The notes beneath the pieces are model-generated. The model was not told the DNA's origin and made no database searches. It saw nothing but the letters and a program-made list of their open reading frames with translations. Shown here one piece after another: positions 1-64,000 of a stretch of 64,000 nt of DNA. The position numbers and the translations under genes are program-made. The stretch's first letter is position 1. The number at the start of each line of letters is the position of its first letter. This stretch comes from Aquilaria yunnanensis (taxonomy: Eukaryota > Streptophyta > Magnoliopsida > Malvales > Thymelaeaceae): contig CM077599.1 in assembly GCA_039654915.1 (NCBI GenBank), positions 29,511,501 through 29,575,500 of the forward strand. The letters run 5' to 3'.

Positions 1-827
1 CCAGAACAAAAGATGAAGAAGTACAACAAATAGGACGCGAAAGAGGGATTCCCCTCGTAGGTACTGTGGCTACCGGTCCTCGTCTATCCTATTCTGCCAA
101 AAGGCCCAATTATTATCCTACCAATAGGCCCAATGACTATCCTCCCAATATGCCCAATGATTATCCTTCCAATAGGCCTAATGATTATCCTCCCAATAGG
201 CCCAACAATTATCCTCTCAACAGGCCTAATCAGTTACGGCCACCTGTTCCGACTCCTCCAGTACCCACACGAAGACCAAAAGAAGTTTTTGCACCAATTC
301 CCATGACTTACACTGAGTTGTATCCAAAACTCATAGAAATTCAACTTATCCGTCCAATTCCTACAAATCCATTTGGACCCCAATATCCAACGTGGTATGA
401 CCCCAACATAACTTGCCCATATCATGATGGCGTTCCAGGCCATGGCTTGGAAAATTGCACAGCATTGAAACGTATAGTCCAACAATTAATCGAATCAAAG
501 TGGTTGGACTTTTCCGATGAACCGAACGTCACTCACAATCCATTGCCGCCTCATCAAGAAAAACTAGTCAATATGATAGAAGAACACCGGCTGATGAAAA
601 AGTCAGTCAATGATATCATAACCCCTCTTAAGCATGTATATTCATGCCTTGTGAAAGAAGGGATTATCATGGGAAAGCCTTCTTTTGGACATGAAGAAGT
701 TGAAGATGAGGAATGGTGCAACTTTCATGACAGTAAGAGTCATTCTATCCAAGAATGCTCAGAATTCCGTAAGAATTTGCAAAGACTCATAGACTCATCC
801 CAACTTATCGTTTTTATGATGATGTGA
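1..827 (+). pseudogene. Gag C-terminal part, Ty3/gypsy, partial at the window edge
   Basis: The reading frame is open from base 3; the first ATG (66) is internal, so the true start lies upstream. The protein begins with a basic stretch and a GIPLVG..ATGP motif that also occurs near the end of the gag at 34649-35785. Then comes a repeat of NRPNDYPP-type units (about residues 15-55 counted from base 66) and a proline-rich linker. Two CCHC-like knuckles follow, of the form C-x2-H-x5-H-x4-C (CPYHDGVPGHGLENC) and C-x2-H-x4-H-x4-C. Such knuckles bind RNA in retrotransposon Gag. The frame stops at 825-827. The expected continuation lies in another frame from about 813 to 966, so a small indel probably broke gag here; a programmed shift cannot be excluded. 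Confidence 0.85.
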
Positions 828-966
828 ATGTGATCATTAAAGAACAAGAAGTCAATGCTATACCTATCTCAAAACCTACTCTTAAGCCGTCAAGTCCCGA
901 GGCCATTCCTCTACAAATCAAACAAAACCGAGGTCAAGCTGCTAGGCCCGATGTGATTGGTAATTG
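813..966 (+). pseudogene. Out-of-frame continuation of gag
   Basis: Shifting frame near 813 gives about 50 further codons ending at TGA 964-966, with a Pro/Lys-rich linker of the kind that follows the second gag knuckle in related plant elements. The segment after it (about 950-1160) matches the minus strand of the element at 34390-34560 base by base over long stretches. This confirms that both belong to one family. Confidence 0.55.
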
Positions 967-3550
967 AAAGTGAAGATTTTGAGCTGGAATTACATTGATT
1001 TTGGAAGGGCTCCAAGTCAGATCTGACCTAACAGTCCGCATACATTTTCGAATGACAGGGAATCCTTTGAATAAACTTGTATCTTTGAAAGCTTGCAAAA
1101 GTAATTTAATAGTAAAAATCTCCTAGATTTAGTCCAGAATCTAGGGTGTAGTTTTTGTTAGATGGACACCTGGTATTCTTTCTGGTACAACAAAAAGATG
1201 TAATGCGTGCATTCTACTACTTTCCATTTTTACACTCTTTACCATTATACTATCCATTATTGTCATCACACTTTACTTTTCGACAACCGCTAATTCTTTT
1301 TGTTCTCTAACAAAAAGATGTTGCGTGTGCATTCTACCACTTTTTAATCCCATTATTACTTCTACACATTCTACCAATTTTTACCAAAAATTCAATTATT
1401 ACACCTACACATTCTACCACTTCTTACCAAAAATTCCATTTTTACATCCATCTCTCACTCCTTTCCATTATACTATCCATTATTGCTATCATACTTTGCT
1501 TTCTAAATGATACTACTCGTGGGTGAAAATAAAAAATTAAGGGAAATTTGATAGTAATGATCTTGAAAGTGCTGCCAAATCTAGTAAGAAGGATTTCATA
1601 TGTTGCACCTCAACCCTCAAAAAGAATTCACAGTGATTATCAACATCCTTGCAAGAAGTTTGGGGTTAGCTTCCAAAAAAAAGTTAGCTCTCATATTAAA
1701 TGACTTCAGTGGCCTCCCAATTCTCACAAATGCTCAATAAAAAAAAAATTCTCAGTTTTCCGCAACACAAGTTCCAACAAAGGAAAGAAGTTCATCCCTT
1801 CCATCAAAAGCCATTAAAGGGAAAAATCCAAAACAAAAAAAAGAGACTGAGAGCAAACACAAGCAGCTAAGGCCACTTGAATCATTTCACTTCAAGAAGG
1901 CTATGTTCTCAGTTCTTTGGCAACACAAACTCCGAAAAGAGAAATTCATCCCTTCCATCAAAAGACAACAAGGGAAAATTCAAAGCCAAAAAGGACTGAG
2001 AACAAGCACGAGCAAGCAAGGCCACTTGAGTCATCTCACTTCAAGAGAGTTATCAAGTATGTCATCACCACAGCTCACAAAAAAAAAAGGGAAACAAAAA
2101 AAAAACAAAACAAAACAAAAAAACAAAAACAAAAAAAAAAAGGAAAAAGGGCTCAAACTAGAGCAAAAGAAAAAAAAAATAAAAAAAAGTGAGCTATGGA
2201 TTCTAGACTGAAAACCTGCAAAGGCGGTTTAGAACACAAAAGCAACCCTCAAACCAAGCATGTATAAAGATCACAATAGTTGGGGGGCAACAGATGAGTT
2301 CTAACTTTCTGGAAAGAGTGGCAAATTGAGGTCATCACTATTGAGTTTTTCACCATAATCAAATTTGCTCACGAGTAGTATTAAAAGACCCTTCTTCCAC
2401 ACCACTTAAATTTAACTTTTCTCAAACCGAACATCCTCATTCAATTAAAAGACTATCATTGCGAACCATGTTTCTACCTTATTTAATACTGCTCACGAGT
2501 AGTATTAAAAGACCCTTTTTTCACACCACTCAAACTTAACTTTATTCAGACCTAATATTTACCTCTTAATATCATTCTCATTCAGTTAAAAGACTGCCAC
2601 AAAAAAAAAAAAAACATTCAAACTTAACTTTCCTCACACTTAACATTTACCTCTCGATATCATCCTCATTCAGTTAAAAGGCTATTATTGTGAATCATGT
2701 TTTTACCTTATTGCCTTGCACAGTTTATGTCTTCGAGTTGGAAAGGGAAGAATGGCAGGATATTTTAATTAAAAACAAAGACCGTAAATTACTTTGTCAA
2801 GCTTTGCAAATTGATGAAAGTTTTTCTTTAAGGCCAAACCATTATTCATTAATGTATGTAGACTTAAAAGTGAGGAGATAGCTTGAGTCTTTCTTTAATA
2901 AGATGTGGTTCTTGTAAGAGAAATTTACGATCAAGTGCCATCACAAAGGTCTAGAAATGCTCGACCTTCTATTAAATTAAAGGCGAGATGATACCTTTTA
3001 TCCACATAAATACCATATTCAGGGGAGCAAAGTAGTCTCTACGAAGCGTAAGAGGAGTACTGCCAACAAAGAAGTTCAATAGACAATGGGGCAAGTCTTA
3101 TGGATCAAAACATGAGTTCAAGGAAGAGCAATCATTCAGATTATAACATGGGGATAAGTAAGTGTCGGCACGGTCACAAGAAAAGGGGCAAAGCAGACAT
3201 TGAAAGTAAAGCCTTTGATGGTATCAAATCCATGACAATGGATGAGTACCCGAAAGAGATATAAATTATGAGGCGGGCCAACTTTAAAGAAATTGAGGCC
3301 AAAATTCAAAGAACAAGTCAAAGAAAGAGGATTTTGAAAAGAGTTGGGCTTTTGAGGCAGTGAACAAAAGCTGGAAAGCATAAAGAGATTCAATGATAGT
3401 CCAAGAAGGCAATCACAAAGAAGATCCAGTAAAGCAAAGACATGAAGAACTAGATCCATTAAAAAAAAAAAAAAAAAAACATCAATTCCACATGCTCTGC
3501 ATTCATGCATTTCACATCATGCATGCATGGCTTTTGCATAATAGGAACCA
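967..3550 (+). other. Conserved non-coding spacer of the Ogre/Tat-like element
   Basis: No convincing gene is present. The spacer is homologous, in inverted orientation, to about 32700-34550 inside the second element. Examples are the stretch around 1020-1200 and the stretch around 2690-2860 (counterpart 33235-33390). A unit of about 145 bp is imperfectly duplicated at about 1740-2060, and oligo-A runs occur at 2080-2190 and 3462-3479. Short ORFs here (for example 2690-2881) are frameshifted in the other copy and are not treated as genes. The pol genes would be expected in this region of a complete element. Confidence 0.7.
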
Positions 3551-3679
3551 AATGGGAAGCACATCCACGGCACAGTTTCAGCAGTATAAGCTGAGATCAC
3601 AATGACATCAGCTCTTATCAATCTACCGCCGGATACACAGCTGATATGTTGGACCCAGCCCCATCAGCAATTCAAGGAT

Positions 3680-3940
3680 AAAGTAGACAATATTGTCAAA
3701 AGCTTAGTATTCGATTCAATAGTCGAGGCTACACCTGGATGGACAGAATTGACGTCAGCTTAGCGGTATCCAAGATAAGAAATAGCTATGGTCAAAGATA
3801 AGCGCGGATATCGAGAAATATTGTCGTCGAAAGCAGACAATGGATTCAATAATCAAGGACTGGATCAATGTCATGCCTGATGAGACATCAAAGATAAGAA
3901 ATATCTATGATACCAAAATAAAGTAGGATCCACTTTTCCG
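3680..3940 (+). promoter_or_regulatory. Duplicated upstream module before the first NABP gene
   Basis: Two imperfect copies of a unit of about 125 bp lie in tandem (start near 3685 and near 3812). They share an ATTGTC..AAAGC block, a GATTCAATA.TC block and a GATAAGAAAT block. The first copy contains the palindrome TGACGTCA at about 3751-3758, the core bound by plant bZIP factors, and both copies contain GATAAG motifs. I see no clear TATA box before the ATG at 4045, so the transcription start is unknown. The promoter role is inferred from position and motif content. Confidence 0.4.
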
Positions 3941-4044
3941 GTTAAACAGCGGATACGGTACTCCGTGACTCTCAAGTCGGTTCTCTCAGTTGCCCATAAT
4001 AACTGATTCCTTCACCCCTTCTTTCTTTTACTTCCTCCTAGAAA

Positions 4045-4593
4045 ATGGATCCTACTTCTTCCGCCTTGCGAAAGTATTTCCCTTCTCTCCCAATGAACAT
4101 CCTAAAAAAGATCTACCGAGTTCGCTGTGAACGATTAAGAGCTCTGATACACAAAGGAATACCTGAAGATGTACGGTGGTTAATCGAAGCCAAGGTTCGT
4201 CTGGCAGGTGAAATCCCAGAGACATTTGCATCTTACATGCCTGGTGTAGGCAAAAGCTCTTTTGCCAAAAAGCGAAGAGCGAAAAGGTTACAAGTCTGCC
4301 ATAAATGTGGACGGTGGACTTGTAATACTAAATGTCGTTCTTTAGGGATGATCTCTGATAATCGAGAAGATAAAATACGATTCATTAAGAATGGCCTGAG
4401 TAAGGACTCGTTGGATGATATCCAATTGACTCTTGAGACCCATTCTTGTGGATCCGTGCAACGTGAACTTCTTGGTTTATGGAGCATTTTTCATGAAGAA
4501 CGAAACCGTTACAGTCTCGGGAATCTGACTGTAAATGACCCTGTTTGCCAGCTTGTAAGAAAACTGGATGGGAAGCAAATCCTCGACTCATAA
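4045..4593 (+). CDS. NABP-like cysteine-rich zinc-finger protein, copy 1 (virus-derived)
   Basis: This intact 182-codon ORF resembles the nucleic-acid-binding protein family of carlaviruses, mandariviruses and allexiviruses (Pfam Viral_NABP). In those viruses it is a small basic zinc-finger protein that binds RNA and in several cases suppresses RNA silencing or affects host transcription. Seen here: an N-terminal helix-like region with a conserved KYFPSLP motif (10-16), a basic cluster KKRRAKRL (75-82), then a four-cysteine finger C85-x2-C88-x4-C93-x3-C97. A conserved C-terminal block around NDPVCQ (about 164-169) follows. The ATG follows a pyrimidine-rich leader shared with the other copies. 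The whole ORF is in one exon. It lies inside a retrotransposon, 289 bp before the second copy. The family call rests on the basic-cluster-plus-finger pattern and its spacing; a profile search would settle it. Expression is not shown. Confidence 0.75.
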   Translation: MDPTSSALRKYFPSLPMNILKKIYRVRCERLRALIHKGIPEDVRWLIEAKVRLAGEIPETFASYMPGVGKSSFAKKRRAKRLQVCHKCGRWTCNTKCRSLGMISDNREDKIRFIKNGLSKDSLDDIQLTLETHSCGSVQRELLGLWSIFHEERNRYSLGNLTVNDPVCQLVRKLDGKQILDS

Positions 4594-4755
4594 AGGCCGT
4601 TAATGCCGTTACTAGATGTAAAGCCAGTGGAAGATGTGAGTCACAGTCACAATTACTGTACATACAGTTTTTTATATTTGGAAAAGTTTGCATTTTCTTT
4701 TGACAGATGTACATGCTCCCCTAAGTGTAATCGACACGTTATCCCTTTTCATCAC

Positions 4756-4782
4756 TATAAATGCGTGTTCTTCCTTCTGATT
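4756..4782 (+). promoter_or_regulatory. TATA box and probable start region of NABP copy 2
   Basis: TATAAATG begins at 4756 inside a TTTTCATCACTATAAATG context. Nearly the same context precedes copy 3 (5582) and LOG (6678). The leader from about 4775 (ending ..GATTAAGCAGCGGATA..) is shared with the leaders of copy 1 and of both NABP copies in the Athila-like elements. Homology therefore starts about 20-25 bp after the TATA box, close to where a transcript would begin. Confidence 0.55.
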
Positions 4783-4882
4783 AAGCAGCGGATAAGATAC
4801 CTCGTGACTTCTAAAGTCGGTTATTCCAGTCTCCTACAATAACTGATTCATTTCCCTCTTCTCTCAAATTCTTCTCTCATCA

Positions 4883-5431
4883 ATGGATTCTACTCTTTCT
4901 GCACTACGAAAATACTTTCCTTCCCTTCCAATAAAAGTCCTTAAAAAGATCTACCTTGCTAGATGTGAAAGAATCAGAGTTTTTACACGCAAAGGCATTC
5001 CCGATAATGTGCAGTGGATAATTGAAGCTAAGGTCCGTTTGGCAGGTGAAGTTCCAGATGCATTTATGCCCCGCATGCCCGGTTTAGGTAAAAGCCGTTA
5101 TGCCAAAAGGCGAAGAGCAAAGAGACTAGGCGTGTGTTATAAATGTGGGCGATGGAATTGTATTACTAAATGTCGCTCTTTAGGATACATCTCCATAAAT
5201 CGTGAAGATAAAAGAAAATTCATTAAGAATGGCCTGCGTAAGGAATCTCTGGAAGATATCCGAGAGACTCTTGAAAGGCATTCTTGTGGAAAAGTGCAAG
5301 GTGAAATTATCGGTTTATGGAGGACTTACCATAAAGAACGAAACCGTTACAGTCTTGGGAATGTGACTTTAAACGATCCTGTTTGTCAGTTTGTAAGAAA
5401 ACTGGATGGGAAGCAAATCCCCGACTTATAG
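4883..5431 (+). CDS. NABP-like cysteine-rich zinc-finger protein, copy 2 (virus-derived)
   Basis: The second copy is also exactly 182 codons and aligns with copy 1 without gaps. By eye roughly 70 percent of residues are identical. The basic cluster (KRRRAKRL, 75-82) and all four finger cysteines (85, 88, 93, 97) are retained, as is the NDPVCQFVRKLDGKQI block near the C-terminus. Substitutions are spread over the protein and many are conservative, as expected if the protein was maintained for some time. The gene has its own TATA box 127 bp upstream of the ATG and a pyrimidine-rich leader with CAATGG at the start. An RNA-binding or silencing-suppressor role is known for the viral family and only inferred here. 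Confidence 0.75.
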   Translation: MDSTLSALRKYFPSLPIKVLKKIYLARCERIRVFTRKGIPDNVQWIIEAKVRLAGEVPDAFMPRMPGLGKSRYAKRRRAKRLGVCYKCGRWNCITKCRSLGYISINREDKRKFIKNGLRKESLEDIRETLERHSCGKVQGEIIGLWRTYHKERNRYSLGNVTLNDPVCQFVRKLDGKQIPDL

Positions 5432-5581
5432 AAGGCATTAAAGCCATTACTGGACATAAATCAGGGGAAGATGAGAGCCACAGTCATGATTGCTGTACAT
5501 ATAAGCTGTCATTTGTCTTTTCTTTTGACAATAATGTACTTGCTTCTGCAAGTGTAATTAACGCATTATCCCTTTCATCAC

Positions 5582-5589
5582 TATAAATA
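5582..5589 (+). promoter_or_regulatory. TATA box of NABP copy 3
   Basis: TATAAATA lies 74 bp before the ATG at 5656, in the context CCTTTCATCACTATAAATAT. The upstream spacer (about 5480-5580) has one copy of the module that is repeated before LOG, including CTGTACAT and ACAATAATGTAC blocks. Confidence 0.55.
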
Positions 5590-5655
5590 TATGTTAGTTA
5601 TTTCCGTTTCCTACAATCAATAATTTCTTTCTTCTCTTAAATACCTCCTTCATCA

Positions 5656-6204
5656 ATGGAGTCTTCTCTTTCCACCCTACGAAAGTATTTTCCTTCCTTC
5701 CCAATAAATGTTCTTAAAAAGATTTATCAAGCTAGATGTGAACGATTCAGAGTATTTGTGCACAAAGGCATTCCTGATAATGTGCGGTGGCTAATCGAAG
5801 CTAAGGTTCGTTCAGCTGGTGAAGTTCCAGAAGCGTTCTTTCCCCGTATGCCCGGCTTTGGTAAAAGCGCTTATGCCAAAAAAAGAAGAGCAAAGAGGCT
5901 AGGCGTTTGTCATAATTGTGGATGGTGGATTTGCGGCAATAAATGTCGTTCTCCAGGAGTGATCACCAGAAATCGTAATGATAGAATAAGATTCATTAAG
6001 AATGGCTTGCGTAAGGAATCTCTAGAAGATATTCGAGAGGTTCTTGAAGCGCATTCTTGCGGAATAGTGCAATTTGAGGTTGTTGGATTATGGATAATTT
6101 TCCAAAAAGAACGAGATCGTTACAGTCTTGGGAATCTGACCCTAAACGACCCTGTTTGCCAGTTTGTGAGAAAGCTAGATGAGATGCAAATCACCGATTC
6201 ATAG
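5656..6204 (+). CDS. NABP-like cysteine-rich zinc-finger protein, copy 3 (virus-derived)
   Basis: The third intact 182-codon copy is collinear with the other two. The four cysteines (85, 88, 93, 97) and the basic cluster (KKRRAKRL) are kept, while residues between the cysteines differ most (CHNCGWWICGNKC). The protein is closer to copy 2 than to copy 1 over its N-terminal half, which suggests successive tandem duplication. The stop (6202-6204) is followed by a tail related to the sequence after the stops of the other copies, so the duplicated unit includes gene and spacer. Nothing in the reading frame is broken. Confidence 0.75.
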   Translation: MESSLSTLRKYFPSFPINVLKKIYQARCERFRVFVHKGIPDNVRWLIEAKVRSAGEVPEAFFPRMPGFGKSAYAKKRRAKRLGVCHNCGWWICGNKCRSPGVITRNRNDRIRFIKNGLRKESLEDIREVLEAHSCGIVQFEVVGLWIIFQKERDRYSLGNLTLNDPVCQFVRKLDEMQITDS

Positions 6205-6256
6205 AAAGCATTAAAGCCATTACTGGACGCAAAGCCAGTGGAAGACGAGGATCAAA

Positions 6257-6640
6257 GTCACGATTACTGTACGTGCTAGCTGTCGCTTTTGAAATTTTCC
6301 TCCCCTTTCGGCGATAATGTATCCACTCCTGACATGAGCCATAGTCACGATACTGTACATGCTAGCTGTCGCTTTTGAAATTTTCCTTCTCCTTTGGCAA
6401 TAATGTACCCACTCCTGACATGAGATACAGTTATGATTACTGTATATAGCTGCCACTTTTTAAAATTTTCCTTCTCTTCCAACAATCACGTACCTACTCC
6501 TGACATAAGCTACAGTAGTGACTACTGTACATGCTAGCAGCTATTTTGAAAATTTTCCTCCTCTTTTAACGATAGTGTACCCATACCTGACCAGAGTCAT
6601 ACTCGTGACTACTGTGAATAGCTGGCAATAATGTATCTAT
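6257..6640 (+). repeat. Amplified 86-bp upstream module before LOG
   Basis: Four full copies start at about 6257, 6344, 6430 and 6515 (spacing 85-87 bp), and a partial fifth starts near 6603. Each contains ACTGTAC(A/G)TGCTAGC-like, AAATTTTCCT and ATAATGTA(C/T)CCACTCCTGACAT-like blocks, with drift. Single related copies lie in the spacers before NABP copies 2 and 3. This is an upstream promoter module, tandemly amplified only in front of LOG, so an enhancer-like effect is possible but not shown. Confidence 0.7.
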
Positions 6641-6677
6641 TCTTGAAAATAAAATTATTACTTTATCTTTTCATCTC

Positions 6678-6685
6678 TATAAATA
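6678..6685 (+). promoter_or_regulatory. TATA box of LOG
   Basis: TATAAATA in the context TTCATCTCTATAAATATATC is nearly the same as the TATA region of NABP copy 3. A start about 30 bp downstream would fall near 6708, just before the ATG at 6718. This argues for 6718 as the initiator rather than the in-frame ATG at 6631, which lies upstream of the TATA box. Confidence 0.6.
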
Positions 6686-6717
6686 TATCATCTTTTCTCA
6701 CAAGGGTAAGGATAGGA

Positions 6718-7347
6718 ATGGAGAAAACCCGAACTCGTAAATCCCGAAGTATTTGTGTATTTTCTGGGGCTTTTCCTGGAAAAGATGAAGAGTATTTAAA
6801 AGCAGCCAACCATTTGCGTAGAGTATTAGCTGAGCGAAAAATACATTTAGTTTATGGAGGAGGTAGTGTCGGATTAATGGGAGGTGTAGCATCAGCAGCA
6901 TCTCTAGGAGGAAGTCAAGTTCTGGGCATTATCCCTGGACCTCTGAAATTTATTTTTGGGGGCACGATTGGAGAAGAATTAGTGGTTAAAAATTTGCAAG
7001 AGCGTGTGTTACAAATGCTTTTAAATGCTGATGTTTTTATCGCTCTACCAGGTGGTTTTGGCACATTGGGAGAAGTCTTTCAAATTGCTTCCATGGCCCA
7101 ACTTAATTTGCATAAGAAACCCATTGGGCTTTTAAATGTTAACAATTTCTTTACAGGTCTGATAGCTTTTATGGATTATGCTATGCAGAAGAATTTCATA
7201 TCAAGAGTGGCACGGCGAATCATAATATCCGCAACAACTGCTGAAGAATTGCTAGATAAAATACAAGCTTTTGTTCCTGAACCAGATCCAGCAATGATTC
7301 AGATAGACTGGACACGACAGTCTTTCCCGACCAGTTCACTCCCATAA
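6718..7347 (+). CDS. LOG: LOG-type cytokinin riboside 5'-monophosphate phosphoribohydrolase, divergent and intronless
   Basis: The 209-residue product belongs to the LOG (formerly lysine decarboxylase-like) family, which releases active cytokinin base from its riboside monophosphate in the cytosol or nucleus. Seen here: the Rossmann-like start ICVFSGAFPGK (12-22), LVYGGGSVGLMGGVA (44-58), a retained catalytic-type Arg at 96, and the signature PGGFGTLGE (111-119) with the catalytic Glu at 119. KKPIGLLNVNNFF (133-145) follows. Length fits plant LOGs (about 200-230). It is divergent: PGGxGTLGE replaces the usual plant PGGYGTLEE, and the 72-100 segment is atypical. Known plant LOG genes contain several introns, and this copy has none, so a retrocopy or other RNA-based capture is likely. 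The start is chosen from the TATA position. It sits in retrotransposon DNA with an NABP-type promoter. Enzyme activity is inferred from motifs only. Confidence 0.88.
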   Translation: MEKTRTRKSRSICVFSGAFPGKDEEYLKAANHLRRVLAERKIHLVYGGGSVGLMGGVASAASLGGSQVLGIIPGPLKFIFGGTIGEELVVKNLQERVLQMLLNADVFIALPGGFGTLGEVFQIASMAQLNLHKKPIGLLNVNNFFTGLIAFMDYAMQKNFISRVARRIIISATTAEELLDKIQAFVPEPDPAMIQIDWTRQSFPTSSLP

Positions 7348-7364
7348 TGGTCCTCTACTCACCC

Positions 7365-7610
7365 TGTTGAAGTATTGTGGAAGAAAGAAGCGATCTGATC
7401 CGTTTTTCTTGTCCTTTAGTTTTATTATCAGCATTTTCTTTCGCGTTTCAGTTTTTCTTTTTAGGGAATTTCTTTTTTCATAATATAGCTTCGTCCATGC
7501 TGATATTAAAACCATAGGACAACGCCTTTAGGATGGAATGGCTGAGTAAAGAGTAATTTTTATTACTCTTGAGACGCATCCTATTAGGTCTACTAGGCAT
7601 AACATTTTGC
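7365..7610 (+). mobile_element. Fragment of Athila-like 3' untranslated region
   Basis: Several blocks match the minus strand downstream of the NABP pseudogenes in the Athila-like elements. They include TTATTATCAGCATTTTCTTT, a GCTGATATTAAAACCAT block and a long match around TTACTCTTGAGACGCATCCTA followed by GGCATAACATT. The counterpart runs at about 16246-16610 and again near 26190-26520. After about 7610 the similarity stops. The fragment is foreign to the Ogre-like element and marks the 3' side of the cargo. Confidence 0.7.
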
Positions 7611-7900
7611 GGTAGTTAAGCTTTAACCTTATTTGGATGACATATCTTACAAGGGAATCTATATTTACTGAAGAAAATATTAGATGAACCTTGAATATTG
7701 ATTCCAAACATCCGTTTCCTTTACATAATTTGTCAGGGTTATTGTCATCATTAAGATTCACTCGTTTTATCGAAGCCTAATTCTTTGCGCTCGCCTATTA
7801 TGAAAATTCACACTTTCAAAGAAAATTATTCCTATTTCAATTGCTTTCATATAAATTTCGCTCGAGGTCCTAAGGAAAGCTTCTTAGCCTCAAAATCAAT
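7611..7900 (+). other. Cargo/element junction, no gene
   Basis: No coding signal is seen. From about 7800 the sequence resumes similarity to the second Ogre-like element (GAAAATTCACACTTT.. here, counterpart on the minus strand near 32000), so the right border of the cargo lies between about 7610 and 7800. Confidence 0.5.
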
Positions 7901-9230
7901 TTTCATCATCGGGGTTTTAAGGATGGAACCTTTGCCTCGAAAACAATCAATTTTCATCGGGGTTGTAAGGATGGAACCTTTGCCTCGAAAATAATCAATT
8001 TTCATCATCGGGGTTTTAAGGATGGAACCTTTGCCTCGAAAATAATCAATTTTCATCATCGGGGTTTTAAGGATGGAACCTTTGCCTCGAAAACAATCAA
8101 TTTTCATCATCGGGGTTTTAAGGATGGAACCTTTGCCTCAAAAATAATCAATTTTCATCATCGGGGTTTTAAGGATGGAACCTTTGCCTTGAAAACAATC
8201 AATTTTCATCATCGGGGTTTTAAGGATGGAACCTTTGCCTCGAAAATAATCAATTTTCATCATTGGGGTTTTAAGGATGGAACCTTTGCCTCGAAAATAA
8301 TCAATTTTCATCATCGGGGTTTTAAGGATGGAACCTTTGCCTCGAAAATAATCAATTTTCATCATCGGGGTTTTAAGGATGGAATCTTTGCCTCGAAAAT
8401 AATCAATTTTCATCGTCGGGATTTTAAGGATGGAACCTTTGTCTCGAAAACAATCAACGGTAGGACTGCTCCTATCGTCGGGATTTTAAGGATGAAACCT
8501 TTGTCTCGAAAACAATCAACGGTAGGACTGCTCCTATCGTCGGGATTTTAAGGATGGAACCTTTGTCTCGAAAACAATCAACGGTAGGACTGCTCCTATC
8601 GTCGGGATTTTAAGGATGGAACCTTTGTCTCGAAAACAATCAACAGTAGGACTGCTCCTATCGTCGGGGTTTTAAGGATGGAACCTTTGCCTCGAAAACA
8701 ATCAATTTTTATCATCGGGGTTTTAAGGATGGAACCTTTGCCTCGAAATCAATCAATCAATCCGAGGTTTTAAGGATGGAACCTTTGCCACGAGATCAAT
8801 CAATCAATTCGAGGTTTTAAGGATGGAACCTTTACCTCGACATCAATCAATCAATCCGATGTTTTAATGATGGAACCTTTGCCTCGAAATCAATCAATCG
8901 ATCCGAGGTTTTAAGGATGGAACCTTTGCCTCGAGATCAATCAATCAATTCGAGGCTTTAAGGATGGAACCTTTACCTCGACATCAATCAATCAATCTGA
9001 GGTTTTAAAGATGGAACCTTTGCCTCGAAATCAATCAATCAATCTGAGGTTTTAAGGATGAAATCGTTGCCTCGAGATCAATCAATCAATTCGAGGTTTT
9101 AAGGATGGAACCTTTGCCTCGAAATCAATCAATCAATTCGAGGTTTTAAGGATGGAACCTTTGCTTCGAAATCAATCAATCAATCCGAGGTTTTAAGGAT
9201 GGAACCTTTGCCTCAGAAACAATCAATTTT
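7900..9230 (+). repeat. Tandem-repeat tract before the polypurine tract
   Basis: About 26 degenerate units share a core of GGTTTTAAGGATGGAACCTT followed by TGCCTCGAAA. Unit length changes along the tract: about 51 bp at 7900-8450, about 62 bp with an AACGGTAGGACTGCTCCTATC insert at 8450-8690, then about 47 bp with ATCAATCAATCAAT spacers to 9230. Long reading frames on both strands arise only because 51 is divisible by three. A related, more diverged tract occupies the same position in the second element (30890-32620). Confidence 0.9.
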
Positions 9231-9380
9231 CCTTCAACGATAGAAGAACTCCTATCGCCGGGGTTCTAAGGAGAGTTCCTTAACCTCAGGATTTAGGCGG
9301 CGAAAAGGTTTTCAATGCCTAGCTAAGTCGGACGAAATTTGGTAACTAACTTTGCATACATCATGTCCCATGAAGCATGC

Positions 9381-9393
9381 AAAGGGGGGCAGC
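9381..9393 (+). other. Polypurine tract (PPT)
   Basis: AAAGGGGGGCAGC directly abuts the LTR start TGTTGACACCC. The same tract and junction occur in reverse orientation at 30870-30882. It is the expected primer for plus-strand DNA synthesis. Confidence 0.85.
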
Positions 9394-12300
9394 TGTTGAC
9401 ACCCAATTTCGTCCGACCATAAAAAATTTCTTTAAAAGAAATTAAATAAAAGAAATTAAAAAATTATTATTTTTATTATTATTACTAAAAATTTTAATTA
9501 GTTTAAAATACATTTTTGTTTTGTGAAGATTTGATTTAAAATGATATATGTGTGTATTTGAAAGAAAAAAAAGAAAACTCCAAAAAAATGGCAAAATTCA
9601 AAAGTTTGAGGTAAAAATGACAAAATTAAGAAGTTTCGGGAAAAATTGACAAATTCTGAAAGTTCCAGGAGCATTTGGTAGTTTGTCACATGAATTTTTG
9701 GGTCGACCGACGTTTCTGGCCCAAATTGACAGAAAACGACAAAATTGTCAAAATCAGAAGCTTCAGGAACTTATCAAGAGGCTGAGAGACGTAAAGGACT
9801 GAAATTGTCATTTTACCAATTTAAAAGATAAGTTTGAAATTTTTTATTAATTTATCCATCAACATTTCGGCCAAACATCCTCTATAAATAGGCCTCCAAA
9901 TTTAGTTCTGAATACAGAAAAAAATAGAAAGAAAACTTAGAGCTCCGTTTTAAAAAAAAAATAAAATTACAGCCTTATTCCCTAGATTATTCTCCCTCTG
10001 CCCAGAAAGTCTCAAAAATTCGTTTTCTTACGATTCGACCATCTTCTTCGTTTGTTTTCTTTTCTTCCGTTTCACATCTCTCTCTCTTTCCTGCACGCTG
10101 CCTGACCGCCACCTCCCCCCGCCGTCCCTCTGCCGTCGTCCCGCCGCCGCCGCCTCTACCGCCGTCGTCCGCGCCTCCCCTCCGCCGTGACTTTTTTCTT
10201 TCTCCTTCCCTTTCCGGCCGTCGTCCCGCATCGCCGTGCTGCCGTCACGCCGCCGCCGCTCCCCCGCCGTCGCCTCGCCGTCCACGCCCCCCGCCGTCGC
10301 CCCCTGCCAGCCCACGCCGCCGCCACCTGCTCTTCCTTCCTCCCTCCTCCTTCCCTGCTCCCTTCCCTGTGCGCGCGAAGTCACGTTTCTTAACAGGAGA
10401 TTCAAAAAATTAAATTTAAAAGGGTAAACCCCTATTTAATCCTTCATCTTTTCAATTTCTTTCACTTTGGTCACTAACTTTTTATTTTGTTCTTGCAGAA
10501 TTAATTACTAACCCTTTTAATTTTTACTTGTTTGTTTACTATTTGTTTATTACTAACCCTTTCTTTATTGTTGTTGTTAACAACTAACTTTACTAACAAC
10601 TAACTTTTATTATTATTGTTATCACTAACTTTTATTTTTGTTATACTAACAATTAATTGTGCTAACCACTAACTTTCATTATTATTGTTATCACTAACCA
10701 TTTAATTTTTGCTATACTAACAATTAACTGTGCTAACCACTAACTTTCATTATTATTGTTATCACTAACCATTTAATTTTTACTATACTAACAATTAACT
10801 GTGCTAACCACTAACTTTCATTATTATTGTTATCACTAACCATTTAATTTTTGCTATACTAACAATTAACTGTACTGACCGCTGACTTTTATTATTATGG
10901 ACTAATCATTTATTACGCTTACTTATTAGGACTAATCAAGAATCCAATTTTTACAAAGCCCCCATCCTTTATTATTTGGAACATATTTTTATCAAAAGTT
11001 AACCTTTATTTCCTTTTATTAAAAACATAATTAAATAATTCCAAAAATACAAATCAATTTTTTTTTTAAACACATCTTTAAAGTAATGATATTTAAAATT
11101 TAAAAAAAATTCAAGAAAAATTATGATTTTATTAATAATTAATTAAATAAAATTTAATAAAAATTAAATTCCATGACCAAATGATCCGCCAGGATCCATG
11201 GCTTGGAAAATATTTTAAATAAAGTATATAAATCATTTTTTTAAATAAAGTATATGAATAAATTTTCTTTTTATTATTAAAAAATAAAAAAAAACTTTGG
11301 GATAATATTTTACTTATGTTTTTTATCCAGTAATATTTTACTTATTTCTCTTAAAATAATAAAAGGATATAACTTTTTGTTTCCTTTATTAAACAAAATA
11401 AAAATTTTACCCAAATAATTTCAAATAAAGGTAATAAAAAAATTAAATTTTTTCTTAAATATTTTAGACTTATAAATTACATAATTACTTTAAGATCTTT
11501 TATCAAGAATAAAAAAAAATTTATGAATATCAAGACTTTTCTTTCACTTAGATTTTTTTTAAATATATAACTCTTTGTTTTCTTTAGTAAATAAAATTTC
11601 ATTAAATAATTAAATAACTACTTTTTGGCTAACCTTTTACCAAATAAAATGAATAAAAGAAATATTAAGATTTTTCTTTTATTTTTGAAATATACATATA
11701 AATTTTTATTTTCTTTATTAAATGATCACTTTTGATTAATCTTTTCTTAAAAAAATAAAATAAATAAAATATTAAGACTTTACTTTTATTTTTAAAATAT
11801 ACATCTTTAGTTTTCTTCATTAAATAAATAAAACCTTGATTAAATAATTTCTTTTTGGCTTAACTTTTATCAAATAAAAAGAATAAAAAAAAAGAATAAA
11901 AGAACAATAAAATACTTTATAATTTTTAAAATTATTAAAAATTCAAAATTTTCATAATACTAATAATTAATAATTATATAACTAACAATTAATTAAAGTA
12001 ATTTCCATATCCGGATGATCCGGCAGGTTTTACGGTTTGGAAAATATTAACTTTTTTTAACTAAATAAATTAAATAAATATAAAGATAAAAATCCATATT
12101 TACAATATGGATAAAATTCTTTAAAATTTCGTCAAATTCCGTGTCCGGGTGACTCGGCAGAGTCCATGGTTCGGAATCAAATCTTTCGTGTCCAAATGAC
12201 TCGGCAGAGTCCATGGTTCGGAAGTATAAAATTCTATACAAATTAACTTAAAAATCCATATTTCGACTAATTCAGTTAAAATTTCTAAATTAACTGAAAA

Positions 12301-12484
12301 TTATTTAAAAGCAATGTAAAACAAAATTAAAATCAACTAAGGTGCCAATTTTGGGCGCTATAACAATATTGTTTTAGCGTAACCGTACTCCCGATCCCCG
12401 AACTCTCGCAGACCAATTTTAAGGTGACCAATCGACCTAAGAAAACTGATTGGTGGCGACTCCAGAAAACCCGACGTTGCCACA
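9394..12484 (+). repeat. 3' LTR of the cargo-bearing element (3.1 kb)
   Basis: It starts TGTTGACACCCAATTTCGTC and ends ..CGTTGCCACA, matching both ends of the 1.7-kb LTRs at 29150-30869 and 38462-40188 (..CGTTGCTACA). The last 140 bp are similar in both, including the CGCTATAACA../TTTTAGCGTAACCG and CGACCTA..AAAACTGATTGGTGG blocks. A TATA box (TATAAATA, 9883-9890) is followed by a GC-rich tract (10085-10380) also present in the shorter LTRs. Units of about 73 bp repeat three to four times at 10600-10890. A CCGGGTGACTCGGCAGAGTCCATGG-like motif recurs near 11170, 12005, 12140 and 12190. The region 10900-12350 is very AT-rich and makes this LTR longer. Confidence 0.85.
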
Positions 12485-12559
12485 CTAGTCAATAATTCAT
12501 TATATATTAAAGTAATCAAATTTTATAGAAAAAGTCAATTATAAATAACTGAAGGTCAA

Positions 12560-13690
12560 ATATAAAATCAACGAGATGCAGTGTTGGGCTAATCATCGCC
12601 ATCATGCTGAGTGAAGGATCCGATCAGTAAGTCATCTAAGAAAGTTGAAGCAGGTAATCCCCCACTGGATCAACCTGTTAAGCATGGTGCTCATTGTAGC
12701 CTCGTTCTCTCGCTAGACCTGACTGCGAAGCTCTATCTGTAACTAAGTAAAATCACTTCATAGCTAGATGTTCTCAGCCCTCAGCTGAATTAGCACGTAA
12801 AGCCTTAAAAATTTGGTAAGTAGTAATTAGCAATGTAAAAGTGATAAAATTAATGAATTAAGTTAAATAGAAATGAACAATACCCGATTTGGTCCAAAAG
12901 TGTAAGGATTAGGGAGTCAGTGGAACACCCAGTAGTTGACCTTTTTTTTGCTAAGCCTCACTCCATACCTGCGCATCAAACTACGGGCGGTCATTCAGAT
13001 TATGGTATTTTTCTTAAATCCACTGGACATATCTCTCCTACAAGAGAAAGAAATTAGTTTTACTAAAACAGTTAAAACATTGTTAGTAGTGGTAAATGAA
13101 AATTTATTACATGTAGCTACTGTGCAATTAGAACGATGGTCTGACCAGTCTTCTTGCGTCTGTGAGTATGAGACCACCACTCATCAAATGACGGCTCAAC
13201 TCCATCCTGTTCTTTTGTCTGAACATTTTTATATATCATTAAAAATTTAAGTAATTAAGAAAAATATTTAAAAAATTGTAATGTATGGAAGGGAGAAGTT
13301 GTTACCATATGATCCCAGTGCATCTTGCCTGGGATTGAGACCATCATGTGCTTCGAAAAAAGGCTTAAGGTATCCGTTGCATGCTTGGCATGGGAACCAA
13401 CCACTGATAGCTACTTCCATCCCTCATGCTGCCACTAGTCACATAACTGGTTCCATACCTGTTGACTGTAGTAGGATGAAACATGCGGCCTCAGCAAATT
13501 GTAGTCTGGGTTGTCGTAGAAGTTGGGGATCTTTTGAATTGCAACGTTCTTCCAATGATAGACGCGATTTCGTATAAACCGCAAGCAATACTTGAACTCG
13601 AGCTGGCAGATGTGGTTGAAGTCTCTGGGGTTCCATGTATAGTAGTTCTTCAATATTAAAAAAGAAAAAACATGAATTAGCCATTATACA
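12560..13690 (-). pseudogene. Possible decayed CACTA (En/Spm, Transposase_24-type) transposase fragment
   Basis: On the minus strand, a 72-codon open stretch (13435-13653) contains FIRNRVYHWKNVAIQK. Downstream broken pieces read like GSHAKHAT and EPSFDEWWSHTHRRK. The order of a WK-containing basic helix, a GS.AKH segment and a WW..THTRR segment resembles the plant Ptta/En/Spm transposase family, but frames are broken and I match it only by pattern. The rest (12485-12560, 13690-13876) shows no gene. This interval is the only non-LTR DNA between the two retrotransposon blocks. Confidence 0.3.
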
Positions 13691-13876
13691 AACTATTATT
13701 TAAAAATGTACAGAAAGTAGCTACCTCTAACTCGGTGACATGGTCTTCTCATATAGCTTGAGACCATGCTATACAACTTTTGTCCCACAACCTCCCATGA
13801 ATGAAGGCTACAGTGGAATGAACGAACTCATCAGTGAGGAAGCTATAAAAAATTTAAATTGTAGTAAGATATATAT

Positions 13877-15368
13877 TGTTGCAATTTATCAGTTGTAACC
13901 CAAGTGTAGGTTATCACAAGCAATAAAATCTCAGGAGTCCGAACATCGAATCATAAGGAAGTAAATTAAGAAATACAAATTACGTATTTTTTTATAAAGA
14001 AAGTTTTGGTGTAGTGTGAACCAGTGTTGATTAAAACTCAAATTCAAATAAAATATCTAAGGTTAGAGGATCCACTTTTATTATATTAGTTATGGTTAAT
14101 TTTAACCCATTTTGCCACTTAACTAGAATCCACATATAAAGGAGGTCTTAGTTGAGGAATTTAATAATCAAATTCCAAAAATGTTAGGCATGAGTTAGTA
14201 TTAGCTTTCATTGATCTTATAGCGCTAACACTTGTAAGTGAGTTCAAGTATCCGTCATGCCAACCTTTGACCACAGTAACTGAAGATTCCAATATAGCCG
14301 GCATAGCTATGTTCTACAAAGGGAATCAAGTAGCTTTTGTACTAATGATCAATGATGTTGAATCAAGAATCCCACTTAACAAGGAGAGTGGTTAGATTGA
14401 TTAAGAAAGTAAATACCGTTAACGTTGCGATCTGTTTAAATTAGCCATAACCTATAAACCAAAAGTTTGACCCTTTCACCTTAGAAAAAGAAAGATTAGT
14501 TAGCCATGATAAGAGTAAACAATATACATAAAGATGAAATAAACTTAGATTGAAATATCAAAGTAAGAACAACATGAAAACACTTTAAACAGAGCTTCAG
14601 GATTGAAAATAGGTACAGAACCAAAGAAGAAAAACTAAATTTGACACAAGAACTCTAAATGGACTAAGAATAAGCTTAATTCATCCTCCACCAAAGCTGC
14701 CTATTTATAGAGCCTTGAGGCCGGTGAAATAGTAAATGATAGGTGAGTACAAATCAACAAAGGTGGCTTAAATTTTATTTAATTTTTTTACTACCATACT
14801 CATCGATTTAGCTCTTTCTCAAAGCATGAGATTTGTATACCTCTTCTTTAGTTTCGAAATAATAGCTTGATCATTCAAAACTGATGTTTGTAACCCAAGT
14901 TATAATTTTTCTACCAAAATTGCTCTTTAGCCAATGACAACACAAATAGTCTCATTTATAACTAGAGTTCGGAAGTGAAAATGATCAAACTAGTTCTCAG
15001 CATGTGAAGAAGTGTTGAAGATCTATGTGTTGGCTTTTGGATGAATTTGGAATCAATCAATTCTAACATTTACAGCAGTAGATATGATTTCTTTCATGAA
15101 GGGTCGCCGAGTGATGATTTTATCCACCTACATAAAAAAATAATTATTTAATATATTTTATAAATATGGATGAATAGTATGCCGTGTATGAACAGTAGCT
15201 GCCGTATGAACAATGAAACATGGTGAATAGTAACTCTGTGTATGAACAGTAAATATGCATAATAGTAACCTTGTGAAATAACTACTCAAATTAAAGAAAT
15301 TAATCATACTCAAAGTGTATAATTATGATTTAAACCCTTAAGAGCTATACACTTATAAGTATTCATCA
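13877..15368 (-). repeat. LTR A (3' LTR of element 2)
   Basis: On the plus strand it runs TGTTGCAATTTATCAG.. to ..AAGTATTCATCA, giving TG..CA ends in either orientation. It is similar throughout to LTR B once insertions in B are removed, and to LTR C. A CTCTATAAATAGGCA TATA region lies on the minus strand near 14712-14698. The flanking purine run on the minus strand (15378-15369) is the PPT. Confidence 0.8.
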
Positions 15369-16743
15369 GACCCCCCAACCAGCTTCTTGCTAGTCCCTAG
15401 CAAGTAAGGCGATTTACTCAATGAATGCTCAGGTTTTATCCATTATTTTCTACTATCAATCTCTGTAGCATAGATTAGAAACCACTGAAGTAATGAGTAT
15501 CAAAATTAGAAAACTGAAAAAAAGTAATAAAAATTTCATAACAATTTACGCACTTCTTAACCACTCGAACAAGGGAAAAATGTGAAAGATTATGATTACT
15601 GAGTGCAGTAAGTATGCGACTGACTATCATGAGTGTCTAAAATATTTCAGTAAATCATATCAACATTTACAGCTTATCAAAACAAATCTAATTCAAAACC
15701 ATCACTTTGGCGACTTTCACACTATTGCACTACAAGAGGTTTTTTTTTTTACTTTTTTATGTTGGCTCAAGCTTTATTTGGAGAACCCTGGTAATAGGTA
15801 GCTCTTTCCAAGAGTGAACATTGCTTGTTGTTTTCTTTTATTTTCTTTTTCTTTTTCTTCTTCTTTTTTTCATTTTTTTTCACTTTTTTTATATATTTTT
15901 TTACAGCACTTTTGGTGTTGTTGTTTTTTTTTAAATCAAGCTAAGATACAATTCATTCGAAGTCCCAACAGTCGCATGGTTGAAGTATTCTTTGAAATCT
16001 AAAAGACAATCAAGATTTTCAGCATGTGTAAAGATAGTATCAATTCACAACTTATACATCCTAATCCCTTCTCAAACTGAATAAAATTTGACTAAACCAT
16101 TATGTCAAATAAAATTTCAAACATGTAAAATTTAATGTAGCTCATCACCTCGGCAATTTCATCACTGAGCATAGAAATTTTCAAGATAAAAAATTAGATT
16201 ACTTTGTGAGTGTGTCATCTTGTACGGGTTCATAAACGTACTAAAAGAATGTTATGACTAGTGTACCTACTAGGATGCGTCTCAAGAGTAAAATTACTCC
16301 TTACTCAACCATCTTAAACTAAGGGCTTTGTCTAATGGTTTTAATATCAGCATAAGAAAAACTACCCTAGAAAAAGATAGAAAAAAAATTCAAAAGTCAA
16401 CTATCCCTCCCCCGAACCAGATTAAGACATTGTCCCCAATGTCAAAATATAGGTAGGTAGAGTGAATAAGAAATTACCTGAAATGGTAGTTATTGAAAAC
16501 AAAAACCCATAAATAACTTAAACCAAAATAAAGAAAATGCTGATAGTAAAACTTAAAAACAAGATACTACAAATAATTCCAAAAGTCCAGGTTGCTCTCT
16601 TCCACAGTGCTTCATCACTTATTAAGATTGACAACCTGTAAAGAAAAAAAATAACAAAAATAAAATGACATGTATGTACAGTAGTTGTGATTGTGACTCA
16701 CATTTTTCTCTGGTTTTATGTCCAATAACGGCTTCAACACCTT
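15369..16743 (-). other. 3' non-coding region of element 2, with purine tracts
   Basis: No gene is seen. It holds the terminal PPT next to LTR A and pyrimidine-rich plus-strand runs (15740-15920). An internal minus-strand tract GGTTCGGGGGAGGGATAG lies at 16401-16418, preceded by GACATTGGGGACAATGTC. That pair is typical of the region after pol in Athila/Tat elements; element 3 and element 4 have the same pair (about 26310-26360 and 52135-52175). Confidence 0.6.
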
Positions 16744-17284
16744 CTATGAGTAAGGGATTTGCTTCCATCAAATTCTCTTACAAACTTAGGGTCTTTTAAA
16801 GTTAGATCCCTAAGATTGTAACGCTCTCGTTCTTTATGAAAAATACTCCATAAACTAAGAAGTTTGCTTTGCACTAATCCACAAGAATGTGTCTCAAGAG
16901 TCAATGGGATATTATAAAAAAAATCCTTACTCAGGCCATTCTTAATGAATTGTATTTTATTTTCTCAATTATCAGACACTATCCCTAAAGAATGACATCT
17001 AGTATTACAAGTCCATTGACCATATTTGTGACAGACTCGTAACCTTTTTGCTTTTCACTTTTTGGTATAAGAGCGTTTGCCTAAGCCAGGCATATGTAAC
17101 ACAAATGAATTTAGGATTTCACCAGCCAAATGAACCTTAGCTTCAATTAACCAACGTACATATTTGGGAATGCCTTTATGCATCAAAACTCTTAATCTTT
17201 CACATCTAGCTTGGTAAATCCTTTTAAGAACATTTATTTGGAAAAAGGAAAAGTCTTTTTGCAAAGCAAAAAGAACAAAAACCT
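16744..17284 (-). pseudogene. NABP-like pseudogene in element 2
   Basis: This is a decayed relative of the intact NABP genes at 4045-6204, readable for about 70 codons (17264-17055) and then broken by several stops and small deletions. The initiator ATG is lost, the basic cluster is interrupted by a stop just after GKRSYTKK, and at least one cysteine of the finger is substituted. The leader (17285-17380) and the tail after the stop are also shared with the intact copies, so the captured unit is larger than the ORF. It lies directly downstream of the truncated reverse transcriptase. Confidence 0.8.
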
Positions 17285-17381
17285 TTTTTTAGAGTAAATT
17301 GAAAGAGGGAGAGAGAGAAATTAGTTATTATGGGAAGCTGAAGTAACCAATTTGAGAGCCATCGAGTACCGTATTTGCCAC

Positions 17382-17640
17382 TTAAGATTTAGCATTATCT
17401 TTCAAGTTTATTCTATGAGAACAAATTAAAGGATTAATGCCCGTTATGTCCTTTAATGTCCATCCAATTGCATATTTATGCCTCTTAAGTAACTCAATCA
17501 ACTTACCTTCTTGCTCGAATGTCATAGTAGATGAAATTACCACCGAATAAGAAAAATTTTCTCCTAGGAATGCATACTTCAAATCTTTGGGCAAGGGCTT
17601 CAACTCTGGTGTGGGTATTTTATCTTGCTCTTCAACTTTG
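17382..17640 (-). pseudogene. Reverse transcriptase N-terminal fragment, Ty3/gypsy
   Basis: Minus-strand translation contains KLIELLKRHKYAIGWTLKDI followed by TGINPLICSHRINL, the conserved region just before the RT palm in plant Ty3/gypsy Pol. The frame ends at the junction with the NABP leader. The same junction, a few bases apart, is present in element 3 (27325). Confidence 0.85.
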
Positions 17641-18087
17641 GGTTGTCTTGACTATTCAACTTTTGGTTTCCACCATGTGTTTCCTTCTACCTGTGAAAAA
17701 TCAAGCAATGCACATATGTTAGATGTATCCTGATCCATTTGATTTAAGTGAATTAATCAAACCATTTTCTAGTGGATCAAAGATACTCCTTTTTTGGATA
17801 TAGTTTTCCACAATAGCATCAATAATGCAAACTTCCTCACTTTCATCTTCCTTTTCAAGTGGCTACTTAAGCAAGTTGAAAATGTTTAGTTCCAATGTCA
17901 TATTCCCAAAGGATAGCTTTATCAATCCATTCCCACAATTAATCAAAGCATTAGAAGTTGCTAAAAATGGAAATCTCAAAATAACGAGTATTGAATTCTT
18001 AATTTCCACTAGCAGTGTGTCCTAAATAATAAAATCCACAGGATATATAAATTTATCAGCTTAAACTAACACATCTTCAACAACTCT

Positions 18088-18624
18088 TCAGCACACTTTA
18101 ACTGATCTATCAGCAAGCAAAAGAGTTACCTGGGTTGGTTTTAACTCACCCAAATTTAGTTTTTGATAAATTGAATATTGAAGTAAGTTTACACTAGTTC
18201 TAAGATCAAGTAATGCTTGCTCAATTTTATGTTCTCCAATGAAGCATGAAATTGTTGGACAACCAGGATCCTTGTATTTCAAAGCAATATTATTTTGAAT
18301 AACACAACTTACCTGCTCAGCCAAGAAAGCTTTCTTTTTCACATTCAGTTTTCTTTTAACAATGCACAAAGCTTTCAAAAATTTGGCATAAGAAGATACC
18401 TATTTAATCGCATCCAACAGAGGGATATTGATCTTTATCTACTTGAAAATATTAAGAATTTTAGAATTCTGATTCACCTTCTTAGGGACAGTTAATGCCT
18501 GAGGAAATGGAGGTGTAGATGGAGATTCAATTTGTTCTTTGCTTTGGTATAGGTTTAACCCCTTTTTTACTCTTAGAAGTTGACTCATTGTCTCCTTCAC
18601 AAGGATCAGGAATGAATTTTTCAA
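18088..18624 (-). pseudogene. Aspartic protease and gag-pro linker fragment
   Basis: 18088-18378 reads as the retropepsin region of Ty3/gypsy (CFIGEHKIEQALLDLRTSVNLL). The active-site triad region is altered, DLRTS in place of the DLGAS-type motif, so the enzyme would be inactive. The linker with SPSTPPFPQ precedes it (18439-18624). Confidence 0.75.
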
Positions 18625-19053
18625 TAACCTTACTGCTGCAGAGTGTAATGATTGACTTTACTTGATCCATGGTTTGACCTCTGGGATTCGGTTGTGGTTG
18701 AGAAGGAAATTGCCCTTTCTTCTGAATGTTGAGTGCATATGAAAATTTTATAAGAGTATTTTTAAATCAATCATGGTTTGACTTGTTTGAGCATTGATGG
18801 ACTCTTGCTTCTCAATGAATGAATGTAATGTATCTTCAAGATTTTTCCTAAAATGAGGTACATATGGTGCATACCCATGAAATTGTTAAAAATTCTGTTG
18901 GGCGTGTGAAAGTAGTTATGATGGTTGAGCATGGTTATCACTTCTCCAATTGAAGTTTGAATGATTTCTCCAATTAGGATTGTAAGTTTGTGAGTATGGA
19001 TTTTGGATTGGCCTATTAAAGTTGTTCAAAACATTGACTTGTTCATGTAAACC

Positions 19054-19990
19054 TTATTTGAAAAAAGGCAAGGTAGGGCAATTGCTAGTAGAATGATCAT
19101 TGGTCTCACAAATGTGATAAACAACTTCTTCAACAGATTTTAATTCACCAGTTTTCTTCATTTTTAATTCCTCAACCTTTCTAGCTAGAGATGCAATTTT
19201 TACTTGAAGGTCATTATCTTCCTTAAGATGGTACATGTCTTTACTAGATGCAAGGGATTGAGTATTACCTGGGGCCCCATAGATACCAATGGTGTCCCAA
19301 TTCTGTACATTCTATACTAGCAAGTCTAGATTATTCATTGCCTTATCTTAAACTTTATCCTCAAATATTCCATTGCACATCAATTTCACCATTTGCCTTT
19401 CCCTAGCTGTTAGGCCTTCATAAAAATATGAGACTATTCTCCGTGTCTCAAAACCATGGTGTAGGTAAGTATAAATTTTTATATCTATCCCAACACTGGC
19501 AAAAATTTTCTCCTAGTGTTTGTGTAAAAATGGTGATTTGCATTTTGAAAAAATTTGTTCTGTGGGCAAAAAATTTTTTTTCCAAAAATTGTTGTTGCAA
19601 TTCATCTCATGAATTAAGGAAGCCTGACCTAAGATTCTGGAGCCAAGTTTTAGCTTTATTTTTTAAAGAAAAAGGAAAAAAACTTGAGCTTAATGGTGTT
19701 CATGCTACAATTTAGGTTATTATATGCATGATAGACTTCTTCAAATTCCCTCAAATGAGTATGGATTTTCAGAATTAAAGCCATAAAAAGTTGGTAAAAG
19801 TTGAATAATACCTACTTAAAGTTGAAGTGACATGCATCAGGAGGAAATATTAGACATGATGGTGAACTATTTCTTATGGGGTTCATGTGTTCTCTAAGGG
19901 TGATAGGCCGATCTTGGTCATTATGTGGAGAATGGTTATCTTTTTCGTTATTAATGTGTTTAGCCATATTTGAAAAAGATGAAGATTTTC
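19054..19990 (-). pseudogene. Decayed gag of element 2
   Basis: Scattered minus-strand pieces match plant Ty3/gypsy Gag (KLKFFPFSLKNKAKTWL followed by a stop). They are followed by a knuckle-like segment at 19054-19236 in which the first cysteine is replaced by tyrosine (YHICETNDHSTSNC). At least six stops or shifts interrupt the frame. Confidence 0.7.
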
Positions 19991-20281
19991 TTATCAGTTT
20001 ACCACTTGATATACATGACTAAGCTTTCACGCATACACAAAATAACAACAAGAAAACCTAATATGAATAACAAAAAAAGATAAGGGGCTCAGTCTTCCAT
20101 TTTGTGAACAAAAAGATATACGAAGTTTAGCCTTCCATCGAAAAAAAATAAAAAAGAAAACAAGATTAATAGAAAATAAAAAGGTAGAAGGTTTAACTTT
20201 CCATATGATTAACAATAAAAATAAAATAAAACAAAAAGGGACAAAAAGAAAATAAAAAGAACTTGTGCTCTAATTTTTACT

Positions 20282-20300
20282 TCCCCGGCAACGGTGTCAA
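20282..20300 (-). other. Primer-binding site of element 2
   Basis: The minus strand reads TTGACACCGTTGCCGGGGA shortly after the LTR B end. It differs at a few positions from the TGGCGCCGTTGCCGGGGA site complementary to tRNA-Asp that is known in Athila/Tat elements. Element 4 has a similar site. Confidence 0.7.
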
Positions 20301-21010
20301 AAACTTGCTACACTTTAGCAGTTGTAACCCAAGTGTAGGTTGTCACAAGTAATAAAATCTCGGAAGTCCAAGTGTAAAACTATGAGGAAGTGAATTAATA
20401 AATATAAGTTATGGATTTTTTTATAAAGAAAGTTTTGGTGTAAAGTGTGAATAAGTTTTGATTAAAACTCAAATTCGAATAAAATAGCTAAGGTTAAAGG
20501 ATCCACTTTTAGTATATCAGTTATGATTAATTTTAGCCCATCTTGCCACTTAACTGGAATCCACATATAAAAAGGGTTCCAGTTGGGAATTTATAATCAA
20601 ATTTCAGAAATGTTAGGCATGAGTTAATATTAGCTTTTATTGATCTTATAATGCCAATACTTGTAAATGGGTTCAAGTATCCATGTTGCCAACCTTTGAC
20701 CACAATAACTCAAGATTCCAATATAGCTAGCATAGCCATGTTCTACAGAGAGAATCAAGTAGCTTTTGTACCAATGATCGACGATGGTGAATCAAGATTC
20801 CCACTTAAAAATGAGGGTGGTTAAATCGATTAAGAAAGTAGATGCCGTTAACGTTATGATCCATTTAAATCAGCCATAACCTTTATACCAAAAATTTTAC
20901 CCTTTCACATTAGCAAAAGAAAAATTAGTTAGCCATGATAAGAGTAAACAACATAAATAAAGATGAAATAAACTTAGATTGAAATATCAAAGTAAGAACA
21001 AGAAGAAAAC

Positions 21011-22576
21011 TGGTTGGTTGTCGAGACCGCCAAAAATAATTCTGATATCTCTAACAACTCAGAATAAATAAATTTGTAGTATAGCTATGGAAACCAGGTC
21101 GAATCCCAAAGGAAATTTTTTTACTGAAGGCTTCCTATTATAAAACTGAAATAAAAGATTGGGGGGTTCCTTCAATTAAAAGCTGAAATAAATTAACTGT
21201 AAAATCAAAACGAAATTAACCAATACTAAAAACGCTCAGTTCAGAGTTAATTATCCATTCCAATCACACAGTTGATTATCGAAAGAAAATATTTCTTTAA
21301 TCCAAGTAAATAAACAGGACTCTCTTTAAAGCTAAAAAGAACCCTAAAAATTCAGCAGTAAAATTAATCAGAAAAGCTTCAGATTAATTTCTTAATTTTG
21401 AGTAACCAGATATTGAAAACCAATTTCTAATTATCTCAAAATCAGCATTAAGATCAATGAACCAAAAAGTTTATTCCAGATAACAATCCAAAAGCTTGAA
21501 CAATTTAACCTGTCTTACTTCTTCGTATGAACTAACCAGAAATAAAAGCAATCTCCAATCAATTCACTTGCTTCTAATTGAATTCTTCACTTAAGCGGTT
21601 GAAAGAAAATCAAGCAAATTTGCAATTGCAGAACCAATTCAACAAGCGAGAACAGGAAAATTAATTGCAGTAAATCTGAACAACAAAGAAGTAAATAATT
21701 GAAATTAAAGAAAGTTTAAGCAAGAAAAATCAATCCTCACAATCGGTGTTGGTGATGGAAATCGTCCCTAGAACTGAATCAGAAAATTACTCAGCCATCA
21801 TCGAGAGAAAAATAAAGAAGAATAAAAGAAACTAAAACTAGAATTACGAAAAAACGGAGAGCTCCCTTCGTATGCGGCAGCCACGCTTTTAAAAACCAAA
21901 GAAATCTAAAACCTATGGATAAACTCAAAAAAACTCCCTAAAATTTCTACATTATTACAAAAGTACCCCAAACAAATAAAAAGATTCAAAATAACTATAA
22001 GGTTTCAAAGTTGTCAGCCAAGCAATGCTCCAGAACAGCAACAGTAACTTCAAGCTGATATTCGACCTTGATGCAGCCATTATTCCTCAAAAATCAAAGC
22101 ATAAACGTTGTAGGTCTATTTCGTAGCTTCAAAACGACACCTGAATCGCATAAAACGGACAACTACAGCCAAAGATATGCCCAAAATACTACAGCTGCTT
22201 TTGAACCGGCGGTGACTCGTAAATCGCGACTTTGAAGCCGAATTTGACCCTTTTAACGTGCAAACTGGGTTTGATGGTCTGAATGTGATTTGTAGTTCCA
22301 GATGTTAGCTTTCCAATGAATCAAGAATCACTTCATTCCGATCTCTGTAGCTCAAGATATAATTTTTTCTACCGGAACATCACCAATCTGTTAATATCCT
22401 GAAAGAGCACAACCAAATTAAAACTTGTAAAATGGCAAATTAAATTCACTTTCAATCAATTAAATCCAGATATGTTCTATGCTACAAAACATAACCAAAA
22501 TATATATTTAAGATTCAAAACATATTAAAACATACTAAATATGAGAGAAATAAATATAATAAATATAAGCTTATCA
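21011..22576 (-). mobile_element. Solo LTR of the element-4 family
   Basis: It runs TGGTTGGTTGTCGAGACC.. to ..AAGCTTATCA and is flanked by a perfect 5-bp duplication AAAAC (21006-21010 and 22577-22581). It is the reverse complement of LTRs like those at 47936-49455 and 53139-54660. It remains after LTR-LTR recombination removed an insertion. Confidence 0.9.
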
Positions 22577-23081
22577 AAAACAGTTTGAACAAAGCTTCAA
22601 GATTAAAAACAAGTATAGAACCCAAGAAGAAAAAACTAACTTTTATACAAGAACTCTAAAATGGACTAAGAACAAGCTTAATTTCATCCTCCCCCAAGCT
22701 GCCTATTTATAGAGACTTGGGGTGGGTGAAATAGTAAAAGGGTAGTTGGAATAATAAATGGTAGGTGAAAACAAGTCAACAAAGGTGGCTCAAATTTCTT
22801 TTAAATTTTTGACTACCACACACATTTATTTAGCTCTTTCTCAAAGCCCGCAATTTGTAGATTCTTTAGCTTCGAAATGATAACTTGATCGTTGAAAACT
22901 GATGTCTATAGCCTAAGTTATGATTTTTTTACTAAAATTTCTCTTTAGCCCATGGCAGTACAAATGGTCTTATTTATAACCAGATTTTGGCAATGAAAAT
23001 GATCAAACTGGCTCTCGGCATATAAAGGAGAGTTGATGATCTATGTGTTAGCTTTTGGATGATTTGGAATCAATCAATTCT

Positions 23082-24258
23082 GGGGTAAATTATACCCGCT
23101 ACTCTAAACCTTTAATTATTGTTTCACTTCAAACCCTAACCTTCACTTTGCTTGTACTGTATCCCTAACTTCAATAAAACGTTTCATTTTGGCCCCTTTT
23201 TGGACGAAAATAGTTATCTCAAACGGAAAAAGCCACATCAACAAATTATTGTAGGGGAAAAACTCTTATTTTAACCCCTATAAAAAAAACCCTTTTCCAA
23301 AAAAGCCTCAAAACTTTTAAATCTAACAAAAATATAGGCCAACCTCTTCTAGTTCTCCTTCATCTTCGGCGGGCCCCATCTTTGACCTCCCTCTCCGCCA
23401 ACCCTATCTCCAGCCTTCCTTTCCTTCCATCTCTAGCCTCCCCCTTCCTTCGTCTCCTCTGTCTCCTCCATCTCCGCCCTTCACTCACCCATCCCCACTG
23501 CCAAGCACTTCCCTCACTTATCCCGGTCGCCACTCACCATCCTGACTCCCTCACCCATCCCGGCTACCACTCACCATCCCGACTTCCTCACCGATCCCCG
23601 CTAGCAGTCACCGTCCCAACTCCCTCACCAATCCCAGTCACCACTCACCATCATGACTTTGCCTGCGTTTCCATTTAATCCATCGCTTCTCCACCAACAA
23701 TTTCATCTAATCCATCGTAATCCGTTGCAATTCATACGGAATTGGCAATGGCATTCGGCTCTAGTGGTGAAGACGATTCAACCACGAGTTGGCAATGCCA
23801 TTCAGTGGCGAGTGGACGACAGCCGAGAGTTGCGACTCAAGACCGAGCTCGATTCCGTCACAAGAAAGAGGCTTAATTTGTGAAAGGGAAGCCCAATTAA
23901 TCACCCTTACCATGGAGACAAGGCCGAAGAGGGATGAGAAATAGGAAAGGGTTTGCTGAAGAGGGAGGCAGTTGAGATTGGGAATGCCGGAGAGGGAGGA
24001 AAGGGTTGGTCGGAGAAAGTTTTAAAGATTGTTGTTAAATTTAAAAATTTCAAGGTTTTTTTGGCAACTAGGATTTTTACATGGGTCAAAACAAGCATTT
24101 TCCCTACAGTAATCTGTTGATGTGACTTTTTCCATCTGAAATAACAATTTTTTTTAAAAGGGGGTAAAAATGAAATGTTTTATTGAGGTTAGGGATACGA
24201 TACAAGCAAAGTAAAGGTTAAGGTTAGAAGTGAAACAATAATTAAAGGTTAGTAATCC
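23082..24258. mobile_element. TIR transposon with GC-rich internal payload (MULE-like, non-autonomous)
   Basis: Imperfect inverted repeats of about 100 bp bound it: left 23082-23190, right about 24160-24258, sharing AACCTTTAATTATTGTTTCA and a CTTTGCTTGTA..GTATCCCTAAC block. The right outer end is truncated relative to the left GGGGTAAATTATACCC. Inside, 23370-23650 is C-rich with Pro/Ser/His-rich open frames that look like low-complexity captured DNA. Target duplications are not evident because the right end is eroded. Confidence 0.55.
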
Positions 24259-25057
24259 ACGTATGAACAGTGAAACATCATCAACAGTAACTTTGTGTAT
24301 GAACAATAAATATGTATATGAACAATAAATATGCATGAATAATAACTCGGTGGAATAATTGCTCAAATTAGAGAAATTAATCATACTCAAAGTGTATAAT
24401 GATGATTTAAACTCTTAAGAGCTATACACTTATGATTATTTATCACACCCCTAAACCAAGTTCTTACTAGTTCCTAGAAAGTGCAACCTAAGAAAAATAG
24501 ACAACACATAATCTAACAACTCACGGCACATCATGCTATGAATATATAACCCTTGTGAACTTGACTTGAAAGTAATTAATGAAAGAAGAAAAAGTTAAGT
24601 CCTTGTTACCAAAGGTAAATGATCAATTCCTAAGTGTTTGCACTTATTTTAAGGTGGGTTTTTGTATTTCTTAATCTAGAGCTTGAAATGGGATCCAACT
24701 TCACCCCTATTAGATTCCCAAAAAGGACTGCATGTAAATGTAAATCCAATGGTCTTTATATAAGGTTGTCATGAGGCTGGGTTTGGTGAAAGTGGGAATC
24801 AGATGAAAGCTTTTTTAATGGTGGAGTTTAAGAGAACTAACAATGCAATCAACAATAAATATGGGCACCTAAAACACTAAATACCCAAAATCTCCCAAAT
24901 CAACTCTAATCTCCCAAGTCTCTAAGACACAATTTTGTATCAACATATGAGTTTAGAGAACAAATATGGTTGAGTTTTAAACTTATTGAATTTAACACGT
25001 TTTTCTTCTTTTTTTTTCACCTTTTTTTATTCTTTTTTTTTTCACTTTTTTTTTTTA

Positions 25058-25323
25058 CTCCATCCGTTTCAAAATAGTTGTGCTCCTTTGACTTGCACAA
25101 ATATGGTATTTCTTCCTTGCTCCAAAATTATCCCCCATGATTATGTGTTTACTTGTCAGAAAAAGATCGAAGAAGATGTCTTTGACATGTACTTAAACAA
25201 GGGTCCCACATAGGTATTTTTGTGAATGGGCATATATAATTTTACATGAAAAAGAAATGGACCAACTATTTTTTTTTTAGATTGCCATAAAAGAAAAAGA
25301 GGCCAAGTACTATGAGACGGAAG

Positions 25324-25327
<4 letters not shown>
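25058..25327. mobile_element. Stowaway-like MITE
   Basis: The ends CTCCATCCGTTTCA and TGAGACGGAAGAAG form imperfect terminal inverted repeats flanked by TA (25056-25057 and 25328-25329). There is no coding capacity. Confidence 0.7.

Positions 25328-25400
<73 letters not shown>
25328..25400. repeat. (TTA)n microsatellite
   Basis: About 24 uninterrupted TTA units follow the MITE directly. Slippage is likely to make it polymorphic. Confidence 0.95.
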
Positions 25401-25401
<1 letters not shown>

Positions 25402-26650
25402 TTTATTTTGTGAGGGCTTTTTCATATGGTCTCGCTTTTGCCTTTTTCTACAAGAAATAATAAATTAAAATTCATTTAAAACTCAACCATCCAATGATAT
25501 GCACTCAATTTTATCATTCAAGCTCAACTCACCCCAAACCTTCCATTATGACAAAAAGCAACCTAACATATCCTAAAGTACACCTATACATTTATTCTTT
25601 ATTTTGTTGAAAACAACACATTCATTTTAATTCTCTAATGCCCAAAATCATATAAGCATCACATAAGCATTGTTAGTTCCAAATACAATAAAGAATCAAA
25701 ATGAAGTGGAAACGGTTAAACATGCAGGGTTCAAACAAAGAATTAGGCTATAAGGCTCAAAGAGGCTCACTAAGGGATAATGTACAAGGTTAGCCTTTTG
25801 GTAAGTGGTTAGCCATAAAATGCCATCTTCGTCATTAAATTTATATACAATAAGCGAGGTTGCAGAGGTCCTTAAGGTCACCTATCTAAGCAAGGCCTAG
25901 CTCAAAACACAAAGTAAGCACTCTCAACAAAGAAATTCTCTCATCCTAATAAAAACTAAGGGCTCAAAAGTGCTCATTGGGTTATTTATTTTCCTTAGGT
26001 AACAAGCAACATACTTTAACTACTTTAAAAAATTAACAATCATTTCAAGTTTACAAGATATATATCCAATGATGATATTTCCATGAGTTGGGTTCCTAAA
26101 TGCAAACAAACAACCTAAATTTATGTTAAATGTTCCTAAATGCAACTATTTACACTTGCAAAAAAAATGTTATGTCTATCGTACAAAATAGGATGTGTCT
26201 TAAGAGTTAAAATTACTCCTTACTTAGCCATCCTAAACTAAGAGCTTTATCTAATGGTTTTAATATCAGCATGGCAAAAACTACCCTAAAAGAAAAAAAA
26301 ATCATGTGCCAACTATCCCTCCCCCCAACCAGATTAAGACATTGTCTCCAATGTCAAAATATAAATAAGAAGAGTGAAGAAGAAATTACCTGAAATGGTA
26401 GTTATTGAACATGAAAACCCTGAAATAACTTAAACCAAAATAAAAAAAATGCTGATAGTAAAACTAAAAGACATGATAAACAGATCCACAAGTGTAGATT
26501 GCTCTCTTCTACAGCGCTTAATCACTTATTAAGATTGACAGCCTATAAAGGAAAAAAATAACAAAAATAAAATAACATGTATGTATAGTAGTTGTGATTA
26601 TGACTCACATCTTCATCTAGTTTTACGTCCAATAACAGCATCAACGCCTT

Positions 26651-27210
26651 CTATGAGTGGGGGATTTGCTTCCCATCCAGTTTTCTTACAAATTGGAAAA
26701 TAGGGTCTTTTGAAGTCAAATTCCCAAGACCTGAACGCTCTTGTTCTGTATGAAAAATACTCCATAAATCAAGAAGTTCATTTTGCACTAATCCACAAGA
26801 ATGTGTCTCAAGAGTCAATCGAATATCATCCAAAGAATCCTTACTCAGGTCATTCTTAATGAATTGTATTTTATCTTCTCGATTGTCGGACACCATCCCT
26901 AAAGAACAATATCTAGTATTACAAGTCCGTCGACCATATTTGTAACAGACTTGTAACCTTTTTGCTCTTCGCTTGCTCTTCGTGTTTTGGCATAAGAGCT
27001 TTTGCCTAAACCAGGCATGTAGGATACAAATGAATTTGGGATTTCATCAGCCAAACGGACCTTAGCTTCAATTAACCAACGTAAATCTCCAGGAATACCA
27101 TTATGCATCAAAACTCTTAATCTTTAACATCTAACTGGATAAATCTCTTTAAGAACATTTATTGGGAGAGAGGGAAAATATTTTTGCAAAGTAGAAAGAA
27201 CATAATCCAT
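26651..27210 (-). pseudogene. NABP-like pseudogene in element 3
   Basis: The copy retains the ATG at 27210 and the stop at 26651-26653. Its span is 560 bp, exactly 11 bp longer than the intact 549-bp genes. The extra bases are a tandem duplication of an 11-bp CGAAGAGCAAG unit in the basic cluster (near 26970), which shifts the frame. A second lesion turns codon 29 (Glu in copy 1) into TAA, and two cysteines of the finger are replaced by tyrosine. It is therefore recently dead and better preserved than the copy at 16744. It is closest to copy 1 around the central region. Confidence 0.85.
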
Positions 27211-27324
27211 TTTTTAGAAGAAATTAAGAGAAAGGAGAGTGAAATTAGTTATTATGGGAAACTGAAATAACTGACTTGAAGGCCACGGAGTACTGTATCC
27301 GCCACTTAACCAGGAACAAGATTT

Positions 27325-27600
27325 AGCATTACCTTCCAAGTTTATTATACGTGAACAAATTAAAGGATTAATGCCCTTTATGTCCTTTAATGTCCATTCA
27401 ATTGCACTTTTATGTCTCTTAAGTAACTCAATCAATTTACCTTCTTGCTTGAATGTGGGAGTAGATGAAATTACCACTGGATAAGAGGAATTCCTCCAAG
27501 GAATGCATACTTTAATTCTAAGGGCTTCAACTCTGGTGTGAGTATTTTATCTTGCTTTTCAACGTTAGGTTGTCCTAACTCCTCAAATTTTGGTTTCTAA
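27325..27600 (-). pseudogene. Reverse transcriptase N-terminal fragment of element 3
   Basis: The minus strand reads KLIELLKRHKSAIEWTLKDI and GINPLICSRIINL, matching the fragment at 17382-17640. It breaks at the same codon before the NABP leader, whose TTCCTGGTTAAGTGGCGG start is still intact here. Confidence 0.85.
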
Positions 27601-27740
27601 TATGTGTTTCCTTCCACCTGTAAAGAATCAAGCAACGTACATATGTTAGAAATATCCTAATCCATTTGCATAATCAATTCAAATGAATTAACCAGACAAT
27701 TTTTCAAATGATCAGAGATACTCCCTTCTTGGATATAGTT

Positions 27741-28471
27741 TGGTGAATATTCATATCATAGATTCAAAGAAATAGCCTTTTTTTGTCCTCCCTCCGAGTT
27801 GCCTATTTATAGAGTCTTGAGGTAGGTGGAATAGTAAAAGGTAGGTAAATACAAATCAACAAACACAGGCTAAAAATTCTTTTAATTTTTTGACCACCAT
27901 ATGCATTGATTTAGCTATTCCTCAAAGCATGAGATTTGTAGATCTCTTCTTTAACTTCAAAACGATAGCTTGATCATTCAAAACTGATATTTGTAGCTCA
28001 AGTTATGATTTTTCTACCAAAATTGCTCTTCAACACACAGCAAAACAGATGATCTCATTTATAATTAGATTTCGGCAATAAAAATGAACAAACTTGCTCT
28101 GAGCATCTAAAGAAGAGTTGAAGATCTATGTGTTGGCTTTCATATCAATTTGGAATTAAATAATTCTAACATCTACAGCTCCAGATATCATTTTTCTCGT
28201 GAAGGATTACCAAGCGATGATTTTATCTACCTACATAAAAAAATTTATTTAATATATTTTATAAATACAGATGAATAGTAACCCCAGCATATGAACAGTA
28301 GCCATTTATGAACAGTAAAATGTGGTGAACAGTAACTCCGTGTATGAACAATAAATACGCTTGAATAGTAACCCGGTGGAATAATTGCTCAAATTAGGGA
28401 CATTAATCATACTCAAAGTGTATAATGATGATTTAAACCCTTAAGAGCTATACACTTATGAGTATTCATCA
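27741..28471 (-). repeat. LTR C, truncated
   Basis: It matches about half of LTR A, from the TTGCCTATTTATAGAG segment to the end ..GAGTATTCATCA. The missing half was lost together with gag and protease. Confidence 0.7.
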
Positions 28472-29144
28472 ACTTTAAAAGCCTTCATAGTAGTAACATC
28501 CCAACCACTTCTAGGCTACCACGTGTCCCATAACTTTTGGGCAATTTTAAAATGCATAGCACTTTTTCCCCTCTATTTCACTTTAGGGGGCTATCAATAT
28601 CATATTTGGCTTAGGTCCACCATTCTAGCAATCAATTGAAAGCATTCTTATGGGTTGGTGCATTGGATGCATTCTCATATGTCAACCCAGCATTAATTGC
28701 TGGAATTAATGGTAGAGTTCAAGTCTTCAAGGAGGAATGAGATCCCCCAACTGGTAGATTTTAGTATGAGAAAGCACGAATTTCATTCCTTGGCAAACAC
28801 ATAGTTCAGCCTATAATAGACTAATCGTGGAAACCTTCTAGAATGTCCATTCTCTTTATTGGATCCCTTATGCTCATCTTAGGCCACCACTCATGACTTA
28901 GATATTGGATGTTTTTCCCCAGACGCAAAACTCTAGGGTCTCTAACATTATCTTTGTTTTAGATCTAGCTTGTATCAATAATTTCCTTCATCTTCACCAA
29001 ATATCATTAATAATTTTGAGTTTGATGTCTTTGTGTGTAGGATACTAACCCACTTGAAAGCCGACCAAGCTGTTGAGGTCTGGATTTGTTATCACAATAG
29101 GAATCAAAACATGTTGTCAAGTAATTGTTGGCTTTAATTTGATA
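28472..29144. other. Unassigned intergenic DNA
   Basis: No ORF of note, no repeat shared with the rest of the window and no RNA gene was recognised. It ends at the target site of the Ogre-like element. Confidence 0.5.
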
Positions 29145-29149
29145 AGGTG

Positions 29150-30869
29150 TGTAGCAACGTGATTTGTAGGAGTCACCACCAATCAGTTTTCCTAGGTCGA
29201 TTGGATACCTGAAAAATGGTCTGCGAGAGATTCTAAGATCGTGAGTCGGTTACGCTAAAATAACCCTATTAAAGCGCCCGAGAATTGGTACCATGGGGTT
29301 TAGTTTTATCTTTTCCTAACCATTTATTTCTTGACATAATCTTTGATTTAAAGTGATTCTTATGGATTTTATTTAATTTTTAATTTCAAACCGGGGATCT
29401 TATCAAACCAACCGAATATGGAACAAATAATCCGTCTCGGGATTTTATCAAACCAACAAGAACGGACATCCTGAAAAATAAATGCCAAGTACTAAAAATA
29501 TAAAAAGAGTTATCTTCATTTGATTTCTTGCTAATGTCTAGATAATGAGAAAAATAAATAAAATCTAAGCAATTAAAAAAAATTAATTATTATTTATTCT
29601 AAGACACATTATGAGATCCTAAAACCAAATTGCATAATCCCAAAGTTAGTTAATAAAAATAAAAGATGACTGAGGTAATTTAAGAAAATAAAATAGAATA
29701 AACTTGCTGTCAGTGATTGATCTGCAAATAGAAGAACGTTAGTGACTCAGATGAATAAAACAAATAAATCCAGGGGCTAAACGAGGGTTATACTAAAAAG
29801 AAGGTGAAATTGAATTGAATCTGGGTCACAGGTCGGGTTTTGGCTAGCAAAACGGGTCACGAATCATCAGAGAGGGAGAAGGGCAACGGTGGAGCATGAA
29901 CGGCGGCCTTGGGACCAGGAGGATGACTCTGGCGGTGTCGACGATGATGGCGGAGGAGCTGCGATGGGCCGGCGGTTTCGGGGTGACTGGAGCAGTGGCG
30001 TGACGGGCTGGGCAGGGAGCCCAGTGCAAGGGACGGCGGCGTCGGGCTAGAAGGGGTTGACGGAGAGACGACGGAGAAGGGTGGTCGACGAACGGGAGAG
30101 GAAGACGAAGGCTTGAGCCTGGAAGACGACAAGTGACGGAGGGGAAGGGTGGCGGCGCAATAGGGGAGAAGTTTAGGGTTTCTGGGAAGAAGGGAGGAGA
30201 GGCAGGGTTTAGAGTTGCAGTTTTCCCTTTTTCGGGATTGGGAGCTTAGGGCTTCGTCTGTCCCTGTTTTTCGAGCCACTAGTGTCACATATTTATACTA
30301 GGAAGTCCTAGGCGAGATTAACTAGGTTGTCCTAGTTTAAAACTGATCCAAATTCAATTTTAAAGAGTTTTGGTAAAAATGCTAATTGAAGTCCAGAAGA
30401 ACTCTTAATCTGCTGTTTCGCCCCAAACTCTATTCGAATTTCCAATTTCACTCAATACTTCTTTAATCTGTCAATTAAGCCCAAAACTTTGCCAAAATCA
30501 CCAGATTTTCCTAGAACTTCAGGATTTCGCCAGATTTTCGCCAAACTCTCAATTTTTGACAGATTTACCTCAATTTTCCAATTTTGACAGATTAACCCCA
30601 AACTTTCAACTTTTGCTAAAAACTTTCTAAAAATCCCCAATTTCCTCCTAAACTTTCTTTTTTGCCCAAATTGACCCTACAACACTTTTAGGACTCCAAA
30701 TTAGTACCTAAACTAAATTAACTCCTATTTTTACCCTAGATGATCAAAAAAACCAAAAATTACCTGAAAGACTAAAATGCCCCTATAAAAATCAAAATGC
30801 TCCTAAACTAATTTTCCGAACCTAAAAATTAAACAAAAGTCAGTGCCCGGACAAAATTGGGTGTCAACA
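29150..30869 (-). repeat. 3' LTR
   Basis: It is 1,720 bp long; on the plus strand it runs TGTAGCAACGTG.. to ..GGGTGTCAACA. It differs from the other LTR by few substitutions and lacks a 7-bp insertion found there near 39460. A TATA box on the minus strand (TATAAATA near 30297-30290) is followed by a GC-rich tract at 30190-29870. Confidence 0.93.
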
Positions 30870-30882
30870 GCTGCCCCCCTTT
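30870..30882 (-). other. Polypurine tract
   Basis: The minus strand reads AAAGGGGGGCAGC directly before the 3' LTR start TGTTGACACCC, identical to 9381-9393. Confidence 0.88.
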
Positions 30883-30889
30883 GCATGTC

Positions 30890-32620
30890 TCATAAAATAT
30901 GACGCATGCAAAGCCATTACCAAGTTTTGTCCGGCCTTACCTGGACGATGAGAGCCTTCTCACCGCCGAAACCTTGAGGAGAAGGAACCTTCCTCTCCTC
31001 CCCTTTGAGGCTAAGGAACCTTCCCTATTACCTTTATGATAGAAACTTTCCTATCATTTAGGAATCTAAGGAGCAAAACTCTTTCCTCCTTGATTACCAG
31101 GCCTAGGAACTTTCCTAGCCTTTTGCAATAGGAACTTTCCTACTGCTTTCAAACCTAAGAAGAAAAACCTTTTTCTTCTTTGTGAGGTTAAGGAACCTTC
31201 CTTAGTACCTCTACGATAAGAACCTTCCTATCGTCTAAGAATTTAAGGAGAAAAACTTTTTCCTCCCCGTCTACCAAGTCTAGGAACTTTCCTAGGCTTT
31301 TCGCAATAAGAACTTTCCTATTGCTTCAAAACCTAAGAGGAAAACTTTTTCCTTTTTTCTTGATGAGTTAAGGAACCTTCCTCACCCTTGTCCCTATAGA
31401 AACCTTTCTATAGAAGAGAGAAACTTTTCTCTCAATCTTAACTTTGGTAGAGAACTCTCTCACACCATGATCTAAGAGATGGAGAACCTTTTCTTTACCA
31501 CCTCTTGTAGTCTTCGAGGTAGAGAACACTGTCTCTTACAACCTTTAAATTTCTTTGAGGTAGAGTACCCTGACTCTTTACCACCTCCAAATTCCTTTGA
31601 GGTAAAGCACCTTGACTCTTTATCACCTCTGATGACTTTTGAGGTAGAGAACCCTGTCTCTTTACCACCTCTAAATGCTTGAGGTAGAGTACCCTGACTC
31701 TTTACCACCTCTAAAAATGCCTGAGGTAGAGTACCCTGACTCTTTACCACTTCTAATTTACCCCATACTATGAGAAAAAGAATGACTTTGCTTTTGAAAA
31801 CTTGGATTATCCTTGTCTTAGATGTGATGAGGTAGAGAAACCTTCCTCATAAAAAAAAACCTCTGTTTGACTTAAACCTCGAGGAAAAGAATTACTTTCT
31901 CTTTGGAGCCTTGTCTTAGCTTTGGTTTTGAGATATAGGAACTCTCCTTGTTATCTCAAGCAAAAACAACTAGACTTAAAATAATTTCCTCAAAAGTGTG
32001 AATTTTCCAAATGGGTGAATGCCAAAAAAACTTGAAATGAGTGAATCTTTGAAGTGAGAAACACTTTAAGAGTTGAAACTGTCTTAAAAAATGAGCTTTG
32101 AGAACGACTGTCCAAATAAGATAAAATTGCTTTGAAAAGTGGTATGACAACTTATGGATGCCCACCTCTCCAATATGCCCCCCCTATCATGAAAGTAAAC
32201 CATGATTTCTTTGATGGTGAAAACCTACCTAGATTTCGATCATTGAAAACTTACTTTAATATTGCAATAGGTGTTATGATGTAGAGAAACTTTTCTCATT
32301 TAAAACCACGTTTGACTCAAGTTACGAGAAAGAGAGTTACCATCTCTTTTGAACCTCGGTTTAGCCTTCCTTCGAATGTGACGAGGTAGAGAAACCCTTC
32401 TCATTTAGACCTCGGTTTAGCTTTCCTTTGAATGTAATGAGGTAGAGAGACCCTTCTCGTTGGAATCTCGGTTTAGCTTTCCCTTGACTGTGACCAGGTA
32501 GAGAAACCCTTCTCGTTGGAACCTCGATTTAGCTTTCCTTTGAATGTGACGAGGTAGAGAAACCCTTCTCGTTGGAACCTCGGTTTAGCTTTTCCCTTGT
32601 CCAAAATGTCTCCCCCTTAA
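30890..32620 (-). repeat. Degenerate tandem-repeat tract before the PPT
   Basis: Units of about 30-70 bp alternate on the plus strand between AAGGAACCTTCC, GAGGTAGAGAACCCTGTCTC and GAGGTAGAGAAACCCTTCTC-type cores. Reverse-complemented, they correspond to the GGTT..AAGG..GGAACCTTT..CTCG units at 7900-9230. Open frames here (for example 31472-31750) are by-products of the periodicity. Confidence 0.8.
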
Positions 32621-34648
32621 TGTGCTTGGACTGAATTCTTGCTTTGATGCTTGCACCAAACTTCATTGAAACCTGCTTGTGATAAAAGTATGATGGAAAT
32701 GATGTGATGATGCTCATGATGCATGCTTCTTAATCTTTGCATTTTTAGAATTGTCTTTGACGAAAGCCATGATGCATGAGTGAATTCTATGCTTCCTTCA
32801 ACATTACCTCTTATGATTCTTTTCCTTGAGTTATTTTGAACTCCTCCTTACCTCACCATGGATTTTATACCATCTGAATGCTCAACTTTCAGTGTCTCTT
32901 TGCCCGCCTTCTTTTCTTGTGGCCGTGCTGGCACTTGCCCATCCTCATGTTATAGTCTGAATGATTGCTCTTCCACGGACTCAATTTCTAATCCATAAAA
33001 CTTGCCCCTTTGTCTATTGAACTTTTTTGCTGGTAGCACTTTCCTTATACTCCGTAGAGATTACTTTGCCCCCTGAATATGGTGTCTTTGTGGATGAAGG
33101 TATCATCTCATCTCCATTCGATACCATACATTTCTAGCCCCTCGTGATGGCACTTGATCGTGAATTTCTCTTGCAAGAACCACATCTTCTTAAAGAAAGT
33201 CTCAAGCTATCTCTTTACTTTTAAGTCCACACACATTGATGAATAATGGTTTGGCCTTAAAGAAAAAACTTTCATCAATTTGTAAAGCTTGACAAAATAA
33301 CTTACGGTCTTTGTTTTTGATTAAAAATGTCCTGTTATTCTTCCCTTTTCCAACTCAAAGACATAAAATGCACAAGGCAAAAAGGTAGAAACAGGTTTCA
33401 GAGTGATAGCCTTTTAACTGAATGAGAATGATATCGAGAGTCAAATGAGGAAAGTTAAGTTTGAGCATTGCGAAAGAAGGGTCTTTTAATGCCACTCGTA
33501 AGCAGATCTGATTGCCTTGAAAAACTGGATGGCGACAACCTCAAACTTGCTACCTCTTCCAGAAAGTTAGACCTCATCTGTTGCCCCCCAACTCTCATGA
33601 CCTGTATGTATTCTTGCTTTGAGTGCTGCTTCCATCTTCTAAACCGCCTTTGCAGGTTTTCGGTCTAAAATCCATAGCTCACTTTTCTTTTTCTTTTTTT
33701 TTTCTCCTTTTTTTTTTCATTTCATTTCTTTCTTTTGCTTTAACTTGAGCCCTTTTTCCTTGTTCTTTTTTCTTTTGTGAGCTATGATTGTGACATGCTT
33801 GATAGCTCTCTTGAAGTGAGATGACTCAAGTGGCCTTACTTGCTCGTGCTTACTCTCAGTTCTTTCTTTCTTTTGAATTTCCCTTGTTGTCTTTCGATGG
33901 AAGGGATAAACTTCTTTCCTTTTTGGAATTTGTGTTGTGGAGAACTGAGAACCTTTTCTTGTGTTGAGCATTCATGAGAATTGGGAGGCCACCCAAGCCA
34001 TTTAATATGAGAGCTACCTTCTTTGGAAGCTAACCCAAGACTTCTTGCAAGGATACTGATAACCACTGTGAACTTCCTTTTGAGAGTTGAGGTGCAACAT
34101 TTGAGATCCTTCTTACTAGATTTGGCAGCACCTTCAAGATCACTACAATCAAATCTCCCTTAACTTTCATTTCCACCCACGAGTAGCATTGTCACGTTTA
34201 TGAAAGAGAAACATGATTACAATGTGGTAAAATGAATAGTGTAATGGCAAAGAGTGTGAGATAGATGTAAGAAGTGAAATCTTTGGTAAAAAGTGGTGAA
34301 ATGCACACATTACATCTTTTTATTGGACAAGAAAAGAATAACAGGTGTCCATTTAACAAAGACTACACCCTAGATTTTGGACTTAAATCTAGGAGATTTT
34401 TACTATTAAATCACTTTGGCAAGCTCTCAAAGATACAAGTTTACTCAAAGGATTCCCTGTTATTCAAAAGTGTGTGCGGACTGCCGGGTTGGATCTAACT
34501 TGGAGCCCTTCCAAAATCAATGTAATTCTAGCTCAAAATCTTCACTTTCAATTACCAATCACATTAGGATCTAGCAATTTGGAATCGATCCACCGTTGAA
34601 CCTTGAGTTTCAATGCCACACAATTTTCAGTTGAATGCCCAATTGAGC
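32621..34648 (-). other. Conserved non-coding spacer, with a frameshifted gag knuckle at its edge
   Basis: It is homologous to 950-3550 on the plus strand. No intact gene is present. Just downstream of the gag stop, at about 34645-34560, another frame reads IGHSTENCVALKLKVQ, which is the missing gag knuckle, so gag was broken by an indel. The site where the other element carries its NABP/LOG cargo falls at about 32000-32700 and contains no trace of the cargo here. Confidence 0.65.
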
Positions 34649-35770
34649 CTATTTAGCATTTGGGTCGTAGTAACTTGGAATAGGAGGCCGCTTGATCTTT
34701 GCTGCTGTTGGCGAAGCTATAGCAGATGGTCGCGACTCAGTGAGCTTAGCAGCGGGGTAACACGGGCAAGGCCCAGTTGCTAAAGCACCTACTAGGGGGA
34801 TTCCCTTTCCCAGACTTACTTGTTGTATGTCATCCTCCTTCCTTCTAGGCGGTCCCCCTCTTTTTGCTCCTTCATTGTAAGACTCCATGATTTTTCCAGT
34901 TTTGATCCCATGCTCAATTCTTTCCCCGGATAGGACAATATCAGAGAAATTACTTGCCGAGTTGCAAATGAGCTTGTCATAGTATGGGTATTTCAATGTT
35001 TGGATGAACAAGGTCACCATTTCTTTTTCCGTCATAGGGGGTTGAACTTGCGCTGCCGAGTCCCTCCATCTTTGAGCATATTCTTTAAAAGTTTCTTGCT
35101 TCCTCTTCTCCATGTTCTGAAGAGTTTGACGATCAGGAGCTAAGTCCATGACATGCTTATAATTGTTGATAAAAGCTTGAGCTAGGTCGCTCCAAGTCTT
35201 GATGTTCCTCGAACCTTGGCTCAGATACCACTGCAGCGCAGATTTTGTAAGACTTTCTTGAAAGAGAGCCATCCACACCTTTTCATCCTTTGTAAGTGGT
35301 TGTATCTTTCTCAAGAATAGAGTGATGTGGGTGATGGGGCAGCTTGTTCCATTGTACTTCACGAAATCTGGCACCTTGAAATCTGAGGGAATTACCACAT
35401 CGGGCACCAAACAAAGGTCATCCACAGAGAGAGATCCAAATATCGTGCCCCCTTCAATAGCTCGGAGCCTCTTTTCAATTGTTTCGAGCTTTTGAGTGTC
35501 GTCTTCTTCTTTTGTTATTGTCCTTCTTTCATAGACGGGATTGTGCCTATAGTGAAAACCATCGGATGGACTTGAGTCTTGAAAAGGCATTTCTGGGACC
35601 GGGGCCCGTTGCGGGGTGAATCCAGGAGAGTAGATAGGATCTTGTGGGTCTTTGACGGGGGTTTGGATCATTTTTCCTTTGATCAACTCCATCAACAGCC
35701 TCATTTGTTCTGCCATATTTTCGATTTTTGACTCCACGTCAGCAAGACGTCCTTCCATTTGTTCTGCCAT
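34649..35770 (-). CDS. Gag (capsid-type) protein of the Ogre/Tat-like element, C-terminally broken
   Basis: The protein packages element RNA in cytoplasmic particles. The ATG at 35770 starts MAEQMEGRLADVESKIENMA, a predicted coiled coil. The frame is open further upstream but without a better ATG. The central retrotransposon-gag domain (about residues 125-260) holds ITLFLRKIQPLTKDEKVW, ALQWYLSQG, TWSDLAQAFINNY, and FKEYAQRWRDSAAQV, in the order typical of plant Ty3/gypsy Gag. The C-terminus is Pro/Ala-rich and ends DPNAK*, just before the zinc knuckle, which survives out of frame. No protease domain is fused. The overlap with the start of this window (RKEDDIQQVSLGKGIPLVG versus the first residues there) links the two elements. 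Confidence 0.88.
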   Translation of the reverse strand: MAEQMEGRLADVESKIENMAEQMRLLMELIKGKMIQTPVKDPQDPIYSPGFTPQRAPVPEMPFQDSSPSDGFHYRHNPVYERRTITKEEDDTQKLETIEKRLRAIEGGTIFGSLSVDDLCLVPDVVIPSDFKVPDFVKYNGTSCPITHITLFLRKIQPLTKDEKVWMALFQESLTKSALQWYLSQGSRNIKTWSDLAQAFINNYKHVMDLAPDRQTLQNMEKRKQETFKEYAQRWRDSAAQVQPPMTEKEMVTLFIQTLKYPYYDKLICNSASNFSDIVLSGERIEHGIKTGKIMESYNEGAKRGGPPRRKEDDIQQVSLGKGIPLVGALATGPCPCYPAAKLTESRPSAIASPTAAKIKRPPIPSYYDPNAK

Positions 35771-36079
35771 AAGTCTCGCTTGCAACCGAGTTGAATATGG
35801 ATGTCGAGTTCCAATCTTTCACTCCTTTTTTTTTTTTTTTAAAAAAAGTGAGAATTCTTTTATTAGACTTTATGTATGAATTGGTAAATGATGTATGATG
35901 CGTATGCTATTTTTATTAATGTAATTAGAGAAGTTGAGTTGAACGGCTACTATCGTAGCACTTTCAAACTCCAATGACTGTTTATGACTAAACATTTAGC
36001 GCAACACTAAATCACCGAAGGAATCCTAAAACCAAATAAAGGGAGCCTAGTGGGTCAGCCCACTTTATTGCATTAAGGA

Positions 36080-37789
36080 CTAAAAGAATTTTCCAAGATG
36101 GTTGTATTGCCTGCGGGCCTTCTTGATGTAGCTGATCATCTCCTGCTGTCCTGGGAATGAATTAGGCCAAGTACCAGCAATTATGTCATCAGCTTCTTCA
36201 CTCATCTCTCTTGCAACCCAGGTGACCTTCCGTACTTCTTCTACGAAGTCTTCTACTTGACATGCAGATTGGATGTACTTTTGCTTCCAGTTCTCCTTAT
36301 CCCATTCATTCTTATCGCAATCCTCAACTAACTGCTTAATGATGGCTTGCTTGTCCTCCAACTTTCCTCGCAAGAGTAAGTTTTCTTTCCTTAGTGCTTC
36401 TAGTTCAGAGTTTTTCTCATCTATCTCGGCTCGGATCTTCTTCATCTTGCCTCTTTCTTCCCTAAGCTCTTCCTCGAGATCCCTTTTAGTAGTGCAGCTA
36501 GGCCCATCCAATGGGAGAATACCTTCCCTTCGATTTTGCCTCCATTCTGGATACCTTTTTTAAGACACTAAGGTTCCAGGCCTTACTAGGTAAACTTTCT
36601 TCCATGCTATTGCCATTCCAGAAATGAGACGGTGGCATTGCGGATCGTCATAAGAGAACTCGAGCTCACACAATCGATGTGTCATTGGCTCAAACTGCTG
36701 GGACCCAAACTGCCTACGAACCAAAGCTGGAGCGTAGCTTGTTCCACCCTATATTCCAAGAAGAGGAACCCATGGAAGCTTCCCACATCGATAGAGTACT
36801 GGTCTTGCTGAGATAAAAGGCGCTCTCCATGTAATCTGAGAGTCTGGCAAGTTTTTAAGGAAATCTCTCCACTCTTCTTTGCTCCATTTTTCTATCCAGA
36901 TGCTGTCTATGAAAGCTTTGATTGGAATAAAATCTTGGAAGAAGCGACGACCAAATTCCTTCTTTAGGCATGGCAGGTGACTCTTAATCCAAATGTGTAG
37001 TAACGGCGCACAACCGATGAACCGTCCTCCATTGCGTCTACAAAAGTTGAGGGAGTGAATGGTTTCAGCCAAAATAACAGGAAGGGGGCTTATGTGTTTC
37101 CTTTGCATCTGATCCAATAGCTTGATCACTCCTTCATCAATGTGTGATAATGCCCTTGGAAATATGACGAGCCCATAGATCGTTAGTGCAAACATTTTCC
37201 TCTTTTGTGCTTTTGATGTCAATGTCTCCATAAGATGTTTGAGAGTACTCCATGCTATGCTTTTTCCACCCTTCTTAGTAGCTTGCTGCTTAAGATTCAT
37301 AACTTGCATGTCTAGGAAGCGAGATAGACATCGCAACACATCACTCTTCGGATCAGGAGAATATGCCTCGGTTGGGAAGTCAAGAGGAATGTTCAACAGA
37401 ACACCATACTCTTCGATAGTCGGAGTCAAGTCCATCTTGTTGATCGAAAAGCAACGATAATATGGATCCCAAAATGATACCAGTGTTCGAAACAAAGCCT
37501 CGTTGATCTTGACGTCCCAAAGATAGGCAATGTGCCCGAATTCGCTATTGAAGATTTCTCTTTCAGCAGAGGACCAAGCCTTCCATATCTGTGATAACTC
37601 TTTCACAGAATTCTGTTCCAGTCGAAGATGAACCTGGCTTTTCAAATCAATCTTACTTCCAGGTGACAGGCAATCTCCGTGTACTAACTGCGACTCTTCA
37701 GAGAGGTCCATGGCTTCTGGCTGACCTTCTTCTATAGTGGATGCCCAAGTCTCGTTGTAATCTGTCGGAAGTAGGTCAAGAATGTCCAT
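36080..37789 (-). pseudogene. ORF1, plant-mobile-domain-like protein with coiled-coil tail, two in-frame stops
   Basis: One frame of 570 codons starts at 37789 and ends at 36080. It is interrupted by TAG at 36749-36751 (..VPLLGI*GGTSYAP..) and by TAA near 36560. The N-terminal part (about residues 65-345) has FRTLVSFWDPYYRCFSINK, DLTPTIEEYGVLLNIPL and WIKSHLPCL, as in the DUF7745/plant-mobile-domain proteins of plant retrotransposons. The C-terminal part (36511-36080) is a long coiled coil (EELREERGKMKKIRAEIDE). The function in Ogre-type elements is unknown. The TAG replaces what is usually a Trp codon, a single G-to-A change, so the lesion may be young. Confidence 0.8.
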
Positions 37790-38440
37790 GGTGATAGAGG
37801 TTGCGCTAAATGCTTCCTATAGTGCAATGCATGCAAAGAGAACAATAACTTGAAGAGAGTTAGTAACATAGCAAAATAATACATGATCTACTGTGGAAAG
37901 ATAAATCAATGTTATAAAGAAAGCAAGTATACTAATAAAGCACAAAGTGGTTAGTTTGACAAGAGAGTTAGCAATAGACAGACTGTGTTTTATTACGGTA
38001 GTCCTAATGGATAGATTTATGGCCGCTATATGCATGGGTAGTTTTTGAAATGAATGGTCATGGGTTGGTTCTCGAATCCCTTTTACTAAGTCCTATCGGA
38101 CTAGAAAAGGCCCAATTCCTCACCCACAAGGGTTACGTGAGGAAGGATTAATTCGAGTCGTAGTTTTCATGGTCTCATGGGGTGACTACTGTCACACTCG
38201 GGCAACACTACTTACTACTACGGATTAGAGAAAGCGTGGAGACTATTGCCTCACACGACTAGCCTGACCCAGGTATTTTGCAAAACTTGGTTGGAGTGAG
38301 CTTGGGTATTGAGCTCATTATGCATGCCGAAGTGTGTACGTGCACCAACCTAAAAAAAAACACAGCACATCAAATCAGTATATCAAGAAACAAACAAGAA
38401 AGAAAAAAGAAACAAAACTAAACCCTTATGGCTAGACTCA
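37790..38440 (-). other. 5' untranslated leader of the element
   Basis: No gene is seen between the PBS and ORF1. A short conserved-looking GC-balanced segment (38060-38350) contains no ORF. Confidence 0.6.
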
Positions 38441-38458
38441 TCCCCAGTGGAGTCGCCA
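38441..38458 (-). other. Primer-binding site
   Basis: The minus strand reads TGGCGACTCCACTGGGGA, three bases after the 5' LTR end. A site of this type occurs in Ogre elements and is thought to pair with a tRNA-Arg; the tRNA assignment is from memory of the family, not computed. Confidence 0.75.
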
Positions 38459-38461
38459 AGC

Positions 38462-40188
38462 TGTAGCAACGTGATTTGTAGGAGTCGCCACCAATCAAGT
38501 TTCCTAGGTCGATTGGATACCTGAAAAATGGTCTGCGAGAGATTCTAAGATCGTGAGTCGGTTACGCTAAAATAACCCTATTAAAGCGCCCGGGAATTGG
38601 TACCATGGGGTTTAGTTTTATCTTTTCCTAACCATTTATTTCTTGACATAATCTTTGATTTAAAGTGATTCTTATGGATTTTATTTAATTTTTAATTTCA
38701 AACCGGGGATCTTATCAAACCAACCGAATATGGAACAAATAATCCATCTCGGGATTTTATCAAACCAACAAGAACGGACATCCTGAAAAATAAATGCCAA
38801 GTACTAAAAATATAAAAAGAGTTATCTTCATTTGATTTCTTGCTAATGTCTAGATAATGAGAAAAATAAATAAAATCTAAGCAATTAAAAAAAACTAATT
38901 ATTATTTATTCTAAGACACATTATGAGATCCTAAAACCAAATTGCATAATCCCAAAGTTAGTTAATAAAAATAAAAGATGACTGAGGTAATTTAAGAAAA
39001 TAAAATAGAATAAACTTGCTGTCAGTGATTGATCTGCAAATAGAAGAACGTTAGTGACTCAGATGAATAAAACAAATAAATCCAGGGGCTAAACGAGGGT
39101 TATACCAAAAAGAAGGTGAAATTGGATTGAATCTGGGTCACAGGTCGGGTTTTGGCTAGCAAAACGGGTCACGAATCATCAGCGAGGGAGAAGGGCAACG
39201 GTGGAGCATGAACGGCGGCCTTGGGACGAGGAGGATGACTCTGGCGGCGTCGACGATGATGGCGGAGGAGCTGCGATGGGCCGGCGGTTTCGGGGTGACT
39301 GGAGCGGTGGTGTGACGAGCTGGGCAGGGAGCCCAGTGCAAGGGACGGCGGCGTCGAGCTAGGAGGGGTTGACGGAGAGACGACGGAGAAGGGTGGTCGA
39401 CGAACGGGAGAGGAAGACGAAGGCTTGAGCCTGGAAGACGACAAGTGACGGAGGGGAAGTACCAAGGGTGGCGGCGCAATAGGGGAGAAGCTTAGGGTTT
39501 CTGGGAAGAAGGGAGGAGAGGCAGGGTTTAGAGTTGTAGTTTTCCCTTTTTCGGGATTGGGAGCTTAGGGCTTCGTCTCTCCCTGTTTTTCAAGCCACTA
39601 GTGTCACATATTTATACTAGGAAGTCCTAGGCGAGATTAACTAGGTTTTCCTAGTTTAAAACTGATCCAAATTCAATTTTAAAGAGTTTTGGTAAAAATG
39701 CTAATTGAAGTCCAGAAGAACTCTTAATCTGCTGTTTCGCCCCAAACTCTATTCGAATTTCCAATTTCACTCAATACTTCTTTAATCTGTCAATTAAGCC
39801 CAAAACTTTGCCAAAATCACCAGATTTTCCTAGAACTTCAGGATTTCGCCAGATTTTCTCCAAACTCTCAATTTTTGACAGATTTACCTCAACTTTCCAA
39901 TTTTGACAGATTAACCCCAAACTTTCAACTTTTGCTAAAAACTTTCTAAAAATCCCCAATTTCCTCCCAAACTTTCTTTTTTGCCCAAATTGACCCTACA
40001 ACACTTTTAGGACTCCAAATTAGTACCTAAACTAAATTAACTCCTATTTTTACCCTAGATGATCAAAAAAACCAAAAATTACCTGAAAGACTAAAATGCC
40101 CCTATAAAAATCAAAATGCTCCTAAACTAATTTTCCTAACCTAAAATTTAAACAAAAGTCAGTGCCCGGACAAAATTGGGTGTCAACA
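38462..40188 (-). repeat. 5' LTR
   Basis: It is 1,727 bp long and near-identical to 29150-30869. The 7-bp length difference is a small insertion/duplication (TACCAAG) near 39460. It ends at the right-hand AGGTG target duplication. Confidence 0.93.
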
Positions 40189-40270
40189 AGGTGAACATTG
40201 AATCCAAAGAAAGATAGATTTCTTTCTTTTAGGCCTTTTGTCTGGGGCTTCCACATCCGGCCTTTTCCAT

Positions 40271-40295
40271 ATTATTATTATTATTATTATTATTT
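40271..40295. repeat. (ATT)n microsatellite
   Basis: Eight TATTATT-type units lie in the upstream region of the peptide gene. Confidence 0.85.
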
Positions 40296-40482
40296 TGTAA
40301 TCACAATCACAAAAAAGAAAGACAGGAATATCAAGAAAGTAAGTAATAGACTTTTCCAAATCATGCTAACGCGGGATAGTCATTATCGTCACAATTTCCC
40401 GGAAGTAGGCTGTGGTTAGGTGACGAACAATGACAATAACAAAACACGCACAATTCACCATTAGTCAGCGTCCCAATTTCAT

Positions 40483-40488
40483 TATAAA
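40483..40488 (+). promoter_or_regulatory. TATA box of the secreted-peptide gene
   Basis: TATAAA in the context CATTATAAAGAGAG lies 82 bp before the ATG at 40565, giving a predicted start near 40513 and a 5' leader of about 50 nt. Confidence 0.55.
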
Positions 40489-40564
40489 GAGAGACGCAGA
40501 CGACACAAGTGTTAAGAGCGGTGGATGTTAGCAAACTGAAAAAACAGAAAATTGAAAAAAAAAA

Positions 40565-40900
40565 ATGAGCACCTCTGCTTCTCGCGTCTGTTTGGTGCTC
40601 CTCATTCTCATCCTTTGTATTTTGGCAACAGCTCCAGCTCTTGCTTTTCGATCCCCAGGTAATTAACTTCTCTACTCTTCATTAACTTTTCAATTACCAA
40701 CATATTATACTTGATTACTTTTTATGTTTATGTTTCCCTTTTTAATCCCTCGATTTACAGCTGGACAAAAGCGATTCCGGCAGCTTGTGGAATTGACTGG
40801 TGTTCCCTCGCCCGGGGGACAGCATGCTCCTGGTTGTAGGCTGATGGGGAAACGGCCAGGGCCGCCGACTGGCTGTACGCCTGGTCCTCCTGGAAATTAG
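40565..40900 (+). CDS. Small secreted peptide precursor, two exons (40565-40658, 40761-40900)
   Basis: Splicing a 102-bp intron with canonical ends (..CCCCAG|GTAATT .. TTTACAG|CTGG) yields a 77-residue protein. Without splicing the frame closes soon after exon 1. Residues 8-27 (VCLVLLILILCILATAPALA) form a clear signal peptide with an A-x-A cleavage site, so the product should enter the secretory pathway. The remainder is basic, then Gly/Pro-rich, and ends with a short conserved-looking tail holding two cysteines (CRLMGKRPGPPTGC) and TPGPPGN. This layout is typical of plant peptide-hormone precursors. The two-Cys tail loosely recalls the SCREW/CTNIP class, but I cannot confirm a family; CLE, CEP, IDA and RGF motifs are absent. 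A TATA box lies at 40483. It is a single gene, immediately right of a recent retrotransposon insertion 376 bp upstream. Confidence 0.75.
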
Positions 40901-42900
40901 TAAATGGGAGAACAGAACACTTTGAGTCATAAAAATTTCCCAATTATTGTAAATTAGTGGTAAAAGTTTATGTTTTTTTTTCCTAAATGAGTCTTTTAAA
41001 ACTTTGTAACTACGTAAAATAGGTAGCCCGAATCGTTGCCGCATTCTCTCCTTCTGTGTCTTCTCCTACCTAATCTTTAAACACTTCACGCTTTATCGGC
41101 CCAGCTCGACATCTCAGTCGGCTCCAATCAGTGCCTTTTGCCCTCTTTCTCTTTATTATTTCATTAAGGTCCACACAGTTGTTTCTGATCTCCCATTCTG
41201 CCCCAAGATCTCTGGCTTCTCCTCTCTCTCATTCATCCTTGTTTCATTGGTGCCATCTACAAGGTTTTGATGTTTCAAGGTCCATCCGGCTTTGGATCTA
41301 AAATGTGAGATCGACTTTGGCAACATTTGTGCACAAAAATGTTGACTGTTGTTCATCATTGTTCCTAAGCAGTGGCATAGAGGGTTAAAGTAGCAAAGGG
41401 GGCTCTACGTGATCGGATCAAGTCAGGCGAATCTACTTTATTATAATAGATCAGTTGTTTGACCGTCGTGATTTATTAGTCTATGTGTCAGTCCAATCCT
41501 ATATTGCTCTGTCAATTCAACTATGTGTTGATTTATCTACCTCTTTATTCTATTACTTTATTCATATCGATTTGTAGGCATGAATATTGAGATTATCTGA
41601 ATTATTCATGAAAGTCTTCTTTATAGTATGGTTTCAGAATGTATAGATGTAATGTTTACAGTTAAGTCAATTGTGTACCCTGTTCCTAATTGATTATTTA
41701 TTTCACAGATGCCGTACAACCTACAATTAATAAGATAAATAACCTTCTCTCAAAAATAAAAATAAAATCAGCAGCCCAAAATTTACTGGAAATAGTTACA
41801 ATTCAAAGCATAATCTATGAAGGAAGAATTGATAATTTATAGACACTTCATTAAGTCTCAAAATTATATTATAATTTAAAGTAGGATTTAAAAAACTTGA
41901 TATCAGAAAGCTATTAAAATTTATATTTTTCGCTTTCAGTCAACTTATAACGGAAACTTTTAGAATTTATTATTTATATGGTTGTAAAATTTTAGAACTC
42001 ATTTTGGAAAACATAAACTTTCATGACTTAAACAAAAATTTTGTGAACGTATTAAATTAGCCTTTCTCCACACAAAATCAAAGAAGCTCTTTATTGGAGT
42101 GTGAGTTTGTTTGGAAATTCTTCCTCTCCCTCCTAACTTTTGAAGCATTTGTTTTCATTTGTTTTCACGCAGAGATTAAGAAATAGAAAAATATTTCTAT
42201 ATTATTTTCACTTTTACCCATAAATTTTTACATGAAAATGAAGAAATTCAGAGAAAGTTAATATTGAAATGATAGTTTGAATGATAATATGATAAATTAA
42301 TTTACTAAATATGAAGGTATTTCAAAGATTTTAGATTCCAAAAAAAAAAATTGGTATGGAGCGAGTAATACTTAAATTTTGGGTTAATAAGGATTTTTAA
42401 AGTTTTAAGGCAAGACTTCTTTTGTGTTATAGACCAAAACTATAGTACAAAAGACATGGTTGCTAAAAAAAATTTCATACTAATTATATTTATAGAAAAA
42501 AAGTGCTAAAAAGTTATGACTTTAAAATTGAATCATGATCAATTCAATGTTTTTAAAAAATGAAATGTTTCAAAGCTGTTAGTAACCATGTTTGTAAATA
42601 CAATACACATGACAAAAGACTAAGGTGGTTGATTTGGGATTTCAACCCAAATAGGGGCCTTGTCTATAACTGATAAAAGCTCGGGGCTTAAAACACAAAA
42701 ACTAACAGTTTATGATATCTTTTGTATTTATTCGAAAACAGTAGTAAAAATACCTAATTGGCTGATTTCAAAGTTGGAGGAACAAAATATATAATCATAA
42801 ATAGAGGACATTCTTATTTAATTTACCCTTTTTGTGGTTTTAAGCATCTTCTAAGCGAAAAACACAAAATGGGCTGTAGCAAAAAAAAAAAAATTGCAGC
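40901..42900. other. AT-rich intergenic DNA
   Basis: No gene, repeat boundary or RNA gene was recognised. The first 150 bp probably hold the 3' UTR and poly(A) site of the peptide gene. The less AT-rich part at 41040-41360 has no ORF with a recognisable product. Confidence 0.45.
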
Positions 42901-43390
42901 AAGCAAAAAGAAAAACTATTCATAACATCACACCATGCCTTGTGGGTTTAGTTAATAACGATGATCATAATATCCACGTGTTGTGGCGGTTTAATCAGTG
43001 TTAGTATTAAATACAAATATAATTAATAGCAATCATTGACAAGGGGAATTTTTTTCCATGAAAATCAAGTAACTAAGATATTTATTTGACTTAAAATTAT
43101 GATCTAATTTTTATGCAGTAAAGATTTTAATGATTAACAGTGGTGTTTAACCATTTATACAAAAAAAAAATAAAAAAGAAAAAGAGAACCAACAAAAAAA
43201 TAAAAATCAAGTGCAAAAAATCAAAGTAAAGTTTGGAGACTAAAGAGAGCAAATAGAAAGACAAGGTATTGAAAGTTTAACCATTGCCTTAATAAAGGAT
43301 AAGGAAAAAAAGAAAAAAGTAAACTTAGCCAAAAAATTATCAGTGCAAATCATACCAAGAAGAAGGCAAACTATTGAGACTAAAGTTTTA

Positions 43391-43627
43391 CTCCCTTTGT
43401 CCTGAATTCTTTACACCATTCACTTTTCAGTAATTAATTTATAATTTTTTATTTTCAACATTTTAGCATATAAATGAAAAACCTTTATATATGAATGATA
43501 AATCAAAAACTATAGTTCCTAAATATTATATTTTTTTAATTTTTTTCTAACAAACAATAATATGAATAAATTTAAGTCAAATTAGTAAAAAAAATCAAAT
43601 GGAGCAAAGGAAGTTGGACGAGGGGAG
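43391..43627. mobile_element. Stowaway-like MITE
   Basis: The terminal inverted repeats CTCCCTTTGTCC and GGACGAGGGGAG are flanked by TA on both sides (43389-43390 and 43628-43629). It is 237 bp long and non-coding. A degenerate relative lies at about 57030-57262. Confidence 0.8.
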
Positions 43628-45129
43628 TATTTTAGAAAAGTGAAATAATATGGAAAATTTTATAAAATAAGGTAAAAAGTCAGATTTCAGTGACAAAAAG
43701 TGAGATTTAATAATCAACACATAAAAAAATAATAAAAAATAGTTTTTAGACCAAGAGAGCAAATGAAAACACTCTTGGTATTAATGGTTTAAACATTAAC
43801 TGAGTAAAAGAAAAGAACAAGATTTGTCAGTAAAGAAACCATAGTGATTAAAATTTTATTTTAAGAAACAATAATAAAGAGAAGGAAAAAAAAGTTAAAC
43901 AAAATCACATTGGTTCAGAGGCAGAGCTAGGATTTTGAATTAGGGGTAGAATTATTTTGAAAATACTTGAGAAATAATGTTATTCCATATATATATATAA
44001 TTTTAACTTTAATTTTTTTAGAATCAATAGCATTTCAAAGTTAATATCCTACTTATCTAATATTCACTTGAGTCATATATTTTTTTTGCAAAAAAAAAAT
44101 TTCGATGGACTCTTTTTCCGTGCCTAGCTTTAAAATTTTAAAAATCAATAAAAAAATCATTATCTTTTGTGAAAAAAAATGTTTTAAAAGTGATTATTTT
44201 GGCTTTTAAAGTGTAGACCCTGATTGGTGCATACAAGCTCAGCAAATAATCTACATACATAAAAAAATTACTAATAATTATTTATAAATAATTTTCATGA
44301 AATGCATCATAAGAAACAAACACAAAAATTGACTAAGAAATGGTTCAAATAAGGTAAATAATAAATAAATTATTATTTTCAAATGAGATAAAAAATAAAT
44401 CTAAAATGATTCATCATAAAAACTAAAATTTAATACATTATTTGTCATAGGATATAAAAATTGATAATTAGAAAACTTCATGAATGAATTATACATAAGA
44501 ATTACTAAAAGAAAGATCATCAAATTATCTATTGAAATAGAAAAAAAATTAAAATAATTAACCTTTTATGTTCTAGTTCTTGCAAAAAGAAAAAAATATC
44601 AGAATATATGAATAAAAAAAAGTTTGAAGAAAGAGTGTGAGGGTATGGACGTAGAACAAGCAAGAAGAAAACGGAGAGTCATCCTCTTACATTCTAAAAT
44701 ATTTCAAAGATATAAGATAATTGATTTTTATTAAGATGATAAAACTAATTATTTCATGTTAGACTTTTTTAATATCTTAGTCACAAAAAACAAGTATATT
44801 TTTGGAGAATGTCATAAAGAGATAAAATTGGTGAATCTGAGTATTACTTTCATTACTTAAAATTATTGGAGAACATTTGTTAAAAAAAATTATAGGGTGC
44901 TATTAGAAAGAGAAAAAGTTTATATAAGTTTTATCCTATAAGACATATATACATTTTGCAAAAACTTAAAGGGGGGCAAAAATCCCCAAGTTCCCCTATT
45001 GGCTCCACCTTTGCTTTGGTTGATTAGGAAAAACTAACAAACCATGTGACCAAGGTTTTCCTTTCGAAGATAGTAAATAAGAAAAAAAAAAATTGAGGAC
45101 CAAGAAAGCAAATGAAAAACTTTTCTTAT

Positions 45130-45980
45130 TAGGAGCCAATTCATTTTAACTTAAGTTAATTTAATCCAAAATGACTTATTTTTTTTATATCTTTTTTACT
45201 CAAAATCAATTTCATTTAAAAGCCAATATTATTTAGGTGTAATAATCCATTAAGAATATAATTTTTATAATCTCATTAAATTTTTATGAATTTTTATTTT
45301 TTAATGCCTACAAATAAAATATAACGACTCAAGCCTAGAACCGATTAACGGAATACTTGCCCACACCACATGGGCTATCTTTTGAAAAAGGATAAGCGCT
45401 AGGTATTTATATTCTGGAATTGGAGCTTATATATCCACATAAGACTTCTCACAATTCACCCACGTGGGATATGGGGGTGTTACAAAACTCCCCCCCCTTA
45501 TGTACCCAACGTCCCCGTTGGGGTCAATCGGATTACTTAGCTCCTGATCAAGTACCTCTCAAATCCAGGATCAATCCCGGTAAACGATGCATGTGCATAC
45601 CCACTGTGCCACACCATCGTGGCCCCGAGTTGGCTCTGATACCATTTATAATGACCCAAGTCCAAAATCGGTCAACGGAATACTTACCCATACCACATGG
45701 GTTATCCTTTGATAAAGGATAAGCGCTAGGTGTTTATGTTCTGAAATTGAAACCTATATATCCACATAATGCTTCCCACAATTCACCCATGTGGGATATG
45801 GGGATGTTACATAAAAAATTTCATAAAAATTTAATAACATCATAAAATTATACTTTTAAATGGCCATTACATCTACATAATATTGATTTTCAAATGAAAT
45901 TGGCTTCTAGCAAAACAAATATAAAAATAAAAATAACTGATTTTGTATTAAGTTGATGTAAGTTAAAACGAATTGGCTCT
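45130..45980. mobile_element. Fold-back/MITE with long inverted repeats, split by a TRIM
   Basis: The left arm (about 45130-45320) starts GGAGCCAATTCATTTTAACT and the right arm (about 45812-45978) ends AGTTAAAACGAATTGGCTC. The inner parts also pair imperfectly (AATCAATTTCATTTAAAAGCC versus GGCCATT..GATTTTCAAATGAAATTGGC). The loop is occupied by the TRIM. Confidence 0.6.
45325..45811 (-). mobile_element. TRIM (terminal-repeat retrotransposon in miniature)
   Basis: Direct repeats of 160 bp (45325-45484 and 45652-45811) are the LTRs. On the minus strand each begins TGTAACA(C/T)CCCCATATCC. The right repeat is followed on the minus strand by TGGTATCAGAGCCA (45631-45644), the site complementary to initiator tRNA-Met. 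A purine tract AAGGGGGGGAG lies next to the left LTR (about 45488-45500). The internal part is about 167 bp and non-coding. The flanks TATAA/TAAAA are a possible, imperfect target duplication. Confidence 0.85.
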
Positions 45981-47935
45981 AAGTTTAAGAACTAAACTAA
46001 TAAATAGATAACAATTAGAGTGTAAAATGAAAAAGCGCTAAATTTCAAGGACTGAAAATGCTCAACCAAAGGAAATGTGACATAGATTGAAATTGAAGAA
46101 ATAGTGATACAAGGTTTAAAAAAGAGTGATTTCCTTGTAAAAAGGGGACCGAGCTTCAAAAACAAAGTGATCACATAAAAAAGAGGAGGAAAATGCAACA
46201 AAAAAAAAAGAAGAGAAAAACACACTGTTCATCAAACAATAATTTTATTCCAAATTTAAAATATAATAGTAATAATTGGCACGTCATATTACTAATGTAT
46301 ACGTTACTTCTAAGCAAATTTAAATAAATTCGTGGCATACTAATGTAATGTAAATGAGGTTTATGGTGCCTGTGCATTACGGTAGTTCAATCCATGTTAA
46401 TATTAAAGATCAATATAAACAGTGGTGATAATTGACGAAGAAAATGAGTTTCATAAAAATAAAAAAAGAAAAGTAAGAACCGAGATAAAATGTCAATGTA
46501 AAGTTTTGGGACTAAGAAAGCAAAAAAAAAAAAAGATTCTAAGTATCAAGAGATAAACCATAGAGACTAAAATTTTGTTTTAGAGAAGAGAAATAATATG
46601 AAAAGGTTAATAATAAACGATAAAAAGTGAAATTTCAGTGACAAAAAATTTGGTTTAATGATTAATAAATAAAAAATAACAAAAAATGGTCTTCAGGTCA
46701 AGAGAGAAAATGTAAAGATTTCAAAAATTAAAGGCTTAACCATCAACTTAATAAAGAAAAAAATAAATGAAAACATTAGCTAAAATGAATCAGCTTGAAT
46801 CAAAGAAAAAAATAGACAACTCATAATGACTAAAGTTTTGTTTTTAAGAAATAATAATAAAAAACCCAACAAAAAAAAGTTAAATGAAGTCACTATAATT
46901 GATTAAAGAAAAGATTTTGCTTTAGAAGACAATAAATAAAATAAAATAACGAAAATTAGAGACCAATAGAACAAATAGAGAGGTTTGGTAACCCGCAGAT
47001 CGTAACGGACATTTTTTGTAATAAATTTTAATAATAACAACACAAAACAAAACATGATATGTGCTTCGAAATAATGCATATTTTTTTATTAATTAGAAAA
47101 AATTCACTAAAAATGTTCATCTCTTATCAACTCAAAAATTAATTTTTAATATCAATGAAAAATTTATCTAAAAAAAGTTTCTTTCCAATTTAACAATTTT
47201 AGACCAAATTACTTTATTAAACTTAATAATCAATAATGATAAAAAATAACCAAAATACAAAACTATGTTTAATATATGTTAATTAATTAATAGTCTAATC
47301 ATTAACTTAATAAAGATAAAAAGAAAAGAAAGTAAAAAAAAATGACTAAAGCCGAATCAACCAGAACCAGCCTAAACATGTGCAAATTATAATGATTAAG
47401 GTTTCATTTCAGAAAAAAAAATAATAAAAAAATCAATAAAAAAAGGTTATGATCAAGAAAACAGGCAAAATTTTAGTTATTAAAGATTTAACAATTGAAT
47501 TAATAAAAATAAAAAATGGTTTAACTAAAAAATAAACAAATTATGGTCACCAATATCTTATTTTAGAAGATAATACATAAAAAAAAAAGCTTATGGGCCA
47601 AGAGAGCAAATAGAAGAATAGCTATAAAATTCAGGACCGAAATATCACACTGACATAACTCAGAGCCTAAAATGGAAAGATTATAAGGTTAGTAAGCAAA
47701 GCCGCATTTTAACCGAAACAAAATGTGAAGCAAACTAAAATAGAGAAAATTGGAATAAAGGCCTTAAAAAATGCTAGTGCCTCACGAAAAAGAATTGAAC
47801 TAAAAAAGGAGCAAATCGCATCTACAGTAATCACTGTTGATGAAAAGTGAAATTTCTTCCTCATTTAGAATATAGTATAATTACTACATACTACATTCAC
47901 CCAATCAATGGAGAAAATACCTTACTGAGAAACTT

Positions 47936-49455
47936 ATATTTATTATTATTATTTTTCTCATATTTAGTATGTTTTAATATATTTTGAACCTTAAAGATAT
48001 ATTTTAAGTATGTTTTGTAGCTTAGAACATATCTAGACTCAATTGATTGAAAGCGGATTTAATTTGTAATTTGATAAGTTTTAATTTGGTTGTGTTATCA
48101 AGATTTTGACAGATTGGCGATATTCCGGTAGAAAACTCATATCTTTAGCTACAGAGATTGGAATCAAGTGATTCTTTATTCATTGGAAAGCTAATATTTG
48201 GAGGTACAAATCATACTCAGACCATGAAACCCAGTTTCCACGTTAAGAGGATTAAATTCAGCTTCAAAGTCGCGATTTGTGAGTCATCGCTAGTTCATAA
48301 GCAGTTGGGGTATTTTGGGCATATCTTTGGCGGTAGATGTCTATTTTATATGATTCAGGCGTCGTTTCGAAGCTAAGAAGAATTTCTAAAACTTTTATGC
48401 TTTGAGTTTTTACAAATAGTGGTTGCATCAAGGCCAAATCTCAGCTTGAAGTTGCTACTGCTGTTCTAGAGCATTGCTTGGCTGACAATTTTGAAACCTT
48501 CTAGTTATTTTGAATCTTTTTATTTGTTTGCATTACTTTTCTAACCATATAGAAATTTTAGGGAGATTTTATGAGTTTAGCACACTAGGTTACATTTTGG
48601 GGGAGAAGTCCTTTTTTCCGCGAGTCGTAGGTTGTTTTATTCTTCTTTGTTTTTTTCTTCCAAACATAAGTGAGTAATTTTTCTAATTCAGTTCTAGGGA
48701 CGATTTCCATCACCAACACCGGTTGTGAGAATTGATTTTACTTGCTTAAATTCTCTTTAAATTCAAGTATTTATGTCTTTGTTGTTCAGATTTATTGCAA
48801 TTAATTTTCCTGTTCTTGTTTGTTGGATTGGTTATACGATTGCAAATTTGCTTGATTTCCTTTCAAATGCTTAGGTGAAGAATTCGATTTAAAAGCAAGT
48901 GAATTGATTGGAGATTATTTTTATTTCTAGTTAGTTCATACGGAGAAGTAAGACATGTTAAATTATTCAAGCTTTTGGATTATTGATTAGAATAAACTTT
49001 TGTTCATTGTTCCTAATGCTAATTTTGGGTTTATTAGAAATTGCTCTTCAATATCTGGTTACTCAAAATTAAGAAATTAATCTGAAGCTTTTTCTGGTTA
49101 ATTTTACTGTTGAATTCATTGGATTATTTTTAGCTTTAAAGAGAATCATGTTTATTTGTTTGGATTGAAGAAATATTTTCTTTCAATGATCAACTGCATG
49201 ATTGGAATGGATAATTAACCCTAAACTGAGCATTTTTTGTATTGGTTAATTTCATTTTGATTCTACAATTAATTTACTTCAGCATTCAATTCAAGAAAAC
49301 CCCTCAACCTTTTATTACAGTTTTCTAACATGAAGCTCTCGGTTAAGAATTTTTCCTTGGGATTCGACCTGGTTTTCGTTATTATATTACAAATTTATTT
49401 ATTCTGAGTTATGAGTGAGACCAAAATTATTTTTGGCAGTTTCGACAACCGACCA
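47936..49455 (+). repeat. 5' LTR of element 4
   Basis: It ends ..GCAGTTTCGACAACCGACCA just before the PBS GATTTGGCGCTATTGCCGGG (49458-49477). The other LTR matches along its whole length. Confidence 0.88.
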
Positions 49456-49585
49456 GAGATTTGGCGCTATTGCCGGGGAAATTTCTTTTTCTGTTAAAGT
49501 TTCCTTTTTATTTATTTATTTTGTTTCCTTTCTTTCATTCTTAGTAAACTGACTTATTCCAAGATCTTCTCGTATAGGTGAATTA

Positions 49586-50557
49586 ATGTTTGATCCAGAG
49601 ATCGAGAAAACAGCAAAGGCAAACAGGAAAGCAAAAAGACAAGCGGTCAATTTTACAGCTTTGACATCTAGGAACAGCAACTTAGAAAGCAAAGAAGAAG
49701 AAGGCATTACTATAGAGATGGCAGCACAAAGAACACTAAGGGAGTTGGCAACTCCCGATGTTATCCAGCAACCCTTGTGCATCGATTTTCCTGATATTGA
49801 GGTAGCATTTGAATTAAAATCTAGGTTAATTCATTTATTATCTACTTTTCGTGGTCTTGTAGGCGAGGACCCCCACAAACACTTGAAGGAATTTCATGCA
49901 GATTGCTCGACTATGAAACCACAAGGAGTTACAGAAAAACAAATTAAGCTAAGAGCTTTCCCATTCTCTTTGCCGGACAAGGCGAAGAACTGGCTATACT
50001 ACATTCCCTCCAGTTCGATCAGAACTTGGAATGACCTAAAAAGAAAATGTTTGGAGAAATTCTTTCCAGCTTCGAGGGCTGGAACGATTAGGAATGAAAT
50101 CAGCGGGATTCGGCAGTACAACGGAGAAAGTCTCTACGAGTACTAGGAGAGATTCAACCAGCTATGTATGAGCTACCCACATCACCAGATTTCTGATCAC
50201 CTATTGCTGCAATACTTCTATGAAGGGCTAATGTTTATAGATCAATGTATGTTGGATGCTGCAATTGGAGGAGCACTTGTAGAAAAGACGCCCGAAGAAG
50301 CAAAAGACCTGATTTCTAAAATGGCAGCCAGCTCGCAACAGTTTAGGACACGGGTAGACCATGTGCCGAAAAAGGTAAATGAGGTAGTAACTTCAAGAAT
50401 TGAAACTCAACTTTCTGAACTAACCTCTCTTGTTAGACAAATTGCCTTGGGACAAGTCCAAAATTCTAGAGTTTGTCACATTTGCTCTACTCAAGGACAC
50501 TTTACTGACTCATGCCTACAGGTGCAAGAGGATACAACACCACAAGTAAATGCATGA
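49586..50557 (+). pseudogene. Gag of element 4, one in-frame amber stop
   Basis: One frame runs from ATG 49586 to TGA 50555-50557, broken only by TAG 50144-50146 (..SLYEY*ERFNQLC..), a position normally occupied by Trp. The retrotransposon-gag domain spans about residues 60-210 (FPFSLPDKAKNWLYYIPSSS, TWNDLKRKCLEKFFPAS). A standard CCHC knuckle (CHICSTQGHFTDSC) near residue 300 is intact. A further decayed gag-pro linker continues to about 51128 (MTLQNGKKVQ.., PPFPGRL). Confidence 0.85.
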
Positions 50558-51275
50558 AGCGGGTTTGTTAACCAACCAAGAAGGTATAACCCCTATGCCA
50601 ATCAATACAACCCTGGTTGGAAAGACCACCTGAATTTGAGATATGGGTAACCAAACAATCAGCCACTATATCCATCTGTCAGTTACAACAAACCAGCTCC
50701 TTCACCACAGAACCAAGCACCAAATTTAGGTATGGCTTTAGAAGATATTGTGAAAGCTTTAGCCACTAACACTCAAATGTTTCAACAGGAAACAAGGGCT
50801 AGGATTAAAGACTTGGGGAACCAAATTTCACAACTGGCAGCTTCATTGAACAAAATTAAAGCTAAAAAATGGGAGGCTGTCATCTTAAGCTGAAATCAAC
50901 CCAAGAGAGCATGTTAATGCCGTGACCCTTCAAAATGGCAAAAAGGTGCAAACCACCACATCAAAAATGGCAGCACTTAAAAAGGAACAAAATAACCTAA
51001 AACCATCAACATCTAATGCACCAACTAAGGACGTAAACAACAAGCCAATTTTTCCAAAATCAACAATTCTGATCCTACCTCCTTTTCCTGGAAGGTTGGC
51101 TAAATCAAAAAAAGAGGAGACCGAGTAGGAAATTCTTGAAATTTTAGAAGGTCGAAATCAACATACCCTTGCCGGATGCAATCAAATAGGTGCCATGGTA
51201 TGCCAAGTTTCTGACGGAGCTGTGCACCAATAAAAAGAAGCTGAAGGTTGATGAGACAATCAAAGTTGGGAGAGT

Positions 51276-51813
51276 GTGTCAGCAATAATCCAAAGAAAGT
51301 TACTTCAGAAGTGTAAGGACCTTGGAAGACCATTTTTAAAGACATCCAAGACCAAGATTGATTCGGATACTGGCACTCTCACAATGGAATTTGAGGGAAA
51401 AATTGATGGAAAATTTGCACAATTTAATATTTTTGACACATTGAAGGAAATTGAAAAGGATAATTTTGTTTCTTTTATTGAAAAAATTAATACTTTGGTG
51501 CAGAATGAATCAGGAACAAAGTTTGAAAACCAAGCAAAGTTGCCACAAAAAGGTAAAAAAGAAAATGTCAAGTTGCAGCAAGAACATGAACTGTCAATTG
51601 TGGTTGGACAAAATGTGTTTCGCAAACACAGAAAAAATATGGAAAGTGTTATCTGGTATGTCTGAGCTTAATTGGACTGGATCATTTGTTATTATTGATA
51701 TTTTTACTCATGGTGTAGTCGAGCTTAAAAGTTTGAAAACGTATAAAGTATTCAACATTGAGATACAGAAGTTAAAGCCTTTTCATGAGGAATTCTCAAA
51801 GCACCCTGGTTGA
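51276..51813 (+). pseudogene. Pol remnants: protease-RT linker fused to integrase C-terminus
   Basis: 51320-51480 reads LGRPFLKTSKTKIDSDTGTL and GKFAQFNIFDTLK, the end of the protease region. About 51690-51800 in a second frame reads GVVELKSLKTYKVFNIEIQK, matching the C-terminal tail of Ty3/gypsy integrase. Everything between is deleted, which explains the small size of the element. Confidence 0.65.
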
Positions 51814-51869
51814 TGCAGGAAGGGACTGTCTAGCCAAAGACAATAAAGAAAGGCACTTTTTGGAGGCAA

Positions 51870-53138
51870 CCCAAGCGTGGTTTTGTGCCACGAACAATTA
51901 GGATTTTTTTTTCTTTCTTTTATTTTTATTTTTATTTTTATTTTTCAATTTTTATTTTTTAGGTTTCTTTATTCTCACAGCTAATTTTCTTGGTCAGGCA
52001 ATATCTCTTTCAAGCTAGAGGTGAACCGAACCATATGGAGCAGCAACTTGAAGTCAAATTTTGGGCTGCAAATCACTGTGAAATCACATTTCGGGGCAGT
52101 ACCTTTTATTTTCCCCATCTATGTTTTTATTGTGAACATTGAGAACAATGTTTGATTTAAGTGTGGGGGAGTGGGTAGTTTTGAGCTCTAATTTTCTATT
52201 TTCAAAATTTTTGAATTAAATATTTTTTTATTCATACTTTTTAGCATCGATCTGAATTGTTAGATGATTTCACATTTTTTGGTTCTTGAATGCTTAGCTT
52301 GAGTGTTGAGTTAGTAATTTATTAGTCTTTATGCAACTCTCAAATTTTATTTTTAAATTGTTTTTGTAATTTTTAATCAAGCTAGTTGATGGTTATCTTG
52401 AGAAGCTGATTTTTGCATCAAATTTATGTACTTAGTACATTGATTTAAACCTTGTGAGATTTTGAGCTTATTAAGTTGAATATGTGGTTTGTACGGTTGA
52501 TGGATGATTTGAATCACTTGAAAAAAAAAATAAAAATTGTTTGACTTGTTGCATTCTACTAAAAAAAAAAATTTACTGCTCCACTGTTCTAGGTATTGAA
52601 GTGGGTTGGGTCTTCTCTTAAGGCAAGAATCGATCACTACTCGAAAAGGTACTAGGAATATGAGTATGACCAAAGACCACTTTAGAGTTGTGTCAAGTTA
52701 GTAGCTTGGGTATGGCAGAGCCCCTATTATACACTCGCTAAACGGCGGAACATAAAAAAAAGATAAAGTCAAAAACAATCAAGTAAAAAAAAAAAAAGTA
52801 AATTCTCAACTGATTTCTTACTTTCCATGGGTTTGTGGTAAGACCAGTGGTGCTTTTTGAGTTCTTATCTACCTGATTTATTTTCTTTACTTCATGCTAA
52901 AAATTTGATGTTTTTCTTAGATTTTTAACGATGATTGTTTGCTAGCTTGAGAAGAAATTGTTTTCAAGGACTTATTTAGTTTTGATTTGCTATTGCCGAG
53001 TAGATTGTGTGCTTCATTCCTCTTGTTAGGTTTTTCAAGACCCTTGGATATGAAATTATCTTACTCAGTTTAGCTCAAAAGTATGTTTCTATTTTGAGTT
53101 TTGCCCAGGGACGAGTAAAAGCTAAATGTGGAGGAATT
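51870..53138 (+). other. 3' non-coding region of element 4 with purine tracts
   Basis: It contains a GGAGGCAACCCAAGCG block, a GAGAACAATGTTTGATTTAA motif followed by GTGTGGGGGAGTGG (52139-52175), A/T-rich runs, and a terminal AAATGTGGAGGAATTT tract next to the 3' LTR. No gene is seen. Confidence 0.65.
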
Positions 53139-54660
53139 TTATAAGCTTATATTTATTATTATTATTTCTCTCATATTTAGTATGTTTTAATATGTTTTGA
53201 ATCTTAAAGATATATTTTGAGTATGTTTTGTAGCTTAGAACATATCTGGACTTAATTGATTGAAAGTGAATTTAATTTGAAATTTTATAAGTTTTAATTT
53301 GGTTGTGTTCTTTCAGGATTTTAATAGATTGGCGATGTTCCGGTAGAAAAATCATATCTTCAGCTACAGAGATTGGAATCAAGTGGTTCTTGATTCATTA
53401 GAAAGCTAACATCTGGAGATACAAATCATATTCAGACCATGAAACTCAGTTTGCACGTTAAGAGGGTCAAATTCAGCTTCAAAGTCGCGATTTGCGAGTC
53501 ATTGCTGGTTCGGAGCAGTTGCGGTATTTTGGGCATATCTTTGGCGGTAGATGTCCGTTTTATATGATTCAGGTGTCGTTTCGAAGCTAAGAAGGATCTA
53601 TACAACTTTCATGCTTTGAGTTTTGAGAAATAGTGGCTGCATCAAGGTCGAATCTCAGCTCGAAGTTACTGCTGCTGTTCTAGAGCATTACTTGGCTGAC
53701 AACTTTGAAATCTTCTAGTTATTTTGAATCTTTTTATTTGTTTGAGGTACTTTTGTAATAATATAGAAAGTTTAGGGAGATTTTATGAGTTTAGCACACT
53801 AGGTTACATTTTTTTTTTTTTGTTTTCCTAGGGGGAGAACTCCTTTTTTTCGCGAGCCTTAGGTTGTTTTATTCTTCTTTGTTTTTTTCTTCCAAACATG
53901 AGTGAGTAATTTTTCTGATTCAGTTTTAGGGACAGTTTTCATCGCCAATACCAGTTGTGAGGATTAATTTTATTTGCTTAAATTCTCTTTAAGTTCAAGT
54001 ATTTACTTTTTTGTTGTTCAGATTTATTGCAAATAATTTTCCTATTCTCACTTGTTCGATTGTTTATGCGAATGCAAATCTGCTTGATTTTCTTTCAACT
54101 GCTTAGGTGAAGAATTCGATTTAGAAGCAAGTGAATTGATTGGAGATTATTTTTTTTTTAGTTAGTTCATACTAAGAAATAAGATAGGTTAAATTGTTCA
54201 AGCTTTTGGATTATTGCCTGGAATAAATTTTTGTTCATTGTCCCTAATGCTAATTTTGGGTTATTAGAAATTGCTCTTCAATATCTGGTTACTTAAAATT
54301 AAGAAATTAATCTGAAGTTTTTTTTTGTTAATTTTACTGTTGAATTCTTTGGGTTCTTTTTAGCTTTAAAGAGAATCCCGTTTATTTGTTTGGATTGAAG
54401 AAATATTTTATTTTGATAATCAACCTTGAACTGAGCTTTTTTAGTATTGGTTAATTTCATTTTGATTCTATAGTTAATTTAAATCAGCATTCAATTCAAG
54501 AAAACTCCCCAACTTTTTATTACATTTTTTTGACTGAAAGCTCTCAGTTAAGAAATATTCCTTGGGATTCGACCTCGTTTTCGATATTATATTATAAATT
54601 TATTTATTTTGAGTTATTAGTGAAACTAGAATTATTTTTTGCAGTTTCGACGATCGACCA
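53139..54660 (+). repeat. 3' LTR of element 4
   Basis: It matches 47936-49455 with many substitutions and small indels, including a poly-T expansion near 53812. It ends at the CTTAC target duplication. Confidence 0.88.
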
Positions 54661-55008
54661 CTTACATGATCTACCAACACTAAAAGATTGTATAAATTGT
54701 ACATATATAAAATCTTTTTCTTTTTAAACTATCTTACTAAATGATTATTAGGTAGATGAAGTGATAACATTTAAATGACATTAATTGTTTATTAGTAAAT
54801 CCTTTTGTACCAAGTACTGTTTAAAACAGTGCAAAAATTATTTTCCTTAACAACTAACGTCTTTTTTCAATATGAAAATAAAATCCTAAAATTTTGTGAT
54901 CAAATTCCAAGTCAAAATCTTCCACGAAAACCAAGTGAGCTCCTTTCCTTTGCTAATCGCCATTATATTGAAAAAGCACATATTTGGAACTGGAAGACTA
55001 TGCGCAAC

Positions 55009-55642
55009 TAGTGGTGAGCATGGGTTAAGTACACCCGAAACCTAAACTGAATCACACTTATTGGATTGAGTTGGATAAATATATGTCATGGGTTGTAGGT
55101 TGGTTTCACATTTGGAAGAACCATTGATTTTTTGACTGGTTTCAGTTCCATCCTTATGAAACCAACCTGAAGTAGAACTAAACCTTAGTTATACGTATAA
55201 ATATATAATAAAAATTATAAGATTACCAAATTGCTCATTATTTATATGTGGACATGTATATTTAAACGTGTATACTACTAAATTCCTCATATATTATGTA
55301 TGAACATGTACATTTAAATATGTATATAAAAAATTATAACATTACTAAATTGTTTGTGTATACTAAAAACATGTATATTTAAATGTGGATTAAGTTTGTA
55401 TTATTTTGAACATTTCTCAAATTGGCTGTAAATGTAATTTTATTGTATTATGTAGTTGTTAATTGTTATATTTATATGATAGGAGCTGAAAAATGCCAGA
55501 ACTAGAACCAAAAAAACCAACTATGTGGTTCTGTTTTTGTGTCTTTGGTTTTTAGATTGAGTAGGATTTTTTTAACCATTACAAATTCAAGTTGATTTTA
55601 TTCTACTAGAAAACTGAACCAATAGAACCGTTCTCAACCCTA
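55009..55642. mobile_element. hAT-like MITE
   Basis: The ends TAGTGGTGAGCATGG and CCGTTCTCAACCCTA are imperfect inverted repeats (TAG.G.TGAG). They are flanked by TGCGCAAC (55001-55008) and CACACAAC (55643-55650), a degenerate 8-bp duplication differing by transitions. The inside repeats motifs such as GGTTT..CC and is non-coding. Confidence 0.6.
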
Positions 55643-56523
55643 CACACAACACATGGCTCTAAGCCTAGAAAAAAGGCTGGCATCAAATTGGACCCAAAAA
55701 AATATTTAAATCAAAATATTTATCTGTTTTCCTTTTTTTTTTTTTCTACATTAAAATATTTTTATTTTTTCTAATTATTCATATTTTTTTCCAAACATAT
55801 ATCTTTTCAACTTTATAAAGCTTATGAAAGATTATTTTTTAAATTTTAATTATACTAGGTAAAAGTTAACATTGGATAAATATGTAACATAACATTAATA
55901 ATATTTACAATAATTTAATTAATTATAGTTACCTCCTTGATCTTTAGCCGATGTTACAGTTACACCCCTAAAGTTTGAAAATGTATTTTTTCCATACTTT
56001 TTCTATATTGAGAAAATAATTTTAATATCATAATTTAAACTGTACTATAACAATTTTTAGAGGTTTTAGCCTGTCTAATTATTTAATATTTAAAAATATT
56101 ATTTTTTTATTAATAGAAAATAAAAAAATAATTTTAAAAATTTTATTTGAATTTATTTGAAGTAATTATATATATTATGTTTGATTACAATTATGTAAGT
56201 TAAGTTTCAATGAATATGGGATCAGGCAAAGCATGTTTTACTTACATTATTGTGTTGATATGATTTTATGGCTTATGTGAGCTTTTGAATTTTGAAGTTC
56301 AAGAATATGAATTTGTCTGATTTCACTATGTTTGAGTATGAGTAGGTTTTGTGTCTGACTACTACGGAAGTGAAGTTCATGACCATTCCTACATGGTATT
56401 ATGTAAATATATTTCAAAATGCATTGTTCAGAGCTAGTCTTTCTAGGCTCTCTACTAATAACAATTCTTAGTCATTTTATGACGATATGGCATAATGTAG
56501 CAGTTGAAGTGTAGCTATTTTTA
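55643..56523. other. AT-rich intergenic DNA
   Basis: No gene or clear repeat is seen. Confidence 0.45.
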
Positions 56524-56525
56524 TT

Positions 56526-56880
56526 ACTACCTCTATCCCAAAAAATGATGAAACATATTTCTTTTTTGGCCATGTTGGAAATGATAAAGCATTTCTTTTT
56601 TAGAAAGATTTTAACATCCAATTTACCTTATTATGTACTCTTATTTAAACTCACTATACAAAACTGAAATTTTTTTTTATTTCATTAAAACCCTTACAAC
56701 ATAAAACCCCAAAAGGAATCTTTTCTTTTAATTATCATTCAAACTCTCACTTCACATAACCCAAAAAATAATTTTTAAAATTTTACTTTTAAGGGTAAAA
56801 ATGAGAAAAAAATCATAAACTATACACCCCTTAATCTCTGTGCCTAGAGAAATGCATCATTTTTTATAGGACAGAGAAAG
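56526..56880. mobile_element. Stowaway-like MITE
   Basis: The ends CTACCTCTATCCCA and TAGGACAGAGAAAG form short inverted repeats flanked by TA (56524-56525 and 56881-56882). It is non-coding. Confidence 0.6.
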
Positions 56881-57029
56881 TATTATTATTTTTGCACGCA
56901 AAAGCATTTATAAGGTATGTTAAGGTTATTAAAGATTACCATGAAAAGTTGGGGGCCAATTAGCCTGTGTCTTGAGATCTAGATGACTTCAAGCTGCAAT
57001 TTATATTATTCAGTACACAATGTGCCTTG

Positions 57030-57262
57030 CTCTTGTTTTAAATTCTTAACACTATTCACTTTTTAATAATTAATCTATAATTTTTTAATTTTAACATTTT
57101 AAAATATAAATGGAAATTTTTTGTATTTAAATGATAAATCATGACTTATAGTTTCTAAATATATTTTTAAATTTTTTTGCTAATAAACAATAATATGAAT
57201 AAATTCAAGTGAAACTAGTCAAAAAAGTCAAATAGATTAAAAAAAATAGGACATGGGGAGGA
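57030..57262. mobile_element. Degenerate copy of the MITE at 43391-43627
   Basis: The interior matches closely (AATTAAT(T/C)TATAATTTTTTA and AACAATAATATGAATAAATT blocks), while the left terminus has drifted away. The right end GGACATGGGGAGGA is recognisable. Confidence 0.65.
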
Positions 57263-57478
57263 TTTATTATGGCAGAGTCTATGCAATGGTTGAAGCGTAA
57301 TTATTATGATATGATATACAACAACGGTTAAAGTGTACTTATAGTAATCCCCTCGATAATTATTTTAAGAAATTTCATGTTTTTTATCTATATATTTTGA
57401 AGTGCTTGGTCTTGATTGTTGGTTAAGAATTTACTTTTATTTTGCAATGGTTTATGATAATGTTAGTTATATCTATTT

Positions 57479-59085
57479 TCATGTGTTGTTTTTTTCAATA
57501 GCGCCTATTTCCTCTTGCATGGCTGCCCTCCAGACTTCACTTTGTATGGCAGTCTCCACATTTACAGGATCTCCTGCAAACATGGCAAATGAAGCAGTGT
57601 ATATATCACTTAGTGATTTATGTTTTCTTTGAACTGGTTCTGGAGAGGACTCTGTTGATGTTGAGGATGTTGTTCCAGCTAGTGTTCCAGCTGGAGTTCC
57701 AACTGGGGAAGTCGCTGTTGCTGATCTCTCTACCCGTACTTCATGAGTGGATTGCTCTTCTTTGATTAAGCCTTCAAAAGCTGCAGTCTGTTCTTCAGCT
57801 ACTTCTTTCCAACTGTGCTCCTCAGCAAATTGTACATCCCAGCTAATCACAACCTTCTTGGTATCTGGATCAAAAAGTCTATAAGCTTTTGTGTTGGTGC
57901 AGTAACCAATAAATATGTACCTCTTGGATCTTTGCTCGAGTTTGTGTCTTCCATCTAAAGTTACGGCATAACAGATGCATCCAAATATTTTCAGATGGCT
58001 CACCGTTGGTTTTGATCCAAACCATGCTTCATAGGGTGTCATATTCCATACAGCTTTTGTAGGTGATAGGTTGAGCAGATATACAGCAGTTGCCACTCCT
58101 TCTGCCCAGAAGCTATCTGGTAGACTCTTATTCTTCATCATGCAGCAAGCCATTTCCACAATGGTTCGGTTTTTGCGTTCAGTAATCCCGTTCTGTTGAG
58201 GCATGTATGGAGCAGTGAGTTCCCTTTTGATACCTTGTTCCTCACAGAACTTGGTAAACTCATCCGAGATAAATTCTCCTCCTCTGTCTGTCCTCAGGGT
58301 CTTAAGCTGAGCATTGCCTTGTTTTTCTGCCAATGCCTTAAATTTTCTAAAACACTCAAATGCTTCTGACTTCATTTTGATAAAATATACCCAGCACATT
58401 CGTGTTAAATCATCAATAAACAGCAGAAAGTACTTACTGCCCGCATGTGAACATGTCCTCATTGGCCCACAGATATCTGCATACACCATTTCTAGCCTTT
58501 CTTTAGCTCTTCTAGCCTGCCCTTCAAGAAATGTTCTTCGGGTTTGCTTCCCAAGTGCACATCCTTCACACACATGTGTCATTTCCTTGATGTTCGGAAG
58601 GCCTCTCACCATTTGTTTATTTGAAAGCAGCTGTAATACTCTGATATAGAGATGCCCATAACGATGGTGCCACAGTTCTGACTCGTCTGCTCTTCTGCTC
58701 ACCAGGGCACAGACATCCTCGCACGAAAAATCAACAGGAAACATTTTGTTTTCAGTCATTTTTGCATATAACAGAACATTTTCTGATCCTTTCTTGATGG
58801 TGCATGCATCCTTTTCAAACACAGCAGTATAGCCATGCTTAATTAGTTGCCCCACACTGAGCAAATTATGGGCCAATCCAGGAGCAAAGTGAACATTTTT
58901 AATCAGCTTTTCACTCTTGCCAATCAACATAGAAACCGTACTTTTTCCTTTAATTTGTATCTGCTTATCATTCCCTAATCGCACTTAAGCTTTGTATGAC
59001 TCATCTAGCTCCTTGAAATTGTTTCTATTGCCTGTTAAATGATTTGAACATGCACTGTCAATGAACCATGTATTATTTGAATCAT
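57479..59085 (-). pseudogene. Copia protease-integrase fragment
   Basis: The long frame at 58984-57479 contains the integrase. A zinc-binding HHCC start (WHHRYGHL .. CEGCALGKQ) is followed by the catalytic core with DICGPM, TDRGGEF and NGITERKNRT, supplying the D, D and E residues. Then comes the copia tail with GYCTNTKAYRLFDP, ending after GAIEKNNT where RT would start. Upstream in the same frame, behind a stop near 58985, is the protease motif DSACSNHLTG, in which Gly of the DSG triad is Ala. Integrase would insert element cDNA; this copy cannot because RT is missing. Confidence 0.9.
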
Positions 59086-59103
59086 TCATATAGCTTACAT
59101 AGG

Positions 59104-59998
59104 TCATGAAGAGGTAATCTTCTGCACCAGATTCTTCTTCAGCATACTTTGCTTGGCTGCCCTTGCTTCAGCAGTCTTCTTCTCTGTGGCCAAATTTTTT
59201 ACAGAATGTGCATTGTACACCTGCATTTCTTCCACGTCCTCTTCCACGGAAGCTGCCTCTTCTTCTGGCTTGAGGGAGTCGTTGCTGCTCCTCCTAGACT
59301 TGAAATGCTTGTTCTTCTTCCTGAGTAGAGCTCCGGTTGATCCTTGTCTCATGAGCTTGCAATGAACCTATGAGTTCATCAAAGGACAGAGATGTCAGAT
59401 CCTTTGATTCTTCTATAGCAGCCACGACATGATCAAATTTAGGTGTTAGGCTCCATAGCACCTTAGCGACAATTGTCTCATCTGTCACTTTTTCCCCATA
59501 TGTGCGCATCTGAGTTACAATGGAGGAGACTCTGGCCATATATGCCTGCACGTGCTCATTTCCTTTCATGGTCAGTGTCTCAAATTCACGTCGAAGAGAT
59601 TGAAGTTTTACCGTTATAACTTTAGCAGAGCCCTGGAATTCTGTTTTCAGAATAGTCCATGCTTCTTTTGACGTATCAGCTCATGCAATTCTGGAGAAGA
59701 TGGATTCATCCACTGCTTGCTGGATGAAGAAAAGAGCCTTGGCATCTTTCTTTACGTTCTCCCGTTGACGTGCTTCGTCCGAGCTGCCTTCTGTAAGTCC
59801 CTTTTCAACCAGCTCCTAAAGATCCTGAGACCTGAATAGAGTCTTCATTTTGATACTCCAAAATTCATATGATTCTCCCTTGAAGATGGGAACCTGAGGT
59901 TGAGAGACGTTTACGGCTGAGGTGCTTGTCGCCATTGCTGAAAATGTTTCGAAGTCAAAAAACCTGGCTCTGATACCACAAATGTTGGATAATGACAA
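59104..59998 (-). pseudogene. Copia gag, broken
   Basis: It begins MATSTSAVNVSQPQVPIF and FKGESYEFWSIKMKTLFRSQ, the typical N-terminus of TNT1-94-like Gag. A stop follows near 59816, another near 59690, and then a 91-codon open stretch (59569-59294) with the UBN2-type gag core (MKGNEHVQAYMARVSSIVTQ). The zinc-knuckle region (about 59215-59160) is readable only in a second frame, so at least two stops and one shift inactivate it. Confidence 0.8.
59965..59978 (-). other. Primer-binding site of the copia element
   Basis: The minus strand reads TGGTATCAGAGCCA, complementary to initiator tRNA-Met, four bases after the LTR end. Confidence 0.85.
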
Positions 59999-60237
59999 AC
60001 AAGAAGAAAGAATTCTTAATATGGACGTGAATACTGCTGCTGTATTTTATTCAAGATGACATACTGCTCTTAAATAAAAGCGAGTTTCAACGGAAAGAGA
60101 GAAATCAGGAGAAAGACCGATTCCTTCTGTAACAAATAACTAAACAAACTTGAACGTTAAGAAACAAAAACCTCTGTCTCCATGTCCAACGTTCTGATCT
60201 TCCATGATCTTCTCCAGCGTTGAATCATTCTTCAACA
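59983..60237 (-). repeat. 5' LTR of the copia element
   Basis: It runs TGTTGGATAATGAC.. to ..CATTCTTCAACA, a 255-bp unit bounded by TGTTG/CAACA. The left border is fixed by the PBS; the right border rests on the terminal inverted repeat only. Confidence 0.7.
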
Positions 60238-60312
60238 GGCTTGACAGGGACTAGATTAGGTGGATCGGGCGGAAGGCCTCAGGGGCCAATGTTGTTGCTC
60301 GTTAGCAGAAGA

Positions 60313-60717
60313 CTAGCCATGGTCGACCAAGGAAAGGGGTACCCGATTCGCCTTCATGAAGCTAATTGGGGATGACCTAGCTGTAAGTCCACGAGATGGC
60401 TGTCCAATTGGGTTGAACTGACCAGAGGAACGATCAGAGCAGATTTGGGTTCGGTCGTTGCCCTTATTGTTGCCCATATTGTTCTGCAAGCTCTGTTGTA
60501 CCAATTGCTTTACGGCCATTTTCTATTTATTCATCATTGCTTCCCCCTCAGCCAAGTGTTCCTCTCGAATTCCATACATAATTGAAGAAGTTGAAGACCC
60601 AAAAATTAGTGCAGAGCCCGTTGAACTCAGACTTCCCGCGAAGTTTTCAAAAACCTGTTTTCCCTTGTCCACATTCAATACCACCAATGTCATGGGGTGA
60701 GTTTCTGTCCAATTCAA
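60313..60717 (-). pseudogene. Unrecognised decayed reading frame
   Basis: One minus-strand frame of 135 codons has a single stop (60523-60525). It contains MTLVVLNVDKGKQVFENFAG, an acidic middle, and an NNMGNNKGND low-complexity stretch. No domain is recognised. It adjoins the right edge of the copia LTR. A fragment of another retroelement Gag or LINE ORF1 is possible but unsupported. Confidence 0.3.
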
Positions 60718-60989
60718 TACTCAACCAAGATAGGGATCATGTGTGTCCAATTCAATACATTAGCTGAAACTTGGTTTTACACATTTTAAGGAATTTGGGG
60801 ACAATTTTGCAGCTAACTTTATACTCTAAAGCAACTGATTCTTTTTTCTTACCAAAAAAGATTAATAGCATGAAATCTTCCAATTTCCATATCAAAATTG
60901 AAATGATCAAACGTCTTATTAAATCTATAAACTAGCAAGCACCTATGAACCAAACTTGCAAGAAATCATGTTGACTTCAAGGTGTTAAA

Positions 60990-61620
60990 TACCGTTACTG
61001 TTATATATACTGCACCCCGAAATTTTAAGATATACCGTACCGCATACTATTATCGTTTTAAAAAAAAAAAAATTAAATGTTAAAATATTATTTTAAGATA
61101 ACATAATTGTTTAATAATTTATTTTTACACATTTTATATGTACTCTAATTTTTCTCATCATAATTTTTCAAATATAAATAAAATATATATGATAGAAGAT
61201 ATTCAGTTGGCGTTGCATACATTAGAAATCCAATTGGGGGATATTGTTCAACACCACAAGGACCTTTAAGCTACTACCATCAATTAAATTTTTATATTAA
61301 TTAAGAAAAGTAACAAAAAAAGTAAATGTTTATTTTATGATATGTGTATTATTTATATTTTAATATTTTATATATTTATGATGTTTTTTATGTAAAATGA
61401 AAAAAAAAATATTTGGAAAAAATAAAATACTGCGGTATGTACCACGCAGTATTTGTGGTATAGTGCGATTTTTTGACAAAATACATATAAAAAGTGAGCA
61501 ATATGCGGTATACCACACAGTAAAATGATAAAATATAAAAATATTTATACCATATATTGTGTATCCGTGATAAACAATATACTGTATGGTATAGTGGTAT
61601 ATTACGATATTTAAAACGAT
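60990..61620. mobile_element. MITE with long AT-rich inverted repeats (hAT-like guess)
   Basis: The left end TTAAATACCGTTACTG and the right end ATATTTAAAACGATGG pair imperfectly, and inner GGTAT..CCGCA/TGCGGTAT palindromes recur (61430-61520). There is no ORF. The superfamily is uncertain. Confidence 0.5.
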
Positions 61621-64000
61621 GGTTGACTCTCTACAAAGTACAAAGCCTCGCTCCCCTGCATAAAGCCACCAAAATTTGCAAATTGCAGAAAAAATAAGAG
61701 GATAATTGTGACAGAACCCGGCCAGTCAGTTATATGACAAATTTTAGAGTGTCCCTGTTTCTATATGGAGAAGACTAGTGTGAGAGCTGATTTTTCCCTT
61801 TTTTGAATTAACAATAATGACGGAGTTTATGCTTCAAAGGATAAATGTAAGTTTCTAAAAATTAGGGATAACTGTAGGTTTGTAAGTTTCTAAAAATTAG
61901 GGATAACCGTAGGTTAGGTTAACTACAAGTGGTTTTTGAAAATCCCCCATAATATTTTTTTGCCTAAGACTATTTGATTTATGATATTCCCAATTCCATG
62001 AGAATATTTTTTGCCTGACCATATATAAAGGAGTAACCCGGATAAGAGCTAATGCTCATTAATTATGAGTCATTTGCAACTTATCATAGTTCTTGTGGCT
62101 ATTCGTTTTAGATTTTATAATTGAAGGACTTCTTCATTTAGTCAATTGGCAATTGCTTCTAACGCAACTTTAATCAATATCCTTATACTTCTTTACATTG
62201 TTCAACTTGATCCTTATCATTTTTCTCCTACACTTTTAGCAACTAACACTATTAACAAACAGTTTCATTAGTAATGCGATTTTGTGTACTATAGCCTCAC
62301 ATACTTTGGGAACATTTTAATTTGCTAGTCGTTTCCCTACGAAATATTACATTTTCCACATAAACGTTTTGTTTCTTTGCAATTGATGTGGCTATTGTCT
62401 TGTTTCAAAACATATACAGATTGTTTTACACACTCAGTTTTTTCGGTTTAGTGTGTGAATACTCCATGTTCTTTATGTTTAGCTTTTTACAGTACTACGA
62501 GTACTTTTATTTATTGGGTGAATATCAAATCTTTCAGTAGAGTTTTACCCTACAATAATACAAGTGTATGCGGTTGTCAAATCGAGATTTTACATGAAAT
62601 TACTTTTGGCTTTATATGAATTGTAATAATAGAATTAGATTAAAATCATTAATTGTAATCGTAAAATCTAATTGAATCATTTTATCTATTTCTCATCATA
62701 AAATTGTAAGATTCGAATATTGAAATCAAGATTTTAACAAATTCTATATGGCACTATAAAAAGAAATATTGCGTTGTTCTATCCTAATGATGGTGTGATT
62801 GAGACTGCTATACTAGTACGACAGGTAAAAAAATTGTTTCCTTATTTTTTTCACTTGCTCAATTTTATTCTGAAATTTTATCCCTTAATTTCTTGTCTTT
62901 CATTTGTACAAACTCTTTTTTTATTATACTTTTGAATTTATTTATATTTTTATAGTAGCCAATGATTGCAAAAGCTCACAATGAACATAGAGTAATTAAA
63001 CCAGCTTGGCAATCACTAATAAAATATATATTCCACATTTAATGAATAAGAATACCAAATAATTGAAACTTAGTATGAAATTTTAAATATTGAAATAGAA
63101 TTCCAATAAGGTTACTTTAGAAAAAAAAATGAGGACAAAAAATAAATTTTAAACAAGTTTTCATAATTCAAATTATTTAATGAAAAATACATATTAGTAG
63201 AAATATTATTAGTAATTTTCTTCAAACTTTAATCATACAGAAATGTAGAATATATAAACTAATTAACCACGCATCTCATGGCTAAAAAACTATTATTATA
63301 TATTCTATAAACTATTTTTATGTTTTATGGGAATAATGGATAACCGGCTACTTGTTGGGCTTTCATTTTCACCCTATTTCCCCCTTCACATAGATAGCAA
63401 AAAACATAAAGTTAGCTTATAATTAAATGGCTACAAGAGCTCAAGGTTTGAGATAGTGTTAAAATAAGATTAATTGTACACTCTAAGGTTAGAGATATTT
63501 TGTACAATATTTTAAGTTACAATTGCTATATCAGTCGATATCAATATCAAGCAATAAGTCTTAATTATAAATTGTAGTTATTTGAATTTATTTGGAATAT
63601 TATTTGTAGTCTTGCATACTTGATGGAATTTAATCTCTTCAAGCATGTGATATGTCACTGTCCCGAAACTTCAATGGTGTTTTTTGGTGTAAGACAATTT
63701 ATTAAAAAAATGTCAAACAATTTTTTTTTCAACAACAGCAAAGAATTATATTTATAAGATGATATACAACCTATAGTGCCAGCAAAGAAAATGTCAAACA
63801 ATTGCACGAAAATTATCATTCACAAATCTATTATATTATTGTAAAGGGGAAGAAACTAGGGTTGGGTTAGGTTTATTTGGATTTAAATTCAATATAAGTT
63901 AGATCGATTTCAGTCTCGGGTAATTTTATGTTGGGTTTCAATCAAAACTCGGGTTGACCAATTAGGTTTGTCTTGGTTACTGGTATATATGTTGAAATCA
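61621..64000. other. AT-rich intergenic DNA
   Basis: No gene is seen. A 37-bp unit (GTTTCTAAAAATTAGGGATA..GTAGGTT) is duplicated at about 61851-61920. From about 63855 the sequence GGGTTGGGTTAGGTTTATTT resembles the start of a hAT-like MITE that runs off the window. Confidence 0.45.

What the first reader, a model, noticed from the sequence alone, without database searches (positions are those of the whole stretch)
3550..7790. Retrotransposon cargo of three virus-type NABP genes plus a LOG gene
A block of about 4 kb between the spacer and the 3' repeat tract of an Ogre/Tat-like element carries three intact genes of an RNA-virus nucleic-acid-binding family and one intact cytokinin-activating enzyme gene. 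The related element at 29150-40188 has the spacer and repeats but no cargo, so the cargo was gained by (or lost from) one lineage. I know of no described element with this combination. A zinc-finger RNA-binding protein could shield element RNA from silencing and LOG could alter cytokinin in host cells; both roles are inference.
Basis: partly seen in the sequence, partly recalled or inferred. Interest (0 to 1): 0.95.

Follow-up and report, generated by a model that had tools for sequence, protein, structure and literature searches.

The report
Retrotransposon armed with virus-type genes
In this plant genome a recently inserted retrotransposon family carries three or four genes of an RNA-virus nucleic-acid-binding family plus one gene of the LOG (cytokinin-activating enzyme) family, selection has kept their proteins conserved, and they likely help the element escape silencing and stimulate the cells it lives in.

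Summary
Window 4045-6204 encodes three intact proteins over Pfam's cut-offs for Viral_NABP and Carla_C4, and 6718-7347 a LOG-family protein. They lie inside one 17.9-kb LTR retrotransposon whose 5' part is outside the window: LTRs 0.6% diverged, perfect 5-bp target duplication. The window copy has an Ogre/Tat-type gag but no detectable pol; another copy has one gag-to-integrase frame plus four NABPs and LOG. So the cargo belongs to a lineage with pol-bearing and pol-less members and thousands of unconfirmed candidate loci. All four genes show purifying selection, weakest in NABP2. TATAAA precedes genes 2-4 in 31 of 32 upstream regions, against about 1 in 10 by chance. Relatives occur in Sapindales, Rosales and Lamiales, sometimes with NABP and LOG together. 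LOG in plant LTR elements was already published; my searches found no report of NABPs there. Silencing suppression and cytokinin activation are inferred; the direction of virus-element transfer is open. Two decayed NABPs elsewhere in the window (16752-17276, 26650-27210) had been missed, one beside Athila-like remains.

The parts
1..827 (+). C-terminal part of gag (ORF begins outside the window, C7:29510504, locus L012 9004)
   Evidence: PF03732 E 3e-12 on the upstream part in L012
828..3559 (+). spacer where other copies have about 1 kb more with a protease-like region (L035) or RT-RH-aRH-INT (L042); no pol detected here
3560..4044 (+). leader of the cargo block (3560-4030 gave 2550 first-look candidates in the genome, 40 scored)
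4045..4593 (+). NABP1, 182 aa, C-x2-C-x4-C-x3-C zinc finger after a basic stretch
4756..4761 (+). TATAAA, 127 nt before the NABP2 ATG
4883..5431 (+). NABP2, 182 aa
5582..5587 (+). TATAAA, 74 nt before the NABP3 ATG
5656..6204 (+). NABP3, 182 aa
6256..6591 (+). 86-bp tandem repeats (3.9 copies) between NABP3 and LOG
6678..6683 (+). TATAAA, 40 nt before the LOG ATG
6718..7347 (+). LOG-family gene, 209 aa, uninterrupted frame, PGGFGTLGE motif
7894..9231 (+). 51/62/47-bp tandem repeat tract
9381..9393 (+). polypurine tract (AAAGGGGGG core)
9394..12484 (+). 3' LTR, 3091 bp (5' LTR at C7:29506101-29509176, K2P 0.0059)
12485..12489 (+). target-site duplication CTAGT (same 5 bases precede the 5' LTR)
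16752..17276 (-). decayed single NABP of another element; no LOG; Athila-like gag-protease remains upstream (about 17.3-19.2 kb; motifs recalled)
26650..27210 (-). decayed single NABP of another element; no LOG; its surroundings 83% alike to 16.2-17.8 kb
29150..40188 (-). related element without cargo: LTRs 29150-30869 and 38462-40188, gag, DUF7745 ORF (PMD below cut-off), no pol detected

Best explanation
The block is a conserved accessory-gene cassette of an Ogre/Tat-type LTR retrotransposon lineage: tandem NABP proteins that likely suppress RNA silencing or otherwise shield and escort element RNA, and a LOG enzyme that is predicted to release active cytokinin and would favour dividing cells in which new copies reach the germ line. 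Shown: the cassette sits in sense between the gag (or gag-to-integrase) part and the 3' LTR of elements with LTRs, 5-bp target duplications and, in most sampled copies, near-identical LTR pairs. It occurs both with an intact gag-to-integrase frame and, as in the window, without pol. The proteins are under purifying selection. TATAAA stands before three of the four genes. Inferred: each of those three genes has its own transcript; pol-less copies are copied in trans by pol-bearing relatives; NABPs act as their flexuous-virus relatives do; LOG is active and alters local cytokinin; the NABP gene came from an RNA virus rather than the reverse.
For: NABP identity: Pfam PF05515/PF01623 over cut-offs; the zinc finger is kept in 83 of 94 aligned rows; in a BFVD fold search the first eight rows all come from flexuous plant viruses and 24 of 38 rows are named silencing suppressor or nucleic-acid/RNA-binding protein of such viruses, though the best E is only 0.023. 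Mobility: TSDs 5 of 5 readable; LTR K2P 0.0059, 0.0040, 0.0034, 0.0003 for four complete pairs and 0 differences in 2395 bp for a fifth whose 3' LTR is cut. Carriers with pol: domains; four NABPs and LOG in the same copy; 8 of 48 pol hits have a listed LOG hit 1-20 kb downstream on the same strand (seven at 5.6-8.0 kb, one at 15.8 kb), shifted-control mean 0.13, maximum 2. Selection: pooled pN/pS NABP1 0.22 (18 copies), NABP2 0.50 (18), NABP3 0.25 (11), LOG 0.24 (10); earlier smaller sets 0.23, 0.52, 0.25, 0.27. Window versus an older copy: one-sided Fisher p 8e-6, 0.013, 1e-6 and 0.0099; other frames 0.46-1.78; 0 gap events in the four ORFs versus 26 in the five noncoding segments. Promoters: TATAAA before NABP2 10 of 11, NABP3 11 of 11, LOG 10 of 10; by chance 310 of 2740 windows of the spacer and 543 of 5000 shuffles. 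NABP beside LOG elsewhere: a Rhamnella gene model fuses the two (P0085), and four NABP/LOG pairs share a contig length (8723, 4511, 2128, 2425; linkage inferred from length).
Against: No expression, small-RNA or biochemical data. NABP1 has no TATAAA within 160 nt (0 of 8). NABP2 is weakly constrained and the pair L037/L032 has dN/dS 2.24 there. The copies compared are related, so pairs are not independent. The NABP model has mean pLDDT 65.7, no viral fold hit reaches E 0.001 and PDB gives none. LOG falls below NCBI's LOG equivalog cut-off (91.9 against 300 bits), and the lysine after the conserved arginine is V here and L, I or M in 87 of the 91 relatives (of 120) that matched my pattern, so catalysis may differ. 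Some copies are broken: frameshifts in LOG of L035 and NABP3 of L024 and L036; stops in NABP1 of L032, L036, L037 and L040, NABP2 of L032, L037 and L040, NABP3 of L032. One off-frame control, LOG frame 1, is also low (0.46, p 0.046). Genome lists hold best hits only.
Confidence: 0.5

Rival explanations
1. NABPs are not anti-silencing factors but extra nucleocapsid/chaperone proteins that package element RNA or carry it into the nucleus, and LOG is a minor passenger.
For: Zinc finger after a basic stretch; gag in the same element; NABPs stand in three or four copies while LOG is single in the copies seen.
Against: LOG is also under purifying selection (pooled 0.24; Fisher p 0.0099) and keeps its PGGxGTxxE motif; TATAAA boxes suggest expression apart from the gag-pol RNA.
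Confidence: 0.25
2. The cassette is selfish baggage: host and viral cDNAs picked up by template switching and copied passively by a recent burst, without a function for the element.
For: Gene capture by LTR elements is known (PMC13317346, passages seen); very young copies are intact simply because they are young; an older copy has one stop each in NABP1 and NABP2.
Against: That older copy (84% DNA identity over the block) shows an excess of silent changes and no indels in all four genes; NABP paralogs in the window have dN/dS 0.24-0.33; relatives keep a length of about 182 aa across eudicot orders.
Confidence: 0.1
3. NABP is at home in plant retrotransposons and flexuous RNA viruses took it from them, so the cargo is not virus-derived.
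For: Present in elements of several eudicot orders and in both Ogre-type and Athila-like contexts; element proteins are longer (182 aa) than most viral ones listed.
Against: No tree with viral sequences could be built here, so this is untested; no viral NABP came back.
Confidence: 0.2

Closest known systems
LOG/YgdH-bearing LTR elements of Citrus and Populus (Steinbauerova 2011, recalled and cited in PMC9289625; PMC9289625 section 12 read)
   Same: A LOG-type domain inside plant LTR retrotransposons
   Different: No NABP genes named in the section read; that survey was anchored on RT, so pol-less carriers like the window copy would be missed
Orchid Gypsy elements with an AlkB RNA demethylase (PMC9289625; passages, section 12)
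   Same: Giant Tat-related element with an extra ORF of a kind also found in flexuous RNA viruses
   Different: One ORF of another enzyme family; no tandem NABPs, no LOG
TR-GAG non-autonomous retrotransposons (PMC8704663, passages)
   Same: LTRs and gag without the rest of pol, probably copied in trans
   Different: The window copy carries four further genes; pol-bearing carriers exist in the same genome
Carlavirus/trichovirus/vitivirus NABP and cysteine-rich silencing suppressors (PF05515, PF01623)
   Same: Basic stretch plus C4 zinc finger, over Pfam cut-offs
   Different: In an LTR retrotransposon, tandem, 182 aa, with N- and C-terminal parts outside the profile match

Membership tests
Ogre/Tat lineage of Ty3/gypsy | additional RNase H between RH and INT (PMC6317226, passages) | tested here: met
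   PF13456 at 395-505 between RT_RNaseH and integrase in the pol-bearing copy; the window copy has no pol to test
[quoted passage not shown]
   47 of 48 scored pol hits have a separate 1144-aa frame, 1 is fused at 2263 aa; many gag hits have frames of 1121-1127 aa; 41,644 candidates, only 48 scored
Ogre/Tat lineage of Ty3/gypsy | PBS to tRNA-Arg, and position in an RT tree | not tested
   PBS region printed but not matched to a tRNA; no RT tree built
TR-GAG | LTRs and gag without pol | tested here: met
TR-GAG | gag as the single ORF (PMC8704663) | tested here: not met
   four further intact genes
Viral NABP (PF05515/PF01623) | profile score over the curated cut-off | tested here: met
   all three proteins, both profiles
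Viral NABP (PF05515/PF01623) | same fold as viral NABP | tested here: inconclusive
   24 of 38 BFVD rows are such proteins but none has E under 0.001; model pLDDT 65.7
LOG cytokinin phosphoribohydrolase | PGGxGTxxE motif and the superfamily profile | tested here: met
   PGGFGTLGE; TIGR00730 140.8 bits, cut-off 96.35; PF03641
LOG cytokinin phosphoribohydrolase | NCBI equivalog model NF058542 | tested here: not met
   91.9 bits against a cut-off of 300
LOG cytokinin phosphoribohydrolase | enzymatic activity | not testable with these tools
   needs a biochemical assay

The most novel reading that the evidence does not exclude
Plant LTR retrotransposons own a mobile counter-defence and growth-control cassette: RNA-virus silencing suppressors amplified in tandem, most under their own promoters, with a cytokinin-releasing enzyme, exchanged between Ogre-type and Athila-type lineages across eudicots and used to open silenced cells and push them to divide.
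Probability: 0.3. Interest if true: 0.95.

Novelty: new variant of a known kind. Interest (0 to 1): 0.76.

Why it matters
Plant retrotransposons are held down largely by RNA silencing, and to my knowledge element-encoded suppressors comparable to viral ones are hardly known. A lineage with thousands of candidate loci that keeps tandem virus-type genes conserved would make 'do retrotransposons fight silencing with viral weapons' directly testable, and a hormone enzyme under selection in a transposon would be a case of host-cell reprogramming by a mobile element. It also links the gene pools of RNA viruses and LTR elements.

Tried and rejected
Tried without result: IMG/VR scan for relatives, 53 pattern hits and none confirmed. 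Protein search with the zinc-finger core to reach viral NABPs: the 120 rows shown of 388 carry no virus name. PDB by sequence for NABP: two chance-level rows. First NABP model from 14 sequences, pLDDT 50.5. Paper searches for NABP in retrotransposons: 'Ogre'/carlavirus/NABP, Viral_NABP (none of the 20 papers listed held that term), endogenous viral elements and silencing suppressors; no listing described it. Searches for LOG in LTR elements: led to PMC9289625; one search listed three expression papers; one search gave PMC9289625 again.

Considered and rejected: insertion of an element around pre-existing host genes (same order in seven sampled copies, TSDs at the element ends); cargo limited to a defective element (a pol-bearing copy has it too). 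Integration of a whole RNA virus was not searched for systematically; I saw only the NABP-type gene among the ORFs that I scanned.

Rows dropped before counts. One search used 12, 11, 10 and 9 copies: L004, L015 (for NABP1/2) and L031 duplicate L018, L002 and L037; L005-L008, NABP2/3 of L003, L040 and the pol-bearing copy were left out then; frameshifted genes (NABP3 of L024 and L036, LOG of L035) and genes cut by a locus end were left out. One search added L005-L008, L040 and the pol-bearing copy for NABP1/2, L003 for NABP2 and the pol-bearing copy for NABP3. Its LOG value (0.855) is an error of mine, one row out of register by a codon; the corrected value is 0.236. The mosaic fourth NABP of the pol-bearing copy is in no pooled value. 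One search used the first 99 of 150 NABP1 hits: 13 of 99 have a LOG hit 1.9-2.8 kb downstream, control mean 0.09; 15 of 109 gag hits have LOG 10.4-12.0 kb downstream; 8 of 93 gag-pro hits have it 6.5-8.3 kb downstream (from a point about 1.5 kb inside the frame); controls 0.3, maximum 2. The C2 copy's 3' LTR could not be matched to its 5' LTR, so its K is meaningless; the C7b copy has LTRs 86-92% alike over the longer pieces with a matching TSD, taken as recombination, and its K (with an unplaced 3' end) is not used. The LOG tree has 31 rows: 27 of the 120 LOG hits (three longer Xanthoceras rows removed by a length filter), the window protein and three solved-structure sequences; the tool warned of long branches meeting.
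Full report
What is there. The window is C7:29511501-29575500 of an unnamed 842-Mb plant assembly. Three 182-aa proteins at 4045-4593, 4883-5431 and 5656-6204 score above Pfam's curated cut-offs for Viral_NABP and Carla_C4, and 6718-7347 encodes a LOG-family protein whose nearest solved structures are two Arabidopsis LOG-type proteins. The NABPs share a basic stretch (KKRRAKR and the like) and a C-x2-C-x4-C-x3-C finger, kept in 83 of 94 aligned rows.

The element. Upstream of the window lie the 5' LTR (C7:29506101-29509176) and the start of gag; the 3' LTR is window 9394-12484; the same 5 bases CTAGT flank both ends. Length 17.9 kb. The two LTRs differ at 18 of 3075 sites (K2P 0.0059), that is 0.2-0.4 million years at two plant rates (recalled). 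Six other copies, chosen from the NABP1 list, have the same layout, with the exceptions of one frameshifted NABP3 and one odd 3' LTR. TSDs are perfect in 5 of 5 copies with both junctions readable. One copy has one difference in 3613 LTR bases, another none in 2395 (3' LTR cut).

Pol-less and pol-bearing versions. In the window copy gag ends at 827 and the spacer follows. A pol protein from a relative finds no match in the window or in the sampled window-type pieces. One copy (L035) keeps a longer gag frame with a protease-like region (Asp_protease_2 at 23.1 bits, just under its cut-off of 24.3). A further copy has one 2263-aa open frame that holds gag and ends with RT, RNase H, a second RNase H and integrase domains (the stretch between was not fetched), followed by four intact NABPs and an intact LOG. 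All 48 scored pol relatives, of 41,644 candidates, are free of stops; 47 have a separate 1144-aa frame. Listed LOG hits lie 10.4-12.0 kb downstream of 15 of 109 gag hits of one search, and 6.5-8.3 kb downstream of 8 of 93 gag-pro hits of another (measured from about 1.5 kb inside the frame), which fits elements with and without room for pol (controls 0.3). First-look candidate numbers (8239 for NABP, 3659 for LOG, 2550 for the noncoding leader) suggest thousands of copies but were not confirmed one by one.

Selection. Among all complete, unshifted copies in hand pooled pN/pS is 0.22 for NABP1 (18 copies), 0.50 for NABP2 (18), 0.25 for NABP3 (11) and 0.24 for LOG (10); a first, smaller set gave 0.23, 0.52, 0.25 and 0.27. 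Stop-free copies: 14 of 18, 15 of 18, 10 of 11 and 10 of 10, frameshifted ones having been left out. Between the window copy and an older copy (L037), silent changes are in excess in the true frame of all four genes (one-sided Fisher p 8e-6, 0.013, 1e-6, 0.0099). The other two forward frames range from 0.46 to 1.78, the lowest being LOG frame 1 with p 0.046. There is no gap event in 2265 coding sites, against 26 in the five noncoding segments. That older copy has one stop each in NABP1 and NABP2. The three NABPs of the window copy differ from each other with dN/dS 0.24-0.33. In the NABP tree the split into NABP1 and NABP2/3 falls within this lineage (12 rows, 100/100), with counterparts of NABP1 (P0002) and NABP3 (P0001) in outside records.

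Expression signals. A TATAAA box lies 127 or 87 nt before NABP2 in 10 of 11 copies, 66-117 nt before NABP3 in 11 of 11, and 39-48 nt before LOG in 10 of 10; none lies within 160 nt of NABP1 in 8 of 8. By chance about 11% of 160-nt windows hold one (310 of 2740 spacer windows, 543 of 5000 shuffles). The copies share descent, so this is conservation of a motif, not a measurement of transcripts.

Relatives. NABP relatives covering nearly the whole query come from Xanthoceras and Acer (Sapindales), Rhamnella (Rosales) and Orobanche (Lamiales) among other records. A Rhamnella gene model fuses NABP and LOG (P0085), and models from Rhamnella (P0075) and Orobanche (P0100) fuse NABP to what I recognise from memory as Athila-type integrase and protease ends (Pfam did not score those ends). 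In the window itself two decayed single NABPs without LOG lie at 16752-17276 and 26650-27210. Upstream of the first is an Athila-like gag-protease stretch (recalled motifs) that aligns weakly with P0100 (E 5e-7); a Pfam scan of one piece found nothing. The LOG proteins nearest to the window's form a set apart from two Arabidopsis LOGs in a tree (95/98), with little sampling of other cellular LOGs and a warning about long branches.

Viral link. Sequence profiles support it. The fold search supports it only as a pattern: 24 of 38 rows are named silencing suppressor or nucleic-acid/RNA-binding protein of flexuous plant viruses, two more (a 15-kDa protein and an HP) come from such viruses, and the first eight rows are all of that kind of virus; yet none reaches E 0.001 and the model is of low confidence. 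Direction of transfer is not settled. That such viral proteins suppress silencing, and that one carlavirus protein also drives host cell growth, is recalled knowledge; the names repeat the first part.

Known or new. PMC9289625 (passages, section 12) reports a screen of 121 angiosperm genomes anchored on RT. It found YgdH/LOG domains in Citrus and Populus element consensuses and an AlkB-type ORF in orchid elements; the section read does not name NABP. PMC6317226 (passages) gives Ogre features. PMC8704663 (passages) reports that a gag-only element can move. Of PMC7264820 I read part 1 of 3 and of PMC11963269 passages: neither described NABP or LOG cargo in what I saw. My searches for NABP in retrotransposons listed nothing that describes it. 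Most subscription papers are outside that library.

Mechanism. I commit to a counter-defence plus growth cassette: NABPs likely blunt silencing of element RNA, LOG would raise active cytokinin, and pol-less copies are probably copied by pol-bearing relatives. Structure, mobility and selection are shown; the three functional steps are not.

Noticed in passing
window 16752-17276 (-) and 26650-27210 (-): Two decayed single NABP genes in older elements, surroundings 83% alike over 1.6 kb, without LOG; the first lies beside Athila-like gag-protease remains.
   Followed up: partly
window 29150-40188 (-): Related element with LTRs 98.1% alike, gag plus a DUF7745 ORF (plant mobile domain below cut-off) and a coiled-coil-like ORF upstream of gag, no pol detected and no cargo.
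   Followed up: partly
L017/L018 (C7:8.30 Mb): A copy whose two LTRs are only 86-92% alike although its 5-bp target duplication is perfect: likely inter-element recombination during replication.
   Followed up: no
L041 2149-2730 (C4:95.13 Mb): A fourth NABP that looks like a mosaic of NABP2 and NABP3, as does NABP2 in L036: recombination between the tandem genes.
   Followed up: no
LOG proteins P0121-P0240: The lysine after the conserved arginine, present in two Arabidopsis and one bacterial LOG, is L, I or M in 87 of 91 matched relatives (of 120) and V in the window protein.
   Followed up: partly
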